A DNA stretch of 64,000 nucleotides from a virus. The stretch is from positions 49,637-113,636 of IMG/VR virus record IMGVR_UViG_3300031673_008942. One strand, written 5' to 3'. Position numbers and translations under genes: made by a program. The notes beneath the pieces are model-generated. The model had not been told where the DNA came from and did no database searches. It saw nothing but the letters and a program-made list of their open reading frames with translations. Below, piece by piece: positions 1 through 64,000 of this stretch. The stretch's first letter is position 1, and each line of letters starts with the position of its first letter.

Positions 1-2
1 AT

Positions 3-884
3 GCTCCTAAGAGATTGAGTATTGAAGAGGAGATGGCTAAGAGTCTTCAAGAGGGCAACAAGGATAATAAAGTATCTGCCGCAGGAATTCAAAAATTAGT
101 TGAGGCGGGTACAACTCCCGGTTCTTTGTATACTCATGATGTTACAAGCGAGGGATGGCTTGCTAAAATATATGGCTTTTTAACTCAATCGGGTTCTGGG
201 ACAACCTCCGAGGCTGAAAAAGCTAAGAAGGAAGTTGCAGATTTGAAGTCTAAGGAGCTAAAAAGCCTCTCGCCAGGAGACAAACTACAGAAGATAGTTG
301 CAGATAAGCAGGCCAAAGAAGCAAAAAAACTCTCACCTGGAGAGAAGATTCAGCAACAACTTGGAAAAGCTCAGTTGAAAGAGCGTGAGTTGAGAATGGC
401 TGAAATAAGAAATCCTTTAGCAGGAGGTGGACCTGGTGAGGATATAATGTCTGGGAAAACGTTTAAAGAATTAGGAAAGATTGAGAAAGAATCATTAAAG
501 AAAGATTCAGATAAAAAGGCATTGTTACAAACTCTTGAGAATACAACTACTGGATTGGGGATGACTCCTCTAGCTGAAGGTAATCAGCAAGTAGTTCCTG
601 AATCGAGCAAACTCGCACAGAATGCGGAGCAGGGTAAAAGAGAGGTAATGTCCCAAGAGAAAGTGGCTCAAAATTCCATGCAACCAAAGCCGGGTTTTGC
701 CGCTCCTTCAGGAGATTTAGGCGGAGGAGGGGGCGAGTTGCCTGCTTTAAAAATAACAGGAACCATGGAAGTGAAATTTGATAATCAGATGTTCCGCAAT
801 CAAGTGGTTACGATTGTTGGCGAGTCAATTAATACTGGCGAAATAAGAAAGTCGCTGGAACAATTAGTGGTATTTAAGACATAA
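3..884 (+). CDS. Partial tail-region protein, 5' end outside window
   Basis: The reading frame is open to the left edge (codons GCT CCT AAG AGA before a TTG at 15), and no ribosome binding site precedes the TTG or the ATG at 33, so this is most likely the 3' end of a longer gene. The visible part is Lys/Glu-rich and helical, with two near repeats of K-x-LSPG-x-K (about residues 75-110). A Gly-rich linker follows near residue 235, then a short beta-rich C-terminus. It overlaps the next gene at ATAATGA. The position upstream of hub-like and fibre genes suggests a tail or tape-measure-associated protein, but no family is recognised. Confidence 0.6.
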   Translation, partial: APKRLSIEEEMAKSLQEGNKDNKVSAAGIQKLVEAGTTPGSLYTHDVTSEGWLAKIYGFLTQSGSGTTSEAEKAKKEVADLKSKELKSLSPGDKLQKIVADKQAKEAKKLSPGEKIQQQLGKAQLKERELRMAEIRNPLAGGGPGEDIMSGKTFKELGKIEKESLKKDSDKKALLQTLENTTTGLGMTPLAEGNQQVVPESSKLAQNAEQGKREVMSQEKVAQNSMQPKPGFAAPSGDLGGGGGELPALKITGTMEVKFDNQMFRNQVVTIVGESINTGEIRKSLEQLVVFKT

Positions 885-3415
885 TGAGCAATCCAGTAGC
901 GACAATCGGTAATTCAATTGTAGGACCTTCTGACCCTCAGGTGATTCGGAAGCAGTTCACTCGTATTGTGTATGACCAACAAGATTTCTTTGTCTATGCA
1001 CAAGGAGAATTTGACCCAACTTATACTACATTCGACCCTACCGAGTTGGGTGAGCGATTCTTTATTTTTGTTCCTTTGTTGGATGCCTTGGATGGCAATA
1101 GTCCTGTTAAGCCTGATTTTGTGACTCAGGAGAGTTGGGATGATACGGTTCAGAATTCTGCAAGTGGTTTTGTAACTGCTGTAAACTCGATAATGCCCAA
1201 ATTGATGGTTCCTTCTGAGATTTTGGTTGATAATGGTTTTGATAGTAGTGGGGCATTAAATAGTGTTTTTTGGGCAGAGGTTCAAAAGGGTACAAATGTT
1301 GGAAAAAATCTTTTCAATTGGACGATGACAGATATTAATGGTGGCGGAAGCCCTGGTACAGCATTCTATGAAAACGTTCAGACTGGTGCATTTTGGGGTT
1401 CTCAGTATGTTTCCGTTAAGCAGAAAGATGATGAGACAAATGCCAATACAACTACAGTAGAATTGGTAAATCCTACTGACCCACCTGTTGGTGATTGGTT
1501 GGCATCAGATAGCAGTGATTTGGTTGTAGGAGGGGCGTTTATCTTGATGTTGAATGTAGTCCCTCAAAGACCTGGTACAGCAGACCCTAGCGATGTCCAA
1601 GATAACCCATGGAGCATCAAGCTTGAGTTTGGAGAGGTGACATTGGACTTATCTGAGACTGGAGCTTTAAAGGCTGCTATTGGTGGGTTAGAGGATAATA
1701 CAATTACTGCCAACCTATCGGAGGGTAAGACTAAGGAAGGTCCTCCTCAGCAACAACATATTGATGATAAGTCTCCATTTATTATTCAGGTGTATCCAGT
1801 TTGGAATGGTATTGTGATTCAGAGTGGGGTTCAGGATAGTATTGCCAATGTAAAGCCTGCGAGTGTTTATGTTCCGAAGTTAAAGGCTCCAAGTGTCTTG
1901 AATCCTCCCTATAGCAGTGGTTTTGACCCTACTGCTCCAGCCGAGGTTGAGGTAGGTGTTGGTTCAGGAGCGACATTGGTGACGGTAGATTTTGGCAGTA
2001 CTCTTACGATGACTGCAAAGAATTGTCGTTATGACTTTTCTTATCAGCCTTTATTTTTCAGTAATCAATGTTGGTTTGATGAGTTTTTTGTTGGGTCTGA
2101 TGACCAAGGTGGTGTGGTTTCTTATGCTTATTCTGTTTATCCGATTTGGACTGCAAATGGCACAGCGGCGGTGTTGAGTCCTACTCCTGTGGTTACTCAA
2201 TCGACTTTTTCAGGACCGTTGCCAGATACTTCTTATTTTTATATAAACTGGCGTTTAACAGAGACTGCTCATAGTCGATTTGCTGGTGAGATATTTGGAA
2301 GCATTTTAGAGGTGGCTGAAACTCGTGAGTTCCCCATTAAGAATGGTAATGGTAGTTTTGATTTAACATGGACAGGAGGTACGGCGGGAGACCCTTCCCC
2401 AACGGGTGATTGGGTTGATTACATTCAAAGCATTTCTATCTCTATTACTACGGATGGTAGTAGTGGACAAATAGTTGTTGATAAGTTTGGGGTTGCCGGT
2501 CAGGATGCGATTGCTACTCAAGATATTGGGGCAATTACAATAAGTTGTTCAGGAGCGGAGGGAACCGTTGGAGGTTCTCTTTTCCAAGGATTAGCACAAG
2601 GTATATCTGAAACCAAATCCTCAGATGGGGCGACTTGGACTATCCCTCTTATTGGGTTGGAGAAGAAGCTTGATGATATTGCTTTAATCAATGTTCCATT
2701 TTTTGATGGGGAGAAGCTTTCTACTACTTTTGATTTCATGACTCGTTATGCAGGTATTGTGGATGACCAGAGTGGCTCTCCAAGCGCTGGCTCAATTCAA
2801 CTTTCTGTATCTCAAGATGTTAACGTGGCTCGTTTTGATTGGAAGTCGGGTACGAGTGTGAGAGCGGCCTTAGATGATATTATGGTAGATACTCAGCAGG
2901 GTTTTACGGTTTGGGATGGTAAAGTATTTTTATGGAATTTGGGGACGGATGGTTTGCCGACTTCTTTGGGTCCAGACCAGTCGGGGGCTTATCCTGATAC
3001 AAAGATGGTATTGGAAGACCAGACTCCTGATTTTGATGATGTAAGAAATGAAATTGTAGTAATTGCACTACAAGCGATTTCTGATGGCAAGGGGTCTCAG
3101 ATTGAGGATATCCCAACGATTCCTCGTTTCGAGACTCGTCAAACTACTACTACTCCTGATATTCCATGGGCAAAATCCCTTGTGCAACCATTGCCTGGGT
3201 TTTTAACTCAGTCGGAGATGAGCGATATTGCCGATAGGTTACAGAATGCTACTAAGGCTTACACGATTATTGGTAGAACGACGATTGCGGGAAATGCTGA
3301 TATTAGACCTTATGATAGATGGGGCAGTTTCATTATTTATAGTGTAAGCCATAATATAGATTTCCAGGCAAAGAGTTGGACAACAGATTTAGAATTTAGA
3401 ACATCAACATCATAG
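884..3415 (+). CDS. Large tail/baseplate protein, hub-like C-terminus
   Basis: An 843-residue protein rich in Gly, Ser, Thr and aromatic residues, with no signal peptide or membrane segment. Most of it looks like beta-sandwich repeats, including internal stretches of the W-x-G/D-P type. The last 200 residues (from about KMVLEDQTPDFDD) have the character of a baseplate hub: a helical A-D-R-L-x-x-A-T segment, then GRTTIAGNADIRPYDRW and a closing beta strand, like the C-terminal domains of gp27/late-control-D hubs. This is a resemblance by eye only. It sits between a tail-region gene and a small gene with a clear GAGGTG site, in a run of virion genes. Confidence 0.6.
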   Translation: MSNPVATIGNSIVGPSDPQVIRKQFTRIVYDQQDFFVYAQGEFDPTYTTFDPTELGERFFIFVPLLDALDGNSPVKPDFVTQESWDDTVQNSASGFVTAVNSIMPKLMVPSEILVDNGFDSSGALNSVFWAEVQKGTNVGKNLFNWTMTDINGGGSPGTAFYENVQTGAFWGSQYVSVKQKDDETNANTTTVELVNPTDPPVGDWLASDSSDLVVGGAFILMLNVVPQRPGTADPSDVQDNPWSIKLEFGEVTLDLSETGALKAAIGGLEDNTITANLSEGKTKEGPPQQQHIDDKSPFIIQVYPVWNGIVIQSGVQDSIANVKPASVYVPKLKAPSVLNPPYSSGFDPTAPAEVEVGVGSGATLVTVDFGSTLTMTAKNCRYDFSYQPLFFSNQCWFDEFFVGSDDQGGVVSYAYSVYPIWTANGTAAVLSPTPVVTQSTFSGPLPDTSYFYINWRLTETAHSRFAGEIFGSILEVAETREFPIKNGNGSFDLTWTGGTAGDPSPTGDWVDYIQSISISITTDGSSGQIVVDKFGVAGQDAIATQDIGAITISCSGAEGTVGGSLFQGLAQGISETKSSDGATWTIPLIGLEKKLDDIALINVPFFDGEKLSTTFDFMTRYAGIVDDQSGSPSAGSIQLSVSQDVNVARFDWKSGTSVRAALDDIMVDTQQGFTVWDGKVFLWNLGTDGLPTSLGPDQSGAYPDTKMVLEDQTPDFDDVRNEIVVIALQAISDGKGSQIEDIPTIPRFETRQTTTTPDIPWAKSLVQPLPGFLTQSEMSDIADRLQNATKAYTIIGRTTIAGNADIRPYDRWGSFIIYSVSHNIDFQAKSWTTDLEFRTSTS

Positions 3416-3425
3416 AGGTGATATT

Positions 3426-3620
3426 ATGAGCACATCAAGAACATGGTTTCAAAAAAATGCTAATCAGAATATGACTGCAAATTTGTCAAAGCTTCCGACC
3501 CTAGCAATGACAGGGCATTCCGCAGGTGCCAATCCTAATAATACCAATAAAGACAAGAATGGAAATAATGCTTTTGTGGTCGGTAAAACAGTAGTTGGAG
3601 GAGAGGAGGTTATCGGATGA
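3426..3620 (+). CDS. Small hypothetical protein in tail cluster
   Basis: A 64-residue Asn/Thr/Lys-rich polypeptide of low complexity (N-P-N-N-T-N-K-D-K-N-G-N-N in the middle). A GAGGTG site lies six bases before the ATG, and the gene overlaps the next one by four bases, so it is probably translated. No family is recognised. Its place between two structural-type genes suggests a minor virion component or adaptor. Confidence 0.6.
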   Translation: MSTSRTWFQKNANQNMTANLSKLPTLAMTGHSAGANPNNTNKDKNGNNAFVVGKTVVGGEEVIG

Positions 3621-4525
3621 AAGCTTATAAGCAACGTACAAAATATTTGAACATCCCCGTAGTCGGTCTTGGAGATAGGATAGAGCCTTCCCAAGAATTG
3701 AAGAAGTATCAAATAATTGAAAATATGCTAATTGCCGGAACTCAGGGTGTGCAGTGTGTGGTTTTTGATGATGGTGATTATTCTTTAGAGAAGGAAACTG
3801 ATACAACTTATAAGGTGTCATGCCAGGCAACTGGTACGATGCCATGTGCTATTGGGATGGTTAATGGTGCTTACTTTAACGCTCATAGTAGAATTACATG
3901 GGAAGGTTTGAAGAAAGGTGTTCAGAACTGGCTCTATGTGAGAGGGTATGCTAAGACCTTTGAGGACTGTACTTATATTAAGACAACTTCTTCAATTAGG
4001 GATTTGGGTTCTAAGAAGACTCATTTGTTGATGGCTTATGTTGATTTACGAGAAGAGAGTCCTGTTTTAAATGTGTACCCTGATGGAAAAGTTTATTCTG
4101 ATGATGTGGCACGACATGCTTTGGATAATACTAACCCCCATGGGCGTAAGTTGATTCAAGATGAATTGATTATTAATAAGAATCTTCAGCTTGGGGATGA
4201 GGAGCATACTCCAGTTGTTTCTATTTTTACTGGTGGAGAGAAGAGGGAGTTTGCGATAGATGCGGTTGCATCTGCGGTTTCTTCTTTGGCGGGACAGAGG
4301 GCAATCTTCTTGGATTTTGAGACAGGAGGAACGGAGGGTATCCTGCTCTCGGTTGAAGATGGTTTGAAGGTTATATTTGCTCATCCTCAGGGCCCTTCTT
4401 TTTCTGGAGAATTTACTGTTGGCTATGAAAATTCTGATGAGAAAGTTGATAAGAGTAATGAGGTGATGGTGTATAATAGTGGGGGCACTAAAGAAAAAGC
4501 ACGTATCATGATAATTTGTGGATAA
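3617..4525 (+). CDS. Hypothetical tail-region protein
   Basis: A 302-residue protein with mixed alpha/beta character and no membrane segment, signal peptide or catalytic motif I can name. It begins at an ATGA overlap with the preceding small gene and ends three bases before the collagen-like fibre gene, so it belongs to the same transcription unit. A central stretch reads like a beta-structured binding domain (T-G-T-M-P-C-A-I-G-M-V-N-G-A-Y-F). From its neighbours it is probably a baseplate or fibre-attachment protein. That is inference from position. Confidence 0.55.
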   Translation: MKAYKQRTKYLNIPVVGLGDRIEPSQELKKYQIIENMLIAGTQGVQCVVFDDGDYSLEKETDTTYKVSCQATGTMPCAIGMVNGAYFNAHSRITWEGLKKGVQNWLYVRGYAKTFEDCTYIKTTSSIRDLGSKKTHLLMAYVDLREESPVLNVYPDGKVYSDDVARHALDNTNPHGRKLIQDELIINKNLQLGDEEHTPVVSIFTGGEKREFAIDAVASAVSSLAGQRAIFLDFETGGTEGILLSVEDGLKVIFAHPQGPSFSGEFTVGYENSDEKVDKSNEVMVYNSGGTKEKARIMIICG

Positions 4526-4528
4526 TCT

Positions 4529-7276
4529 ATGGCAAACGATGGTACCGACAAAAAGAATTTAGAATATAATAAATTTTTCCATGTTTCTCGACATATTGAA
4601 CCAGTAATTGTCAAGGACAGGGATGTTGTTGCATTCTGGCCAGATACTGTGTGGTTTGATGCTACGAGTGGAATAAATATTTGGCGTGATTCCACTAAGT
4701 CACGAGTGGTATATTCGGGTACTCCAACAACAATCGAAGAGAGTGAAAGAACATTGATGTGGGGGCGTGTAGGGGAGGGTGGAGATTTGGTTTCGGGGTG
4801 GAGGTGGGTCCCCTATGTTCCAAGCCTAGATGCAGATGAGAATGACCTTCTTCCTCTGAGGGAGGTTTATGCTCCAAGAGTAGTTTATGATAGGACTTCT
4901 AATACTATTCATTTATGGTTTTGGACGAATGTTAAGTATGGTTATAATGGGGATGAGTATGACCCTGACCAGATTTATTATATTGGTGTCCAGGATTACT
5001 TACCTGCGATTAAATCAAAGACGGCTCCAGAAGAGGCGGCCAAGAGGGTGCTTTGCTATGCGGTAGGGCAGTTTGGCCATTACTATATGGAAGGCGGTTT
5101 TGTAAGTGGTTTTCAAGGAGTGCAGGGGAACAAGGGTACTACACAAAATGCTGTAAATGATTTGGTGCCGATTTTCACTCTTCCCAAGATTATTAATAAA
5201 GATACAAGCGGAGGCACAGTTGGGCAGGGGATTATAACTGATGGGTGGTATCTTCCAACGGGTGCTTCAGGAAGCAGTGGGGCAACGGGATGTGATGGGT
5301 GCGAGTATGCTCCATTGTATGAGATTTCATGTGGGGCAGAGACCATTGAATTTTTGGCAGGTGTTTCAAGAGGAACGGAGGGATGTTGGGCAGTTGATGA
5401 GCCAGTTTGTGTAAATGTTCCCAAACCTGAGGGTGTTGATGCAGGGGCATGTTATCCAAAGCAGTTTCAAGGAAAGGTCACAGAGCTTCAACAAAGAACG
5501 GTTGGAGGGAGTCCCTATAATGGGGTTATTGTTAGTTTTGATGGGAATGTAGAATTTGATTGTTGCACTGAATGGGCTAGTGAGTTTGAATATGCCAATG
5601 GTGCAATGGGAATACAAGATGCCTCTAAGTGGACTTTTTGTCATGGGATTTGTCCTCCAGCAGGTCCAACGGGTTTCCAGGGATTTCAAGGCTTCCAGGG
5701 CTTCCAGGGATTTCAGGGTTTTCAGGGATTCCAGGGATTCCAGGGTTTCCAAGGCTTCCAAGGCTTCCAGGGTTTTCAAGGTTTTCAAGGGTTTCAGGGA
5801 CCTCAAGGGAATCAAGGATGGCAGGGACCTTCTGGTGGACCGGTTGGTCCAACGGGGGGTGTCGGAGGAACTGGAATCCAAGGCTTCCAAGGGGCTCAGG
5901 GTTGGCAGGGCGTTCAGGGATTCCAAGGGCCGCAAGGCTTCCAAGGTCCACAGGGTTTTCAAGGTCCACAGGGTTTCCAAGGTCCACAGGGTTTCCAAGG
6001 GCCACAGGGTTTCCAAGGATTTCAAGGACCACAGGGGTTTCAAGGGCCTCAAGGTTTTCAAGGTCTACAGGGTTTCCAAGGTCCACAGGGTTTCCAAGGG
6101 TTTCAAGGACCACAGGGGCTTCAAGGACCTCAAGGGTTTCAAGGACCTCAGGGGTCTCAAGGCGATGAGGGGACAGATGGAACAGACGGAGCTTCGGGGA
6201 GCCAAGGACCTCAGGGGCCACAAGGGGCCGGAGCTATTGGTTCTCAAGTTACATTTACAGTTGTTACAAATACTGATTATACAGACCCTACTTTTAAGCA
6301 AACTAAAAGACAAGTAACTGTTAATGGTATCTTAGGAGCCGAAGCAGAGACTACTGTATTTACGGCTGAGGATTGCGATGATGGACCGGGAGGGGGAGCT
6401 CAAGGTCCTCAAGGTCCGGCTGGGCTTCAGGGTTTTCAAGGTCATAAGGGTGATGATGGGGATGATGGGGATGAAGGTCCTCAAGGCGATGATGGTTCTA
6501 ATGGGACTAATGGTGAAGATGGTGCGACAGGAACAACTGGTCCTCAGGGAGTTCAGGGTTTTCAGGGTTTTCATGGTTTTCAGGGTTTTCAGGGACTTCA
6601 AGGCTATCAAGGCTATCAAGGGTTTCAAGGGTTTCAGGGTGGTCAAGGGTTTCAAGGATTACAGGGTGCAAGCGAATCTGAGCAGACAATTACTTTTGTC
6701 ACTGATAGTGAATTCAATTCAGGCAATGGTTCATTCGTCAATACTTTCAGGCAGATTACCTTTCAGGGAAGTTTGGGTTCAACCGGCTCCGATATTGTTT
6801 TTCAAGCTACGGGCTGTGCTCTTATAATCACTGGGGCTCAAGGATTAGCCGGTTCTGATGGCTCTAATGGAGTGCAGGGAAGCCAAGGTTCTGATGGTTC
6901 TGATGGTTCTGATGGTTCTGATGGAAACCAGGGTTTTCAGGGATTTCAGGGATTTCATGGGGTTCAGGGACCAACAGCTTGTAATATGCCTAAGTTGATT
7001 ACGGCAGGGCATTCTCCTTATAGTGCTCAATTTGGCGAATACTTGCTTGTAGATTCTACCGATAATTTAATAACTGTTAATTTGCCTACTCCAATCGCTG
7101 TTGGGGATTGTCCTCTTATGATGGTAGACCCAACAAGTAGTTGGAAGGTTAATGCGATTAATGTTGGAAGAAATGGTAACACAATCGGAGGTTTGTCTCA
7201 AGATGATACTCTTACGGGGGTTCAATGGACTGAATATGTTCCTGTAAGTACTTCGGATTGGAGGAAGAGAGATTAA
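4529..7276 (+). CDS. Collagen-like tail fibre with G-F-Q triplet repeats
   Basis: A 915-residue protein. Residues 1-378 form a Trp/Tyr-rich globular N-terminal part with clustered cysteines (C-D-G-C). Residues about 379-568 are uninterrupted Gly-X-Y triplets, mostly GFQ and GPQ. A globular insert follows (about 569-619), then triplets (620-713), a second insert resembling the first (V-T-D-S-E-F, then F-Q-A-T-G-C), triplets with GSDGSDG (769-814), and a 100-residue C-terminal head. Collagen-like shafts with terminal heads are well known in phage fibres and trimerise as triple helices. The unusual point is Phe at X and Gln at Y with few prolines in the first block. A glycosyltransferase gene follows two genes downstream. 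Confidence 0.85.
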
Positions 7277-7657
7277 ATGGATTTTTTTGAATCATGGATT
7301 TGTAAGAGTAGGCGAGAATGTAAGAAATGTAGATTGTCTCGTGAGTATAGAATAGATGTAATAAAGAAATTTGATAATCCTGAAGAGATTGATTTTGAAT
7401 GTCCTTTGGGGAAGTCAGCGGATGACTATGCAACAACGTCTAAAATGGCATTTGGAGTGGCACAGGCAGCAGGTCGTACAGTTAAGGCGATTGCAACAGG
7501 AAAAAATGCTGTAGTGAATGATGAAGAAAAAAGAAGAAGACTTTCTATTTGTGGAGAGTGTGAATTTTATAAGAGTGGAAAGTGTGAGGCATGTGGTTGT
7601 TTTGTTAACTTCAAAGCCAGATTGGCAACGGAACATTGTATAAAAGGTAAATGGTAA
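7277..7657 (+). CDS. Small Cys-rich, probably zinc-binding protein
   Basis: A 126-residue protein starting one base after the fibre gene. An N-terminal segment carries C-x7-C-x2-C, and the C-terminal 40 residues read ICGECEFYKSGKCEACGCF followed by a last Cys before G-K-W. Paired CxxC motifs of this kind usually bind zinc, and similar C-terminal modules occur in many phage proteins of unknown role. The middle is Ala/Lys-rich and helical. The stop codon lies inside the GGTAAAA repeat array that leads into the next gene. Confidence 0.6.
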   Translation: MDFFESWICKSRRECKKCRLSREYRIDVIKKFDNPEEIDFECPLGKSADDYATTSKMAFGVAQAAGRTVKAIATGKNAVVNDEEKRRRLSICGECEFYKSGKCEACGCFVNFKARLATEHCIKGKW

Positions 7658-7687
7658 AAGGTAAAAGGTAAAAGGTAAAAGGTAAAA
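7646..7687 (+). repeat. Heptanucleotide array GGTAAAA, six units
   Basis: One GGTAAAT followed by five perfect GGTAAAA units runs without gaps from inside the last codons of the Cys-rich gene to the A of the next ATG. It contains the TAA stop of the upstream gene and fills the whole spacer to the glycosyltransferase. Each unit offers a weak G-rich site, but there is no AAGGAG. Arrays like this change length by slipped-strand replication, so copy number could alter spacing or translation of the downstream gene. Counted directly from the sequence. Confidence 0.85.
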
Positions 7688-9393
7688 TGGGTATATCTGC
7701 ATCAGTTATTGTAAAAAATGAGGAAGAAGTTCTTCCAAGAATGTTGGAATGTGTAAGCAAATGGGCAGATGAAATAGTAATCGTTGATACGGGCTCAACT
7801 GATAGAACCGTAGAGATTGCTCAGGCTCATCCGAAAGTGAGGTTTTTCTATAGTAATTTTTTTAATAAGGATACTGATATTTCTGATTTCCAATTTAATG
7901 TAGCTAAGAATGAAGCCATTGATAGGTGTAGGGAGGATTGGATTTGTTGGTGGGATGCTGATGATTTTATTGATGATGAGAATGCTTTTAAGATAAAGTC
8001 TCTGGCTCAAGGGGCACCAATTGCTCCTTCTTTATATACATTTGAGATGAGGTTTGAAGGGATGATTTTTGAGCATTGTCGTCTTTTTATGAATGGTTAT
8101 AATATTCGATTTGATGAGCATCATTCATGTCATGAATATTTAAATACATTGGGTCATCCTCATCACCATCGACGGGATATTGTGATTCAGCATCGACCTG
8201 GTAAAAATCATAGTAATAGTGCCACAAGGAATCTTAGTATTCTGGAGAAGGATTATTATAAAAGAGGGTATGATGACCAGAGAACATTGTTTTATTTGGC
8301 AAATAGTTATAGGGAAAGCGGTAAGCCGGAGAATGCTATTGGATTTTATGATAAGTATTTGAAGATAAGCCAATGGCCAGAGGAGCGATTTTTTGCGAGA
8401 CTTTATAAGGGCGGTTGTTTCCGAGCTCTTAATAAGCAAGTGGATGCTAGAAGGGAGTATTTACTTTGTTTGATTGAGGATTTTCGTTTTGCGGAGCCTT
8501 ATGCCATGTTGGGGGATATCTCTTTAACGGAGGGGGATTTAAATCGTGCTGAACACTGGTATAAGATGGCCTTGGCAACACCATTCCCTACTGATTCCAG
8601 GCTATTTGCTGTGGGTCAAATGTATGATTCTTATCCCAAGGGGCAATTGGAGTTGGTTTACAAAAAGCGAGGAGATAAGCCTTCTGAACCAAATGTTCCA
8701 AATCCTTATGGAGTGTCTCCGAAAGATAATTCAGTGTCTGATTCTCGCCCTGTGGTGAAATATGACCTTCCTGAGGATAGGCGTGAGATGTTTCTGGCAT
8801 TATCGGCTTTTGAGATATTGAGTGCGTGTAACGGGGTGTTGGTGGAGGTGGTATGTCCTGATGAGTTTTCTAAAGAGATTGCTGAAAGGGCATCATGCGT
8901 GAAGGTCTCTCAAGGAGAGGGCATGAAAGTCGGATTGCCTACAGATTTGAAAGATAAACATGGTGTGGAGTGGATGTGTCGGTCGGCAGGAATGGTGCCG
9001 AAGGGTATAGGTTCATTCTCATTGAATGGTAAATGTGCCCCAACTAAGAATAAGGTAGTAATTCAGCGTGGTCCTCAATGGGGGGAGGAAAATTGGAATC
9101 AATTACGAAATGAATTGCAAGATGTTAATATTGTTGATGTTACTGGTCGAGATGGGAGTTCGGTTGTTCACGAGATGGAGGATGCTCATTTGTTTGTGTG
9201 TGAGGGGGATTGGGGGCAACATTTGTCTAAAGCGATGGGTGTAGATACGGTGGTTCTATGGGGCGATTCTATGCCAGAGCAGAATGGATGGTTTGACCAA
9301 GAGAATATGGTTCATCCAAGAAATGGTAAATTAAATCTTATATCTCCCTCTTCTATAAAAGACTGTATTGAAAGGAGGTTGGATTATGCCTAG
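7687..9393 (+). CDS. Family 2 glycosyltransferase with TPR and GT9-like C-terminus
   Basis: A 568-residue protein. Residues 1-190 are a GT-A domain of the GT2 family: SVIVKNEEEVLPRML at the start, VDTGSTDRT for nucleotide binding, and a W-D-A-D-D metal motif near residue 90. A helical TPR-like part follows (about 200-310: YLANSYRESGKPENAI, then further repeats). The last 230 residues resemble the C-terminal half of GT-B/heptosyltransferase folds (VIQRGPQWGEENW, later FVCEGDWGQHLSKAMGVDTV). The order GT2 then TPR is common in protein or flagellin glycosyltransferases. Its place directly after the collagen-like fibre suggests it may modify that fibre. Confidence 0.8.
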   Translation: MGISASVIVKNEEEVLPRMLECVSKWADEIVIVDTGSTDRTVEIAQAHPKVRFFYSNFFNKDTDISDFQFNVAKNEAIDRCREDWICWWDADDFIDDENAFKIKSLAQGAPIAPSLYTFEMRFEGMIFEHCRLFMNGYNIRFDEHHSCHEYLNTLGHPHHHRRDIVIQHRPGKNHSNSATRNLSILEKDYYKRGYDDQRTLFYLANSYRESGKPENAIGFYDKYLKISQWPEERFFARLYKGGCFRALNKQVDARREYLLCLIEDFRFAEPYAMLGDISLTEGDLNRAEHWYKMALATPFPTDSRLFAVGQMYDSYPKGQLELVYKKRGDKPSEPNVPNPYGVSPKDNSVSDSRPVVKYDLPEDRREMFLALSAFEILSACNGVLVEVVCPDEFSKEIAERASCVKVSQGEGMKVGLPTDLKDKHGVEWMCRSAGMVPKGIGSFSLNGKCAPTKNKVVIQRGPQWGEENWNQLRNELQDVNIVDVTGRDGSSVVHEMEDAHLFVCEGDWGQHLSKAMGVDTVVLWGDSMPEQNGWFDQENMVHPRNGKLNLISPSSIKDCIERRLDYA

Positions 9394-9853
9394 TTTAGCG
9401 TTTTACAATAATACGCCACAGCCAGTGTGTGATTTTATAGGTATTTTGATAGCAGAGACAAAACTTTGTGGAATAATAAATAACTGTTCAAGGAGGCAAC
9501 CGATGCCATATACGCCTATTGATTTATATAAGGACAATGATAGAAGGTTACGAGTTTTCATTAAAGATGGTAATCTGAATGTTGTTGATGTAACGAATGC
9601 TGTTGGAATTTTTACTGTTAAGGATACCAAAGAAGATGCTATCATATTTCAGAAGAGTACTGCGGTTCCATCTGAGGGGGCGATTGGTTCTGGAGATGAG
9701 GGGGAAATGTTTTTCTATATTGTCCCTTCGGACACCACTTCTTTGACTGGGGGAGGTCAATATGTATATGATGTTCAGGTTACATTGGATACGGGATTGG
9801 TCTATACCACGGTAGAGGGTGTTATCAATCTTCTTCAGCCGGTTAATCCTTAA
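9386..9853 (+). CDS. Baseplate/BppU-like virion protein with two possible starts
   Basis: The frame contains two ATGs, each with a near-perfect site. AAAGGAGG stands before 9386 (giving 155 residues) and AAGGAGG before 9503 (giving 116 residues). The shorter form begins MPYTPIDLYKDNDRRLRVFI, which looks like the start of BppU/DUF2479-type baseplate modules: an early D-x-x-R-L-R-V strand, then a F-T-V-K strand near residue 35 of the short form, and a Y-V-Y-D-V-Q-V strand later. The 39-residue extension is Cys-containing and hydrophobic. The first start overlaps the glycosyltransferase gene by eight bases. Function is inferred from strand pattern and context. Confidence 0.55.
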   Translation: MPSLAFYNNTPQPVCDFIGILIAETKLCGIINNCSRRQPMPYTPIDLYKDNDRRLRVFIKDGNLNVVDVTNAVGIFTVKDTKEDAIIFQKSTAVPSEGAIGSGDEGEMFFYIVPSDTTSLTGGGQYVYDVQVTLDTGLVYTTVEGVINLLQPVNP

Positions 9854-9877
9854 ATTTTACTCCAATTGATTAATTTT

Positions 9878-9920
9878 AAAGAGCGTTTAGGGGTATAATT
9901 CCTTAGACGCTCTTTTATTT
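9878..9920 (+). terminator. Rho-independent terminator after the virion gene block
   Basis: AAAGAGCGTTTAGG pairs with CCTTAGACGCTCTTT across a short loop, with one G-U pair and a one-base asymmetry, and is followed by TTTTATTT. It closes the tail/fibre unit before the SNF2 gene. The loop contains GGTATAAT (TATAAT at 9894-9899), so the same segment may also hold a promoter for the next unit, although no good -35 is visible. Confidence 0.75.
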
Positions 9921-9934
9921 AAATTCGGGATTGT

Positions 9935-11680
9935 ATGGCATATTTTAAGATTGACAAGGGTTTGATTAAGTTTCATGACGTATACAAGGTGAGGCGGAAG
10001 ATTCAGGAGGTCGGCGGGGTTTTCCGTGCTGATGAGAGTGTGTGGGTTCTCGCTTTTACCATAGAGAATTTAGAATTTGTTATTGATGAGATTCCTAATC
10101 TTTTTGTGCCAGACGGAATTGATGAGCTTGTTATTAATCAGCAGAAGAAAGAGAGGAAGCTTACTGAACTTAAGAAGGCTGCCAAGGATAATATCGAGAT
10201 AAGACTGAAGATTCCTGGATTAAAGGCTATTTTGTATCCCTATCAGAAAATGGGAGTGATGTATAGCCTTGTTAGTGGAAGTGGTATGCTGATAGCAGAT
10301 GAGATGGGTCTTGGGAAGTCTTTTCAAGCATTAGCATTGGCATTGATGTTAAAACATCAGGGAAGGGCAAAGAGCGCATTGTTGGTAACGCCTGCTTCTT
10401 TGAAGTTTAACTGGCCTTTAGAGATTGAGAAATTTACTGATGAAAAATACGTAGTGATTGATGGAACCCCGGAGCAACGTATTGCTCAGTGGTTGCGGAA
10501 AGATGTGTTTTTTTATGTGGTGAACTATGAATTACTTTTGGAGGATTTATTTGGTGGCAAGGAACCAAAGGAAAAGGATGATGAAACTTCAGAGCAAAGA
10601 GTGCGAAGAGAGAAGAGGCAATCCAAAATAGCAAAAAGGGAACGGATACTTTCTCCTTTGAGGGATAAAGTGTGGGATTTCATATCGGTAGATGAGATAC
10701 ATAATATAAAGAATCCTGGAAGTAAGCGAAGTAAGAATATTAAGAGTTTGAAGGGTGATTTTAGGATTGGCTTATCGGGCACTCCTTTGGATGGGAAGTT
10801 GGAAGAGTTGCATAGTGTTATGGAGTTTATTATGCCGGGATTATTGGGAAGCCGAACTCGTTTTCTTCAGAAGCATGCTGTTACTAATTGGAGTGGGGAT
10901 GTTGTTTCCTATAAGAATATAAATGAGGTTAGTGAGAAGATTGCTCCTTTCTTTATTAGGAGGCTGAAGAAGAATGTTTTGAAAGACCTGCCTGACAAGA
11001 TATATGAGAATAGGATTATTGAGTTAAGCCCGGCTGAGAGAAAAATATATAATGATATTAAGAAGAAGAGACATGAGATAACGGAAGATGCGGAGGCCAT
11101 GGTTCTGACGATTAGGTGTAAGCAATTTCTGGACAGTCCTGAGTTAATTGAAGAGGAGGGTGAGTCTTCCAAATTAGAGTCGTTTAAGGAGGTAATTCAG
11201 GAAGTTGTTATAGAGAATATGCACAAGGTTATCATTTTCAGCCAGTATAAAAAGATGACTGATATTCTTGTAAGAGTATTAGAAGAAATGGGTTTGAAGT
11301 GTCTTTACATTCATGGAGAAGTTCCTAAGGCTAAGAGAGCTCAGATGCAGGAGCAGTTTAATACGGATGATTCAATTGACTGTATTATAGGGACGGAAGC
11401 GATGTCCACAGGGCTTAATTTTATTGGGGGCGATATCGTTATTAATTATGATGATAATTGGGCTCCTGCCATTATGCGTCAACGTGAAGACCGTGCTCAC
11501 AGAATTGGTCAAAAGAATACAGTAACTGTAATAAATTTCATTTGTCGTGATACAATAGAAGAGCGTATTCGAGAGCGTCTCTATGAGAAGGAAATTGTCT
11601 CCAATGAAGTATTGGGGGATGGTTTAGATGAATATGTTTTAAAACGTTTAGGACCAAAAGATATATTAGGACTTTTATAA
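9935..11680 (+). CDS. SNF2-family DNA helicase/translocase
   Basis: A 581-residue superfamily 2 ATPase. A short N-terminal domain (1-95) precedes the Q-like segment LYPYQKMGV. Motif I is DEMGLGKS (122-129), motif II is DEIH (about 253), motif III is LSGTPLDG, and motifs V and VI are MSTGLNF and QREDRAHRIGQ (about 515-525). The pattern is that of SNF2/Rad54/HARP-type proteins, which move on double-stranded DNA, and phage members act in replication or recombination. Only a weak CGGGA lies before the ATG. It abuts the DnaB-like helicase gene with no gap, consistent with one replication operon. Confidence 0.9.
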   Translation: MAYFKIDKGLIKFHDVYKVRRKIQEVGGVFRADESVWVLAFTIENLEFVIDEIPNLFVPDGIDELVINQQKKERKLTELKKAAKDNIEIRLKIPGLKAILYPYQKMGVMYSLVSGSGMLIADEMGLGKSFQALALALMLKHQGRAKSALLVTPASLKFNWPLEIEKFTDEKYVVIDGTPEQRIAQWLRKDVFFYVVNYELLLEDLFGGKEPKEKDDETSEQRVRREKRQSKIAKRERILSPLRDKVWDFISVDEIHNIKNPGSKRSKNIKSLKGDFRIGLSGTPLDGKLEELHSVMEFIMPGLLGSRTRFLQKHAVTNWSGDVVSYKNINEVSEKIAPFFIRRLKKNVLKDLPDKIYENRIIELSPAERKIYNDIKKKRHEITEDAEAMVLTIRCKQFLDSPELIEEEGESSKLESFKEVIQEVVIENMHKVIIFSQYKKMTDILVRVLEEMGLKCLYIHGEVPKAKRAQMQEQFNTDDSIDCIIGTEAMSTGLNFIGGDIVINYDDNWAPAIMRQREDRAHRIGQKNTVTVINFICRDTIEERIRERLYEKEIVSNEVLGDGLDEYVLKRLGPKDILGLL

Positions 11681-13216
11681 ATGGCAAGTTTTGATGATAC
11701 TAGGGAATTGGAAAGAACATTTCTTAAGCTTCTTATGAAGACTAAGATGATGGCACGGTTAAATATATTTAAGGTGAGGAGGGAATGGTTCACTGGAAAA
11801 GAAAGATTGTTCATATGGGAATGTATTAAGAGCACTTTTGATAATTCTAAGAGTATTCTTACAAGACGTTTATTTTTATATGAGTTGCAGGGACGCATAG
11901 ATGATGAAAAGGAGAGGGATTATTATGCTTCGGAATGGGAGATGGTTGAAGATACTGAGGTTTTTGAGGATGCCGATGGGCTGATTAGTCGGCTTAAAGA
12001 GGCTGTTATTGGTCGTAGAATAATGGATGCGGCAGAGGAGATGGCTATGAAGCTTGAGTCTGCTAATATTCAAGAAGCTTTAGAATCTCTTAAAAGGTCG
12101 GCAATCTCTATTAACAATGATGGTGGAGATGACCATGAGATTGTTGAGATTACTGATTACCAACATCGTTTGAAGGTTTTACGGGATAAGCAGGAGCATC
12201 CGGAGAAGTATTTAGGGATTAAAACTGGCTTTCCTTCATTTGATAGGTGTACTGGTGGTTTGTTTAAAGAGGAGCTTTTATTGGTAGCAGGTGTAACAGG
12301 CTTGGGGAAGTCTACCTTTGTGAAGCAATTACAATATGGAATTATTACCAACAATATAGATAAGAATGTTTTACATATTGCGAATGAGGAGAGTCAAGAC
12401 CAAGTAGAAATGAAGTTTGACTCTCTCCTGACGGAAGTCCCCTATTTGGATTATAAGCTTGCTCGGACTTCTGAGGATGATATTGAGAAGTGGATTGAGA
12501 CGATGGAGAAGACTCTTAAAAATCCGGGAGTGGGTCGTATTTTCGTAAAAGAGGTTCCTCAGTTTACTGACGTCACCCTGGTTGAGCAGGCATATAACGA
12601 GCTCAAAGAAAAGGGGATTGATATTCATGTTATCATTATTGACCATTTACCCCATATTAAACCTATAGGTCAAGTCTGGGGTGAGAACGATGAAAGGGCA
12701 AAAGCGGCGGCAGATTGCAAGCAGTTGGCGAAGAATTGTAAATGTTCTGTGGTCATCCCTACCCAAGCTGCCACAGAAGTAGAGGAAAAACAATCAAAGG
12801 GGAAGAGGGCGGGAAGATTAGATGTGTATGGTTCAAAGGGGCAGATACATGTGGCAAATTCTTTCTTGATGATTACAAAGAGAGGGACTTTTGAAGAGGT
12901 TGGTAAACCAGATTATTTATGGGATGTTCATTGGCTTTGCGATATGAAGAAGAATAGAGATGGCCCTGGGTTCTACTTTGAAGCTCGGCATTATGTTGAG
13001 ATTGGAAAGGTTGAAGAGATATTAGGTGATAATGCTTTTGATAATTGGGATGATGAGCCAGAACCCTCTCCTTCTCCAGAACCCGAAATTTATAATGAAG
13101 ATGATGGGGAAGCTGAGGATGTTTCTGATAGTGGGGTAAAAATTGATGAGAATGTTCCAGAAAAATCCGAGAAAAAAAGTAGTTTTTTGGATAGATTGCC
13201 CAAGATTGGCGTATAA
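11681..13216 (+). CDS. DnaB-like replicative helicase
   Basis: A 511-residue RecA-fold hexameric helicase. The N-terminal 150 residues are helical, as in DnaB N-terminal domains. Then comes the DnaB-type lead-in TGFPSFDRCTGGLFKEELLL, Walker A GVTGLGKST (about 204-212), a conserved N-E-E-S (about 237), Walker B VIIIDHLPHI (about 317), and a K-x-G-Q-I-H-V-A-N motif near residue 385, like the later DnaB motifs. The last 75 residues are acidic, rich in Pro and Glu, and probably disordered. It would unwind the fork ahead of the DnaE-type polymerase and work with the primase two genes downstream. Confidence 0.88.
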   Translation: MASFDDTRELERTFLKLLMKTKMMARLNIFKVRREWFTGKERLFIWECIKSTFDNSKSILTRRLFLYELQGRIDDEKERDYYASEWEMVEDTEVFEDADGLISRLKEAVIGRRIMDAAEEMAMKLESANIQEALESLKRSAISINNDGGDDHEIVEITDYQHRLKVLRDKQEHPEKYLGIKTGFPSFDRCTGGLFKEELLLVAGVTGLGKSTFVKQLQYGIITNNIDKNVLHIANEESQDQVEMKFDSLLTEVPYLDYKLARTSEDDIEKWIETMEKTLKNPGVGRIFVKEVPQFTDVTLVEQAYNELKEKGIDIHVIIIDHLPHIKPIGQVWGENDERAKAAADCKQLAKNCKCSVVIPTQAATEVEEKQSKGKRAGRLDVYGSKGQIHVANSFLMITKRGTFEEVGKPDYLWDVHWLCDMKKNRDGPGFYFEARHYVEIGKVEEILGDNAFDNWDDEPEPSPSPEPEIYNEDDGEAEDVSDSGVKIDENVPEKSEKKSSFLDRLPKIGV

Positions 13217-13217
13217 T
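13212..13217 (+). promoter_or_regulatory. Possible -10 element before the YhaM-like gene
   Basis: TATAAT preceded by GCG lies at the end of the DnaB-like gene, about 40 bases before the next start. The predicted transcription start would be near 13224. No convincing -35 is seen at 17 bases. It is listed because most other gene junctions in this operon overlap, while this one leaves a 40-base gap. Confidence 0.25.
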
Positions 13218-13256
13218 AAAATGATAGTTTAAATGATAAAAATAGGATGATTGAAG

Positions 13257-14204
13257 ATGTCAGAACATGTATTGATAACACACCAAAATATTGGTGACTC
13301 TTTTAGTGGGGTTTATTATATTGAGCAATTACACATCAGAGAAACTACTGGTGGAAAAGATTTTACCGAGCTCATATTGAGAGATAAGAGTGGTTCCCGA
13401 AGTGTTAAGTACTGGGGCGTTGTGGGTGGATTGGCCAAGGGTGACTGGGGATTTGTAAGTGCCAGAGTAGAAGAATATATGGGTGGCCCAAGTATTATTG
13501 CTAAGAATTTGGAGAAGGAAGATGCTCCTTCGGATTTGTCAGCGTATGTCCCTGTGTCAGAAGACCATGATAAGAATCTTGAAAAGTTTTCTAAGCTAAT
13601 TGAGGAACTTCGTAAATTGTGTTCGGAGGTTGGTGATAATACGCCACTTATAATTGTGGAGTCTATATTTACTGATAAGTTCAGGGCTCAGTTTTGTGAT
13701 GCCCCTGGCGGTTATGGGTTCTATGGTTGCAAGGGAGGAGCCTTGGCTCGGACGGTTCGAGTTGGCATGAGTGTGAGATTTTTAAGTGGAAATTATAAGT
13801 TGTCTCCTTTGGATAAGGCTATCGCTGTAGCCTCTGCTCTGCTTTATTCTATTGGAGCAGCAGAGGTTTTCCATATGAAAGATTGTATGCCTGATGAAAA
13901 GACTTATGGTGCTCTTTTAGGGGTAGAGGGATATACTAACTCCCGTCTATTATCCGTCTTTAGAAAATTGGTAAAAGGAGGCGAGGCAGATAAAGACAGT
14001 GGCATGCGTGTTTTACATGCTGTTGCATCGGCTCGTGAGACTGCGGTTAAGGCAATGACTAAAGAAGGAATTATCTTGTCAATGGCAAATCGCATGGATG
14101 AAGAGGTTTCAAATGCCTTGAATTTTATTGATGATGATATTAACGAGGAAGAGGACTTTACCGCTTTCGACCCAAAGAGTAAGCGTCGATACCTCAAGGT
14201 ATGA
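13257..14204 (+). CDS. OB-fold/HD-like protein (YhaM-related), HD motif lost
   Basis: With the ATG at 13257 (AGGA nine bases upstream; a TTG at 13251 is also possible) the product has 315 residues. Residues 8-75 match the OB domain of YhaM-type 3'-5' exoribonucleases (I-G-D-S-F-S-G-V-Y-Y-I, then F-T-E-L-I-L-R-D-K-S-G). The next domain follows the layout of the YhaM HD domain (PGGYGFYGCKGGALARTVRV, then SALLYSIGAAE). The expected His of G-G-L-x-E-H-T and the H-D of L-H-D-I-G-K are replaced, so catalysis by the usual HD chemistry is unlikely. It may be a nucleic-acid-binding accessory of the replisome. The C-terminal tail is acidic. Confidence 0.6.
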   Translation: MSEHVLITHQNIGDSFSGVYYIEQLHIRETTGGKDFTELILRDKSGSRSVKYWGVVGGLAKGDWGFVSARVEEYMGGPSIIAKNLEKEDAPSDLSAYVPVSEDHDKNLEKFSKLIEELRKLCSEVGDNTPLIIVESIFTDKFRAQFCDAPGGYGFYGCKGGALARTVRVGMSVRFLSGNYKLSPLDKAIAVASALLYSIGAAEVFHMKDCMPDEKTYGALLGVEGYTNSRLLSVFRKLVKGGEADKDSGMRVLHAVASARETAVKAMTKEGIILSMANRMDEEVSNALNFIDDDINEEEDFTAFDPKSKRRYLKV

Positions 14205-15307
14205 GTCTTAGCGAACAAGAAATTGCTCGTTACAAAGACATAGAGTGGTTGATGCCTCATGTGGACGTGGAGGATGTTCTAGACCGCTTGGGTGTTGAGC
14301 ATGGACATGAGCGAAATAGCGAAATAATGGCCTTTTGCCCTGACCATGAACATCATACAGGAAATTCTCCAAGTCATCCTAAATGGGGTTTAAATACTGA
14401 TACGGGAAAGACCTATTGCTTTACTGAAGACCGAGGTAGTAATTTGGTTTTCACGATTTGTAGAGTATTGGATTGTGGGGCTGATGCTGCGGTAAGTTTT
14501 ATGACTGGTAGCGATGTGACGAATCTAAGGGCTTCTGGTTTGAAGGGTAGAATATCCAAGCTTAGGCGTAAAGATGTAAAAAAGAGAAATGCTGAAGAGC
14601 CAGGCGAGGTATGGGGGTTGGATAAGATTCAAAAGGATTTGAACAATCGTCCAGTTTCAGACCATTTATATGATTTTTTCATGCAACCTCCAGGGAAGCC
14701 TCCAAGCAATATTGTACAGAATACCGTGGATAGGTTTGGGGTTTTTGAGAGGAGGTGGGGATATTATACTAATCGAGCTATCATTCCTTTTTATATGCAT
14801 GGAAAAATTATCGGTTTTTGTGCTATTGATATGCTTGGGGAGAGGGAGTGGGTGCAGATGCATCCATTGAAGGACTCATCAGATTATAGGAAGGTATTGT
14901 ATCCGCAAAATTTCAAATCAAACGAGTGTCTGTTTAATTATGATAATTGTGAAAAAGGGTCGAAGATTATATTGACTGAGGGGGCACGAGAGGTGATGAA
15001 GTTGAGCCAGGAGGGCTTCCCTAATAGCTTGGCAGTGTTGGGTTCTGGTCTGGGAAGCAGTGACCCATTGGAGGTTGGGGACTCACAGTTGAGACTTCTG
15101 GCAAAATTGGACCCAGAGGAAATCATTTTAATGTTTGACGGTGACAAGGCAGGATATAAAGCTACTGAAAAACTGGAGAAAAATCTATCGAGATTGTTTC
15201 CAGTTCGTCCGTGTAAATTGTTAAACGATACAGACCCGAAGATGCTTTGTCGTGATGAAATAAAAAAGATAATAAAAAGTTTTAAATTATCTTGTAATGA
15301 TTTTTGA
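14201..15307 (+). CDS. DnaG-type primase
   Basis: A 368-residue protein starting at an ATGA overlap. The N-terminal zinc-binding region has C46-P-D-H49 and C73, but the final Cys of the usual CHC2 F-x-C pair is replaced by T-E-D, so zinc binding may be modified. A central primase core is followed by TOPRIM motifs: the conserved Glu in IILTEGAREV (about 260) and the D-x-D in MFDGDKAGY (about 310). It would make RNA primers for the DnaB-like helicase and DnaE-type polymerase encoded nearby. Cellular DnaG is much longer, and the helicase-binding C-terminal domain is absent. Confidence 0.85.
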   Translation: MSLSEQEIARYKDIEWLMPHVDVEDVLDRLGVEHGHERNSEIMAFCPDHEHHTGNSPSHPKWGLNTDTGKTYCFTEDRGSNLVFTICRVLDCGADAAVSFMTGSDVTNLRASGLKGRISKLRRKDVKKRNAEEPGEVWGLDKIQKDLNNRPVSDHLYDFFMQPPGKPPSNIVQNTVDRFGVFERRWGYYTNRAIIPFYMHGKIIGFCAIDMLGEREWVQMHPLKDSSDYRKVLYPQNFKSNECLFNYDNCEKGSKIILTEGAREVMKLSQEGFPNSLAVLGSGLGSSDPLEVGDSQLRLLAKLDPEEIILMFDGDKAGYKATEKLEKNLSRLFPVRPCKLLNDTDPKMLCRDEIKKIIKSFKLSCNDF

Positions 15308-15368
15308 ACATGTAATATTGAATGATTATGCTTCCGGTGATGGTGTTACCTAAAGTATTTTGAGGCGT

Positions 15369-15435
15369 GCCCGTTTTGGGCTTTTTGTGGCAATTCCGTA
15401 TAGGAATTATTTATTAAAACTTGCCGATTTTCGGC
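15369..15435 (+). promoter_or_regulatory. Three consecutive hairpins, first terminator-like, before sigma-like gene
   Basis: The 153-base gap between primase and sigma-like gene holds three small stem-loops. GCCC-GTTTT-GGGC lies at 15369-15381 and is followed by TTTTT. AATTCC and GGAATT pair at 15392-15408 across a five-base loop. GCCGA and TCGGC pair at 15423-15435. The first resembles a weak terminator. The others form a structured leader that ends just before a GGAAGGAGAGG ribosome site. No promoter was identified with confidence. Confidence 0.5.
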
Positions 15436-15460
15436 TGTAGGCAGAGGAAGGAGAGGTGTA

Positions 15461-16282
15461 ATGGCTTCAGTTCTATTGGATGCGTATTGTGTCCAAAATA
15501 CCCGTGTTATAAAGCGTTTTCCAGTGGTTGATGCTTTAAGTTTCATTCGATTAAAAAGTTATTTTACGAGTGAGTCCCCCGTCAAACGAGTTGCAGTATC
15601 TTCTGTAGAAGAAGTTCCAGATATCCTGCATAGATTCCCCATAACCCAAGAGCTTGCGGCTGATATTATCGCTAATGGTTTACCGTGTGGTATGGAGTCA
15701 TCGAGCTATCCCAAGGAAGAATATATTATGGATGGCTTGTATCATAGTATATCAGCAATGGTATACAAATTATGTAGAAAATATACGGCGACTTGTACAA
15801 CTGACCTTGATGATTTGGCTCATGAGTGTTTGCATCGCATTTTTGCAAAGATTGGTCAGTTTAATAAAGATAAGGGGAAATTCACCACTTGGAGTTATCG
15901 GGTCTGCTTAAGTGTTTTGGCTCGTCGTTATCATAATGATAAGAAACGAAGTGACCGTTTTATTTCTGATGGGGAGGATGAGGAAAAGAATGAAAGGATG
16001 AGGAGTGGTATTGTCAGAGAGAAGGGAGTATCAGTTCTTAATGGTGAGATGAGGGAAGTTGTACGTAAGCTTTTGCGTGAATACCCTGAGAAGGCTGAGT
16101 TCGTTGAGGAATTATTTGGAAATATCAATAGTAATGACCATTTATTTCCTGTTTCGGTGTGCATTAGTGATTCTGCACGGAAGCTAGGTATAGAATATGT
16201 GGAAGCCTATACGTTTTTTAAGCGTGTCGTTCGTCCAATTTTTAAAGAATATTTTGAATACAGAGAGGTAACAAATGTCTGA
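15461..16282 (+). CDS. Sigma-70-family-like transcription factor
   Basis: A 273-residue protein with a strong AAGGAGAGG site. Residues about 88-155 match sigma region 2: a helix with V-Y-K-L-C-R-K-Y, then D-D-L-A-H-E-C-L-H-R-I-F in place of the usual D-L-x-Q-E-x, then K-G-K-F-T-T-W-S-Y-R and a basic L-A-R-R-Y-H-N-D-K-K. The C-terminal 30 residues (S-A-R-K-L-G-I-E-Y-V-E-A-Y-T-F-F-K-R) read like the region 4 helix-turn-helix. A phage sigma factor would redirect host RNA polymerase to phage promoters. Several TATAAT boxes here lack a -35 and are candidate targets. The N-terminal 80 residues are unassigned. Confidence 0.72.
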   Translation: MASVLLDAYCVQNTRVIKRFPVVDALSFIRLKSYFTSESPVKRVAVSSVEEVPDILHRFPITQELAADIIANGLPCGMESSSYPKEEYIMDGLYHSISAMVYKLCRKYTATCTTDLDDLAHECLHRIFAKIGQFNKDKGKFTTWSYRVCLSVLARRYHNDKKRSDRFISDGEDEEKNERMRSGIVREKGVSVLNGEMREVVRKLLREYPEKAEFVEELFGNINSNDHLFPVSVCISDSARKLGIEYVEAYTFFKRVVRPIFKEYFEYREVTNV

Positions 16283-16706
16283 TATGAAGATGCATAGCCC
16301 AACCCAGGCTATAAAAATGGGTAGTTGTTTTGGTCACTACGATGAAAATGATAAAATTTGTGGTAAGTGTGTGGTAAACGGGGTGAGTTTCCCTTCTCCA
16401 TATTCATGTAATGTTGCTACTGCGAAGAGGCAAAAGGCAGAAAGTGCGGGTGTTGAAGACCTTGAGGACATTGATGCATGGGATTATTTGATGAAGTCCC
16501 TTCAGGGTAGGTTGGATTTATCAATTACTAAAAATGATAAAGCTATCAGTTATGATTTTGCAGCTGATGATGGAACTCACAAAATTCGTGTTATTTCCAT
16601 GATAGGTTCTGAAAGGGTAATGATAATGGCATCTGGCTTCAAGGAGAAGTATGAGAAGTTAGAGTCATTGGAATTTGTGGAGAATATTTTAAAGAAATTG
16701 CTATGA
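16275..16706 (+). CDS. Small protein with N-terminal Cys4 motif
   Basis: A 143-residue protein starting eight bases before the end of the sigma-like gene, with GAGAGG upstream. Near the N-terminus, C-F-G-H-Y-D is followed by C-G-K-C and a further C-N about 13 residues later, four cysteines that could bind a metal. The remainder is a small alpha/beta domain (V-M-I-M-A-S-G-F-K-E-K-Y near residue 115). It overlaps the helicase gene by four bases. No family is recognised. A role in transcription or replication is suggested only by its neighbours. Confidence 0.5.
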   Translation: MSDMKMHSPTQAIKMGSCFGHYDENDKICGKCVVNGVSFPSPYSCNVATAKRQKAESAGVEDLEDIDAWDYLMKSLQGRLDLSITKNDKAISYDFAADDGTHKIRVISMIGSERVMIMASGFKEKYEKLESLEFVENILKKLL

Positions 16707-17617
16707 GGACTGTTAATTATCCTTATTTCCAACCTTCATTTGCAAACTTTAATAAAGCCCAGATAGCCGTTGTTCCTTATTTTGATGAGGATGTTAATTT
16801 GGTTGTGTCTTTTCCCACTGCGGTGGGCAAGACTGTTATCGCAGAATGTTGTTTTGGATACCATTTATCTACAGAGAAGGATAGTCGAGTAGTATATGTC
16901 TCTCCTCTTCGAAGGCTTACTTCTGAAAAATATGAGAATTGGAGTTCTGAGTCACAGTTTTGTGATTATGGAGTAATGCAGAGTACTGGAGAAGACCCTG
17001 CTCCCATGAAAGACTTTGAAAATTCCAGAATATCTTTACTTACGAGTGAGTCTTTTGATTCAAAAACCAGAGTAAAAACATATCGTGAATGGTTAAAGGG
17101 TGTTGCATGTGTGGTTATTGATGAGGCTCATTTGATAGGACATGAGAAGAGGGGAGGTGCTGTTGAGAATGCTTTAATGCGTTTTACTTCCATAAATACT
17201 ACTGCACGATTAATTTTATTATCAGCTACTATGAGTAACTCAATGGAGATTGCTAAATGGATAAAATCTCTTAATGGCAAAGAAACAAAGCATATTAAGA
17301 GTGACTGGCGACCGGTGAAGATAAACCGGGAGTTTTATGAAATACCGGATGGTAACGAGTCAAAGATAAGAGCCGTTGTCGCTCATCTTAAAAAGAGCAA
17401 TTTTACAGGAAAGACGATTGTTTTTGTTCATTCTAAGGCAGTTGGAAAAGAGATTGTGAATAGGTTAAGTAAAGAAAGAATAAAATCGGCTTTTCATAAT
17501 TCTGGTTTAAATAAGAGAAAGCGAGCCGAAATTGAAAAAGAATTTGATGATGCGTATTCAGAATTGAATGTACTGGTTAGTACGAGCACTCTTGGAGCAG
17601 GAGTTAATATAGGATGA
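16703..17617 (+). CDS. Ski2/Hel308-like helicase, N-terminal half (split gene)
   Basis: The 304 residues hold RecA domain 1 and part of domain 2 of a superfamily 2 helicase. Motif I is FPTAVGKT (37-44), motif Ia is V-S-P-L-R-R-L, motif II is DEAH (about 141), motif III is LLSATM (about 172) and motif IV is IVFVHSK. The frame stops in the middle of motif V, just after STSTLGAGVNIG. The missing continuation appears in the same frame at 18188, after a uracil-DNA glycosylase gene. Joined, the sequence reads GAGVNIG-ADRVIITG, which fits the Hel308 motif GVNLPARRVI without gap. This half has no complete second RecA domain and is unlikely to act alone. Confidence 0.88.
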   Translation: MRTVNYPYFQPSFANFNKAQIAVVPYFDEDVNLVVSFPTAVGKTVIAECCFGYHLSTEKDSRVVYVSPLRRLTSEKYENWSSESQFCDYGVMQSTGEDPAPMKDFENSRISLLTSESFDSKTRVKTYREWLKGVACVVIDEAHLIGHEKRGGAVENALMRFTSINTTARLILLSATMSNSMEIAKWIKSLNGKETKHIKSDWRPVKINREFYEIPDGNESKIRAVVAHLKKSNFTGKTIVFVHSKAVGKEIVNRLSKERIKSAFHNSGLNKRKRAEIEKEFDDAYSELNVLVSTSTLGAGVNIG

Positions 17618-18192
17618 ATGATTTAGACATATTAAAAAAAGAATGTTTGGGTTGTACTAAATGTGCAATTGGGGGTGTTCATTTGGATAATGGTCTTTCT
17701 AATGTTTTTTCCAATATGAATATTGATGCTGATATTATGGTAGTGGGTCAGAATCCAGGTTCTGATGAGGTTAAAGGTGCTGAACCTTTTATTGGTGATA
17801 GTGGTAAGTTTTTTGATAAAGTAATGTTGGAAGTTTGTGGCCTTTCAAGAGATGATTTTTATATTTCTAATGTAGTAAGATGCTACACTCCTGGAAATAG
17901 GAAGCCTTATCAAAATGAGATAGATTCCTGTAGGGATTTCCTTGATAAAGAGATTGAATTAGTTAAGCCCAAGTTCATTATAGGTCTTGGAAGTTTTGCT
18001 TTTAAGCAATTAACTGGAATGAGCGGTATTATGAAGCATCATGGAGAATTGGTATTCTCTATTCGATACAAAGTTAATGTTATTCCCTTGTTACATCCAA
18101 GTCCTTTGAATATTCAAAAGGGTGACTGTTTAGGAATGTTCTATGATGATTTAGAGAAGGTCAAATCATATTTGGAGAGTCTAGATGGCTGA
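17614..18192 (+). CDS. Family 4-type uracil-DNA glycosylase (Fe-S) inserted in helicase gene
   Basis: A 192-residue protein with the four cysteines of 4Fe-4S family 4 UDGs: C14-x2-C17, then C90 and C106 with the typical 15-residue spacing. The uracil-pocket motif I is GQNPGSDE (45-52) and the second catalytic motif is HPSP (161-164). It removes uracil from DNA. The gene begins at an ATGA overlap with the first helicase half and ends eight bases into the second half, in a different frame from both. Whole and apparently intact, it accounts for almost exactly the extra DNA that splits the helicase. Confidence 0.9.
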   Translation: MNDLDILKKECLGCTKCAIGGVHLDNGLSNVFSNMNIDADIMVVGQNPGSDEVKGAEPFIGDSGKFFDKVMLEVCGLSRDDFYISNVVRCYTPGNRKPYQNEIDSCRDFLDKEIELVKPKFIIGLGSFAFKQLTGMSGIMKHHGELVFSIRYKVNVIPLLHPSPLNIQKGDCLGMFYDDLEKVKSYLESLDG

Positions 18193-19261
18193 CCGAGTTA
18201 TTATTACTGGTTCTCGGAGGGGAAACGAGGAGGTAACATTGATAGAGCTTGGACAGATGATAGGTCGAGCAGGTAGGGACCAATTTGGTGGTGATGCATA
18301 TGTAGATATTTTCCTTGAAAGGTGTGATTTCCAAAGAGTTGTTTCTCAGATAGATGATAAAAATAGCTTTCTGGTAAATTCTTCTCTGACTGATGAATCT
18401 TTGCTGTTTCATATTTTACCGGATATTAATTCTGGAAAAGTGAGGGATGTAAAAACTGCTAAGGAATGGTTTAAAAGAAGTTTTTTCTATTACCAGAAGG
18501 GTGAAAGGTTGGATATTGAAGATTCCTTGGATGCTTTGGAGAAGATGGGAGCAATATATTTAGAGAATGGATATCTTACAGCTACCGAGGTGGGAAATTT
18601 GTCGGCTCAGTATTACTACCATCCTGATGATATTATAAGTTGGAAGAATAATTTTACGGAATTGTTTGAGAGTTCCTTAGAGGATAATGACTTAGCCATT
18701 TCTTGGGCATTGGGAAATGTTTTATTCAGCTCTACTTATGGTAATTATGGTCAGGACTCGGATGTGGTAGAGGACTGTAAGGGAAGGATGCCGCCTGGCT
18801 TGTATATGCATTCAGGATGTGCTTCTACCATTACTTGTTGGTGGGGGGCTTTGGGTGGTGCTTCGATGGGGAAGATGCGGTCTTCTATGTTGGCATTGAG
18901 GGAGGATTATGGCCGATTGGGGAAAGTGCTTAGGGCATTAAATAAGAAGGTTGGGAAATGGGGTATGGAAGACTTTTTTGATGACTTAGATTATAGGATT
19001 CGTCGCTCTATTCCTATAAGTTTGTTCCAGTTATGTAAAGATATTGGTCTCAGTAAGGGGAGGGCATCTTTTTTATATAATAGAGGCATCCGCTCAGTAG
19101 AGGATTTGGTATATAATATGGATGGATTAGAAGGCGAAATTGATGATGAATTTTATGAAAAATTGAAGAGAGCCAGTGAATTATCAGGAAAGGTTGATAA
19201 AGGATTGCGTGAGAGCGATGCGGGATGGAAGAGTCTCGGACTTGCACGTAACAAGGATTAG
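18185..19261 (+). CDS. Ski2/Hel308-like helicase, C-terminal half (split gene)
   Basis: A 358-residue protein that begins M-ADRVIITG, the second half of helicase motif V, then motif VI QMIGRAGR (24-31), a winged-helix and ratchet-like helical region, and a helix-hairpin-helix at the end (C-K-D-I-G-L-S-K-G-R-A-S-F-L-Y, then I-R-S-V-E-D-L). This is the normal order after motif V in Hel308/Ski2 proteins. Its ATG overlaps the UDG stop by eight bases, so translation is probably coupled. The two halves could assemble as a two-chain helicase, or the gene may be decaying. All key residues seen are intact, which favours function. Confidence 0.88.
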   Translation: MADRVIITGSRRGNEEVTLIELGQMIGRAGRDQFGGDAYVDIFLERCDFQRVVSQIDDKNSFLVNSSLTDESLLFHILPDINSGKVRDVKTAKEWFKRSFFYYQKGERLDIEDSLDALEKMGAIYLENGYLTATEVGNLSAQYYYHPDDIISWKNNFTELFESSLEDNDLAISWALGNVLFSSTYGNYGQDSDVVEDCKGRMPPGLYMHSGCASTITCWWGALGGASMGKMRSSMLALREDYGRLGKVLRALNKKVGKWGMEDFFDDLDYRIRRSIPISLFQLCKDIGLSKGRASFLYNRGIRSVEDLVYNMDGLEGEIDDEFYEKLKRASELSGKVDKGLRESDAGWKSLGLARNKD

Positions 19262-19625
19262 CAAATGCGATAAGCCAATGAATGTTGAGTCGGTTGTTCC
19301 ATTCTTGCAGGATGGAGACCCATATATTCGCCTTTGTGCTGCGAGAGTGGTGGCGGCTAAGGGAGATATGGAAGGCCTGATGAATATGGCAATGATTGAG
19401 GAGAATCGAAATACTTTATTAGAGGTGCTGAAGCTAATAACTAATAGTGATGATGCTGTGACTCATTTGGTTAAGTTTTTGAAGTCTGAAGATACTCACT
19501 TACGTGAGGGGGCGATATCTATGTACCGTCGAATCGGAAGAGAAGACATGTTATTGGCTTTGGTCTTTAGCCATGATGAAGAATTAGCGAATAGGATAAA
19601 GAGTTATATTAATGAACGAGATTGA
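19176..19625 (+). CDS. Small HEAT-repeat-like protein
   Basis: From the GTG at 19176 the product has 149 residues. Starts at ATG 19221 or 19278 are possible, and none has a strong ribosome site. Residues 35-149 show about three helical repeats of HEAT type (V-V-P-F-L-Q-D-G-D-P-Y-I-R-L-C-A-A-R-V-V-A, then H-L-V-K-F-L-K-S-E-D-T-H-L-R-E-G-A-I). Such repeats bind proteins or DNA. It overlaps the helicase C-terminal half by up to 86 bases and the next gene by 14 bases. Partner unknown. Confidence 0.55.
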   Translation: MNYQERLIKDCVRAMRDGRVSDLHVTRISKCDKPMNVESVVPFLQDGDPYIRLCAARVVAAKGDMEGLMNMAMIEENRNTLLEVLKLITNSDDAVTHLVKFLKSEDTHLREGAISMYRRIGREDMLLALVFSHDEELANRIKSYINERD

Positions 19626-20274
19626 TAAGATAGAAATACCTGAAGATAAGGTGGAGAGATTTTGGGTTTTGGTGCTTATGTTTGCTCAAGAGATGGGTAT
19701 TGAAGACCACAAAGATGTTTATCATAATGTTGAGCTTTTGGGAAAGAGTGTGGAAAGACACATTGTTGAAAGGAATCTTCCTATTTCTCCTCAGAAGAAG
19801 GTGAGTCGTTCCAGGGCGACGTTTATTGCTATATTTAAGAAGAGGTATTTACAGCTTACAGATTGTGAGTATACCCGAATCATAACGGCCGCCGAAGGCA
19901 AACTTATAAATCAAATAAATAAAAGCCTCCGAGAGAGAGATTTTGATTGTAATGATTATTTAAGGTGGCTTTTTGAGGATTTTTTACCCGATAATAAGAG
20001 ACTGTGTCCTCCATCTATTAAGCAGATATGTGCCAGATTTTATGTTGACAAATTTTTCTTTGAATATAAAGACGAAGCGAAAGAGCGGAAGACGACCAAG
20101 TTGAAACAATCAGAATCTGAGGATTTGGCTAATAGGTGTAGAGCCTTGGTTCGTGGTCCTGCACAGAAGATTAAGGATGAGATTCGTAAGGTAGTCTCTG
20201 ATTATAAAGATGGAAAAATATTTTTAGAGGATTTGCGTAAAAAAGTTGAAACTTGGGAAGGAGAATATAAATGA
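19612..20274 (+). CDS. Hypothetical protein, helical, in recombination cluster
   Basis: A 220-residue protein, charged and mostly helical, without recognised motifs. The middle part (R-A-T-F-I-A-I-F-K-K-R-Y-L-Q-L-T) and the basic C-terminal half suggest a DNA- or protein-binding role. It overlaps both neighbours by short ATGA-type junctions and is followed by the UvsY-like gene and SSB, so it belongs to the replication/recombination operon. No function can be assigned. Confidence 0.45.
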   Translation: MNEIDKIEIPEDKVERFWVLVLMFAQEMGIEDHKDVYHNVELLGKSVERHIVERNLPISPQKKVSRSRATFIAIFKKRYLQLTDCEYTRIITAAEGKLINQINKSLRERDFDCNDYLRWLFEDFLPDNKRLCPPSIKQICARFYVDKFFFEYKDEAKERKTTKLKQSESEDLANRCRALVRGPAQKIKDEIRKVVSDYKDGKIFLEDLRKKVETWEGEYK

Positions 20275-20858
20275 GTGATGTGATAAATAATATTGAAAAT
20301 TCTTGTGACTCGATGGGCACTATTGATTTGTCAGGTATAAAGCTTGAAAGTGCGGACCCTCGTCTTCTGGATGTGGGAGAGTTAGATATTGACCGGCATG
20401 TTGCCATGCAACCATCCGCAATGGCTTATTATGGTTCTTTGTTAAAAGAGTCTGGTCGAAGTCTTGGTACTTATAAGAAGGATACGGAAAGGTGGGAAAA
20501 GAAACAATTTGCGGTAGCAAAAGCTAATTTGACGGCATCCTCATCTACGAAACCGGTCAAGGAAGAAGTGGAGGCAAGATTTTATGTTGATAATGAAAAA
20601 GAGATTGCCCATAGAGATAAGACTCTGGATGGTCTTCAGAAGCAATATGACCTTCTTTCTGTATGGTTTGAAGCATGGAAGCAGAAGGGTTTCAGTATCA
20701 AAGAGTATGTTGATATTGGCGAGAATGAGCGATATAGCGTGAATGCTAGTCTTAAGGAAAAAAATGTGGGAAATGCGATTACTCCTGAAAAGAAAAAGAA
20801 GATACGGGATATAATAGGTAATAAGAAAAAGCGTCCTCATGGTGGGGTCGAGAATTAG
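20271..20858 (+). CDS. Possible recombination mediator-like protein upstream of SSB
   Basis: A 195-residue protein with AAGGAG before the ATG. The pattern L-D-I-D-R-H-V-A-M-Q-P-S-A-M-A-Y-Y followed by a long helical region with K-P-V-K-E-E-V-E-A and a second helix (L-S-V-W-F-E-A-W-K-Q-K-G-F-S) is like small phage proteins encoded beside SSB and RecA, such as UvsY-type mediators that load recombinase. This likeness is in layout, not in a diagnostic motif. The last residues are very basic (N-K-K-K-R-P-H). Its position immediately before SSB supports the guess. Confidence 0.4.
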   Translation: MSDVINNIENSCDSMGTIDLSGIKLESADPRLLDVGELDIDRHVAMQPSAMAYYGSLLKESGRSLGTYKKDTERWEKKQFAVAKANLTASSSTKPVKEEVEARFYVDNEKEIAHRDKTLDGLQKQYDLLSVWFEAWKQKGFSIKEYVDIGENERYSVNASLKEKNVGNAITPEKKKKIRDIIGNKKKRPHGGVEN

Positions 20859-20888
20859 GCAAACAGAACTAGGCGACGAACTAGGCAA
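20853..20888 (+). repeat. Three AACTAGGCAA-like repeats before SSB
   Basis: AATTAGGCAA (20853), AACTAGGCGA (20867) and AACTAGGCAA (20879) lie in the 53-base gap before the SSB gene. The first includes the stop codon of the upstream gene. Direct repeats in the leader of an SSB gene could be an mRNA site for self-repression, as T4 gp32 does with its own leader, or simply decayed duplication. Nothing else supports a choice. Confidence 0.45.
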
Positions 20889-20911
20889 AGTAAAGTAGAG
20901 AGGTAACAAAC

Positions 20912-21961
20912 ATGTCAGTACTTGACAAAATTGCGAAGTTGAAAGAACGGGCTCCCAAGAGGAACAATTCTAGAATGAGCGGTATTTTCCATGATTATGA
21001 AGATGGGGATAATATCCTCCGATTAGTGGGAAATTTTGTAGAGGTTAGCACCCATTTTATTGCTCCGGTACCTAAGCGGAAGGAGCGTGGACTGTGTCAG
21101 GAAGATGCTTTTCAGGGTGACAATAAGATTCCAAAAGTAATCAATTGTCTTGATTGGGATTTGGAGAAGGAAGAAAAGCGTAAGGTTAAGGTTTGCCCTA
21201 TTTGCAAACTTAATAAAATTTCTTACAAGATAATGGATGAAATAGAAGAAGAAGTTGGTGGTAAGGATAAGCTAGATGATATTGACAATGCAGAGCTTAA
21301 AAAGCAGTATGATAATTATAAGGCTTTGGCTTCTCTTGCTCGTGCTCGTACATATTTGAAGTGGAACGTTATCGACCGTGATAATCCAGAGATTAAGATA
21401 ACATCCGAGGATGGGAAGGAAGAGAAAAAGCTTGGTTTGAAGATTGCAACAGTTGGCTCTGAAGCTTGGGGGGATATTGAAGGCATTTTTGACCAATGTG
21501 GTATCGACATTACTGACCCTGATGATGGTATTGATATTTGTGTCAAGAAAGGGCATAACGGTGCTCGTGTAGCTTACAGTGCTCAGGCTGTGATTGAAGG
21601 AACTGGCTTGAAGACTACTCCTTTTACGGCTGAGGAGAGGGCGTTGGAAGAGCATAATATTTTAGCCATTTGTGGCAAGCAGACTGATGCTGGTTTGGTT
21701 CTTGATGGGCTTCATGGTGATTACCGTGAGCTTTTGGACCTTAATGATGAGGGGGCTGAAGTTGCTGAAGTTGCTGAAGTTGCTGAAGTTGCTGAAGTTG
21801 CTGAAGTTGCTGCTAAGGAAGAACCTAAAGTTGAGACTAAAGTTGAGGCTACTCCTAAGAAAGCTGTGGCTGAAAAGTCCAAGGAAGTTTCTGTTGATGA
21901 CGTCGAAGAAGATGACGAATTCGATGACTTCCTTGATGGTGATGACGAAAAAAAAAATTAA
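20912..21961 (+). CDS. Single-stranded DNA-binding protein (gp32-like), acidic tail
   Basis: A 349-residue protein with a GAGAGG site. The core has aromatic and basic residues typical of ssDNA-binding OB folds and candidate zinc ligands C79, C95-P-I-C98 plus C62, comparable with the Cys/His zinc site of T4 gp32. Residues 281-299 are EVA repeats encoded by a nine-base repeat. The C-terminus is strongly acidic (D-D-E-F-D-D-F-L-D-G-D-D-E), the usual docking tail for replisome partners. The stop follows a run of ten A (21948-21957). The -1 frame continues as an open frame of more than 70 codons, so a longer form is likely (see next feature). Confidence 0.75.
   Translation: MSVLDKIAKLKERAPKRNNSRMSGIFHDYEDGDNILRLVGNFVEVSTHFIAPVPKRKERGLCQEDAFQGDNKIPKVINCLDWDLEKEEKRKVKVCPICKLNKISYKIMDEIEEEVGGKDKLDDIDNAELKKQYDNYKALASLARARTYLKWNVIDRDNPEIKITSEDGKEEKKLGLKIATVGSEAWGDIEGIFDQCGIDITDPDDGIDICVKKGHNGARVAYSAQAVIEGTGLKTTPFTAEERALEEHNILAICGKQTDAGLVLDGLHGDYRELLDLNDEGAEVAEVAEVAEVAEVAEVAAKEEPKVETKVEATPKKAVAEKSKEVSVDDVEEDDEFDDFLDGDDEKKN
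21755..21808 (+). repeat. Nine-base coding repeat GCTGAAGTT, six units
   Basis: Six identical units encode A-E-V in the linker of the SSB protein between the core and the acidic tail. Being in frame, copy changes alter linker length by three residues each time. Similar perfect in-frame repeats occur in the linkers of RecA and the tubulin-like protein. Confidence 0.8.
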
Positions 21962-21981
21962 CTCAACAGCCTAAGTCTAGG

Positions 21982-22197
21982 GTGGAGGTTCCGAAGAAAG
22001 AAGTATCGGAGCCTCTACCCAGGGCTGACGTTTCTGTTGAGCTTCCTGAGAATCAAGAAAAGTCCGAATTCAACTGGGAAAATGTTAATCCTGCTGAAGA
22101 CTGGCCATGTTGGACTGAGTATGATTCCTCTGATTCCGAGTGTAAGGAGTGCCCTTTCAAGGCAGATTGTTCCAAAGAGGCTGGTGTTCCACTTTAA
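21982..22197 (+). CDS. SSB -1 frame extension or separate small Cys-rich protein
   Basis: A 71-residue reading frame from a GTG that has no usable ribosome site and contains no ATG. The same frame is open upstream to 21946, so it runs from the A10 tract at the end of the SSB gene. In the SSB frame the tract reads gA-AAA-AAA, the A_AAA_AAA slippery heptamer used for -1 frameshifting. Shifted, the SSB gains about 80 residues ending in W-P-C-W-T-E-Y-D, C-K-E-C and a last C, with four Cys. This is probably a frameshift extension, but it could be a gene with a weak start, or a miscounted homopolymer. Confidence 0.55.
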   Translation: MEVPKKEVSEPLPRADVSVELPENQEKSEFNWENVNPAEDWPCWTEYDSSDSECKECPFKADCSKEAGVPL

Positions 22198-22215
22198 TGT
22201 ATTTGGAGGTTTAAG

Positions 22216-23448
22216 ATGGCAAAAAAAGAATTAAAAAAATTAACTCGTGAAGAACGCATTCAGAAGATTTGTGAAACTGTCAATAAGGGTCAGTTTGGGG
22301 GTGAGAATAAAGATGCGGTAACTTACTTGGGTTCCAGGGAAGTTAAGAAGATTGGTCGTTTTTGTACCGGGTCTCCAGATTTGGATGCTGCCCTTGGGGG
22401 CGGTCTTCCTGTGGGTAGGTTTATTGAATTATTTGGAGCAGAATCTTCAGGTAAGACCACCTTGTGTTATCACATCATGAAAGAATTTCAAAAAGCTTAT
22501 CCTGAGGATGAGATTGCTTTGATTGATAGTGAATATGCCTTTGATGAGGTGTATGCTGAGCAGATAGGGTTAAATACAAAATATCTTATTGTTAATCAGC
22601 CCGAACATGGTGAGCAGGCGATGAATGTAATGGGGCAGTTGATAACTTTAGGGACTCGGCTGATTATTGTTGATTCTGTAGCAGGTTTAACAACTAAGGC
22701 CGAGATGGAAGGGGAGTATGGGGCTTCTCATGTCGCTCAATTGGCTCGATTGATGAGCAATTCGTTAAAGAAATTGGCGCAAGCGGCTGGAAGAACCGAG
22801 ACCACAATCATTTTTACCAATCAGATGCGTGACAAGATTGGGGTGACTTATGGAGACAAGAGTACGACTCCAGGGGGTAATGCTTTAAAGTTCTATGCTA
22901 GTGTTCGAATTAATCTTAGAAGGATGGATTCCGAGACTGAGACTGTTAATGGGCAAAAGGTTCGTATTAGTAATAGAGTTCGGGCTGAGGTTAAAAAGAA
23001 CAAGACTGCTCCTCCATTTCGTAGTGCCGATTTTCATATTACTTTTGGTATTGGGATTGATGAGGTTGGTGCCTTTTTTACATCAGCTATTACAAAGGGA
23101 ATTATTGACAAGAAAGGTGCTTGGTTTAGCTACGATGGAGAGAATCTTGGACAAGGTCAGGTTGCTTCAATTGAGGCTGTTAGGAATAACGAGATTCTGT
23201 GGGAGTCAATAAAAAATGCGGTCTTGTCTTGCACTGACGAGGAAGCGGAAACGGAAACGGAAACGGAAACGGAAACGGAAGAGCCTGAATCTCCTGAGGA
23301 AAAGCCAAAGGCTCCTATTAAGAAACCATCTATTTCTAAGTCTAAGGAAGGAACCAAGGCCAGCGATTCTGTTGTTGAGAAAGTAGCAGTAGAGGATGAT
23401 GACTTTGATGACCTTCTAGATGATGATGTCGAGGTTGATGATGTCTAA
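22216..23448 (+). CDS. RecA-family recombinase
   Basis: A 410-residue RecA homologue. An N-terminal oligomerisation helix leads to Walker A GAESSGKT (74-81), then D-S-E-Y-A-F-D, Walker B LIIVDSVAGL, loop regions with TIIFTNQMRDKIGV and GGNALKFYASVRI, as in bacterial RecA. After the core come ETETE repeats from a six-base unit and an acidic tail D-D-D-F-D-D-L-L-D-D-D. It pairs homologous strands and works with the SSB just upstream. GGAGG precedes the ATG. The acidic tail is like that of the SSB, which suggests a common partner or shared origin. Confidence 0.92.
   Translation: MAKKELKKLTREERIQKICETVNKGQFGGENKDAVTYLGSREVKKIGRFCTGSPDLDAALGGGLPVGRFIELFGAESSGKTTLCYHIMKEFQKAYPEDEIALIDSEYAFDEVYAEQIGLNTKYLIVNQPEHGEQAMNVMGQLITLGTRLIIVDSVAGLTTKAEMEGEYGASHVAQLARLMSNSLKKLAQAAGRTETTIIFTNQMRDKIGVTYGDKSTTPGGNALKFYASVRINLRRMDSETETVNGQKVRISNRVRAEVKKNKTAPPFRSADFHITFGIGIDEVGAFFTSAITKGIIDKKGAWFSYDGENLGQGQVASIEAVRNNEILWESIKNAVLSCTDEEAETETETETETEEPESPEEKPKAPIKKPSISKSKEGTKASDSVVEKVAVEDDDFDDLLDDDVEVDDV
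23246..23280 (+). repeat. Six-base coding repeat CGGAAA in RecA linker
   Basis: Nearly six units of CGGAAA encode the E-T repeat between the RecA core and its acidic tail. It is in frame, and slippage would change linker length by two residues per unit. Confidence 0.75.
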
Positions 23449-24388
23449 ACCTCCCAAGTTATTATTAATTGACGGTAGTAACCTTTGTTTTAGAGAGTTC
23501 TTTTCTAAAAAGAATCTTTCCCATAAGGGTAAGTCTGTGGATGTCCTTTTTGGTACATTTAAGAGCCTTATAAGCTATCACAAAGAATGGGAAGATTACT
23601 TTCGAGTGATAGCGTGGGAGGGAGGGTATGCCAGGAGACTGGAAGAATCTGAGCTTGCCAAAGAGAAGGGTATTGTCCCAGAGTCTTATAAGGAGAATAG
23701 GAGAAAGGCAGCGGAGGAAAGGACAGATGATGAGCTTGAGTCGCTTTTTGAGCAAATGGACCAATTAAAAGAAGATGCCTTCCCTTTGACCAATATTCTT
23801 CAGGCGAGAGTTAGGGGGTATGAGGCAGATGATGTTATTTATACTTATGCGAAGTGGGCTGAAAAGCGTGGAGGGGAGGCCATTATTATAAGTAGTGATA
23901 AGGATTTTTTTCAATGTCTTAGCCCTAATGTAAAAGTATATGATGCTCGAACGAAAGAGATGTGGACAGAAGAGCGTTTTGAATTGGATTTTGGATTTTC
24001 ACCCAAGTTGTGGGTTGAGGTTGGTGCCATTGAAGGGGAGATAGGGCCATCTAAGGATAATATTTTTGGAGTTGATGGGTGGGGGATAAAGACGGCTGTT
24101 AAATACATGAGCGAGCATGGGAGCATTGAGGGAATAGAAAATGCATTGAATGCCTTAGAGCCCCACATCGAGGGAAAGACTAGGAAGGGGCATCGTAAGA
24201 AGCGTGAGGAAGTTTTTATAAAAAGCAAAGAACGTCTAAGGCTGGCAAGGTCGTTAAAGCAGATGGATATCGCACCTGGAGTACCCAAATTGCGAATTTC
24301 TCATAACACAGATGAGGATGCCCTGAAGAAGTTTTTTCTTCAATACGGTTTTGCAAGTTTGTTGAAGGAAGCATGGAGGCTTGTGTGA
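23441..24388 (+). CDS. 5'-3' exonuclease / flap endonuclease
   Basis: Starting at the ATG at 23441 (GAGG six bases upstream, overlapping the RecA end by eight bases), the product has 315 residues. Motifs of the PIN/FEN family are present: L-L-I-D-G-S-N near the start, Y-E-A-D-D-V-I-Y in the middle, S-S-D-K-D-F, and a helix-hairpin-helix region D-N-I-F-G-V-D-G-W-G-I-K-T-A. This set is found in T4 RNase H and the 5' nuclease domain of PolA, which remove primers and flaps. It would complete lagging-strand synthesis. Longer starts at 23420 and 23438 are less likely. Confidence 0.85.
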   Translation: MSKPPKLLLIDGSNLCFREFFSKKNLSHKGKSVDVLFGTFKSLISYHKEWEDYFRVIAWEGGYARRLEESELAKEKGIVPESYKENRRKAAEERTDDELESLFEQMDQLKEDAFPLTNILQARVRGYEADDVIYTYAKWAEKRGGEAIIISSDKDFFQCLSPNVKVYDARTKEMWTEERFELDFGFSPKLWVEVGAIEGEIGPSKDNIFGVDGWGIKTAVKYMSEHGSIEGIENALNALEPHIEGKTRKGHRKKREEVFIKSKERLRLARSLKQMDIAPGVPKLRISHNTDEDALKKFFLQYGFASLLKEAWRLV

Positions 24389-24981
24389 ATTCTAAGTATA
24401 TCTCTCTGAAAAGAGATGCAACAATTATTCGGGTCGAGGATGGTGGATATAGCTTAGAATTGGGAGAAATGAATCCTGTGATTGTGGATGAGTTTTCTGA
24501 AGAGGTTTTAGAAAGGGAATTGCATCCGGTAATTTGGGAACCATTCGCGGGACATACTGGTGAGAGCAATGCTCAAAATATGGCTGAAGATGTAGGGGTT
24601 CGTTTAATTAGTTATGATTTGGAGCCTTCCGATAATAGAGTTTTGTGTCGGGATAGTACCGAGATTGGCCCAGAGCAGCTTTGTGGAGGGGTTATCTTTC
24701 ACCCTCCTTATTTTGGTTCGGTGTTTTCAGAAAAGGATGGAGAAGTTTCTCGAAATTATGATAAGTATGAATACATAAAGAAGTTGGGTAAGACTGTTAA
24801 TTTTTGTAGAGAATATCTTCAAAAAGGTGGATTAGTCTGCGCAGTCGCTCGTGATTATAGAAATCATGGTAAGCGTATAAGATTGGATGAGTGGTTTTTG
24901 GAGTTGTTTGAGAATAAGTCTTTTAATTTGGTGGATGTATGGCTGAGTGAGCCAGATGTTGTATTAATATTGGAGAAATAA
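24373..24981 (+). CDS. SAM-dependent DNA methyltransferase-like protein, HPPY motif
   Basis: A 202-residue protein. The SAM-binding loop is W-E-P-F-A-G-H-T-G-E-S (about 56-66), like D-P-F-x-G-S-G in amino-methyltransferases. The catalytic motif IV is H-P-P-Y (about 113) in place of D/N/S-P-P-Y. The first residue of this motif helps to place the target amine, so His here is unusual and specificity or activity is uncertain. It overlaps the flap nuclease gene and touches the next gene at TAATGG. No cognate endonuclease is adjacent, so protection of phage DNA is the likely role. Confidence 0.65.
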   Translation: MEACVNSKYISLKRDATIIRVEDGGYSLELGEMNPVIVDEFSEEVLERELHPVIWEPFAGHTGESNAQNMAEDVGVRLISYDLEPSDNRVLCRDSTEIGPEQLCGGVIFHPPYFGSVFSEKDGEVSRNYDKYEYIKKLGKTVNFCREYLQKGGLVCAVARDYRNHGKRIRLDEWFLELFENKSFNLVDVWLSEPDVVLILEK

Positions 24982-25529
24982 TGGGTTATAGGATTGGAAT
25001 ATTTGGATGCGCAGGAACGGGTAAGTCAACGGTAGGCGAGGCATTGGCTACAAAACTCGATATTCCTTTTTATGCTTCGAAGGATATTACTAAAGAAATA
25101 TTAGAGAGAGATGGTTATGATTATGGGGGAGGCATCCAGGTTGAGAAGTTTTTAGCAGCCGGAGGACGCCAAATTGAGATTATGGAGAGAACATTGGAAG
25201 TTCAAGAGGCTGATAAGGATTGGATTACTGATAGAACATTATTGGATTTGGCATCTTATGCGGTATTGGAGTTGGCTTATAGCGACACTAAGCTTTTGAG
25301 GAAGATATATGATAGGTGTGAGCAAAATATTGGGATTTATACCCATTTATTTTTGGCACCTTGGACGGATGTGACGCCTAATCAAAATCAGAAGCGGACG
25401 TTGAATCCATGGTATCAATTTCAAATACATTCAATGGTGGTTTCTTTAGTTCGCCAGTGGGGTGTGGAATGTCATGTATTGGAAGAAGATGGTGAGAAGC
25501 GAGTTCAGGAAGTCGTTGCTTTTCTGTAA
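24981..25529 (+). CDS. P-loop ATPase/kinase-like protein (AAA_28 type)
   Basis: A 182-residue protein with Walker A F-G-C-A-G-T-G-K-S-T (9-18), a D-R-T motif in W-I-T-D-R-T-L-L-D (about 76-84) and a late F-L-A-P-W segment, as in small AAA_28/NadR-like kinases, which phosphorylate small molecules such as nucleosides. Total length fits a single kinase domain. It starts at the stop codon of the methyltransferase gene. A nucleotide-metabolism role is plausible. The substrate cannot be read from the sequence. Confidence 0.6.
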   Translation: MGYRIGIFGCAGTGKSTVGEALATKLDIPFYASKDITKEILERDGYDYGGGIQVEKFLAAGGRQIEIMERTLEVQEADKDWITDRTLLDLASYAVLELAYSDTKLLRKIYDRCEQNIGIYTHLFLAPWTDVTPNQNQKRTLNPWYQFQIHSMVVSLVRQWGVECHVLEEDGEKRVQEVVAFL

Positions 25530-25586
25530 TCCAAGATTTTAACAATTTATTTATAATTTTCCCCTTGATATAGGAGGAAAATATTT

Positions 25587-25985
25587 GTGTTTGATAAAAC
25601 TGGAAATTTACCTTTGCGGTCTCGTAGAGATTATGCCAAAGAAGACCAGACCAATAAGCCGCAAGACTATACACAAGAAGAACTTATGGAAAAGGCAAAA
25701 GAGACCACTGGGGTAGTCCCCGCAGGTTGGCGGCTTCCTCAGGGGGATATTATGGCTTCAAATGATTACTTAAACACTCCTCCTACTAAGTTAAATAGAG
25801 ACATTAAAAAGACCAAAAATAAGCATGAGAAGGCGGAAATGGAAGAAGCCTTGGATGCTTGGAGGACGGTAGTCCCAGGTCCATTTATTAAATCAAGTGA
25901 GGCTAATGTAAGGCAGGCTTATGAGCTTGTGGCATTGGCGAAGAGTATTATTGCCAATGAGCATAATTTTAATGTAGGAGTATGA
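25587..25985 (+). CDS. Hypothetical protein, strong RBS and GTG start
   Basis: A 132-residue charged protein. AGGAGG at 25572 lies nine bases before GTG at 25587, the best start in the frame. Sequence is mostly hydrophilic with a short P-A-G-W-R-L-P segment and a helical C-terminal half. No motif is recognised. It sits one base before the tubulin-like gene and may be an accessory of it. Confidence 0.5.
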   Translation: MFDKTGNLPLRSRRDYAKEDQTNKPQDYTQEELMEKAKETTGVVPAGWRLPQGDIMASNDYLNTPPTKLNRDIKKTKNKHEKAEMEEALDAWRTVVPGPFIKSSEANVRQAYELVALAKSIIANEHNFNVGV

Positions 25986-25986
25986 A

Positions 25987-27255
25987 ATGAGTGATGATAA
26001 AAACTTGCCTCGTAGTCAATGGGCTACCTCTAAACCAGGAACTGAATCTGAGCCTGTAGTTGAGCCTGTAGTTGAGCCTGTAGTTGAGCCTGTAGTTGAA
26101 GATATTATTAATGATAGTGGGATGGATGATTTTATGATTGATATGCCAGATATCCCTGAGATTGATGATTCATCTGAGCCAACTGGAATCGTTGAAGATG
26201 AGTGTGATACTGCTTTTGATTTTTGTTTTATTGGAACAGGGCAGGGTGGTAGCCGTGTTGCTGAATCTTTCTGGAAGTTAGGGTATCGTCGAGTTTGCTG
26301 TATCAATACAACAAATCAAGACCTTACTGCTATTGATATCCCGGAAGCTAATAAACTTGTTATTGGTGATGGGGGAGCTGGTAAGGAAATGGCAAAAGGC
26401 GAAGAAGCTGCAAGGACAAATTATGAGAATATTTATGATTTGATGAAACGCTGTTTCGGAAAGAAGTTTGATAGGATTTTTGTTTGTATCGGGGCTGGTG
26501 GTGGGACTGGCAGCGGAACAGGTGATACAGTTATCAATATTGCTCATGATATAGCTCAGTCTTCCAAGATAGAGGAAGAAGGTGGAACATCAGCGGTTGG
26601 GGTGATTGCCTCGCTTCCAAAGACTGCTGAAGGAGTAAAGGTTAATGCAAATGCTCACGTTGTTATGGAGAGTTTATTTGCTCAAGCTGATGCAAAGACT
26701 ATCAGTCCATTGGTTATCTTGGATAATGAGAAGATTGGAGAGGTTTTCCCGAATGTGACTGTTAATAAGTTTTGGGATGTGGCTAACCGTAATTTGGCTA
26801 GTTTGTTTAATCTGTTTAATACGATTGCAACTAAGGATAGTCCTTATACTACTTTTGATAGAGCAGACCTGAAAGATATATTGGATGGAGGCACTTTAAG
26901 TTTTGGAGCTTGTCCAATCAAGCAGTGGCAGAAGCTAACGGATATTAGTTTTTCTATTCGTGATAACCTGACCAGAAATGTTTTGGTTGCTGGTTTTGAT
27001 TTTAAGAAGGCTCAAAAAGCTGCTTGTGTTTTTATTGGTCATCCAGATGTGTTGGGCAATATCCCTCAAAATTTCTTAGAACATGGTTTTGAAATGCTTT
27101 CCCGTACAATGGCTGATGACAGTGTTGTTCATCGTGGTATTTACCCCGGTGGTAGAGAAGGGATTGTTGTATATACGATGATGGGAGGCTTAGGTCGTCC
27201 TGAGGAACGGATGAGCGAGATTGCTAAAATAGGCAGAATTAATTCAGGAGAATAA
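25987..27255 (+). CDS. Tubulin/FtsZ-like GTPase
   Basis: A 422-residue protein. Residues 1-75 are an acidic disordered extension, with four PVVE units from a 12-base repeat and D-D-F-M-I-D-M-P. The GTPase domain follows: F-I-G-T-G-Q-G-G-S (about 82-90), N-T-T-N-Q-D-L, and the tubulin signature GGGTGSGTG (about 171-179). Then comes a core helix region with N-L-F-N-T-I, and a C-terminal domain ending in G-G-L-G-R-P-E-E-R-M. Phage tubulins such as PhuZ and TubZ polymerise to position DNA or the phage nucleus. Which subfamily this is cannot be settled by eye. No nucleus-shell homologue was recognised in this window. Confidence 0.8.
   Translation: MSDDKNLPRSQWATSKPGTESEPVVEPVVEPVVEPVVEDIINDSGMDDFMIDMPDIPEIDDSSEPTGIVEDECDTAFDFCFIGTGQGGSRVAESFWKLGYRRVCCINTTNQDLTAIDIPEANKLVIGDGGAGKEMAKGEEAARTNYENIYDLMKRCFGKKFDRIFVCIGAGGGTGSGTGDTVINIAHDIAQSSKIEEEGGTSAVGVIASLPKTAEGVKVNANAHVVMESLFAQADAKTISPLVILDNEKIGEVFPNVTVNKFWDVANRNLASLFNLFNTIATKDSPYTTFDRADLKDILDGGTLSFGACPIKQWQKLTDISFSIRDNLTRNVLVAGFDFKKAQKAACVFIGHPDVLGNIPQNFLEHGFEMLSRTMADDSVVHRGIYPGGREGIVVYTMMGGLGRPEERMSEIAKIGRINSGE
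26050..26097 (+). repeat. Twelve-base coding repeat GAGCCTGTAGTT, four units
   Basis: Four perfect in-frame units encode E-P-V-V in the acidic N-terminal extension of the tubulin-like protein. Confidence 0.8.
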
Positions 27256-27257
27256 TT

Positions 27258-27518
27258 ATGGGTACTTATAGACCAAACGTTACAGATAAAGAACAAGCTG
27301 ATATAGAAGCAGCAGCGGATGATTCTGCGATTCGTCTTCAGTGGTTTAATGGCAAGAAAGTGCAAGAGGGTGAAACCAAGCTTATTAAGGCTTACGATAA
27401 TCAAAATTCCACTAATGATAATGGAAGCCCGAATGACACTGTAAAATCATTAAATGGCAGTACTATTGGAAGTCATAATGATAATATTAGTAGTTTTGCG
27501 ACTCCTGGTAAGGCTTAG
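27258..27518 (+). CDS. Small hypothetical protein after tubulin-like gene
   Basis: An 86-residue protein rich in Asn, Asp, Ser and Gly (N-S-T-N-D-N-G-S-P), probably disordered in its second half. It begins two bases after the tubulin-like stop, with GGAG seven bases upstream of the ATG. It may be a partner or regulator of the polymer, by position only. Confidence 0.45.
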   Translation: MGTYRPNVTDKEQADIEAAADDSAIRLQWFNGKKVQEGETKLIKAYDNQNSTNDNGSPNDTVKSLNGSTIGSHNDNISSFATPGKA

Positions 27519-27557
27519 TTTTTCATAAAAGCGAATACGCATTATCTCTTTCCCGTA

Positions 27558-27563
27558 TATAAT
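27558..27563 (+). promoter_or_regulatory. -10 element TATAAT before DUF3820-like gene
   Basis: TATAAT in the context CCCGTATATAATGGGG lies in the 64-base gap before the 27583 gene. Predicted transcription start is near 27570, leaving a leader of about 13 bases that still contains the AAAGGAG site. No good -35 is visible, so it could be used by a non-host sigma factor. Confidence 0.35.
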
Positions 27564-27582
27564 GGGGTAAAGGAGATGATTT

Positions 27583-27783
27583 ATGGATTTTGATACTGCG
27601 TGCCAAACTGAGATACCTTTTGGTAAATATTCTGGAAAGAATTTGTGGGATATTCTTCAAAAAGACCCCAAATATGTAGATTATATGTGTGGAATGAGTC
27701 TTTATGGAAAATTTAAAGAGGCGTTGGATGTTTTTGTTAAGAATTCAGATGTTTCTCGCAAAATAGACTTGGCTCTTGATTGA
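27583..27783 (+). CDS. DUF3820/ExoX-C-terminal-like small protein
   Basis: A 66-residue protein whose first part reads I-P-F-G-K-Y-S-G-K-N-L-W-D-I, then D-P-K-Y-V-D-Y-M, the short motif shared by DUF3820 proteins and the C-terminus of ExoX-type exonucleases. Found alone it may bind DNA or an exonuclease. AAAGGAG stands upstream, and the stop overlaps the next start (TGATG). Confidence 0.6.
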   Translation: MDFDTACQTEIPFGKYSGKNLWDILQKDPKYVDYMCGMSLYGKFKEALDVFVKNSDVSRKIDLALD

Positions 27784-28700
27784 TGGGTAGATTCATTTTT
27801 TATACAGACCCCCAACTTTCGGGGCAGACTCCGTCCCATCGAGTTGATAACTATCCTCAGGCCTTGGTGAACAAGATAGCTGAGATATATCAAGCAGCGG
27901 TGGATGAGAAGTGTGATTATCTTATTTGTGGTGGTGATTTCTTCAATTCTCATCGTATTTACAGCTATGAATTATTCAATGCATTGAAGGATATTATTGA
28001 TGGGGTAGATATTCCCACTTATATGATTATCGGACAGCATGATTTGTTTGGGTATAATAAGGGAACTTATAAGAGCAGTGCATTGGCGTTTGCAGTTAAG
28101 CATTGGGTCAATATGAATATTATTTGGGAGCCAGTTGATTTAGGCGATGTGGTATTGCATGCGAGTCATGTTTGGGAAGACCCTTACGAGAGTAAGGAAA
28201 GAGAAGTGGATGAGAGTAAGTTTAATATTTTGGTTGCCCATCATTTATTTACTGACCAAGATTTCTTTTTTGAGGTGGTGAAGACATTTGAGTATGCTCC
28301 TTCTCCTTACAATTTGGTTCTTACGGGAGACTTGCACACGGGTTATGCTCCTCATGAGGTTGAAGGGACTTGGTTTGTTAACCCTGGGGCTGTGGCTCGA
28401 CAGGCAATTAATGAAACCAAACGTATTCCAAAGTATGCTGTGATTGATGTGGTGAGTTCATCAGAGTGTAAGATAAAGGAAGTTATCATCAAATGTGTTA
28501 CATCTGGCGATGAGGCGTTTGGCGAGACCATTGCGGAGATTGCCAGGGCGCATGATGGATTTGACCCGACCAAATTTATTGAGAATATTGAAAAGTTTGA
28601 GATGGAATCTGTTGATGTCCATGAGCTTGTGCAGAACGTTGGCCGTAGTGAAGGGATTGAAAAGGATGTTTTGGATTATTTATTTGAAAAAAAATCGTGA
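27783..28700 (+). CDS. SbcD/Mre11-like metallophosphoesterase nuclease
   Basis: A 305-residue protein with calcineurin-like phosphoesterase motifs in order: F-Y-T-D-P-Q (usually D-x-H), G-G-D-F-F-N, G-Q-H-D (usually G-N-H-D), a pair V-A-H-H, and G-D-L-H (usually G-H-x-H). Motifs I, III and V each carry one change from the usual residues, so activity is likely but altered metal preference is possible. The rest fits the SbcD subunit of SbcCD. The SbcC-like gene is 27 kb away at 55.3 kb, whereas sbcC and sbcD are usually adjacent. Confidence 0.72.
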   Translation: MGRFIFYTDPQLSGQTPSHRVDNYPQALVNKIAEIYQAAVDEKCDYLICGGDFFNSHRIYSYELFNALKDIIDGVDIPTYMIIGQHDLFGYNKGTYKSSALAFAVKHWVNMNIIWEPVDLGDVVLHASHVWEDPYESKEREVDESKFNILVAHHLFTDQDFFFEVVKTFEYAPSPYNLVLTGDLHTGYAPHEVEGTWFVNPGAVARQAINETKRIPKYAVIDVVSSSECKIKEVIIKCVTSGDEAFGETIAEIARAHDGFDPTKFIENIEKFEMESVDVHELVQNVGRSEGIEKDVLDYLFEKKS

Positions 28701-28717
28701 AAAATTTTCAAAAGTTT

Positions 28718-28746
28718 TTCACAAACATGCTTTGATTAGGTATAAT
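28718..28746 (+). promoter_or_regulatory. Sigma-70-like promoter before the ParB-like gene
   Basis: TTCACA at 28718, a 17-base spacer, and TATAAT at 28741. Predicted start is near 28753, giving a leader of about 47 bases with AAGGAG. The spacer end TGCTTTGATTAGG is much like TGCTTTATTCAGG before the -10 at 55324. Confidence 0.55.
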
Positions 28747-28799
28747 GATTCATTGATTAGATTGACTAAACAAAAATGAACAACTGAAGGAGTTCAAAG

Positions 28800-30113
28800 A
28801 TGAGTGATGATGATGATTGGGGCGGTTTTGATGATGAAATATCTTTTGATGATGCTCCAACTGAAGTTTCAGCCAAGGCTGAACCTGCGGATGAGGTAGT
28901 AAAGACTGAAACGGTAGTATCGAATGATGAGCCTGATGTCTCATTGGATGATTTAGTGGATGAAGACAATTCTCCTGAGAAGGTTGAGGAAAAGGTTCCT
29001 GAAGTTCCTGTTGAGAAAGCTGAGAAAGCTGAGGAAAAAGCTCCTGAAGCCCCTATTGAAAAATCTAAGCCGAAGCCTAAGAAGAATGAAGGAAAGAAGG
29101 CATTTAAGCCTTTATCTAAGAAAGAGAAGTCCCTCCGTAAGATGTTGCGTCGTGCAGGATTGGATGAAGAGGGCGGTTTGCCTCCGATTGAGGAATTACT
29201 TGCAGGGAAGCAGGGTAAGAAGGTAAAGATTTCTGACATTGCTATTTTTATTAGTGATGTGGAGGATGATGTTTTAAGCGAGTTTGCTAAGAAGTGTCCT
29301 CATCGAAATCGAGTAAATTTGAGTGCCGAGGTCGAGTTGGCTCAAATTGAAAGTGTTGGAGCTAAGATATTGGGTTCTGGTCGAATGTATCAGCCTATTC
29401 AGGTAGCTAATATTTCTGATGGTGGTGCGTTGGAATGTACTAGTGGTCGTCATCGTTTAATCTTTTTAGCAATGGCTTATGGCGTGGATGAGAGTGTTCC
29501 TGTGTATATTGAGGACATGACTCTAAATGAGGCTCGTGATGCTGTTGTTTATGCAAATCAGGGTCGTAAGACGAAGGCATTGGAGCAGGCGGAACATGCT
29601 GTTCTACAAGCTATTGGTGGTAACATTGAAGCTGAGCAGGATGAGATATATCTAAAGACCATTACGAATAAGACAACGGTTAAGAAGTATTGCGTTTATA
29701 GCGTATTCGAGCGTGGACTTCCTCTGAAGTTTGCTTTCCCAGTGAGTATGACAAGTTCCCGTAAGGGTGGTGGGCTTACTACTTTGAAGGCTTTGGAAGC
29801 TTATTGGGGCTCTGCCTTGGAATGGAATAAGGGTATGGAAAGAATCGAGTTTGATGGCAAGCTGAAACAAAGTATTGAGTTTTTGAATGCTTTAGTGGAG
29901 GCTTTCCAGAAGGATGGTGCTTTTGAATCTGACCAACATATGGCTACGATGACTTTAAGTGCTATTGGCAAGTATTATCGAGAGCGTCAATCCATGGTTG
30001 GCGATTCAATGAGTCTTGTTGGTAATGTTGCTACTTCAATCATTGCTATGGGTGAGATTGGTCGCCAGAAGCATGAGGTTACTTATGAAGCCTTGGCTTC
30101 AATGATGAAGTAG
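28800..30113 (+). CDS. ParB-like nuclease-domain protein with acidic N-terminus
   Basis: A 437-residue protein. Residues 1-95 are acidic and low complexity, opening S-D-D-D-D-W-G-G-F-D-D-E, then basic (K-P-K-P-K-K-N). A ParB/Srx-type domain spans about 145-260, with M-Y-Q-P-I-Q-V and the conserved T-S-G-R-H-R-L (214-220). The helical remainder is of unknown function. ParB-like domains bind DNA or hydrolyse CTP in segregation, and phages use them as transcription or packaging factors too. It has its own promoter and a strong terminator, so it is an independent unit. It is unclear whether it pairs with the tubulin-like gene. Confidence 0.65.
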   Translation: MSDDDDWGGFDDEISFDDAPTEVSAKAEPADEVVKTETVVSNDEPDVSLDDLVDEDNSPEKVEEKVPEVPVEKAEKAEEKAPEAPIEKSKPKPKKNEGKKAFKPLSKKEKSLRKMLRRAGLDEEGGLPPIEELLAGKQGKKVKISDIAIFISDVEDDVLSEFAKKCPHRNRVNLSAEVELAQIESVGAKILGSGRMYQPIQVANISDGGALECTSGRHRLIFLAMAYGVDESVPVYIEDMTLNEARDAVVYANQGRKTKALEQAEHAVLQAIGGNIEAEQDEIYLKTITNKTTVKKYCVYSVFERGLPLKFAFPVSMTSSRKGGGLTTLKALEAYWGSALEWNKGMERIEFDGKLKQSIEFLNALVEAFQKDGAFESDQHMATMTLSAIGKYYRERQSMVGDSMSLVGNVATSIIAMGEIGRQKHEVTYEALASMMK

Positions 30114-30135
30114 GTAGTTTTCTCAGAGTTGTGCG

Positions 30136-30168
30136 AAAAGCCCCCTTCAGGCATGTTGGGGGCTTTTT
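30136..30168 (+). terminator. Strong Rho-independent terminator
   Basis: AAAGCCCCC pairs perfectly with GGGGGCTTT across a 12-base loop, followed by TT. It ends the SSB-to-ParB block before the polymerase unit. Confidence 0.9.
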
Positions 30169-30185
30169 AAATTAGGATTTTGTTT

Positions 30186-31145
30186 ATGTATGAAGGGTTA
30201 TGGCGTTTTGATGAAGGAGAGTTTAGTTTTGATAGAGATGGCTCAACAGCTCCCATCTTACATCATATGGATTCCTTACTGGGGAGTTATTTTTTATCTG
30301 GCTATTCGGATGAGGCATTAAATATATGGGGTGACGGAAATGAGGCAAAATTTGTCGTGACCGGAATTACACCTGGGGGTGAAATCTATCACAGGGGGAT
30401 TTTGGTTTCAGAGATGGATAAGTACTCAGAGAGGATTTGTTTATCTGGTCCAATTATTGAATCTCCTTCTTTATTATCATATTTTTGTGAGAGTTATCCT
30501 AGTTCAACAATTTATGTATGCCCCCTTGTTCACGAATTGGATTCTTTTGGGGTTTGTGCTACTCATCTGAATAAAGATGGACATAAGCCATTCCGAGCAA
30601 ATTTGTATCATCCGAATTATGATGAGATTCCTGATAGTATTGAAGATATGGAATTCGATGATGGCTTAGAGGGTGATGCTTTGGGTAGAATGGCTCATAT
30701 TGTGGGGAACGGGGTGCCGGTTTTGAATGAGATACGTATTCCCGTAGGATGTTCTCCTTTTTACGGAAAGATAATTTCAGACCGTCCGCTTGGAGAGATG
30801 GGCTTTTATGCTATAAAGGGAGATTTGATTGATTTATACTTTCCTTATGAGCCAGTGAGCTTGAAGTATTATGCCTCTGCTACTGCATTTGTTGAAGTTA
30901 AAAATACTGAAAAGTTTAAGGAAGTGTCAGGATATGAGGGAGAAACTTTGTCTATTTTGAATATTTCTGATTATATCTATGATTTGCCAACTTTCATTAA
31001 ATTTTATGTATTGATTGCGAAGACTGGTTTTGTGGCAATAAATGAGTCCGAATTGATAAAAGGGAGAAAAACAGTACCTGTTTTTCGATATAATAAAGGA
31101 TATAGAGTAAATGCGAAAAGTTTAAAAAAATTGGGTGGGAAATGA
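30186..31145 (+). CDS. Hypothetical protein coupled to DNA polymerase
   Basis: With the ATG at 30186 (AGGA eight bases upstream) the product has 319 residues. It is an alpha/beta protein rich in Tyr, Gly and acidic residues, without membrane segments or named motifs. The C-terminal 20 residues are basic. It overlaps the DnaE-type gene by four bases at ATGA, so it is co-translated with the polymerase and may be a subunit or accessory of it. That is inference from linkage alone. Confidence 0.5.
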   Translation: MYEGLWRFDEGEFSFDRDGSTAPILHHMDSLLGSYFLSGYSDEALNIWGDGNEAKFVVTGITPGGEIYHRGILVSEMDKYSERICLSGPIIESPSLLSYFCESYPSSTIYVCPLVHELDSFGVCATHLNKDGHKPFRANLYHPNYDEIPDSIEDMEFDDGLEGDALGRMAHIVGNGVPVLNEIRIPVGCSPFYGKIISDRPLGEMGFYAIKGDLIDLYFPYEPVSLKYYASATAFVEVKNTEKFKEVSGYEGETLSILNISDYIYDLPTFIKFYVLIAKTGFVAINESELIKGRKTVPVFRYNKGYRVNAKSLKKLGGK

Positions 31146-34100
31146 GCAATCTTGAGAAGTTTTATTTTGAAAATGGAGTACCAAGGGAAGACCAGATTCT
31201 TCTTTCTAAAAATATAGTTATTACAGTTCCTGATTGTGACTTTGATTTAACTCCTGTTTTATTAAGATTGCGCCTATCTCCGTATGAGGTTGCCGTAACT
31301 TGGCCAAAGAAGGATGTCAATATGTTGGCTGAGATATGTGCTGTTAGTCCATTGTTTGTCCTTCAAGTGGGTCGGAAGTTTTTTAAGAAGTTCTCTTATA
31401 TTAATGGAGATGGAGATTGCGAAGACAGGGAATTGAGGAAGAAGTTAAAAGGTGCGTTGGCTGATATGTATGTGGGCTTGCATCATCATGATGAGTTTAG
31501 TATAAGAGATGGTCTTGGTACTGTTCACGACCTTATAGATTTATTGAAGTCTCAGCGAAGAAGTTTTTGCTGTGTGACAAATCATGGAAGTGTTGGTGGT
31601 TGGATTAAGCAATACAACGCATGTCGTAAGGCCGGGATAAAGCCTTTATTTGGGATGGAGGCATATGTAAATAATTATCGTGGTGATGACCCTGAGATGA
31701 AGAAGAAGCATCGTTCAAATAACCATCTCTTGTTGACTGCTAAAACCGAGGCTGGGTTCTACAATATTATTCGTATTCATAATGATGCTCAGCAGAATGG
31801 CTTTTATTATTCACCCAGGGCAAACTGGGGAGCTTTTGAGCAATGGGGAGATGGTATTTGCGGTACTTCAGCTTGTTTGGCGGGGGAAATTCCAAGGGCT
31901 CTTATGGATGATGACTGGGATAAGGCTGAGGAGATATATAAGTTTTATAATGAGGCGTTTGATGATTTTTACATAGAGCTTCAGATTATTGAGTTTGAGA
32001 TGCAGAGGGAGAGCAATAGGCGTTTGATTCAATTAGCTGAAAGAATTGATGCTCCAGTGGTTCTGGCATGTGATAGTCATTACTTGGAGCCAGAGCATTC
32101 GGAAACTCATGACCTTTTATTGATGATGCGACAGGGCAAGACTGTATTGGATAAAAGAGAGAAAGAGGAAGATGTCTGGAACTTTGATGTTCGTAATCTG
32201 TATTATCGGAATTCAAAGCAGATGGAAGATGTTTTTTATAATGGGTATACGGATATTGATGGTAATGAGCAACCTCCATTTAAAGATGATGTTTTTACCG
32301 AGAAGGTATTTAGAAGGGGAATGTTTAATACTCGGAAGATAGCTCTAGCAGCGGAGGATATTTCTTTAGATGACTCTATTAAGTTACCCCGTCTCTATGA
32401 CGATAGTGAGAAGATATTACGTGATAAAACGAATAAGGGATTTAAAAAGAGGGGGCTTCATCTAAAAGAAAATAAGTCTGAGTATCTTTCTCGACTAAAG
32501 CATGAATATAAGACAATTTGCAAATTAGGTTGGGCGGATTATTTCCTAGTAATGGAGAAAATCATCTCGGATGCTGATAGGGATTTCTCAGACAGGGTTG
32601 GAGAGTGGTCTATTGGTTATGGGCGTGGGTCTGCGGCAGGTAGTTTATTATCCTACTGTATCGGGCTGACTGATGTTGACCCTATTGAGCATGGGTTACT
32701 TTTTGAAAGGTTTTTGGATGAAGGGCGTTCTGACCCTCCTGATATTGATACGGATTTTCATCCTGATATTAGGGATGATGTTAAGAAGAATATTATTGAT
32801 TCATTTGGGGCGACTAATACTTGTAGTATTGGGACTTACAGCACTTATAAGACCCGTGCTGTTGTCTTGGATGTGGCGAGGACTCTCGGATTGGATGTTT
32901 ATGAGGCAAATGCTGTAACCAAGAAGCTAGACCCTTTGAGGTCTTTTAATGAAGAGGAAAGCGGAGATGGTGAGATTGTTGACGATATGTCTTTTGATGA
33001 TATCTGCTATCATTATCCCGACTTAAAGGATTATTTTGAAAAGTATCCTGAAGTGAGGTTTCATTCTGAGGTCATTCGTAATCAGATTAAGAATATGGGC
33101 AAACATGCTGGAGGGGTAATTATTAGCGACCTTGACCTTCGAGACCGTATACCTGTCTTGATGGATAAGAATGGTGATACATTGTCGGCCTGGTGTGAGT
33201 CGGGGAATGTGGCAGAGTTGAGTGCTGTTGGTTTGGTTAAATTTGATATTCTTGGTTTGAAGAATCTTCCAATTATTAGTGACTGTATTCGACTAATTGA
33301 AGAGACCACCGGAGATAAGATTAAGCGAGAAGATATTCCTACGGATGATTATAGAGCGATTAAGCAGGGTTCTCATCGTGATATGGTTGGCATTTTCCAG
33401 TTTGAGAACCCTGCAACTATGGAAATTGTAAGGGAGGTGGGCATGGAGTCGTTGAATGATGTGTCTGCTATCACTTCCCTTATTCGCCCAGGTCCGAAAG
33501 ATATGGGAATGGACATGATATATGCAAATCGTAAGAAGGGGGAGCCTTATGAAATGCCAGAATTTCTCCGAGAGCAGTTGAAGGAGACTTATGGTGTTGT
33601 CACATATCAAGAACAATGTATGCGTGTCTCTCAAGTCTTAGCCGGATTTACTCCTTCAGAGTCTAACAAATTAAGGAAGGCTATCGGTAAGAAGATACCA
33701 ACCTTAATGGCAGAGATGAAAGAGAAATTTATTAAAGGGGCTAAGGAAAGGGTTGATAAGGGCGAGATAACTCAGCAAGAGGTTGAGGATATTTGGGATA
33801 TTTTAGAAAGTTTTGCAGGATATGGTTTCAACAAATCGCATGCTTTAGCTTACAGTGTTATTACCACCATCGAGCTATGGTTGAAATATCATTACCCTAC
33901 TCAATATTTAACGTCTCTTTTATGTAATACCAAGCAGGGGGCGAAGAAGGGGTATGCGAAGAATTTGCTGACTTATTATATCAATTATTGTCGTAAGAAT
34001 CATATAGAGGTTTTGCCTCCTGATATTAATAATAGCAAGCAAGGTTTCACGATTCAAGACCATAAGATAGTGTATAGTTTTGGTCATATTAAGAATGTGG

Positions 34101-34723
34101 GGACTTCTGCTAGTGCGATTGTTGCTGCTCAGCCTTACGAGTCTATGGAGGACTTTTTTGAGAGAGCCCAGGTTGAGAGAAAGGTGAAGGATAAGGTTCG
34201 CTATCAGAAGCTAAACAAGAAAGTGGTTTTGGCTTTATGTACAGCAGGTGCTTTTGATTGTTGGGGAACTCGAAATGAGATGATGAATGAATATTTCAAA
34301 TTGCGTAATAAGAAGAATGAGGAAGCTCCAGAGTATGATGAGGATAAATGGATGGCCTTAGAGGAAGAGGCTTGTGGAATATGTTTATCAATTCCTTCAT
34401 TGCGGATGGATTATGCGGAGATGATTGAGGAGAAGAAGTGGCAGACGATTGAGCGAAGAGGCGATGTTACCCGTCCAATGGTATTTGGGCGTATTACAAA
34501 TATTAGGCCACAAACTTCAAAAAGAAGTGGTAATCAGATGTATAATTGTGAAGTGTCTGATGGTATGGATACGCTTAATTTCTATGTCTTTACGGCGGCT
34601 ATGGATAGTTGGAGGCATAATGTTAAGAGTGGTTATATTGTGGCTATACCAATGAAAAGCTTTGAAGACAGTGATACCTATTTTTATGATGATAGGCGTG
34701 AAGTAATTGTGGTAAAAAAATAA
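31142..34723 (+). CDS. DnaE-type DNA polymerase III alpha subunit
   Basis: A 1193-residue replicative polymerase. About 110 extra N-terminal residues precede the PHP domain (G-L-H-H-H-D-E-F-S near 112, then T-N-H-G-S). The palm carries G-R-G-S-A-A-G-S-L and the catalytic P-D-I-D-T-D-F (533-539). A third palm Asp lies in F-D-I-L-G-L-K (about 702). Near the end are a helix-hairpin-helix-type tau/beta-binding region and an OB-like segment (V-F-G-R-I-T-N-I-R). Cellular DnaE begins directly with PHP, so the N-terminal extension is unusual. Together with the phage DnaB-like helicase and primase it could form a self-sufficient replisome. No clamp or clamp loader was seen in this window. Confidence 0.92.
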   Translation: MSNLEKFYFENGVPREDQILLSKNIVITVPDCDFDLTPVLLRLRLSPYEVAVTWPKKDVNMLAEICAVSPLFVLQVGRKFFKKFSYINGDGDCEDRELRKKLKGALADMYVGLHHHDEFSIRDGLGTVHDLIDLLKSQRRSFCCVTNHGSVGGWIKQYNACRKAGIKPLFGMEAYVNNYRGDDPEMKKKHRSNNHLLLTAKTEAGFYNIIRIHNDAQQNGFYYSPRANWGAFEQWGDGICGTSACLAGEIPRALMDDDWDKAEEIYKFYNEAFDDFYIELQIIEFEMQRESNRRLIQLAERIDAPVVLACDSHYLEPEHSETHDLLLMMRQGKTVLDKREKEEDVWNFDVRNLYYRNSKQMEDVFYNGYTDIDGNEQPPFKDDVFTEKVFRRGMFNTRKIALAAEDISLDDSIKLPRLYDDSEKILRDKTNKGFKKRGLHLKENKSEYLSRLKHEYKTICKLGWADYFLVMEKIISDADRDFSDRVGEWSIGYGRGSAAGSLLSYCIGLTDVDPIEHGLLFERFLDEGRSDPPDIDTDFHPDIRDDVKKNIIDSFGATNTCSIGTYSTYKTRAVVLDVARTLGLDVYEANAVTKKLDPLRSFNEEESGDGEIVDDMSFDDICYHYPDLKDYFEKYPEVRFHSEVIRNQIKNMGKHAGGVIISDLDLRDRIPVLMDKNGDTLSAWCESGNVAELSAVGLVKFDILGLKNLPIISDCIRLIEETTGDKIKREDIPTDDYRAIKQGSHRDMVGIFQFENPATMEIVREVGMESLNDVSAITSLIRPGPKDMGMDMIYANRKKGEPYEMPEFLREQLKETYGVVTYQEQCMRVSQVLAGFTPSESNKLRKAIGKKIPTLMAEMKEKFIKGAKERVDKGEITQQEVEDIWDILESFAGYGFNKSHALAYSVITTIELWLKYHYPTQYLTSLLCNTKQGAKKGYAKNLLTYYINYCRKNHIEVLPPDINNSKQGFTIQDHKIVYSFGHIKNVGTSASAIVAAQPYESMEDFFERAQVERKVKDKVRYQKLNKKVVLALCTAGAFDCWGTRNEMMNEYFKLRNKKNEEAPEYDEDKWMALEEEACGICLSIPSLRMDYAEMIEEKKWQTIERRGDVTRPMVFGRITNIRPQTSKRSGNQMYNCEVSDGMDTLNFYVFTAAMDSWRHNVKSGYIVAIPMKSFEDSDTYFYDDRREVIVVKK

Positions 34724-34738
34724 ATAAAGGAGAAAAAT

Positions 34739-35089
34739 ATGATTAAGACTGGTGTCTATTTTAAGGCAAAGACTACGACAAAGGATGATGTGTTCGGAGA
34801 CTGTATCTGGAGGGTGGTAGAAGATGGCTTGATGCCTCCTGAAGAAGAGCGTCGAGAGGCCCATAGCGATGGGGTTAAATGTATTTTGATTGGTGGGACT
34901 GGACCTGCTGCTCGTCTTAAAAGGGGACTATCTCTAAGGGATAGCGTCTGGAAGATAAATATTGATATTTCTAATGGTACGACAGAGATAATCTCAGAGT
35001 CTGAGGGGAAAAAGTTTGAAGAATATTATGGAGACGATTCTAAGCCGAACCAGATTGCCGGAGGAAGTGGCATAGAAGTGGACTATTAA
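34739..35089 (+). CDS. Small hypothetical protein after polymerase
   Basis: A 116-residue protein with AAAGGAG six bases before the ATG. The first half has a short alpha/beta pattern (I-W-R-V-V-E-D-G, then C-I-L-I-G-G-T-G-P-A-A-R). The C-terminal half is acidic. No family is recognised. Confidence 0.45.
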   Translation: MIKTGVYFKAKTTTKDDVFGDCIWRVVEDGLMPPEEERREAHSDGVKCILIGGTGPAARLKRGLSLRDSVWKINIDISNGTTEIISESEGKKFEEYYGDDSKPNQIAGGSGIEVDY

Positions 35090-35100
35090 GGGGGTATCTC

Positions 35101-35658
35101 ATGGATATGATTTTAGATAAGAAATTGGTAAGTTCTGATTGGTTGGATATTTGGAATATTGCCTATGGTCCCCATTATAAAGTTACTGCAAAACGTTTTG
35201 ATGGTACTTTTGAAGAGTTTGAGGATGTGAGGGGGTATGTAAAGAGTCAATCGGTTGATGCTGAAGGGCGTATTGCTTTTACGATGGAGGCCAAAAATCG
35301 CTTTAACGAGATGGTGATTCGTTATCCTTTTTATTATTTAAACAAGACCGATTTGGGTAATACTCTTTGCAGCTTTAAGAATTATAAAAATGAGATTAAT
35401 AATTCTTTCGGCATGAGCTACAGTTTATTCGCATTGGAGTGGGATAGTTGCATTATTGCCCATTACGATGGAGGCAGTATTACTATTTATCTTCTGAATA
35501 GAAAGGACTGGCAAGAGCGAGGAAGGATTGGTCATAATAATCGAGAGCTTCAGGTGTTTTTAGACCATGATGAGATTGATGTTCGGTTTGATAATATCGC
35601 TATCCTTCATGGAGGAATTCAAAATTGGCTCAGCGACTGCCTTGACAAGAAAAAGTAA
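35101..35658 (+). CDS. Hypothetical protein before sugar island
   Basis: A 185-residue protein with GGGGG six bases before the ATG. It looks like a compact alpha/beta domain with repeated aromatic residues (Y-P-F-Y-Y-L, then S-Y-S-L-F-A-L-E-W-D). No motif is recognised. Its 3' end overlaps the first glycosyltransferase of the island. Confidence 0.45.
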   Translation: MDMILDKKLVSSDWLDIWNIAYGPHYKVTAKRFDGTFEEFEDVRGYVKSQSVDAEGRIAFTMEAKNRFNEMVIRYPFYYLNKTDLGNTLCSFKNYKNEINNSFGMSYSLFALEWDSCIIAHYDGGSITIYLLNRKDWQERGRIGHNNRELQVFLDHDEIDVRFDNIAILHGGIQNWLSDCLDKKK

Positions 35659-36526
35659 TATCACGATAGTCATTTCTTTCCAGGCAGGTACTGAGGACAT
35701 TCTCGGTATCTGCTTGAATAGTATTAAGCGCCATACAGTCATGCCTCATAAGATTCTGGTTATTACACGAGATAAAGAGCTTGAGGACTTGTATAACCTA
35801 GTTAAGGGTTATGATGATATAAGAATTATGGAATTGGACATTGGAGAAGCTCCTGAAAGTGGCTCCAAGGTTCACGGCAAGATGCTTGATATGGCTATTC
35901 CTAGCGAGATAGATACTCCTTATTTTATTACTTTGGATTCTGATTGTTTCCCTGTGGCTGATGGGTGGCTTGATTATCTATTCAGTCTGAAAAAGGATTG
36001 TGTTGGTATTCTTCATCCGTGGGAGCCTCCTCCTGACTCTTTAGATAAGAGTACTATTGAATATCGAGTGCGGTATCAGCATTCTTTTAATATGACCCAT
36101 GTGGCGTGTCAGATGTTGTCAGTAGATTTGTTTAATGAGTTGTATGTGCCCTTTAATGGCGGAGATGATACGGGATTGATGATTCCTAATAAGGTTTTGT
36201 CTAAAGGTTTGAAGATTGGGGGTTTGAAAATAAGCAGATGTCCTTATCCGTTGGCTGAATTAGACCCTGAGTTTAATCGTTATATGGGGTTGGTGTTTGG
36301 GGATATGATTTATCATCATGGTGGGTGGACAAGAGTTAGTGTTTTTGGAGATTCTCCTGTTTGGGAACAAAATTATGGATGGGTTAAGGATAGGATTATA
36401 GAAGAAGATGGGGCTGAGTGGATTTTAGAGGATGGTTATGAGTTCCAGTTTGACAAGGAGGAGGAGGTAGCAAAGGAAAAGATGGATAGGTTGTTTGGGT
36501 TACGGTCTCAATTAATGAAGGGATGA
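35609..36526 (+). CDS. GT-A glycosyltransferase (first of tandem pair)
   Basis: About 305 residues from the ATG at 35609. The start is uncertain, since 35567 and a TTG at 35642 are also possible. After NITIVISFQ comes a GT2-like Rossmann half, the metal motif L-D-S-D-C-F-P, and specific motifs H-P-W-E-P-P-P, T-H-V-A-C-Q, G-D-D-T-G-L and Y-H-H-G-G-W-T-R. The gene two downstream has every one of these, so the two arose by duplication. It would transfer a sugar from a nucleotide donor. It overlaps the upstream gene by about 50 bases. Confidence 0.7.
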   Translation: MEEFKIGSATALTRKSNITIVISFQAGTEDILGICLNSIKRHTVMPHKILVITRDKELEDLYNLVKGYDDIRIMELDIGEAPESGSKVHGKMLDMAIPSEIDTPYFITLDSDCFPVADGWLDYLFSLKKDCVGILHPWEPPPDSLDKSTIEYRVRYQHSFNMTHVACQMLSVDLFNELYVPFNGGDDTGLMIPNKVLSKGLKIGGLKISRCPYPLAELDPEFNRYMGLVFGDMIYHHGGWTRVSVFGDSPVWEQNYGWVKDRIIEEDGAEWILEDGYEFQFDKEEEVAKEKMDRLFGLRSQLMKG

Positions 36527-36687
36527 ATTTCACGAATCATAAAACGGAATATTTGATGGAGATGCTTAAAGCAATTAATTCGAGCAGGCATCCATTTGTA
36601 AGCAGGAAGAGCGATATAATAAAAGAATTGAAAAGGAGAGTGCCTCCAGGGTGCCTATTGGTGACGAATAATGAAAGACAAAACTGA
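36523..36687 (+). CDS. Small 54-residue ORF between paralogous glycosyltransferases
   Basis: An ATG overlapping the previous stop (ATGA) opens 54 codons: M-N-F-T-N-H-K-T-E-Y, a helical E-M-L-K-A-I, a basic K-E-L-K-R-R and a final N-E-R-Q-N. It fills the gap between the two paralogues and overlaps the next gene by 17 bases. AAGGG lies two bases upstream, which is too close for a good site. It may be a real short protein or just open sequence. No homologue is suggested. Confidence 0.3.
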   Translation: MNFTNHKTEYLMEMLKAINSSRHPFVSRKSDIIKELKRRVPPGCLLVTNNERQN

Positions 36688-37594
36688 TGTAATAATAGCT
36701 TATAGCAATGGAACGGCAGATATGTTGGATATTTGCTTGTCTAACCTATTTAAATATACCGATGAAGAAGAGATTGAGGTTGTAATCGTTCATGATGAGA
36801 GAGAAGATTTTGATGCTTTAGTGGATGATTATTCGGTATCTGTAAAAAGCTATCCTGTATCTGAAAGGGGTTTAAGTGGGGCGAAGGCTCATGGAACCCT
36901 TATAGATGCTGCGGTGGCTGATACTTCTAATGCTTACATACTTACATTGGACTCTGACTGTTTCCCTATTGCTACGGGGTGGTTGGATTGTTTGCATAGT
37001 TTTATCTGTGAGAGTATGGGAGATACGCCAGTGTCTGGTATCTGCCATCCTTGGGCTCCTCCTCCTGAAGAATTAAAGAAAAGTCATATTGAATGGCGTA
37101 TTCGGTCAGGACATTGTTGGCTTAATACTCATGTGGCTTGCCAATTGGTTCTAAGGTCTTTCTTAGAGGATAATGGGTTAAAGTATTGTGCTGGCGATGA
37201 TACTGGTTTGGAAATTCCCATGAAGGCTCGTGAGATGGGTTTTGATGTGGGTATAATGCTGCCAACAAATTGTGTTCTGCCTAATGGGGAATATGTGAAA
37301 AGATTCAATCCAGAGCTTAATCGTCATGTTGGTATAATTTGGGGTGACTATATTTATCACCATGGTGGGGTTACCAGGAAGGTGAATGATTGTACTGTTG
37401 ATATGGAGACTGTATTCTCGAATGCTCTGGAGCAGGTAGTTAAGAGACGTGGGGCTGCTTGGCTGCATGATGAGAAGGAAAGTTCTCATTGGTATACTTT
37501 TGAGAATGAAGAAGCTGTGGCAGATTATAAGATGGAGTTAATGAAGCCTCAGATAATTAACTATTTAACTAATAATCAGAGTTTATTTAAATGA
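36671..37594 (+). CDS. GT-A glycosyltransferase (second of tandem pair)
   Basis: A 307-residue paralogue of the gene at 35609. It carries the same L-D-S-D-C-F-P, H-P-W-A-P-P-P, T-H-V-A-C-Q, G-D-D-T-G-L-E-I-P and I-Y-H-H-G-G-V-T-R motifs in the same order. The region after the core differs. Both begin with a short beta-alpha pair and a D-x-D metal site like family 2 transferases. Two copies side by side suggest either sequential addition of like sugars or different acceptors. It overlaps the methyltransferase gene by four bases. Confidence 0.7.
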   Translation: MKDKTDVIIAYSNGTADMLDICLSNLFKYTDEEEIEVVIVHDEREDFDALVDDYSVSVKSYPVSERGLSGAKAHGTLIDAAVADTSNAYILTLDSDCFPIATGWLDCLHSFICESMGDTPVSGICHPWAPPPEELKKSHIEWRIRSGHCWLNTHVACQLVLRSFLEDNGLKYCAGDDTGLEIPMKAREMGFDVGIMLPTNCVLPNGEYVKRFNPELNRHVGIIWGDYIYHHGGVTRKVNDCTVDMETVFSNALEQVVKRRGAAWLHDEKESSHWYTFENEEAVADYKMELMKPQIINYLTNNQSLFK

Positions 37595-38319
37595 TAAAGT
37601 TGGCACGGGGCGATTGCCTAGAGAAGATGAAAGGTATCCCTGACGGTAAAATAGATATGGTCTTATGCGACCCTCCTTATGGGGTGACTAGTTGCAAGTG
37701 GGATTCGGTTATACCGTTGGCCCCAATGTGGAGAGAACTAAAAAGAGTGGTTAAGCCGAGTGGGGCGATTGTTTTACATGCTTCACAGCCTTTTACAACG
37801 ACTTTGGTGGGTTCTAATAAGGAGATGTTCAAATATGGATGGATATGGCTCAAGAATGTTCCTACGGGAATGGCGCAGGCATCTTATCAGCCTATGAAGT
37901 ATCATGAAGAATTATTAGTGTTTGTTCAGTCTGGGAAGCCTACTTTTAACAAGCAGATGATTGAGCGTGAGGGGGAACGTAAGGATTGTTATCGTTATGA
38001 GCATTATTGTGGTGAGAACAATCATGTAAAGATGGATAAAGTGAAGAAACATTATGACCCAGACTTTGTTAATCCTGGTACAGTGTTGCTTTTCAATTGT
38101 GTTCCGAATAGAAAGGGGAAATTACATCCGGTTGAGAAACCAGTTCCCTTGTTGGAATATATGATTAAGACCTATACCAATGAAGGGGATGTTGTTTTAG
38201 ATTTTGCAATGGGTAGCGGTTCTACGGGAGTTGCTGCTGTGGGGAATAATAGAAGCTTTATTGGTATAGAATTAGATGATGAATATTTTAAGATAGCAAA
38301 AGAGAGGATAAGTCCATGA
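37591..38319 (+). CDS. DNA amino-methyltransferase (DPPY, N4/N6 type)
   Basis: A 242-residue protein with catalytic motif IV D-P-P-Y near residue 31 and SAM-binding motif I F-A-M-G-S-G-S-T-G near residue 207. Motif IV before motif I is the beta-class order. Target recognition lies between. It methylates adenine N6 or cytosine N4, probably shielding phage DNA from restriction, and no nuclease partner is adjacent. Embedded in sugar genes, it is not obviously related to them. It starts at an ATGA overlap. Confidence 0.85.
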   Translation: MIKLARGDCLEKMKGIPDGKIDMVLCDPPYGVTSCKWDSVIPLAPMWRELKRVVKPSGAIVLHASQPFTTTLVGSNKEMFKYGWIWLKNVPTGMAQASYQPMKYHEELLVFVQSGKPTFNKQMIEREGERKDCYRYEHYCGENNHVKMDKVKKHYDPDFVNPGTVLLFNCVPNRKGKLHPVEKPVPLLEYMIKTYTNEGDVVLDFAMGSGSTGVAAVGNNRSFIGIELDDEYFKIAKERISP

Positions 38320-39029
38320 AGGGAATAATTTTAGCGGGTGGTACAGGGTCTCGTTTAATGCCATTGACCAAGGTTACGAATAAGCACTTATTGCCGATTG
38401 GTGGCAAGCCTATGTTGCAACATTGTGTAGATAAACTTGTTGGAGCAAATGTTGACGAGATAATGGTTGTTACAGGGGGCGAGCACATCGGTCATATTGC
38501 TGAGTTCCTTGGAAGTGGTAAGGATTTTGATTGCAATGTGACTTATCGCATTCAGGATAGGGCAGGCGGTATTGCGGAGGCTTTAGGGTTGGCGAGAGGG
38601 TTTATCTCTAAGGGCGAAAGCATGATAGTTTTATTGGGTGATAACGTCTTTGAGGATGAGCTTTCAGATTTTGTTATGTTCCATGAATTGAATGGAGGGG
38701 CTACCTTGATGTTGAAGGAGGTGGATGACCCTGAGCGTTTTGGAGTAGCTGAGATTGATGGCAAGAACCATGTTCTTTCTATTGAGGAAAAGCCAGATAG
38801 TCCTAAGAGTAATATGGCGGTGACGGGTATTTATTGTTATGACGATAATGTTTTTGACTATATTGATGGTCTGACTCCAAGTGAAAGAAACGAGTTGGAG
38901 ATAACGGATGTTAATAATATGTACGTCAAAGATGGAAGAGTTAATTTTATGAAGTTTAATGGGTGGTGGACGGATGCAGGAACTCATGAGAGTTATGCTA
39001 AGGCAAATGAACTAATAAGAGGAAAATGA
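38316..39029 (+). CDS. RmlA-like sugar-1-phosphate nucleotidyltransferase
   Basis: A 237-residue protein that begins with G-I-I-L-A-G-G-T-G-S-R-L, the nucleotide-binding signature, then L-P-I-G-G-K-P-M-L and L-L-G-D-N-V-F for the metal. These are the hallmarks of glucose-1-phosphate thymidylyl/uridylyltransferases. It would make an activated sugar donor for the transferases around it. RmlA proper is longer (about 290 residues), so substrate is uncertain. It overlaps both neighbours by four bases. Confidence 0.85.
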   Translation: MKGIILAGGTGSRLMPLTKVTNKHLLPIGGKPMLQHCVDKLVGANVDEIMVVTGGEHIGHIAEFLGSGKDFDCNVTYRIQDRAGGIAEALGLARGFISKGESMIVLLGDNVFEDELSDFVMFHELNGGATLMLKEVDDPERFGVAEIDGKNHVLSIEEKPDSPKSNMAVTGIYCYDDNVFDYIDGLTPSERNELEITDVNNMYVKDGRVNFMKFNGWWTDAGTHESYAKANELIRGK

Positions 39030-39664
39030 AAATGGAAATATTAAAGTTATTAGATGATTATGTGCCCACTGCTACGAGCACAGAGAGCGTTGTCAGAATG
39101 CAATTGGAGCGTCCTGTTAAGGGTGAAGATGGTAATATCGGTGATTGGAAGAAAGAGGATGTTAATGCACGTTTCTTACATGGAGCAATTGGGCTTGTTA
39201 CAGAAACGGGAGAGCTTGAGGAGTCAATATATAAAGCGAAATGGAACAAGGAAAAATGGGACACCGTGAATGTCATAGAGGAATGTGGTGACGTGATTTG
39301 GTATCTGGCTATCGTTGTAGATTCGCTTGGGTTATCTTTTGTAGGCTTGGATGTTCAAAGTGCATGGATTGATAAAAATATTGCGATTAGCAGGATGATT
39401 ATATCGGCAGACCAAATTATTGACAAGGCAAAGAGAAATATCTTTTATGGAAAGCCTCTTGAAGAGGATGCTGTAAAGAGAGAACTCGGAAATCTAATTG
39501 GAGCTATGGATTGTTTATGCAAGCATGCTGATGGAAGTATCGAGCAGGCGATTGACAAGGTTACTTATAAGCTTACGAAGGTTCGCTTTAAGGATGGTTT
39601 TAATCAGGAAGATGCCTACAATCGTGATTTGAAAGAAGAGCGTGATGCACTAGAAAGCAAGTAA
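39026..39664 (+). CDS. MazG-like NTP pyrophosphohydrolase
   Basis: A 212-residue protein with the MazG metal motif: T-E-T-G-E-L-E-E-S, then N-V-I-E-E-C-G-D-V-I-W-Y-L (E-x3-E plus E-E-x2-D). Phage MazG proteins hydrolyse nucleotides, and cyanophage MazG has been linked to host starvation signalling. The part after residue 120 is helical and is probably a second partial repeat. The function of the enzyme within a sugar island is not clear. It may balance nucleotide pools. Confidence 0.75.
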   Translation: MKMEILKLLDDYVPTATSTESVVRMQLERPVKGEDGNIGDWKKEDVNARFLHGAIGLVTETGELEESIYKAKWNKEKWDTVNVIEECGDVIWYLAIVVDSLGLSFVGLDVQSAWIDKNIAISRMIISADQIIDKAKRNIFYGKPLEEDAVKRELGNLIGAMDCLCKHADGSIEQAIDKVTYKLTKVRFKDGFNQEDAYNRDLKEERDALESK

Positions 39665-39692
39665 AATTAACTTATAGGAAGATTATTTTACA

Positions 39693-40394
39693 ATGAATGG
39701 TATAAGCATATGCGTTCTTACATATAATGTATTGTTTTATAACAAGTTGCAACTTAAACAAGTGCGTGAGCTTACTCGCTTAATGCCTTATGAGTTGATA
39801 TTTTATGATAATGGCAGCACTGATGGGTCGGTTGAATATCTGGAGTCTCAGGAAGATGTGAGGCTTATTAAGGGTACGAATAATTCACTGAGGCATGGTG
39901 AGGCACTTGATGTATTGGCAAAAGAGTCTAAATATCCTATTACGTGTACTTTAGATTCTGATGCTTTCCCTATGAGTCCAGATTGGCTCACGCCTGCTTT
40001 TTTCTTGGATGATGATTGTGTGCTTGCTGGTATTGATAGAGGATGGGGCAGGCAGTTCCATCATTATGTGTGCCCTTCTTATCTGTTTGGATGGACTGAT
40101 TGGATAAAGAAGCATACGTTCGCTGATACGTGGCCGACGGCTGATACTGGAGAATTGATGGGTAAGGCATGCGTTGAAGAGGGAAAGCACCAGAAGCTGT
40201 GGAAATATAGTTGTACCGACTGGGGGGATAAATTTAAATCAAATAAACCGAATAACTATAATGGATGGGTTTGGCATACTTGGTGGGGAGGTCGTTCCAA
40301 ATCTATTCCTGGATTGGCTGGTGATGAATTTGAGGTTGATTATCACGATTATGTTGAAAATATGTTAAGAAGAAAGTTTAATTTGGATTTTTAG
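39693..40394 (+). CDS. Family 2 glycosyltransferase
   Basis: A 233-residue GT-A protein: S-I-C-V-L-T-Y-N, then F-Y-D-N-G-S-T-D-G-S, and L-D-S-D-A-F-P (D-x-D) near residue 90. The C-terminal half is Trp-rich (N-G-W-V-W-H-T-W-W-G-G) and should hold the acceptor site. Upstream is a GGAAG site. AGGAGG between this gene and the next shows continued translation through the island. Confidence 0.8.
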   Translation: MNGISICVLTYNVLFYNKLQLKQVRELTRLMPYELIFYDNGSTDGSVEYLESQEDVRLIKGTNNSLRHGEALDVLAKESKYPITCTLDSDAFPMSPDWLTPAFFLDDDCVLAGIDRGWGRQFHHYVCPSYLFGWTDWIKKHTFADTWPTADTGELMGKACVEEGKHQKLWKYSCTDWGDKFKSNKPNNYNGWVWHTWWGGRSKSIPGLAGDEFEVDYHDYVENMLRRKFNLDF

Positions 40395-40403
40395 GAGGTT
40401 TTT

Positions 40404-41336
40404 ATGAATGCCGTGTTGTTGCCTTTAACGGAAGAATGGGTTGTTGCTGAGATGGTTGGCAAAAAATTAAGTGTTGGCATCAATAATCTTCCCACTCCTG
40501 ATGTGGAGATAATGGGTTTTGCGATTCTTGGTGATGGGGGTTCTATGGAATCTGACGTGGCTTCCAAATGGGAGGTGACAGATAGCGTTTTGGAGCTTCA
40601 GGATGAGAGAGGTAAGGTAATTTACCGATTTAGTGGAGCTCTGGCTTCTAATGGAAGTCTATTTTTGAGTGGGGATTCTCTGAGGGATGCGAGCTTGAAT
40701 GGTTTCACTCGGACGATTATGTATCCTTTTGTTTCAGTTGGGGATAATTTTGGAGTATTGGTTAGCTCTCATGCCGACTATTACCAGAATGGGCCGGTAG
40801 ATTTATTGATTACATCATTGATTCGCCATGGTATATCTGAAGAACGTATTCGAGTGGTGGTGGCAGGAAGCAGGGATGATAGCGAAGAGGAACAGCCTGG
40901 ACACCTTCACATAGAGGGTAATCATTTTGGATTTAGCGGATTGAGTGGGTTGGATGATTCTTATCCATATTGGATGCTGTTGCATGATACCTGTGAGGTA
41001 ATGGGTGATTTTAAGGAGAAGTCTTCTTTGATAGATGTCGGATTGAATTATGATTCAATTCTTTTCACTCCAGAGAAGCATAATGGGGTGGGTTTATATC
41101 GAACTGATTTTGTAAATGAAATTAATTGGAGTGAGGTAAGAGGAGACCGATTATTTGACCACATAAAGAATTCATCTAAGCTGAGAATGTTATTGGGAGG
41201 TCGTGCGAATAGTGGTATGGCTTCGCAAGGGAAAAGAGATGTGTATGGAAATGGAACTCTGAGGAAGGTGTTCTATTTAGAAAGTATTGGTATAAAGAAA
41301 TATTCGTCGGATTCATTGACGGTAAAGGCTCCATAA
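40404..41336 (+). CDS. Unassigned protein of sugar island, possibly transferase-like
   Basis: A 310-residue protein with AGGAGG before the ATG. The middle (V-D-L-L-I-T-S-L-I-R-H-G-I, later P-Y-W-M-L-L-H-D-T-C-E-V) is reminiscent of a Rossmann-like core with an H-D-T-x motif where GT-A proteins put their metal site, but no diagnostic motif is present. The first 100 residues are beta-rich. It is one base from the cytidylyltransferase gene, so it is likely part of the same pathway. Confidence 0.4.
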   Translation: MNAVLLPLTEEWVVAEMVGKKLSVGINNLPTPDVEIMGFAILGDGGSMESDVASKWEVTDSVLELQDERGKVIYRFSGALASNGSLFLSGDSLRDASLNGFTRTIMYPFVSVGDNFGVLVSSHADYYQNGPVDLLITSLIRHGISEERIRVVVAGSRDDSEEEQPGHLHIEGNHFGFSGLSGLDDSYPYWMLLHDTCEVMGDFKEKSSLIDVGLNYDSILFTPEKHNGVGLYRTDFVNEINWSEVRGDRLFDHIKNSSKLRMLLGGRANSGMASQGKRDVYGNGTLRKVFYLESIGIKKYSSDSLTVKAP

Positions 41337-41756
41337 ATGGTGGTTACTTGTAATGGTTGTTTTGATGTGTTGCATTCGGGGCATTTATTTTTTCTTGGGT
41401 ATGCATTGAGTCGAGGTACATCTCTTGTTGTGGGTATCAATTCTGATGATTATATTCGTCGAACTAAGCGTCTTGATTTTATTCCTCAAGAAATTCGTCG
41501 GGAAAATCTCTTAAGTTTGGGCTTTATAAAGACTGTAGAGATTTTTGAGGAGGATTCTCCAATAGAGTTTATTCGTAGAATTCGTCCTAATATTCACTGT
41601 ACAGGTGTAGAATATAGTGAAAACTGTGCAGAGACCCAAGTATGTGATGAGTTGGGTATAGAACTCGTATTTATTCCACGAGTTGGCGACTGGTCTACAA
41701 CTTCAATAAGAGAGAAGCAGAATGCAGGAAACGACAAAGGCTTACCTGAGACGTAA
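41337..41756 (+). CDS. Cytidylyltransferase-like (HldE C-terminal/TagD type)
   Basis: A 139-residue protein of the nucleotidyltransferase alpha/beta fold: N-G-C-F-D-V-L-H-S-G-H (the H-x-G-H motif) at the start, and S-T-T-S-I-R-E-K near the end, like the I-S-S-T-x-x-R motif. Such enzymes link CMP or AMP to sugar or polyol phosphates (heptose-1-P, glycerol-3-P). It could make a CDP- or ADP-activated donor for the GT9-like transferases nearby. It overlaps the next gene by 35 bases. Confidence 0.8.
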   Translation: MVVTCNGCFDVLHSGHLFFLGYALSRGTSLVVGINSDDYIRRTKRLDFIPQEIRRENLLSLGFIKTVEIFEEDSPIEFIRRIRPNIHCTGVEYSENCAETQVCDELGIELVFIPRVGDWSTTSIREKQNAGNDKGLPET

Positions 41757-43707
41757 GAATGATAAATTTTGGGACAGAGTTTTCAAGGGTAATGGTATTG
41801 ACATAGGCTCTGGAGATGACCCGTTTAAAGAAGAATGGTTTACTGGTATTAAATCTATCAAGCCTTTTGACTTAGAGGATGGGGATGCTCAATTCTTATC
41901 TCGGTATGTAGGTTCTGAATCCTTTGACTTCGTACATAGTTCGAATTGTTTAGAGCATATGCATGACCCTGTGGGAGCTCTTTCGGAATGGTGCGAGGTT
42001 CTTAAGCCAAATGGATATTTGGTTTTTACAGTTCCTGATGAAGATTTATACGAGCAGGGTATTTTCCCTTCGAGATGGAATGGAGACCATAAAGTAAGCT
42101 TTACGATATGGAAGAATGATTCTTGGTGTGATAAGTCTATGAATATTTCTGAGCTTGTTTCTCAGGTTCCGGGAATGCAGGTAAAAAAGATTGAACTTGT
42201 TGATACTAATTATGATTATTCCAGAAAGAATTATGACCAGACTTACCATTCGAATGCGGAATGTTTCATTGAGGTGGTGCTTTGGAAGAATCCGGTATTG
42301 GCTTATGAGAGAGTGGGGACAAAAGAGATTGAGAGAACGTTCAAACATAGTGGGGCTCGTGGTGATTTGATTTATGGATTATGTGCGATGAAGGCACTTG
42401 GAGGTGGAGAGCTGTATATTAATCTTGATGCCAAACATCATTATGTAGGAGTGGGAATTGATGAGAATGATGTGAAGTGGTTTAAGGAGCTTTTAATATC
42501 TCATGATTACGTGGATGATGTCCAAGTTTGGGATGGCCGAGATGTTGGATACGATTTGGATAATTTCAGAGATTTTGATATTGATGCCAATTTGTTGAGC
42601 TGGTCTCATCTTAATCGTTTCAAGGCAGAGGCAGATTTGAGTTTGCCTTGGTTGGAGATGGATAAGATTCCTAAAATTTATGAAGGGGATATCGTTATTT
42701 CTCGAAGTGCGAGATATCATGGTTTCTTGGATTGGGGCGAATTAAAGGGATGGGAGGATAGATGTGTGTTTATTGGTATGCAGGAAGAGTGGGAGGATTT
42801 TAGAAAGAATGTAGGGCTTCATATTCAGTATCGTCCCGTTTCGAGTTATATAGAGATGGCAGGAATTATAGCTGCCTCGAAGCTGTTTATCGGAAATCAG
42901 TCTTTCCCCTATAGTTTGGCAGAAGCGATGAAGGCAAATCGAGTTTTAGAGGTATGCATCTCTTGTCCTAACTGTGACCCTCAAAGTGATAATGGACATG
43001 TAAGATTGACTCAGAATATTCTTAATCACTATGTGGTTAAAGAGAGGGAACTGAAAGAATTTGAGAAAGAGACTCGTAGTCATAATCCTTGGAAGTTGAG
43101 CAAGGTTAGGGTGCCAGTAATGCAGAAGCCCGGTTTATGGGAAAGGATAAAATCCCCTCAGCAGTTGAAAGACCGTCCCTTGGTGAGCGTTGTGGTTTGT
43201 GCTCTGATAGGTAAAGAGGATGATATTCAATTTATGGATAAAAATATTAATGATTGTGACTTGATTAAGTTTTTACAGAAAGATAGGGATTTGGAGGAGT
43301 CTGTTATTGCGATGGGAACGATTAAAACATTAGCCACTAATATTAATAATGCAGCTTTACTGGCGAACGGTGATTATATTGCGATTGTGGATGCAAATAC
43401 TACTCTTTCCCCTGGATGGTCAAGTGATATGAGAGATTGCTTTGTGGATGAGAGCGTAGGAATTGTTGGTACTGAACGTTCTTTCAAAAAAACTCCTCAT
43501 ATGAAATTTGGGTGTTTGATGATTGCGAGAAGGGCCTATGAGGCATGTGGATTATTTTCAACAAAAATTGATGATTGGAATGAGCAGGCTTTAGACTTGG
43601 CAGTGAGATATGGGAAACAGGGATATGGTTCTCGACAATCTTCGGACCGGTCTATTGAGATTAGCTCTCATATAAAAGAGTACTATGAGGTCAAAAATGA
43701 TTATTAA
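41722..43707 (+). CDS. Three-domain fusion: SAM methyltransferase, GT9-like, GT2-like
   Basis: A 661-residue protein. Residues 1-190 are a class I SAM methyltransferase (G-I-D-I-G-S-G-D-D-P, later H-S-S-N-C-L-E-H-M, L-K-P-N-G-Y-L-V-F-T-V-P). Residues about 200-440 resemble GT-B heptosyltransferase-like proteins (G-A-R-G-D-L-I-Y-G-L, later F-I-G-N-Q-S-F-P-Y-S-L-A-E-A). The last 170 residues are a GT2-like GT-A domain (I-A-I-V-D-A-N-T-T-L, with a rare D-A-N metal site). Such a fusion would methylate and transfer in one chain, with the activities perhaps capping a glycan. It overlaps neighbouring genes on both sides. Confidence 0.72.
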   Translation: MQETTKAYLRRKNDKFWDRVFKGNGIDIGSGDDPFKEEWFTGIKSIKPFDLEDGDAQFLSRYVGSESFDFVHSSNCLEHMHDPVGALSEWCEVLKPNGYLVFTVPDEDLYEQGIFPSRWNGDHKVSFTIWKNDSWCDKSMNISELVSQVPGMQVKKIELVDTNYDYSRKNYDQTYHSNAECFIEVVLWKNPVLAYERVGTKEIERTFKHSGARGDLIYGLCAMKALGGGELYINLDAKHHYVGVGIDENDVKWFKELLISHDYVDDVQVWDGRDVGYDLDNFRDFDIDANLLSWSHLNRFKAEADLSLPWLEMDKIPKIYEGDIVISRSARYHGFLDWGELKGWEDRCVFIGMQEEWEDFRKNVGLHIQYRPVSSYIEMAGIIAASKLFIGNQSFPYSLAEAMKANRVLEVCISCPNCDPQSDNGHVRLTQNILNHYVVKERELKEFEKETRSHNPWKLSKVRVPVMQKPGLWERIKSPQQLKDRPLVSVVVCALIGKEDDIQFMDKNINDCDLIKFLQKDRDLEESVIAMGTIKTLATNINNAALLANGDYIAIVDANTTLSPGWSSDMRDCFVDESVGIVGTERSFKKTPHMKFGCLMIARRAYEACGLFSTKIDDWNEQALDLAVRYGKQGYGSRQSSDRSIEISSHIKEYYEVKNDY

Positions 43708-44431
43708 ACTGTCGGGTGGCTTAGATAGGGTTTTGATGTTAGCTCCGGTATTGCGTGAGTATAAATTTAGAAATCCTTATGAGAAGATTTATTTTGAGAC
43801 TGACTATCCTTTGTTCACTTGTGAGGAGGCAGATAAGGCAGCGGTGTTTATTGACCGAAAAGATGAGTCTGTCTTGGTGTTGGATATTTTTAATGAAATT
43901 TCTGAGGATATGCATATTATGGACTTATATGCGAGTATAATTTTGGGAGATACTCGGATTCGGAATAGGATGATTGATAATATCCCTTATTTAAATAATC
44001 TCAGAAAGGTGGCTTCCCCTAATATTGTTATTGATTCACGTTTTGTTAAAATGGTCCCTGACTTGGAGAAGTACGGAAAAGTAGAGGTGGCAGAATATCA
44101 TAACAGTGGTTTGGATAATATCCTTTTTATAGGTTATGATGATGACCTTTCTTATCTGGCAATGACTTCGAATACTCCCATGATAATGATATTTGACAAA
44201 AGGTCTCCCAAGTATGTAAGGCCTTTTAGGAAGAATATCTTTTTTGAAGCAATAGAACCATCTTATGAGGTATGCTCGTCGGCTCCATTTTGTTTACGTA
44301 AGAATGGATTGATTGAGTTTAAAAATGTATATGGGGTTAAGTGTGATAATGAGACTCCTTTTGCCTGTGAGAATTATGTGACTTATGAGATGGTTATGGA
44401 GTCGGTGAAAAGGATATTACATGAATGTTGA
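43697..44431 (+). CDS. GT9/heptosyltransferase-like protein, reduced
   Basis: From ATG 43697 (GAGG six bases upstream; 43685 also possible) the product has 244 residues. It begins I-I-K-L-S-G-G-L-D-R-V-L-M-L-A-P, like the start of heptosyltransferases (L-G-D-x-L-x-T-P). The later E-x-G-x-H region typical of GT9 is not clear, so it may be a partial or unusual member. C-terminal Cys residues (V-C-S-S-A-P-F-C, later V-K-C-D) are notable. Overlaps the previous gene by 11 bases. Confidence 0.5.
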   Translation: MIIKLSGGLDRVLMLAPVLREYKFRNPYEKIYFETDYPLFTCEEADKAAVFIDRKDESVLVLDIFNEISEDMHIMDLYASIILGDTRIRNRMIDNIPYLNNLRKVASPNIVIDSRFVKMVPDLEKYGKVEVAEYHNSGLDNILFIGYDDDLSYLAMTSNTPMIMIFDKRSPKYVRPFRKNIFFEAIEPSYEVCSSAPFCLRKNGLIEFKNVYGVKCDNETPFACENYVTYEMVMESVKRILHEC

Positions 44432-45182
44432 CTGGGAGTATAATTCAGTCAGCGTTGTCTTGGCTTCTTATAATCAAGTGAGAACATTGCCCTTAGTATT
44501 GGAATCTCTTAACCGACAATACTGCCCACCTATTGAGGTTATTGTGAGCGACGATGGCTCGACAGATGAGACTATTGATTATTTGGATACTATTCCTGAT
44601 GATAAGTTTAATTTTGATTTGCGTTATGTGTTGGGTAAGCATGTTGGTTATAATTTGGTTGGGGTTAATAATAGAGGGTCTGCCCAGGCAAAAGGCTATC
44701 GTATTCTCTTTACTAATTCAGATATAATTCACTCCCCAAGCTCGGTTTGTTCGCATGGTAGCTTGGGTCCAGAGTATATTGGAGGGGGTTTTATAAATGG
44801 CATATCTCTTCCTATGTCAAATGAGGTAAAGCTTAAGGATGTGGAGAATTTTGGTATTGTGGAGGATATGAGTAGGAGATTTCCTCCTAAAATGACTAAC
44901 ATTGATTATTTCAGAGGGCCGGCAGAGGCTGGGTTTTATGGCGTATGGGGTGGAAATTATTCTGTCCCAAAATGGATGTGGAAGGCGATTAATGGTTTCA
45001 ACGAAGGGTATAAAATGCTATATGGCGGAGAGGAAGCTGATTTTATTCAGCGTTCTCGTAAGATTGCCGGTGCCAAAGTAGAATGGGCTAAGGATTCAGA
45101 GTCTTTTCATTTGGAGCACGAGCCAAGGACATATAGGAAATTAGCGAAAGGCAATGACAAATATAGGAAAGAGTATTTATGA
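44421..45182 (+). CDS. Family 2 glycosyltransferase
   Basis: A 253-residue GT-A protein with S-V-V-L-A-S-Y-N-Q, S-D-D-G-S-T-D-E-T near 45, F-T-N-S-D (the D-x-D position) near 97, and W-G-G-N-Y-S-V-P-K later, which marks the acceptor loop. It resembles the last domain of the 766-residue protein at 50966 (same V-W-G-G-N-x-S-V-P), so they are related. ATGA overlap with the next gene. Confidence 0.8.
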   Translation: MNVDWEYNSVSVVLASYNQVRTLPLVLESLNRQYCPPIEVIVSDDGSTDETIDYLDTIPDDKFNFDLRYVLGKHVGYNLVGVNNRGSAQAKGYRILFTNSDIIHSPSSVCSHGSLGPEYIGGGFINGISLPMSNEVKLKDVENFGIVEDMSRRFPPKMTNIDYFRGPAEAGFYGVWGGNYSVPKWMWKAINGFNEGYKMLYGGEEADFIQRSRKIAGAKVEWAKDSESFHLEHEPRTYRKLAKGNDKYRKEYL

Positions 45183-45589
45183 ACACTATAAAAATATCCT
45201 CCTCTAATAAGGAAGCTCGTTTGCCTGATGGTAATCCTTTCAAGTTTTATGTTTTAGATGACATAAAGATTTATGGTAGCGAGTCAACGGTTATCCCTGT
45301 GGGTTATACTTTTGACGTTGGTAGGTCTCACACTCTTATTGTTGAGTCTTTAAGACCTGACTTGATAATAGTTGACTATGTGAAATTGGTCGATGAGATT
45401 GGGATTGTAGTTCAGGCAGTGGAATATCTTCAGGTTGAGCTGAATAAGGATGAGCCATTTGCTACAGGGAGGATTGTCGAAACTCCTCTTGTTAAGTTGA
45501 GGTTTGCGGTATTTAATGAAGAGAATAAGCGTAAAATATTTGGAGGAGTATCTAAAATTGAAAATAGTGATTCAAAAACAGACCAGTAG
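45179..45589 (+). CDS. Possible dUTPase-like beta-barrel protein
   Basis: A 136-residue, strand-rich protein. A-R-L-P-D-G-N at residues 13-19, V-I-P-V-G-Y-T-F-D-V, an E-I-G-I-V-V-Q strand and P-F-A-T-G-R-I-V follow the spacing of trimeric dUTPases (A-x-L-P, p-x-G, kG-x-I-A), but the usual catalytic Asp and Tyr motifs are not evident. It might be a nucleotide-binding or structural barrel. It overlaps the next gene by 32 bases. Confidence 0.35.
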   Translation: MNTIKISSSNKEARLPDGNPFKFYVLDDIKIYGSESTVIPVGYTFDVGRSHTLIVESLRPDLIIVDYVKLVDEIGIVVQAVEYLQVELNKDEPFATGRIVETPLVKLRFAVFNEENKRKIFGGVSKIENSDSKTDQ

Positions 45590-46343
45590 TCCAGAGTCTT
45601 CATTCATAGAGAAGACATTGGAAGATGCTGTGGTCTTCAATCAATATGAGAAATTGGCTCATTGCGAATATTATGATGTGGCTGTGTGTCTTGGACCTGT
45701 AAGGCAACGTCCAAGAGCTAAAAAATCTATTCTCTTTGTTTTTGGAGAGACTATGTTGCATCATGACCTAGAGTGGGACTTGGTGGTGGTTACATGCCGA
45801 AAAGCATTTAAGAATGCGATGAGGGTTTTTGGCCATAAGTGTAAAGTTGTTATTGCCGCTCCTGCATTGGCTGATTTACATATGGGGCAAAGACGTATTG
45901 TAGGTCAAAACCGATTTGGGCTGTATGCAGGAGCAAGAATATTTAAAGATGTTGTGTATCAAATGAACCTGTGGGATAATTCTAATCACATAGATTTGCA
46001 GACATTTAATATTAAATCTAGAGTTCCGGGAATGGAATGTGCTCTTAATATTGAGATTTATAATAGTTTGGAGTTTAACAGCTTGGTGAGAGGGGGAGCA
46101 GTCGGCATTTACCCTTCTTGTATGGATGATGGATATGATATTCAGGTTAGAAGGCATTTGGCCCTTGGTGGGGCTGTGGCATGCCCTAAGGATGCGGAAG
46201 TGATTGGAGAATTAGTGGATGTTGTTTATGACATTAATGATGTCATTCATTTTGAAAAGGTTGAAAGGAGAGAAGGTAGATTGGAAGAAGTGGCTTCAAT
46301 CTCTTTATATTCTGACCTAATAAAAGAAATAGTAGGCTTATAG
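45558..46343 (+). CDS. GT-B-like glycosyltransferase, TTG start
   Basis: GGAGGAG at 45542 lies nine bases before TTG 45558, a better start than the ATGs upstream, giving 261 residues. The chain has a GT-B look: an early V-A-V-C-L-G-P-V-R, a middle R-F-G-L-Y-A-G-A-R, and a late I-Y-P-S-C-M-D-D-G-Y-D-I-Q-V-R-R-H-L-A-L-G-G-A-V, where a GT1/GT4-type E-x7-E site would lie. Family cannot be fixed. A TTG start within an overlap suggests low-level, coupled translation. Confidence 0.5.
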   Translation: MKIVIQKQTSSPESSFIEKTLEDAVVFNQYEKLAHCEYYDVAVCLGPVRQRPRAKKSILFVFGETMLHHDLEWDLVVVTCRKAFKNAMRVFGHKCKVVIAAPALADLHMGQRRIVGQNRFGLYAGARIFKDVVYQMNLWDNSNHIDLQTFNIKSRVPGMECALNIEIYNSLEFNSLVRGGAVGIYPSCMDDGYDIQVRRHLALGGAVACPKDAEVIGELVDVVYDINDVIHFEKVERREGRLEEVASISLYSDLIKEIVGL

Positions 46344-47558
46344 ATGGCAGGGAATTTACCAATAGTATGTATATTTGGAGTGGAGAATATTGAACTTGAG
46401 TCCTTGGGACCGGTTGCTCATTTTGAGACAACAAAATTAGATTGTCGGTGTTATCTCACTGATGATAATCTCCATTCTATTCTGGCAAAGGTGAGACCTG
46501 ATGTGATTGTGAGTTTTGGAGAAATGTTAGATTTCCCCAATTTGACTAATTCTCAGTATGATGTTCGTAAAAGGTGGATTAATTTTGAAGATACCCAAGG
46601 GCTAGCAGATAAAGGCATGAAAACTTTTTGGTGCTATATCAGGAATGCGGTTGAAGAGCAAAAAGATTTTCCATTGGTTAGTGTTTTTACGCCTGCTTAT
46701 AAAACCGGTGATAAGATAATGCGTCCGTATCATTCTCTTATTGCCCAGACGTATTCGAACTGGGAGTGGGTTATTATTGATGATTCTGATGATGATGGGG
46801 AAACATGGGAGATGCTTCAAGCCCTCTCTAATAAGGATGGGCGTATTCGTATAATTCGAGAGAAAGCTCATTGTGGAGTTATTGGGAAACTTAAGAGACT
46901 GGCATGTAAAATGTCTGAGGGAGAGTATTTGGTAGAGCTAGACCATGACGATGAGTTGCTTCCTCATGCATTGGACTATGTTGTAAAGGCATATCAAAAA
47001 TATCCTGAGGTCGGCTTTGTATATACGGATTTTGCAGAATCTTTTGAGGATGGTAGTGTGGTGACTTATGGCGACAATTGGGGGTTTGGCTATGGAAGCT
47101 ATCGTGAGGAAAGGCACAATGGAGTGAAGTATATGGTGGTTAATGCACCTAATATTAATCCTAAGACCATTCGACACATTGTAGCAGCTCCTAATCATAT
47201 TCGGTCATGGAGGGCGACATCTTATTGGGAGATTGGTGGACATTCCTCCAGGATTCATGTAGCAGATGATTACGAGATAATGGTGAGGACATTTTTAGGT
47301 ACTCGAATGTGTCGAGTACCTCGTATGTGCTATATCCAATATCGCAATGAAGGCGGAAATACCCACAAAGTTAGGAATCAAGAGATTCAGAGATTGGTGA
47401 GGTATTTTTCCAATTGGTATAATGAGGCTATTCATCAACGTTTTATTCAGTTAGGGGTGAATGACTTTGTTTATGAAGGCGACAAGACTTGGATTAATTT
47501 GAATCAGGTCATTAACCCTAAAGAGGAACCTCATTGTACGATACTGGCAGATATTTGA
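46344..47558 (+). CDS. Family 2 glycosyltransferase with N-terminal extension
   Basis: A 404-residue protein. The first 110 residues are a small Rossmann-like domain (V-C-I-F-G-V-E). The GT-A domain begins with S-V-F-T-P-A-Y-K-T, W-V-I-I-D-D-S-D-D-D and L-D-H-D-D-E-L-L (the D-x-D, near residue 204). The C-terminal part has R-M-C-Y-I-Q-Y-R-N-E and may close on the acceptor. ATG follows directly on the preceding stop. Confidence 0.82.
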   Translation: MAGNLPIVCIFGVENIELESLGPVAHFETTKLDCRCYLTDDNLHSILAKVRPDVIVSFGEMLDFPNLTNSQYDVRKRWINFEDTQGLADKGMKTFWCYIRNAVEEQKDFPLVSVFTPAYKTGDKIMRPYHSLIAQTYSNWEWVIIDDSDDDGETWEMLQALSNKDGRIRIIREKAHCGVIGKLKRLACKMSEGEYLVELDHDDELLPHALDYVVKAYQKYPEVGFVYTDFAESFEDGSVVTYGDNWGFGYGSYREERHNGVKYMVVNAPNINPKTIRHIVAAPNHIRSWRATSYWEIGGHSSRIHVADDYEIMVRTFLGTRMCRVPRMCYIQYRNEGGNTHKVRNQEIQRLVRYFSNWYNEAIHQRFIQLGVNDFVYEGDKTWINLNQVINPKEEPHCTILADI

Positions 47559-47559
47559 T

Positions 47560-48399
47560 ATGGCAAAATATGTAATAACTTTAGTGGGAGGGATTGGTAA
47601 TATAATCCAAACTACTCCTTTTATGCTTTGGCTGAGGTCTCAAGGGCATGAAGTATATGGAAAGGCTGATAAGAATTCTTATAGCCTTGAATCGTGCGAA
47701 TTGGTGTCATGTGCATATGATGAGTTGATTCAAGATGGAGAGATGATAGAAGGCGCTATTGATAAGGGTAATCTTCTATGTAGTCCTTTTAAGAGTGCTG
47801 TAAAGAAAATGCCTGAGTGGGAAGCTTGGTTCAGGTGGCATAAATTTGAGGTCCCTGAGACAGTGGAGACTAGAACTAATAAAGATAGTGATTTCTCATT
47901 GGGCTTTGATATGGTTTTAGCTCCCACAGGAAAGCCTTCTTGGCCAATGAAAAGGTGGCCATATTGGCAGGAATTAATTTACAAGTTGCCGGGTTGTGCT
48001 GTTGTCGGATTAGAGGGAGATGGGGGGAATCTTGATGGTGACTTTCATGATTATCGAGGGAAGCTCTCTTTGGGACAGGCAGCTAGTTTTTTTGCCAATT
48101 CTAAAATAGTGATTGCAGAGGAAGGGGGGATGAGTCATCTGTCTTGTGCCCAAGGGACCAGAACATTGATTTTATTTGGTGGGACAGACCCTTTGAAAAA
48201 TTTACCTCCTCATAATGGTATAGTCGTAAAGACAAATAAATTATTTGACTGCCAGCCATGCCAATTGAAAGGACTTCTCCATAGAACGGGAAAGGGCCAG
48301 AATACTACTTACCATGGATGTCATCCTAATGATAAAATAGATGGATATTCAAGATGTATGCATAGTTTAAATTTAAACAATGTGCTGGGACTCTTGTAA
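47560..48399 (+). CDS. GT9/ADP-heptose-type glycosyltransferase
   Basis: A 279-residue GT-B protein: V-G-G-I-G-N-I-I-Q-T-T-P near the start, L-A-P-T-G-K-P in the middle, A-E-E-G-G-M-S-H-L-S-C-A and F-G-G-T-D-P-L-K-N-L-P later. This is the heptosyltransferase pattern. C-terminal cysteines (C-Q-P-C-Q-L, later Y-H-G-C-H) recall the Cys-rich end of LPS heptosyltransferases. It ends at the start of the next gene. Confidence 0.8.
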   Translation: MAKYVITLVGGIGNIIQTTPFMLWLRSQGHEVYGKADKNSYSLESCELVSCAYDELIQDGEMIEGAIDKGNLLCSPFKSAVKKMPEWEAWFRWHKFEVPETVETRTNKDSDFSLGFDMVLAPTGKPSWPMKRWPYWQELIYKLPGCAVVGLEGDGGNLDGDFHDYRGKLSLGQAASFFANSKIVIAEEGGMSHLSCAQGTRTLILFGGTDPLKNLPPHNGIVVKTNKLFDCQPCQLKGLLHRTGKGQNTTYHGCHPNDKIDGYSRCMHSLNLNNVLGLL

Positions 48400-49040
48400 T
48401 GGTCATCTATACAGCGATTTTTGGCGATTATGATATTCTTCGTGAGGGGGAGCATAAAGGAAGGAAAGTTATTTTTACAGATAGGGAGCAGGAAGTTACT
48501 TCTTGGGAGGTTGTTCGGTGTGCCTCGGAGTTTGAAGACAGTACTCGAAGTGCTAGGCAGAAGAAGATATTATCTCATATCGTCTTCCCAGATGAGGATT
48601 ATGTAGTGTGGATGGACGGCTCTTTGGAGATGAAAATTGATTTTAATGAAGATATTTTAGAGTCTTTATTAGGCAGGTATGATATGGCTTTATATCCTCA
48701 TAAATATCGTAGTTGTATTTACCAGGAGGCACGAGCGTGCAAAGATAGAAATAAGGATGACCATAATATTATTAATGCTCAAATGAAACGGTACAGGGAA
48801 GATGGGTATCCACCAGGGATTGGACTTGCAGAGACTGGTTTCCTTATCAGGAGGAATACCCAACAGGTGAAGGAGTTTAATGAGATGTGGTGGAGTGAGG
48901 TTCAAAAAGGAAGCCGTAGAGACCAATTGAGTTTTAATTATTGTCTATGGAAGTTGGGTACGAAGGTTCGGCTGATTAGACCAGGTGATGTTTATGGTAA
49001 TAATTATTTTTGTTGGGTTCGACACCCAAAGAAGGCATGA
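48399..49040 (+). CDS. DUF616-type glycosyltransferase-like protein (copy 1)
   Basis: A 213-residue protein: Y-T-A-I-F-G-D-Y-D, then W-M-D-G-S-L-E-M, Y-Q-E-A-R-A-C, M-K-R-Y-R-E-D-G, and F-N-E-M-W-W-S-E. These match the layout of DUF616/TOD1-like transferases. The adjacent gene is a clear duplicate. Together they make the second tandem pair of the island. Confidence 0.72.
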   Translation: MVIYTAIFGDYDILREGEHKGRKVIFTDREQEVTSWEVVRCASEFEDSTRSARQKKILSHIVFPDEDYVVWMDGSLEMKIDFNEDILESLLGRYDMALYPHKYRSCIYQEARACKDRNKDDHNIINAQMKRYREDGYPPGIGLAETGFLIRRNTQQVKEFNEMWWSEVQKGSRRDQLSFNYCLWKLGTKVRLIRPGDVYGNNYFCWVRHPKKA

Positions 49041-49699
49041 TGGTTACTTATACGGCAATTTTTGGTGGATATGATATTTTTCGTGAGGGAGGCAATGAGG
49101 GGAGAAAGGTTCTTTTTACTGATAGTAAAGAGGTTTATTATGATACCACTCCATGGGAAGTTGTTCACTGTGGCTCAAGGGCGTTTGATGACCCCACTAG
49201 GGCTGCTAGGCATAAGAAAGCCCTATCTCATCATTTATTCCCCACTGAGGAGTATAGCTTATGGGTTGATGGGTCTTTAGAACTGAAGCAGAATTTTAAT
49301 GAAGAGCTTTTGAAGTCTATCTTGGGAGATTTCGACATGGCTATATATCCTCATAACCAGCGTAATTGTGCCTATCAGGAGGCACGGGCTTGTAAGAAGC
49401 ACAATAAGGATAGTCATGATGTTATTGATACCCAAATGAAAAGATATAGAGAAGATGGGTTTCCAGAGGGGATGGGACTTCCAGCAAGTGCTTTTCTTAT
49501 TAGAAGGAATACTCCACAAGTGAGCGAGTTCAATGATATGTGGTGGGATGAGATTCAGAGAGGGAGCAAGAGAGACCAATTGAGTTTTAATTACTGTTTA
49601 TGGAAGTTGGGTATGGAAGTGAAGTGGATTCGTTCTGGTAATATTTTTAAGAATGCTTATTTCGATGTGCATCGGTATCATCCACGGGAGGGAGAATGA
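49040..49699 (+). CDS. DUF616-type glycosyltransferase-like protein (copy 2)
   Basis: A 219-residue paralogue of the preceding gene (Y-T-A-I-F-G-G-Y-D, W-V-D-G-S-L-E-L, Y-Q-E-A-R-A-C, F-N-D-M-W-W-D-E). The ATG at 49040 is chosen by matching the paralogue's start and by GAAGG four bases upstream, and an ATG at 49037 is also possible. It overlaps the next gene by four bases. Confidence 0.72.
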   Translation: MVTYTAIFGGYDIFREGGNEGRKVLFTDSKEVYYDTTPWEVVHCGSRAFDDPTRAARHKKALSHHLFPTEEYSLWVDGSLELKQNFNEELLKSILGDFDMAIYPHNQRNCAYQEARACKKHNKDSHDVIDTQMKRYREDGFPEGMGLPASAFLIRRNTPQVSEFNDMWWDEIQRGSKRDQLSFNYCLWKLGMEVKWIRSGNIFKNAYFDVHRYHPREGE

Positions 49700-50310
49700 T
49701 TGATGTAATGTTAGTGAAGTTCTGTGTAAAGCCCCATATTGAGCGTCAATTTGAGAGGATGGTTGATTTCTTGAAGAGCGACTCTCCTCTTCTTAATGTC
49801 GAGATATGGGATAATGATGAAGACAATATTGGTTTGACCAAGGCTCGTAATAAACTTTTAGAGCGGACATCTTCTGAGTTTGTATGTTTTATGGATTTTG
49901 ATTTAGATGTAACGCAGCTCAATATTGATTGGCAAGCGATGTGTGAGAAGATGAGCCAAAATAAGATGATAGGTCTCACAGTCCCTTATACCTTAAATGA
50001 ATCCGGGAAGAATGATTTATTGGAGTGGGAAGAGAAGTATTATTTGCCATGCCATTTTATGATAGCGAGAAGGCAGGTAATAATGGAAGAGCTTGGTGGG
50101 CTTGATGACAGATTCTTTGTGGCTTATCAGGATTGGGATTTGATTAAGCGGTTGGGAGACCTGGGTTATATCACCCTTCAGCATAATAAGTCATTGATAT
50201 CTCACTATGGTTATTCAAAGTATAGTTTGGATAAGAGGTCTTTATGGAATGCAGATTATCGTCAATATATTAGCAAATGGGGAAAGCCATTAGAGAAGAG
50301 GAATATTTGA
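49696..50310 (+). CDS. Short GT-A glycosyltransferase
   Basis: A 204-residue GT2-like protein. N-D-E-D-N-I-G-L-T-K-A-R-N and F-M-D-F-D-L-D are the nucleotide/metal region, with F-V-A-Y-Q-D-W-D as the late acceptor motif. Size fits a minimal transferase. It overlaps its neighbours at ATGA and TGATG. Confidence 0.72.
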   Translation: MIDVMLVKFCVKPHIERQFERMVDFLKSDSPLLNVEIWDNDEDNIGLTKARNKLLERTSSEFVCFMDFDLDVTQLNIDWQAMCEKMSQNKMIGLTVPYTLNESGKNDLLEWEEKYYLPCHFMIARRQVIMEELGGLDDRFFVAYQDWDLIKRLGDLGYITLQHNKSLISHYGYSKYSLDKRSLWNADYRQYISKWGKPLEKRNI

Positions 50311-50969
50311 TGGAGAGCATTACATGTATAACTCCAAGTTTGCCTGAGCGAGAGGAATTTAGAGGTCAGTGCATTAGATATGTTGAGAGGTTTAGGAGAT
50401 TTAATCCTTATCGTCGAATAGAACATATTGTTGAGGTAGGTGGGACGTTGTCTTCTTTATTGGGAAAGATGCTTCCTAGAGTTGAGACTGATTTTATTGC
50501 AATTATTGAAGATGATGATGTTTATACTGCGGATTATTTAGAGTATCAGATTGGTAATATTAATCACTATGGTGTTAGCGTTATGGGTATGAACCCTACT
50601 GTTTATTATCATTTGAAATGGTCAGCGTATACCGAGATTACTCATAATAATCGAGCTTCTTTATTTACAATTGTAGGTAGGACAAATGTTATTCGGCCTG
50701 CATTGATGTCTATTGTTTCCGAATCTGAGGAAGTTCCTTTTATTGATTATCGTTTATGCCAAGATTTAGGAGATGGGCGTTCTGGGTGTATTCCTCATTT
50801 TAATAAAGCAATTGGTATAAAGCATAATATAATAGGTAGAAGCAGTGGCAAGGGGCATGAGTGGGGGAATGATAGGTTTGAGAGAAAAGATGATGAATTG
50901 GAATTTCTTCAAAATGCATGTGGAGAAGAGTTTATAGAATTTTATAAGAATATGGCGGAGACATTATGA
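50310..50969 (+). CDS. GT-A-like glycosyltransferase
   Basis: From ATG 50310 (AGAAGAGG eight bases upstream) the product has 219 residues, beginning S-I-T-C-I-T-P-S-L-P-E-R. A strong acidic motif I-I-E-D-D-D-V-Y near residue 70 is the likely metal site. The C-terminal part has H-N-I-I-G-R-S-S-G-K-G-H-E-W. Family is uncertain. The ATG at 50277 would add 11 residues overlapping the previous gene. Confidence 0.6.
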   Translation: MESITCITPSLPEREEFRGQCIRYVERFRRFNPYRRIEHIVEVGGTLSSLLGKMLPRVETDFIAIIEDDDVYTADYLEYQIGNINHYGVSVMGMNPTVYYHLKWSAYTEITHNNRASLFTIVGRTNVIRPALMSIVSESEEVPFIDYRLCQDLGDGRSGCIPHFNKAIGIKHNIIGRSSGKGHEWGNDRFERKDDELEFLQNACGEEFIEFYKNMAETL

Positions 50970-53266
50970 AAAATAAAGTATTGATATATGACAAAAATGG
51001 TGACCATATTGGACCTTGGTTGAGTGGGCTAATGGGATATTTGGCTTCCAAGGGTTTAGAGCCAGTCGCTATAATGGGTGTTCATAAGGATGAATATTGG
51101 GAATCGACTGTTGCTGGCTATCATCATGTATTTATGTGGAATGGGACGGAGGATGCTTATTTGCCTCTTCGCAGGATTTGTGAGGAGAAGGGAATTAAGT
51201 ATCATATTTGTGAATGCGCATGGTTCCCTCAAAAGAAGTATTGGTATTTTGATAATGAGGGAATAAATGCTTCATCCAGTTTAATGCGAGATGATTTAAG
51301 TTGGGTTGGAGATGCTCAGTTTGATAAGTTGAAAGATATTCGAGATAAACATATTGGTAGTCGAAAATGGAATTATCCAGGCAAGTATATTTTGGTTCCT
51401 TTGCAGTTAGAATGGGATACCAATATTATTCAACACTCTCCGTTTCAGAAGATGCAGTCATTTATTGACCACGTTGAGGAAAGGTTTAAGGGTGAGAGGA
51501 TTATCGTCAAGAAGCATCCTATAGACATGCACACCTATACTACCACCACTGCTGAATTTATTGACTCAGGTTCTTTTTTAGACTACGCTCAGGATGCGAG
51601 CTTGGTTTATTGTTTAACCACGACTTGCCTTTATGAGGCCGCCTTAATGGGTGTTCCTGTTGAAGTAATTGGTGATGGGTATTTGAGGGCTCATGCGGAA
51701 GAATGGCAAAAGACCTTAGCAGCCATGGCGGACAGACAGATTCCTGTCTCTTCTTCGGATTTAGATTATTGGTTGAAGGATATTCTTTTCCCCGAAACTC
51801 TTGTGACGGGGGGAAATGCCAAGGTAAGTGTGGTTATCCCATGTTATAATCAGGGGCAGTATTTGAAAAGAGCAGTAGGGAGCGTTTTAAATCAAACAAT
51901 TAAGGCTGAGATTGTCATTGTGAATGACGATAGTCCTGATGATACAAAGTCTATTTGTATGGAGTTGTTAAAAGACCATCCAGATATTGTTTATGTGGAG
52001 CAAGATAATAAGGGGTTGCCGGGAGCTCGAAATACAGGTTTTAAGAATTCTAACTGTGATATTATTTTCACCTTGGATGCTGATGATTCGTTAGGAGCAT
52101 CAGATGTCTTAGAGAAGTGCCTTTCTCGGATGAGTGATGATATTGGGGTAGTTTATTTGGATTTGAAGAAGATGTCTGATGGGAGCATGACTAATTTCTC
52201 GCTAGATTTAACGAGATTGAAGGCAGAGAATACTATAGCTTCTTGCGCAATGATACGGAAATCTACCTGGGAGAAGGTAGGAGGTTACTGGGAGGAATTG
52301 CGTGAAGGTTATGAGGATTGGGATTTTTGGATAGCCTGTATTGAACATGGAGTGAAGTTTGAAAAGTGCCGAGGAGTCTATGTGTTGGTTGATGATACAC
52401 ATGATGGCAGAATGACTCCATATGTTCAAGAGCCCAAGAATTATTGGAGGTTGTTGGATAAGATAAGAGCTCATCATCCTAAGTTTTGGAATATTAAGGT
52501 AGCGGTCGATAAGTCTTCTAATGAAAATGGAGTATCTGTGGTGATGAGTAGTTACAATCAAAAAAAAACTCTAGAGATGGCTCTTGAGGCAATGTATTTC
52601 CAAGAGGATTTGCCTTTGGAGGTCATTATTGCAGATGATGGTTCGACTGATGGTACCTTGGAATGGTTGGATGAAGTAGGCGACCGATATCCTTTTCCCG
52701 TGAGATATATTACGAGGAAACATACTTGGTATCGTCTGGCCTCGTTGAATAATTTAGCCGCTCAGCATGCAAAAGGAAGAAGGATACTTTTTACAAATGG
52801 CGACCAAGTGCATTGCCCTTCTTCGATTATGTCTCATGGAATGTTGGATAGCAACACTGTTGGTGGTGGCGTTTTCAAAGGCATTAAGGAGCCATATTCT
52901 CATGATGTTGATATTCAGATGGTAAGAGAGTGGGGCGTTTTAGAAGACTTGGCGACAACGAATCCTTCTACGAAAACAAATGTTTCTTACATTGCATCGG
53001 TAGACCCAAACAAAGACCCTATCGGAGTATGGGGAGGCAATGTGAGTGTTCCCGTTGCTCTGTTTGATAAGATTGGAGGGTATGATGAGGGATTTGATGT
53101 AGGATGGGGCGGAGAGGAGAATAACTTGGTAAGGCGTTGTTTGGAGAAGGGTGGTAAAGTGGAATGGGTAATGAAGTCAGTGATTTATCATTTAGACCAT
53201 CCTTTAAAGGCTTATAGCTTGTCACAATTAGGTTCAAAGAGATATGTTGAGATGCTTAATTCGTAA
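50966..53266 (+). CDS. Three-domain glycosyltransferase with two GT2 domains
   Basis: A 766-residue protein. Residues 1-280 resemble GT-B/CDP-glycerol-type polymerases (I-V-K-K-H-P-I-D-M-H, then L-V-Y-C-L-T-T-T-C). A first GT2 domain runs from about 288 (V-S-V-V-I-P-C-Y-N-Q, N-D-D-S-P-D-D-T, T-L-D-A-D-D-S). A second starts at about 524 (S-V-V-M-S-S-Y-N-Q, A-D-D-G-S-T-D-G-T, F-T-N-G-D, W-G-G-N-V-S-V-P). Such multidomain transferases often build repeating polymers. It is the largest gene of the island and the last transferase before the HNH gene. Confidence 0.8.
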   Translation: MKNKVLIYDKNGDHIGPWLSGLMGYLASKGLEPVAIMGVHKDEYWESTVAGYHHVFMWNGTEDAYLPLRRICEEKGIKYHICECAWFPQKKYWYFDNEGINASSSLMRDDLSWVGDAQFDKLKDIRDKHIGSRKWNYPGKYILVPLQLEWDTNIIQHSPFQKMQSFIDHVEERFKGERIIVKKHPIDMHTYTTTTAEFIDSGSFLDYAQDASLVYCLTTTCLYEAALMGVPVEVIGDGYLRAHAEEWQKTLAAMADRQIPVSSSDLDYWLKDILFPETLVTGGNAKVSVVIPCYNQGQYLKRAVGSVLNQTIKAEIVIVNDDSPDDTKSICMELLKDHPDIVYVEQDNKGLPGARNTGFKNSNCDIIFTLDADDSLGASDVLEKCLSRMSDDIGVVYLDLKKMSDGSMTNFSLDLTRLKAENTIASCAMIRKSTWEKVGGYWEELREGYEDWDFWIACIEHGVKFEKCRGVYVLVDDTHDGRMTPYVQEPKNYWRLLDKIRAHHPKFWNIKVAVDKSSNENGVSVVMSSYNQKKTLEMALEAMYFQEDLPLEVIIADDGSTDGTLEWLDEVGDRYPFPVRYITRKHTWYRLASLNNLAAQHAKGRRILFTNGDQVHCPSSIMSHGMLDSNTVGGGVFKGIKEPYSHDVDIQMVREWGVLEDLATTNPSTKTNVSYIASVDPNKDPIGVWGGNVSVPVALFDKIGGYDEGFDVGWGGEENNLVRRCLEKGGKVEWVMKSVIYHLDHPLKAYSLSQLGSKRYVEMLNS

Positions 53267-53286
53267 TAATATTTTAATACTCGGAT

Positions 53287-53304
53287 ATCCTTCAAATGAA
53301 GGAT
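53287..53304 (+). promoter_or_regulatory. RBS-hiding hairpin before HNH gene
   Basis: ATCCTTC and GAAGGAT form a perfect seven-base stem with an AAAT loop. The 3' arm holds AAGGA (53299-53303), eight bases before the HNH ATG, so folding would hide the ribosome site. T4 homing endonuclease genes are held back by similar structures. Confidence 0.5.
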
Positions 53305-53311
53305 TGACAGG

Positions 53312-53623
53312 ATGAGCAAGAGAGCTATAAGAAAGGCAAATCGCTCCGGCGGAATGGCATGTCCAATTTGTAATCGAGTTGGCATACTTGTTGAGCATCA
53401 TATTCATGGGCGTGAGGTAAGAAATGCCAATCATTTGTGGAATATTGTCTTTATCTGTGGGGCCTGTCATGATGAGGTTCATACCGATTTGCCCAATAGA
53501 ATTATCATTATTGATTGGTTTAAGACTACGAAAGGGAAAGAGCTAATTTGGCATCGAAAGAATGAACCCAGGCCAGAGGGCTTCCCAGAGGGTGCTAGCC
53601 CTCCAATTTTCGGTGAATCTTAA
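53312..53623 (+). CDS. HNH endonuclease
   Basis: A 103-residue protein with an HNH/zinc core: C-P-I-C-N, V-E-H-H-I-H-G, N-H-L-W-N-I, C-G-A-C-H-D-E-V-H. The paired Cys and the H-H are typical of small free-standing HNH nucleases, which nick or cut DNA and are often mobile. It lies between the sugar island and the next unit, flanked by the hairpin and a terminator. Confidence 0.8.
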   Translation: MSKRAIRKANRSGGMACPICNRVGILVEHHIHGREVRNANHLWNIVFICGACHDEVHTDLPNRIIIIDWFKTTKGKELIWHRKNEPRPEGFPEGASPPIFGES

Positions 53624-53642
53624 GATTTTTAATAATTTATGA

Positions 53643-53675
53643 AGCCCAAGTCTTTTGACTTGGGTTATTTTTTTG
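53643..53675 (+). terminator. Rho-independent terminator closing sugar island
   Basis: CCCAAGTC pairs with GACTTGGG around a TTTT loop, followed by TTATTTTTTT. It ends the HNH/sugar-island transcript. Confidence 0.9.
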
Positions 53676-53742
53676 TAAAATTCCGTAATTTGCCCGTGAA
53701 AATGCTATAGAGTAATGAATCTAATGACATATTGAGGTTAAA

Positions 53743-54123
53743 ATGTACAGAAAGCTACAAAAGATAGAGGGCTACACTAGAAAGCAGATAGTATCTTATA
53801 TGAGGCTCCGGCTTCGGTATGATTGGAACTGGACATCTCAGGCATTATTGAGGCTTTATGAGTTTCAGACTTTATCTGAGAAAACGAGCGGAGTGAGTGT
53901 AGAGCAGAATGGGATGGGGTTTAGTGGGTTTGATGCTCCTTTCTTGTCTCATGTGGTTTGTCGGCTTCGGTGCCATGCTAATTTTGCTCCTGAAATGAAG
54001 GATAAAATTCAGCGCAAGGTGCGCAGATATGCTGAGCAGGTTGTGGAAATTTCGGATATGGACAAGTTGAAGGTAGCCCTTGACCGTTATTATAATGTTG
54101 ATGAAAATATTGAAGAGGAGTAA
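53743..54123 (+). CDS. Small helical hypothetical protein
   Basis: A 126-residue protein, basic at the start, with helices (Y-M-R-L-R-L-R-Y-D-W-N-W) and a C-terminal coil. It begins the unit after the terminator. GAGGTT lies five bases upstream. No motif is recognised. Confidence 0.5.
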   Translation: MYRKLQKIEGYTRKQIVSYMRLRLRYDWNWTSQALLRLYEFQTLSEKTSGVSVEQNGMGFSGFDAPFLSHVVCRLRCHANFAPEMKDKIQRKVRRYAEQVVEISDMDKLKVALDRYYNVDENIEEE

Positions 54124-54127
54124 TATG

Positions 54128-55291
54128 ATGAGATTGATATTGATATTTATTTGTTTGTGTTTTGTTGTTTCCGCCGGTGACGTAACTGATTACAGGAATG
54201 GAAAGTATCTCTATGAAAAGGCACGAAAATTGGATAAAGAGGGGAAAGATAAATCTGCTCTGGTGAAGTATGAAGAAGCTAGAAAGATTTTTGCTTCTTT
54301 GGTTAAGCGTGGTGCATTCAAGACCTACGAGGATTTTAACACAAAGTATAGCCACACCTTGGAGAAGACGGGACATTATTTTGATGCGATGATATATCGT
54401 GAGAAGATAATTCGTAATTACAAGAAGCGTGGATTGAATAATGAGATGATTGAGGAGGAGGCAAGTAGTTTTGCCAGTATGTTATTGCGGATAGCCAGAG
54501 CCTTGGAGAAAAAGAATAAGGATAACGATGAGATAGATGCTAAAAGCAATCCTGTGTTTTATTATCAGAAGATTTTATTGTTGAATGAATATACTGGCAG
54601 GCAACCGAAGCAAGGCGAGGAGGCGATGAGGGCTCTTTTCCGGTTACGCCCTGATATTGCGATTATCATGACCCATGCTTATAGAATGGGGAAAGAGGCA
54701 GATAAGTTAGAGAAGAGCAAAAGGGATGATTTAACAGATGCGCAGAAAGAGAAGTTTGCTACCAATTTGCGTATGGCAGAACGGAAATTGTATACATCAG
54801 CCTATGGAGCTTCCCCTGACAAGAATATTTTGAATACTCCAATAAATTCTTTGGCATATGGCTGTACGTATTCATTGAGTCCTCGAATAAGAGATGATGG
54901 TGAGCTTACTAATGGGAATACAGAAGATGCTCATAAATGGACAGGGAAATCTAAGGTTGAGGTGGTTATTAACTTGAAGACCCAAGCATCCTCTGAGCCA
55001 CGAGCTCCACTGATAGTAGCTTACACAGTGTCTGAATTCAAAGTTTATCTTCATTCGATAAAAGGAGTTAAAGCACCTTTAGCAGTAATGGCATACGGCT
55101 CTATGAGCGATAAGGGTCCTTGGGTCTTGGCAGGTCAAGATGTTGAGGTTGAAAATAAGACGGGTTGGGTGAAGATAGACGCTTTGAACAAGGCACGTTA
55201 CCGCTATGTTAAATTTGTATTTTTAGCTCGTGAGGGCGATGAGGGTAATAAATCTCCGATTATGGTCGGCGAGATTGACGTGATAAAATAG
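54128..55291 (+). CDS. Exported protein, helical plus galactose-binding-like domain
   Basis: From ATG 54128 (GAGGAG seven bases upstream) the product has 387 residues. It has a typical signal peptide: R, then L-I-L-I-F-I-C-L-C-F-V-V-S-A-G. Residues 20-200 are helical with a TPR-like start (L-Y-E-K-A-R-K-L-D-K-E-G). The last 150 residues are beta-rich and read like an F5/8 type C/discoidin fold, often carbohydrate-binding (F-K-V-Y-L-H-S-I-K-G, later Y-R-Y-V-K-F-V-F). An exported phage protein that may bind a cell-surface glycan would fit a lysis, superinfection or surface-change role. Confidence 0.6.
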   Translation: MRLILIFICLCFVVSAGDVTDYRNGKYLYEKARKLDKEGKDKSALVKYEEARKIFASLVKRGAFKTYEDFNTKYSHTLEKTGHYFDAMIYREKIIRNYKKRGLNNEMIEEEASSFASMLLRIARALEKKNKDNDEIDAKSNPVFYYQKILLLNEYTGRQPKQGEEAMRALFRLRPDIAIIMTHAYRMGKEADKLEKSKRDDLTDAQKEKFATNLRMAERKLYTSAYGASPDKNILNTPINSLAYGCTYSLSPRIRDDGELTNGNTEDAHKWTGKSKVEVVINLKTQASSEPRAPLIVAYTVSEFKVYLHSIKGVKAPLAVMAYGSMSDKGPWVLAGQDVEVENKTGWVKIDALNKARYRYVKFVFLAREGDEGNKSPIMVGEIDVIK

Positions 55292-55323
55292 CCCTTTAGG
55301 AATTAAGAATTGCTTTATTCAGG

Positions 55324-55329
55324 TATAAT
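55324..55329 (+). promoter_or_regulatory. -10 element with ATG at predicted start
   Basis: TATAAT preceded by CAGG lies before the SbcC-like gene. If its last T is -7, the transcript would begin at 55336, the A of the ATG, so the message may be leaderless. Its context TGCTTTATTCAGG is like that of the 28741 promoter. The -35 is weak. Confidence 0.4.
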
Positions 55330-55335
55330 GTATGT

Positions 55336-56703
55336 ATGATAAAGCGTATAGAACTTAAGAATTTTGAAAGCCATAAGCATTCTGTCATTGAGGGGTTATC
55401 AGAACGTTTAACCTTGATTTGCGGAATATCCAATTCGGGTAAAACGGCTATTGTTCGAGCTATTAAGCTTGTGGCTTATAATGATTTCGACCCTTCCTCT
55501 GTTCGTACTGGCTGTAAAAACTGTGAGGTGACGATTACGACAGATAAGGGAGCGGTCAGAGTAACCAGGGGGAAAGACAATATTTGGGACATCAGGCGTA
55601 GGGGTGTCTGGTTTTGCACCTCTTGTGAGAATATCTGGAATTCCATGGAAAAGGTTGATTGTCCTTCATGTGGGAATCCAGAGGTTTCGAAGACTGTTAC
55701 TTTCAAAAAGATTGGCAAGAATGCGGTTCCTGATTTGGTTGGCGAGGTTTTAGGTTTTGGAATGATAGGCTTGGGTGATGTTGAGGTCCCTGTCAATATT
55801 ATGAATCAAGAAGAAAGCCATTTTATGCTGAGGGGTCTTGGCGACAAGAAGGCATCAGGGAGTATTAGAGCCCAAGTGGTTGATGAGATAAGTGGGTTGT
55901 CCGGGATTGAGGGTTTGATTAAATCTGTGAGTTTAGACCGCCATCGGCAGGGTACTGATATTCGAGAGAATGAGGAGCGTATTGAAAAAATAATTTCTGA
56001 GATGCATGATGAGGATGGATTAAAGAAGGAAAGAGTAATTTTAGATAAAGTTCAAGAGTTGAAAGAAGAACGTCTTGAGTGCAAGGAGGTGAAGAGGGAT
56101 ATAGAGGGTGTGGTTTTAAGGGCAAAGGAGGCAGTTTTATCCAAGAAAGAAATTGAGGAGAAATTGTCTGAAGTTCCCGATACTGAGAAAGTGGAGAGGC
56201 TTATTGGGATGTCTGATGATAATATCCATTCATTGGTGAGCATGGCAGATGTTTACCGCAGATTTTTTGAATCAGACCAGAGTAGGGAGAGGATTGAGTT
56301 CGAAATTGACCAGATGATGGATGTGGATTCGGCCATGGGGCTATTAAATGGAGTGGATGAGTTGTTTAAGGAGATGGATGGTAAGATGATGATGCTATCG
56401 GGTTATCGGGCTATCGCTGGTACGGGAAGAGCGAAGAAGGAAGAATTGGAGTCGATTCCTGATTCTGATGTGGTAATTGGTTTATTGGATGAGGCATCTA
56501 TAGTCATTGCCAAGGACTCAGGGATGAATAATGTATTAAAATCTTATAATGAGCTTATTTCAAGTATAGAATTAAAGGAAGAAAAGCTAGCAGCATGCGA
56601 GGTCAGATTGGCTGAGGCTATTGAAGAGCGAGATGCATTTGATGTTTGTCCTTTATGTGATGGTAGTATTGAGTCGCATGAGTGCTTAACCGAAAGGAGT
56701 TAA
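55336..56703 (+). CDS. SbcC/Rad50-like ATPase ending at the zinc hook
   Basis: A 455-residue protein. The N-lobe has I-E-L-K-N-F-E-S-H and Walker A G-I-S-N-S-G-K-T (31-38), with a Q-loop-like N-Q-E-E. Unusually a four-Cys zinc ribbon (C94-T-S-C and C-P-S-C near 109) is inserted. A long coiled coil follows to the hook C438-P-L-C441, and the chain ends 14 residues later. The returning coil, ABC signature and Walker B of full Rad50 are absent and not seen nearby. No ribosome site precedes the ATG, so a leaderless mRNA is possible. Confidence 0.75.
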   Translation: MIKRIELKNFESHKHSVIEGLSERLTLICGISNSGKTAIVRAIKLVAYNDFDPSSVRTGCKNCEVTITTDKGAVRVTRGKDNIWDIRRRGVWFCTSCENIWNSMEKVDCPSCGNPEVSKTVTFKKIGKNAVPDLVGEVLGFGMIGLGDVEVPVNIMNQEESHFMLRGLGDKKASGSIRAQVVDEISGLSGIEGLIKSVSLDRHRQGTDIRENEERIEKIISEMHDEDGLKKERVILDKVQELKEERLECKEVKRDIEGVVLRAKEAVLSKKEIEEKLSEVPDTEKVERLIGMSDDNIHSLVSMADVYRRFFESDQSRERIEFEIDQMMDVDSAMGLLNGVDELFKEMDGKMMMLSGYRAIAGTGRAKKEELESIPDSDVVIGLLDEASIVIAKDSGMNNVLKSYNELISSIELKEEKLAACEVRLAEAIEERDAFDVCPLCDGSIESHECLTERS

Positions 56704-56714
56704 AGGAGTTAAAG

Positions 56715-57146
56715 ATGGAAGAATATATTGGAAGAGAGGTAACCTTTATTATTGATGGTGTTCCTCGTCCGTTTACCGGAGAGGTGTTAAGGAATGAGAA
56801 ATCATTGGTTTATGTAAAGTCATCTACTGATAAAAAGGGAAAGGTATTTCGTATTCCTAAAAGTAAGATAGCAATGTTTGCCCCAGAGGAGGAGCAGTTT
56901 GATTACATTCCGTTCCAAGTTCTTTATTGCGAGAATAAGAAGATTGGATGCGATGGGGTACAGTTGATTAAAGCTGGTGATGGTGTTTCTGATAATGATT
57001 TTAATGCATTCATGGGAGACTGCCCTTTGAAGTGTGATACGTGCAAACACGGAAAAAAGAAAGAATTGAGGTCTATTGAGTCTTCCTACTTAAGGCCACT
57101 ATTGGATGGGACAATGTATGGTGACTATCCAGAGGAGAGGAAATGA
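56715..57146 (+). CDS. Small protein with C-terminal Cys motif
   Basis: From ATG 56715 (AAAGGAG six bases upstream; TTG at 56682 rejected) the product has 143 residues. The first 60 residues are a small beta barrel-like domain (Y-I-G-R-E-V-T-F-I-I-D-G). Cysteines at C-P-L-K-C-D-T-C near 105 may bind metal. It overlaps the coiled-coil gene by four bases. The preceding sequence carries AAAGGAGTT twice. Confidence 0.5.
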   Translation: MEEYIGREVTFIIDGVPRPFTGEVLRNEKSLVYVKSSTDKKGKVFRIPKSKIAMFAPEEEQFDYIPFQVLYCENKKIGCDGVQLIKAGDGVSDNDFNAFMGDCPLKCDTCKHGKKKELRSIESSYLRPLLDGTMYGDYPEERK

Positions 57147-57397
57147 GCGATATTGAAGACAAAATTAAGCGACTGAAGGCTGCTAAAAAGAAAGCAGAGG
57201 AGGAAGGCCAGAAGCGTTCTCGTTTGACGGGCGAATTGGATGCCATTAAGAAGCAATTGAAAGATATTAAGGCTGAGTGTAATGAGAAATTTGGTTGTGA
57301 GGTAAAGGAACTTCCTGGCATGATTAAAGAATTAGATGAACTTGCTGAGAAGAATGTTTTGGAGGCTGAGACCCTCTTGGGTATAAATGAAGGTTGA
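57143..57397 (+). CDS. Small coiled-coil protein
   Basis: An 84-residue, highly charged helical protein (A-A-K-K-K-A-E-E-E-G, later L-D-A-I-K-K-Q-L-K-D-I-K) with a single C-rich spot (F-G-C-E-V). It lies between the SbcC-like and nuclease genes with four- and eleven-base overlaps, so it may bind one of them. It is too short to be the lost Rad50 half. Confidence 0.5.
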   Translation: MSDIEDKIKRLKAAKKKAEEEGQKRSRLTGELDAIKKQLKDIKAECNEKFGCEVKELPGMIKELDELAEKNVLEAETLLGINEG

Positions 57398-58160
57398 GCA
57401 TTTATCAGCATCTAGAATTAAAACCTACAAGCAGTGTCATTTAAAGTATCATGCTACTTATGACTTAGGATTGAAATCGGAAGCTCATCCGTTGACGGTG
57501 ATGGGCTCTGCTGTTCATAAAGCCTCAGAGATATCTACGAGAGCCAGAAGGCTTGGACTTCATCCAAAGCTGTGGAATCCAAAAGATTTGACATCGGCTG
57601 TAATGAAGAAGTATAAAGTTCAAGGTGATTTGCGCATACTGATGGAAGAACTGCTCGATAATGTCTCTGAGTGGGGCTATTTTAGGAAGATTGATAAGTT
57701 GGTGGGAGAAGAAATTGAGTTTAATGAATTGTTGCCAAATGGTATGTCGGTTAAGGGATTCATTGACAGGTTGGATTGGATGGGAGATGGGTTTGATATA
57801 AAGGATTTGAAGACCCAGAAGGCGGCATTTAGTGAGCCTGAATTGGCAGATAATTGGCAGGCTCATATTTATAATTTTGCAGTTCGTAGGATGTATCCCG
57901 ATGTTACTGGTGTGGTTATGGTATCATTTTGGGTTTTAAGACATTATGTTCAAAGAGTGAGCCTTACGCTTGAGGATGCTAAGAGGACTGAGGAAAGGCT
58001 TGTTGAGGTTGGCAATGAGATAGAGTCTATAATAGACCCTCAGCCTTCCCCATCCGGCTTATGTCCTTGGTGTCCTTATTACAGTCAATGTGATGCATCC
58101 AGGGAAGGAATTAAGGCTAGAATGAAAAGGAAAGGTTATGGTAGAAAGAAGAGCAGTTGA
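57387..58160 (+). CDS. Fe-S PD-(D/E)XK exonuclease (Cas4/AddB-like)
   Basis: A 257-residue protein. L-S-A-S-R-I-K-T-Y-K-Q-C at the start provides Cys17, with Cys226, Cys229 and Cys235 in C-P-W-C-P-Y-Y-S-Q-C, the four ligands of a 4Fe-4S cluster as in Cas4/AddB/Dna2. The nuclease motifs are G-F-I-D-R-L-D and D-I-K-D-L-K-T. It degrades DNA ends and fits the adjacent recombination genes. No cas1/cas2 or CRISPR array is present, so Cas4 function is not suggested. Confidence 0.82.
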   Translation: MKVEHLSASRIKTYKQCHLKYHATYDLGLKSEAHPLTVMGSAVHKASEISTRARRLGLHPKLWNPKDLTSAVMKKYKVQGDLRILMEELLDNVSEWGYFRKIDKLVGEEIEFNELLPNGMSVKGFIDRLDWMGDGFDIKDLKTQKAAFSEPELADNWQAHIYNFAVRRMYPDVTGVVMVSFWVLRHYVQRVSLTLEDAKRTEERLVEVGNEIESIIDPQPSPSGLCPWCPYYSQCDASREGIKARMKRKGYGRKKSS

Positions 58161-58749
58161 GGATGTAAATAATACAGGTACAAATAGGGTAATAGTTGCA
58201 GGCTTAGATATGTCCTATTCTGGAACTGGTTTTTTCTTAAAGAATGAAGATACTTTTGATATTAAGACAATTAAGACCACTCCAAAAACTTGTGCAAATG
58301 AGTTGCTACGGATTCGATATATTGTTGATTCGGTGATGGACCGCTTGCCAGAGCCAGATAAGGTATCTGTGATTGGCTTGGAAGATTTTTATATTCCTCA
58401 GTCAAAATTGCAGATGGGGTCGGCAATGCGTTTGGTAATGTTAGGGACGACCATGCGATTAGCATTATATGAGAATGGCTATTCTTTTTATATTCCTACA
58501 GCTAATCAGATAAAGAAGTTTGCGACCGGGAAAGGAAATTGTGATAAGAGTATCGTGGTGAGGGAAGTATTTAAGAAGTGGCACATTGAGGCGGCTGATG
58601 ACAACCAGGCAGATGCCTGTGCAATGGCATATATGGGATTGGCTATTTATGATGTCTTAAATGGCAATGATTTGGATTCATGGGTGAAGTACCAAGTTGA
58701 GACGGTCAAGAAGGTTGTAAAAGAAAGACCGAATTTCAATCTTGATTGA
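58138..58749 (+). CDS. RuvC-like Holliday junction resolvase
   Basis: A 203-residue protein with RNase H-fold motifs: A-G-L-D-M-S-Y-S-G-T-G near 22, G-L-E-D-F-Y near 81, and D-D-N-Q-A-D-A near 154, giving the acidic residues of RuvC. It would cut Holliday junctions made by the RecA protein. The 3' end overlaps the convergent minus-strand HNH gene by 14 bases. Confidence 0.82.
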   Translation: MVERRAVEDVNNTGTNRVIVAGLDMSYSGTGFFLKNEDTFDIKTIKTTPKTCANELLRIRYIVDSVMDRLPEPDKVSVIGLEDFYIPQSKLQMGSAMRLVMLGTTMRLALYENGYSFYIPTANQIKKFATGKGNCDKSIVVREVFKKWHIEAADDNQADACAMAYMGLAIYDVLNGNDLDSWVKYQVETVKKVVKERPNFNLD

Positions 58750-59695
58750 TTGAGTCTTCCAAAATGTCTCTCAGGGAGTGAATGGGGGTTGCTCCTCTTT
58801 TTCTTATTTGAAAGATGAAGACCTTATTAAAACTTACTGATGCCCATTTTATCTCTTTTGTGGCTTTCCTTATTAATTCTCTTGAATATGTTTTACGATT
58901 GGTTGGGAGTCCGAGGTGGGTAAACAATTTTTTGTCTCCAATTTTGTAAATCTTTTTATTGCTCTGGAAAGATAACCACCATTTCAGAGTGAGGGTCGTC
59001 ATTTTAGGGGTTACAACATCATCCATAGTAAAGAACCAAGGATTATCTAAGAGGGCTGCAAGATAATCGGGCGACATATGGATTTCTACATCATTTTTTT
59101 CTCGGTGGTAAGAAAGGATGAATTCCTTGAGATAGAGGTTCCCCATTGATTTATCGAGGCTTTTATTGAAGGCACTTCCTGGGGTTTTCCCCAACAACTC
59201 CGCAAAGCGTCTGCTGTTAAAATTGATGATTTTTGAGTCAAGGTGTCCATTAAGTATGTACCACCCAAGACCAAGAATGGTTTGAAAGCTGATGAGTCCA
59301 AAATATCCTTCTTTTGTGGTCTTAGTGCCGTGGGCAAATTGGATATCTAGATTTCTTGGGAATGTCGTCCAATTAGCAATGTGGATACTTTCGGGATTAG
59401 AGGTTTTCTGGTAGGGGTGTATTTTCTGGTGGCATTCAGTGCATAAGGTACAATGTTCGACTTTATCTTCCTGGTGAATGGAAAGAGCATGTTGGAATAC
59501 TGATTCCCAGTCCCCATATAGTCCCCACAATCCCTGAAGGATGTGATAAAGGGTAACGATGTGATGACATTCCAAGTTTTCGTTAGTATCGCATGACAGG
59601 CATCCAATACCGATATTCCGTTTTACCCAGTCATCGTATATTTTGCTATCTCGAATACGTTTTTCAGTTTGTTTTATTTTAGAGAAGTTGCCCAT
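58736..59695 (-). CDS. HNH endonuclease with C-terminal domain, only minus-strand gene
   Basis: With ATG 59695 the product has 319 residues; a TTG at 59710 would add five. An N-terminal HNH core holds C-L-S-C, C-H-H-I-V, C-T-L-C and C-H-Q-K-I-H, all within the first 110 residues. The next 200 residues are unassigned and likely DNA-binding. It faces against all neighbours, overlaps the RuvC-like gene tail and is followed by 200 bases of gene-free AT-rich DNA, all typical of an inserted homing endonuclease. No intron ends were seen. Confidence 0.75.
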   Translation of the reverse strand: MGNFSKIKQTEKRIRDSKIYDDWVKRNIGIGCLSCDTNENLECHHIVTLYHILQGLWGLYGDWESVFQHALSIHQEDKVEHCTLCTECHQKIHPYQKTSNPESIHIANWTTFPRNLDIQFAHGTKTTKEGYFGLISFQTILGLGWYILNGHLDSKIINFNSRRFAELLGKTPGSAFNKSLDKSMGNLYLKEFILSYHREKNDVEIHMSPDYLAALLDNPWFFTMDDVVTPKMTTLTLKWWLSFQSNKKIYKIGDKKLFTHLGLPTNRKTYSRELIRKATKEIKWASVSFNKVFIFQIRKRGATPIHSLRDILEDSINQD

Positions 59696-59701
59696 GAGGT
59701 T

Positions 59702-59707
59702 ATTATA
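59702..59707 (-). promoter_or_regulatory. Minus-strand -10 element at HNH start
   Basis: TATAAT on the minus strand, with the last T seven bases before the ATG at 59695. The predicted transcript start is thus the ATG itself, as seen for the SbcC-like gene. No ribosome site is seen. The -35 is not clear. Confidence 0.35.
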
Positions 59708-59710
59708 CAA

Positions 59711-59923
59711 TTAGAATATGCATTTCAGATTATAGAATTTGCATTACACTCCAAAAAGTAAAAATATAGACGTATATGTCTTATTTTTAATGATTTATGT
59801 ATACCCTTCAAGAGTCGCTATATGTAAAGATGTGTAAAACGCATCAAAAATACTTCATTTTGTGGTGATATTTATTTTATAATTACCTAAAAGGTAGAAA
59901 CGATTTTGGAGATATTTGAAAAG
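59711..59923. other. AT-rich gene-free gap
   Basis: This 213-base stretch between the divergent HNH gene and the next + strand gene has no supported gene. It holds a near palindrome GACGTATATGTC (59770 area) and TATAAT at 59878. It should contain promoters for both sides. No strong hairpin terminator was seen. Confidence 0.5.
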
Positions 59924-60178
59924 ATGAGTTTTTATATTGTAGAGAAAGATGGAATTGGGATATCTGTTAGGGGTATCGCAAAATCTAGGTCAGCAGCATC
60001 GAAGGTTGCGAATAGCAATACAACGATTGTTGATGAGGATGGTCTTCGACAGCTTAAAAGTAAATTCATTGTTACCTCTGGGGCGAAATTAGCGAAAGTG
60101 ATGGTAGGAGATGGTTTGCGAGATGAGGATTTGATAGCAAGTGAAATATTGAAAATAGCTAAGGATTTAATCTCCTGA
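59924..60178 (+). CDS. Small protein with C-terminal KIAKDL-type helix
   Basis: From ATG 59924 the product has 84 residues; a TTG at 59906 would add six. An alpha/beta part (Y-I-V-E-K-D-G-I-G-I-S) is followed by I-L-K-I-A-K-D-L-I at the C-terminal end. The helix is like those found at the N-termini of two downstream proteins. GGAG lies 12 bases upstream, which is long. No family is recognised. Confidence 0.45.
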   Translation: MSFYIVEKDGIGISVRGIAKSRSAASKVANSNTTIVDEDGLRQLKSKFIVTSGAKLAKVMVGDGLRDEDLIASEILKIAKDLIS

Positions 60179-60184
60179 TTTATT

Positions 60185-60424
60185 ATGAACAATGTATATG
60201 TCATTAGCGTGGATGGTGATGGGTTTGATATTGAGGTTTATTACATTGAGGAGGAGACTTCTACTATGATACGGGCTCGAAAATCTAAGGATTCGTTATT
60301 GTTGGTTAATAAGGACAGGCATGAGAAATACAGGGTTGTATCTGGCATGAGGCTTTTTTTTGATGAAGATATCGAAAATGATAAAATTGAGGAGATTATT
60401 CCTCAGTTAATTAAGGAGTTATGA
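60185..60424 (+). CDS. Small hypothetical protein
   Basis: A 79-residue acidic alpha/beta protein (Y-V-I-S-V-D-G-D-G-F-D, later R-L-F-F-D-E-D). Only a weak site precedes the ATG. It ends at the next start (TATGATGA). No motif known. Confidence 0.4.
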   Translation: MNNVYVISVDGDGFDIEVYYIEEETSTMIRARKSKDSLLLVNKDRHEKYRVVSGMRLFFDEDIENDKIEEIIPQLIKEL

Positions 60425-60780
60425 TGAGAAAAATTGCTAAAGAGGTATTGAGGATATCTACCTCTATTTTGGTGGGGGATTTCGAGATAACATTACCGAG
60501 TGGGGTTCGTCGGAAGATAAGTGGTGATATGAGTAAGTTTCTTTCAAATAGTTATTTTAGAGAGGTTCCATTGAAGAAGATGTTTGGAATTCTTGAAAAG
60601 CATAAGGTTACTCCCATAGATGATGATGGTACTTACTGGAGTGGATTCCTTACGGGAAGAGATGGTCGGGCTTCAATTGGGCTTGCCTATAATGGAGGTA
60701 CCGTCAAGAACGCATCTTTACAAGTTCAATGGCATAAGATGGACTCAGGGAATTATGAAGTTAATGCTTATATGTTATGA
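60424..60780 (+). CDS. Small protein with N-terminal KIAKEVL helix
   Basis: From the second ATG (AAGGAG five bases upstream) the product has 118 residues. It begins M-R-K-I-A-K-E-V-L-R-I, an amphipathic helix shared with neighbours, and then a compact alpha/beta domain (I-T-L-P-S-G-V-R-R-K, later W-S-G-F-L-T-G-R-D-G). No catalytic motif was recognised. Confidence 0.5.
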   Translation: MRKIAKEVLRISTSILVGDFEITLPSGVRRKISGDMSKFLSNSYFREVPLKKMFGILEKHKVTPIDDDGTYWSGFLTGRDGRASIGLAYNGGTVKNASLQVQWHKMDSGNYEVNAYML

Positions 60781-60789
60781 GGTCAGATT

Positions 60790-61104
60790 GTGAGATATCT
60801 ATTTATTGCCGGGGCGGGTCGTTCAGGTACTAGCATACTTACTGAACTGATATCTAGCCATCCTGAAATTAGCTTGGGGATGGAGCGGTTTAAAAGATTG
60901 TACAATAAAAATGTTCTTAGTAAGGGGCATTTTAATGAAAAGCGTTTCAATTTATTTGATGCCAGTGAAACCAATATTATGGCAGATTCAGAACAATACT
61001 TAAATTATTACAAATTGATTCTATCAAAATATTCAGAATCAAAAATTGTTGGAGATAAGTGTCCTCATTTGTTTAAGAATTATGATTATCTAAATTCAAT
61101 TTAA
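60790..61104 (+). pseudogene. Truncated sulfotransferase, N-terminal part
   Basis: A GTG-started frame with F-I-A-G-A-G-R-S-G-T-S near the N-terminus, the 5'-PAPS-binding loop of sulfotransferases, and the following S-S-H-P-E-I. It stops after 104 residues at D-K-C-P-H-L-F-K-N-Y, where complete enzymes continue for 150 or more residues with the 3'-phosphate site. The core is missing, so it cannot work as such. Confidence 0.7.
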
Positions 61105-61247
61105 TCAAAAATAAATATGAAGCGAAAATAAAGCACAAGAAGAAGTGTGTTTTCGAGGGACAGGAAAAGTTGATTAAAGAGAAAGCTGATATGGTTCAGC
61201 TTAATAGATTATTAGATAGGATTCCAAGTTGTGAGATTGGGATTTAA
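61105..61247 (+). pseudogene. Likely C-terminal remnant of the sulfotransferase
   Basis: In the -1 frame after the truncated gene, an open stretch reads about 45 residues ending L-N-R-L-L-D-R-I-P-S-C-E-I-G-I and a stop. This could be a sulfotransferase tail left by an internal deletion plus frameshift. There is no start codon of its own with a ribosome site. Support is positional and weak. Confidence 0.35.
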
Positions 61248-61263
61248 TAAAAGGAAAATGAAA

Positions 61264-61485
61264 ATGAAAATGAATAAGGTTCGTATAGCACAAGAATTAT
61301 TAATGGTTGCTAAAGATTTGGTAGCCGCCGAGGGGGATAAGTGTGGGCCTAAGGGCTGTATCCGTAGTATTGGAGGAGCGTGGCGCATCATGTCGGGGAA
61401 GACAGGTAAGTTGTGGCCACAGGAATATGAGAGCCAAGCTGAAGCTGAAAAGGTTTTGGATGCTTATCATGCAGGAGTTTTTTAA
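61264..61485 (+). CDS. Small protein with N-terminal RIAQELL helix
   Basis: With ATG 61264 (AAGGA nine bases upstream) the product has 73 residues. It begins M-K-M-N-K-V-R-I-A-Q-E-L-L-M-V-A-K-D-L-V, then C-G-P-K-G-C-I-R-S and W-R-I-M-S-G-K-T-G-K-L-W, a short beta part. The first helix is the best example of the shared motif of this region. Confidence 0.5.
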   Translation: MKMNKVRIAQELLMVAKDLVAAEGDKCGPKGCIRSIGGAWRIMSGKTGKLWPQEYESQAEAEKVLDAYHAGVF

Positions 61486-61501
61486 TGAGTCGGGTTCATT
61501 G

Positions 61502-62479
61502 ATGTTAAAAATTGGTAGAAGATTAAGAGGAGCTGATATTTTCCCCGAATCAAGTGGGGATGATAGTTCCTATTTGCCTTCTCCTGAGGAGGTCCCTCGT
61601 GGTTTGACCAAGAAGCAGAAGGAGGCCAAGGCAGAAGAGGTAGAAAAGACCGCCCCTGGAAGCCGAAATGACTGGCGTATTACTTATAGCACGGGTTCTC
61701 AGAAGTGGACGGATGACCGCCCTGGTGATGGAGAGAATGACGAGAAGGAGAAGGAAATAGACCGTTTATTAAATAATGATGCGGTTCAAGAAGCGTTACA
61801 GATGTTGGAGGATGCCATAAATGCCCTTTTAAGTGGCAACGGTTCTCCTGAGGATTTAATGAAGGCTGTTGCCATGTTGATTGGGGAAATTGGTGAAGAC
61901 AAGGCTAGGTTGCTTATAAATTCGATTTACAAGGAAGAGACTAAGCAATTGAAAGCCATGGAGACCAAGGATGCCTCTGAGGAAGAAATAGGAGTTCAGA
62001 AGGAAATAGTGGAAGCTTTGAAGACAGTTAAGGGGTCGTTGAAATCAGCATCTTGCCGAGAAGCCAATGTGAAAGATGTTTTGAATAAGATAGTTCGTAA
62101 GATTCGAGATGATGAGTTGGCGAAGTCGTTGATTAATAAGGTGGTGGAATATTACAAGACCAAAGATGAATCGAAGGATTTAAGTCTTTCGGATTCGAGT
62201 AAGATATATCGAGATGTGGATTATGGAGATGACGTTTCTTTGAGTAAGAGGAAGAAATTGGATATTGATTGGAGTAATCATGCTGAGTATCGGAGCGATT
62301 TGAGAGATGTTAACCCTGAGATGGTTAATCGGTTGGTAACTGAGCGGTTAAGAACGAAGTTGCCGAAGCCTGACAGGAAGAAAGTTAAGTTCAAAGAGCC
62401 TGGATTGGGTACTATGGTGGTTGATTACGATATGACAAAAAACCCTGCGGATGCCAAGGTTGTGACTGTTTGGGGTTGA
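61502..62479 (+). CDS. Hypothetical protein with DUF4258/RelE-like C-terminus
   Basis: From ATG 61502 the product has 325 residues. The longer frame from 61343 overlaps the previous gene and has no ribosome site. The first 200 residues are charged and mostly helical. The last 70 residues read N-H-A-E-Y-R-S-D-L-R-D-V, later V-V-D-Y-D-M-T and V-V-T-V-W-G, like DUF4258/RelE-type domains where a His, Arg and beta strands form a small RNase-like fold. Function is not shown. No antitoxin is obvious. Confidence 0.5.
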   Translation: MLKIGRRLRGADIFPESSGDDSSYLPSPEEVPRGLTKKQKEAKAEEVEKTAPGSRNDWRITYSTGSQKWTDDRPGDGENDEKEKEIDRLLNNDAVQEALQMLEDAINALLSGNGSPEDLMKAVAMLIGEIGEDKARLLINSIYKEETKQLKAMETKDASEEEIGVQKEIVEALKTVKGSLKSASCREANVKDVLNKIVRKIRDDELAKSLINKVVEYYKTKDESKDLSLSDSSKIYRDVDYGDDVSLSKRKKLDIDWSNHAEYRSDLRDVNPEMVNRLVTERLRTKLPKPDRKKVKFKEPGLGTMVVDYDMTKNPADAKVVTVWG

Positions 62480-62530
62480 TTATTTTTTTATTTTTGTTTA
62501 GTAGATAAAGATTTGAATAGGAAAACAGTT

Positions 62531-63043
62531 ATGAATATTGAAAAAATTGCCAATAAGATTGTAGAATCGAATTTTGTAAGTGCGGATGAGATGGAAGAAT
62601 ATTGTCCCGTTTGTGCTTCTCAAATTCGAGCAGGCGAGTATCAAATTAGTCGTGTCGAATTTGAGAAAGAATTGGGTTATGTCGCTGCGGTTACAGATGT
62701 TAAGGAGGAGGTTCCTGTTGAGGGAGAGCCTTCTCATACAGATGAGACTTTGAAGCCTTCTACAGAGGCTTCAATGATTGACCGGATTGCTGATTACTCC
62801 AGGGTGGCTCTGAATAAAGATACTTTGGTCATGATAAGTGACCAAAGCAATTGGAGTGCTTATTTTGTTGATAAACTCAATAAAGCTAGAGGTACGACTG
62901 ATAGGAGTGCCATGGAAAGTGCCTTAGAGGCAGAAGACACTATTACGATGGGAAGGGTGATTGTGACTCCTTATCGTTATTTTTCCAATAAAGACAAGAA
63001 TAATTTCAGAATGTATGGACTAGATAAAGTTTTCGAGGTTTAA
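62531..63043 (+). CDS. Hypothetical protein, N-terminal helix, CPVC motif
   Basis: From ATG 62531 (AGGA eight bases upstream) the product has 170 residues. It opens M-N-I-E-K-I-A-N-K-I-V, a weaker match to the helix motif, then Y-C-P-V-C-A-S-Q. The rest is alpha/beta with an acidic middle. One CxxC alone is not enough to claim a zinc site. Followed four bases later by the next gene. Confidence 0.45.
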   Translation: MNIEKIANKIVESNFVSADEMEEYCPVCASQIRAGEYQISRVEFEKELGYVAAVTDVKEEVPVEGEPSHTDETLKPSTEASMIDRIADYSRVALNKDTLVMISDQSNWSAYFVDKLNKARGTTDRSAMESALEAEDTITMGRVIVTPYRYFSNKDKNNFRMYGLDKVFEV

Positions 63044-63047
63044 AGTG

Positions 63048-63851
63048 ATGGATGATAGGATTGAGTTAATATCTGACAAGATTGTCATGGCAGACCGTAT
63101 CGCGGGAGGTACGATTAGGGGCCTTTTCAATGAAGAGTATCCTAACGATAGCAAATATGCGAAGTTGATGTCTCAATATTTCGGCACTCCTATTAATTCA
63201 AAATACGAGAGTAAGCTATGGGATATGTGGCGTGACTGGGCAAAGAAGCGTAGGCTTTCTCTGAAAGATATGAAGGCAATGTTAACTGCTTATGATTCTG
63301 GCGTTGTGAATAAGGTTTTAGGTGGCAATCCGAGAGGTCCTAAAGACCTTAATGAGATTGCTTCTAGATTGAGAATTTCTGGGAAGATAAATTGGCGAAA
63401 AATATATGAGGATTTGGATGGGGTAGATGTTCGTGTTTCCTATGATACTCTAACAACCCTGGAAGATTTGATTGATAGGAATTTTAGAGATGTTCACGAA
63501 GACCATTTGCGTTATGCTATTCGAGGATTAGAGCAGAACCTTAAGATGATTAGTAGTGATGAGGAAAGACCTATTGTGGAGAATGCTATTCGGGCTCTTA
63601 CGTTGGAGATGAAGGCTCAAAGTAAGGGGAGACATGCCTCTCTGAACAAGGTTGCTGCTCGTTTTGTTCTTTATCATCGTTTTGGTACAAGTGATAGTCA
63701 ACGTAAGGCAATTAAGAAGGGTTCGTTGGCAACTCTTAACCGATGGGCGCAGGCGCAAGGTTTTGATTGGGTTAAGAAGAATAGCAATGTTTTTGGTGGT
63801 TATTGGGAAGACCCGGTAAGCCGTGACACTTATGAATTTGATACTGTTTGA
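63048..63851 (+). CDS. Hypothetical helical protein
   Basis: From ATG 63048 the product has 267 residues, mostly helical and basic. It starts M-D-D-R-I-E-L-I-S-D-K-I-V-M-A, a loose match to the amphipathic helix of neighbours. Near the end lies W-V-K-K-N-S-N-V-F-G-G-Y-W. No enzyme motif was recognised. Confidence 0.45.
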   Translation: MDDRIELISDKIVMADRIAGGTIRGLFNEEYPNDSKYAKLMSQYFGTPINSKYESKLWDMWRDWAKKRRLSLKDMKAMLTAYDSGVVNKVLGGNPRGPKDLNEIASRLRISGKINWRKIYEDLDGVDVRVSYDTLTTLEDLIDRNFRDVHEDHLRYAIRGLEQNLKMISSDEERPIVENAIRALTLEMKAQSKGRHASLNKVAARFVLYHRFGTSDSQRKAIKKGSLATLNRWAQAQGFDWVKKNSNVFGGYWEDPVSRDTYEFDTV

Positions 63852-63867
63852 TTGAAAGGGCTGTTGA

Positions 63868-64000
63868 ATGAAAAAGATAGAAGCTTATTCCTATGGTTGT
63901 ATTATGGCAAACTTGCCAAAAGATGTGGCTGCTCGTACAATGGCCTATGCTAACCTTATCCCGGATGATGAGATATATGATAATGGGGATGAAGAGCATG
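63868..64000 (+). CDS. 2'-5' RNA ligase-like protein, partial at right edge
   Basis: The first 44 codons are visible. AAAGGG stands nine bases before the ATG. S-Y-G-C-I-M-A-N-L-P at 8-17 and an early D-D-E-I-Y-D are like the start of 2H phosphoesterase/2'-5' RNA ligase-type phage proteins. The diagnostic H-x-T motifs lie beyond the window, so the assignment is tentative. Confidence 0.5.
   Translation, partial: MKKIEAYSYGCIMANLPKDVAARTMAYANLIPDDEIYDNGDEEH

What the first reader, a model, noticed from the sequence alone, without database searches (positions are those of the whole stretch)
16703..19261. Ski2/Hel308-like helicase split in two by a uracil-DNA glycosylase gene
The upstream ORF ends within helicase motif V (G-A-G-V-N-I-G) and the downstream ORF resumes with A-D-R-V-I-I-T-G, in the same frame. 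The gap is 573 bases (17615-18187), a multiple of three, and holds little beyond a complete Fe-S UDG in another frame. The join fits the family motif GVNLPARRVI without loss or gain of residues. All key motifs of both halves are intact, which argues against simple decay. The three genes overlap (4 and 8 bases), so they may be translated together and the two chains may assemble into a helicase. Short matches TAGGATG and TAGATGG flank the insertion. It could also be a host-repair gene captured by chance.
Basis: partly seen in the sequence, partly recalled or inferred. Interest (0 to 1): 0.82.

Follow-up and report, generated by a model that had tools for sequence, protein, structure and literature searches.

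The report
Conserved two-piece phage Hel308-like helicase
A DNA-unwinding enzyme of a group of large viruses of microbes is encoded as two separate chains with a DNA-repair gene (a uracil-DNA glycosylase) sitting in the break; the broken arrangement is conserved in at least ten related viruses, so it is very likely a working two-part enzyme, and one relative still carries in the break a homing-endonuclease-like gene of the kind that probably cut the gene in two.

Summary
Window 16703-17617 and 18185-19261 are the two halves of one Hel308-type helicase, split inside motif V, with a complete Fe-S uracil-DNA glycosylase (17614-18192) between them. An intact 675-aa homologue (LR756511.1) aligns across the junction with nothing missing. 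Nine further viral contigs carry the same N-half/UDG order in the same neighbourhood, eight with the C-half too. They form one clade (100/100) apart from intact phage and archaeal Hel308. Helicase motifs are kept, dN/dS is 0.05-0.10, and the C-half has its own start and usually a Shine-Dalgarno site, so decay is excluded. Two substitutions at the new ends (P to G, R to D) are fixed in the split clade. The earliest-branching member (L034) reads N-half, DUF559/VSR-like homing-type endonuclease, UDG, C-half. A distant relative (L015) has a similar endonuclease alone at this site; another (L016) an intein within a few codons. Best reading: a homing endonuclease broke the helicase at motif V, the UDG settled there, the endonuclease was later lost, and the halves assemble as two chains: a new variant of phage genes-in-pieces (Aeh1 nrdA). 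Assembly and activity are inferred. The multiple-of-three gap and short flanking matches are not conserved.

The parts
16703..17617 (+). N-terminal half of the Hel308-type helicase (304 aa): RecA1 and most of RecA2, motifs I to V, ends GVNIG*
   Evidence: Pfam DEAD 3e-24 and Helicase_C 1.9e-9; AlphaFold2 mean pLDDT 90; conserved in 9 split relatives at 46-53% id
17579..17614 (+). motif V STSTLGAGVNIG, where the break lies; G replaces the P that 17/17 intact phage copies and 71/71 readable archaeal Hel308 copies have
   Evidence: alignment, diagnostic columns, archaeal copies
17614..17617 (+). ATGA overlap: stop of the N-half and start of the UDG (translational coupling)
   Evidence: sequence; same 4-base overlap in L020 and, with the endonuclease start, in L015 and L034
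17614..18192 (+). Fe-S uracil-DNA glycosylase (192 aa); cysteines C11, C14, C90, C106; motifs GQNPG and HPSPLN
   Evidence: Pfam UDG 2.6e-32; phmmer to family-4 UDG structures 4zbx 6e-27 and 1ui0 6e-25; present in all 10 split lineages
18174..18179 (+). Shine-Dalgarno-like GGAGAG, 5 bases before the C-half start, inside the end of the UDG gene
   Evidence: sequence; duplex energy better than 84% of ATGs in the locus
18185..18192 (+). ATGGCTGA overlap: start of the C-half and stop of the UDG
   Evidence: sequence; 8-base overlaps of the same shape in L015 and L034
18185..19261 (+). C-terminal half of the helicase (358 aa): end of RecA2 with motif VI QMIGRAGR, winged helix, ratchet helices, HhH domain
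   Evidence: phmmer to Hel308 9b15 1.2e-8; AlphaFold2 mean pLDDT 86; Foldseek top hits Hel308, E 1.5e-10, about 350 columns

Best explanation
Window 16703-19261 is an operon segment for a two-chain Hel308-type DNA helicase with a UDG gene lodged between the two chains. In the ancestor of this phage clade a DUF559/VSR-like homing endonuclease probably inserted at the conserved motif V codons and split the gene (inferred). A UDG gene came to lie beside the endonuclease (seen in L034). The endonuclease was then lost in most lineages while the UDG stayed. The N-half, UDG and C-half are translated one after another through stop/start overlaps and a Shine-Dalgarno site before the C-half (seen in the sequence; use inferred). 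The break is in the loop after the motif V strand of RecA2, so the C-half supplies the last strand and the motif VI helix, and the two chains close RecA2 non-covalently to give an active enzyme (inferred). The UDG most likely acts separately in uracil repair.
For: Continuous alignment with intact homologues. Same split with UDG in 9 further viral contigs from at least 8 metagenome datasets, in a largely conserved gene neighbourhood (sigma-70-like upstream, HEAT-repeat and two unknown genes downstream). Split clade 100/100, separated from intact phage copies, with archaeal Hel308 as outgroup. All helicase motifs kept in both halves. dN/dS 0.052 (N), 0.070 (UDG), 0.095 (C) for L021/L039. Two substitutions exactly at the new termini fixed in the clade, P to G and R to D. 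C-half starts have Shine-Dalgarno sites, among the best 16% of ATGs in their locus in 7 of 9 lineages. The earliest branch L034 holds a DUF559 endonuclease (E 9e-11) plus UDG in the break. L015 has a related endonuclease alone at the same site and L016 an intein about 3 codons upstream. The split-clade UDGs are one clade, 100/100.
Against: No experiment shows that the chains meet or unwind DNA. The endonuclease is seen in only one of ten split lineages and could have arrived after the split. L015 groups with the intact copies (although one clade of all splits is not rejected, AU p=0.099), so it may be a separate event. The endonuclease's homing activity is inferred from family and position only. 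dN/dS rests on one pair with high dS.
Confidence: 0.75

Rival explanations
1. The UDG gene itself was inserted into the helicase by chance recombination and made the split; the endonuclease in L034 is a later visitor to an already open site.
For: UDG is in all 10 split lineages, the endonuclease in one. Other genes come and go at the site: a 92-aa ORF in L021/L039, a 131-142-aa ORF in L039/L033, three small ORFs in L025.
Against: UDG has no known way to insert itself. L034 is the earliest branch (100/99 for the rest). An endonuclease without UDG sits at the same site in L015 and an intein next to it in L016, so this site is a target of homing elements.
Confidence: 0.25
2. Decaying pseudogene: the two ORFs are remnants.
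For: A break inside a core motif would normally kill the enzyme (general knowledge; no tool result supports decay here).
Against: Both halves are intact and conserved at 37-53% identity in the split relatives, motif VI is kept, dN/dS 0.05-0.10, the split clade is old and diverse.
Confidence: 0.02
3. The pieces are rejoined: intron splicing, ribosome bypass, or protein trans-splicing.
For: Inteins and introns do interrupt such genes; relatives of this helicase carry inteins in motif V (L016) and in Walker A (L012).
Against: No Rfam intron match in the window or in L006, L012, L015, L016. The halves end and start at the junction with no intein pieces. The gap varies from 570 to 1417 nt over all three frames. 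The C-half has its own start and usually a Shine-Dalgarno site.
Confidence: 0.03
4. The halves no longer form a helicase: each has taken a separate role.
For: The C-half carries complete winged-helix, ratchet and HhH domains that could bind DNA alone; in L025 the N-half is separated from UDG by three genes and its C-half is not on the 15-kb fragment.
Against: Motif VI in the C-half only makes sense with the ATP site in the N-half, and both are kept in every lineage where both halves are seen.
Confidence: 0.12

Closest known systems
Aeromonas phage Aeh1 nrdA split by mobE (Friedrich et al. 2007, as reviewed in PMC2988022)
   Same: A conserved phage enzyme gene cut at a critical region into two intact coding regions; two chains that assemble to a functional enzyme; start/stop overlaps are typical of such endonuclease ORFs
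   Different: Here the insert is a DNA-repair gene, not an endonuclease (except in L034 and L015); the enzyme is a Hel308-type helicase; the split is conserved over a wide clade; assembly is not yet tested
T4 gene 39/60 topoisomerase (mobA) and Aeromonas phage 25/44RR gene 43A/43B (PMC2988022)
   Same: Split phage replication enzymes whose separate chains act together; 44RR shows a split whose insert is not an endonuclease
   Different: Those inserts are endonucleases or an untranslated spacer, here a conserved UDG gene
Archaeal Hel308 (PDB 2p6r, 2va8, 2zj8, 9b15)
   Same: Motifs and domain order of the joined halves; best sequence and fold matches of the C-half alone
   Different: Single chain; P and R of the motif V loop are replaced by G and D in the split clade
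Fractured genes with split inteins and VSR-like endonucleases (Dassa et al. 2009, from memory)
   Same: A DUF559/VSR-like free-standing endonuclease in a split phage gene (L015, L034)
   Different: No split-intein pieces flank the break

Membership tests
Hel308-type SF2 helicase | Two RecA domains with motifs I, II, III, V, VI | tested here: met
   Pfam DEAD and Helicase_C; motifs across both halves
Hel308-type SF2 helicase | Winged helix, ratchet helices and HhH domain after RecA2 | tested here: met
   C-half: phmmer to Hel308 structures, AlphaFold2 and Foldseek, Hel308 top hits over about 350 columns
Hel308-type SF2 helicase | Single polypeptide | tested here: not met
   Two ORFs separated by UDG
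Hel308-type SF2 helicase | ATP-dependent 3'-5' DNA unwinding | not testable with these tools
   needs purified protein
Phage genes-in-pieces (Aeh1 nrdA type) | Uninterrupted homologue in related phages, halves complete | tested here: met
Phage genes-in-pieces (Aeh1 nrdA type) | Homing endonuclease gene in the break | tested here: not met
   Not in the window (UDG only); met in relatives L034 and L015 by DUF559/MTES_1575 similarity and position
Phage genes-in-pieces (Aeh1 nrdA type) | The chains assemble to an active enzyme | not testable with these tools
   inferred from conservation only
Split intein / fractured gene | Intein N and C pieces fused to the halves | tested here: not met
   N-half ends GVNIG*, C-half starts MADRVI; intein seen only in L016 as a single chain
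Group I or II intron | Catalytic intron RNA around the insert | tested here: not met
   No Rfam match at gathering threshold
Family 4 Fe-S UDG | Four cluster cysteines and overall fold | tested here: met
   Cysteines C11, C14, C90, C106 invariant; family-4 structures are best hits
Family 4 Fe-S UDG | Motif 1 GE[A/G]PG | tested here: not met
   GQNPG in all 10 split-clade UDGs; GE[A/G]PG in the six other phage UDGs compared

The most novel reading that the evidence does not exclude
The split was kept because it is useful: N-half, UDG and C-half, made from one coupled message, assemble into a three-protein repair machine in which the glycosylase is physically tied to a Hel308-type helicase, so that uracil removal and unwinding are linked.
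Probability: 0.12. Interest if true: 0.85.

Novelty: new variant of a known kind. Interest (0 to 1): 0.63.

Why it matters
It appears to be a natural, stable fission of an SF2 helicase inside a catalytic motif, and its relatives offer a series: intact, intein, endonuclease-only split, endonuclease plus UDG, UDG only, then more genes accumulating. Such a series shows how a selfish insertion can be turned into a permanent two-subunit enzyme and how its site can be taken over by a useful gene. It gives a direct test of whether RecA2 can be closed in trans and of whether the P-to-G and R-to-D changes at the new ends make that possible. Annotation pipelines would call the C-half a protein of unknown function (no Pfam match).

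Tried and rejected
Intron: no Rfam match. Split intein: none at the junction. Ribosome bypass or in-frame meaning of the gap: the length varies from 570 to 1417 nt and the frame is not kept. Target-site duplication TAGGATG/TAGATGG: not conserved, considered chance. Assembly artefact: excluded by relatives from many datasets. Single-protein scans of viral contigs with P0001 and P0003 found nothing; profiles of two or more sequences were needed. A DNA search of phages found nothing. A search for a C-half in the L025 contig found none, but the contig is a 15-kb fragment. YN00 dN/dS failed on most saturated pairs, so only one pair gives usable values for all three genes. The genome-contig scan returned only cellular archaeal Hel308-type genes, no provirus. 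A literature search for UDG with homing endonuclease, helicase and split found no report of this case.

Full report
OBSERVATION. The N-half carries Pfam DEAD and Helicase_C, the middle ORF is a UDG (E=2.6e-32), and the C-half has no Pfam match at all. Taken alone, the C-half matches Hel308 structures (9b15 E=1.2e-8; 2p6r E=2.1e-7), and its AlphaFold2 model (mean pLDDT 86) has Hel308 as the top Foldseek hits over about 350 columns (rmsd is high, probably because domain angles differ). The joined halves align end to end with the intact 675-aa helicase of phage LR756511.1 (E=1e-96, 32% identity), with GVNIG/ADRVII lying on GLNLP/ARRVVI and nothing lost at the junction.

THE SPLIT IS CONSERVED. 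The window lies in a 113.6-kb virus record. Profile searches of IMG/VR found more members. Split with UDG in the break: L006, L020, L021, L023, L031, L033, L034, L039 (with near copy L044), and L025, in which the C-half is not on the 15-kb contig. The neighbourhood is largely the same (sigma-70-like gene and a small gene upstream, HEAT-repeat gene and two unknown genes downstream). Intact relatives are many (L001, L005, L007-L011, L013, L018, L019, L045-L055). A tree of the joined halves puts all split-with-UDG members in one clade with 100/100 support, with archaeal Hel308 as outgroup, and L034 as the first branch inside it.

NOT DECAY. Motifs I, II, III, V and VI are kept in every member where they can be read, with small variations. 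For L021/L039, NG86 dN/dS is 0.052 (N), 0.070 (UDG) and 0.095 (C) (dS is 1.4-2.1, so these are approximate). Only eight alignment columns distinguish the split clade cleanly from intact copies, and two of them are exactly at the new ends: P to G and R to D. All 71 readable archaeal Hel308 copies have P there and 70 of 71 have PAR. C-half starts have Shine-Dalgarno-like sites that beat 84% or more of the ATGs of their locus in 7 of 9 split lineages.

HOW IT AROSE. Three further facts point to homing elements at this site. First, L034, the earliest branch, has between the N-half and the UDG a 284-290-aa ORF with zinc-finger-like repeats and a DUF559 (VSR-like) nuclease domain, E=9e-11. Second, L015, a helicase that groups with the intact copies, is split at the same place by a related endonuclease ORF without UDG, with the same ATGA and 8-base overlaps. 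Third, L016 carries a 430-aa intein with a LAGLIDADG domain about three codons upstream, while its close relative L018 is uninterrupted; L012 has a 348-aa intein in Walker A. A relative of the L034 endonuclease in Mycobacterium phage Camster lies between two ORFs annotated as DNA methylase. The split-clade UDGs are themselves one clade (100/100), apart from the stand-alone UDGs of LR756511 and other phages, so UDG and split have most likely been inherited together. The site has kept collecting genes: a 92-aa ORF in L021 and L039, a 131-142-aa ORF in L039 and L033 with a decayed trace in L031, and three small ORFs in L025.

MECHANISM. Shown: two separate ORFs, coupled starts, conserved motifs, clade-wide conservation. 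Inferred: the chains meet and close RecA2. The N-half model ends just after the motif V strand (E290-294) and the C-half model begins with the next strand (E4-8) followed by the motif VI helix, so the break is in a loop and the C-half would complement the sheet. This matches phage precedents in which split chains were shown to work: Aeh1 NrdA, and the gene 43A/43B products of phage 25 (review PMC2988022).

COMPARISON AND NOVELTY. Split phage genes with endonucleases in the break are known, also in huge gut phages (PMC12363816). What I did not find reported (and the limits of that library apply) is a Hel308-type helicase stably split across a whole phage clade with a DNA-repair gene in the break, together with a relative that still holds an endonuclease beside that gene. 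I therefore call it a new variant of a known kind. That the UDG works as part of the helicase is possible but unsupported beyond its constant position.

Noticed in passing
window 17614-18192 and UDGs of L006, L020, L021, L023, L025, L031, L033, L034, L039: The split-clade UDGs all have GQNPG and HPSPxN active-site motifs with the Fe-S cysteines kept, whereas the six other phage UDGs compared have GE[A/G]PG; possibly a distinct UDG subfamily.
   Followed up: partly
L012:3789-6869: Hel308-type phage helicase with a 348-aa intein-like insert in Walker A (GK|T).
   Followed up: partly
L016:4881-8234 against L018:4929-6944: A 430-aa LAGLIDADG intein in motif V and a close intein-free copy.
   Followed up: partly
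L039:4613-5008, L033:6455-6883, L031:6532-6687: An unknown 131-142-aa ORF between UDG and C-half, with a decayed trace in L031 (MTSDEYDRWFG).
   Followed up: partly
L146 (Mycobacterium phage Camster) 1501-2256: A relative of the L034 endonuclease lies between two ORFs annotated DNA methylase; the annotated strand is opposite to the match.
   Followed up: no
window 25987-27255: Tubulin/FtsZ-like (TubZ-like) protein.
   Followed up: no
window 36671-53266: Long run of glycosyltransferases, a nucleotidyltransferase and methyltransferases (surface polysaccharide or DNA modification cluster).
   Followed up: no
window 55336-56703 and 57387-58160: SMC/RecN-like AAA ATPase followed by a PD-(D/E)XK Cas4-like nuclease.
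   Followed up: no
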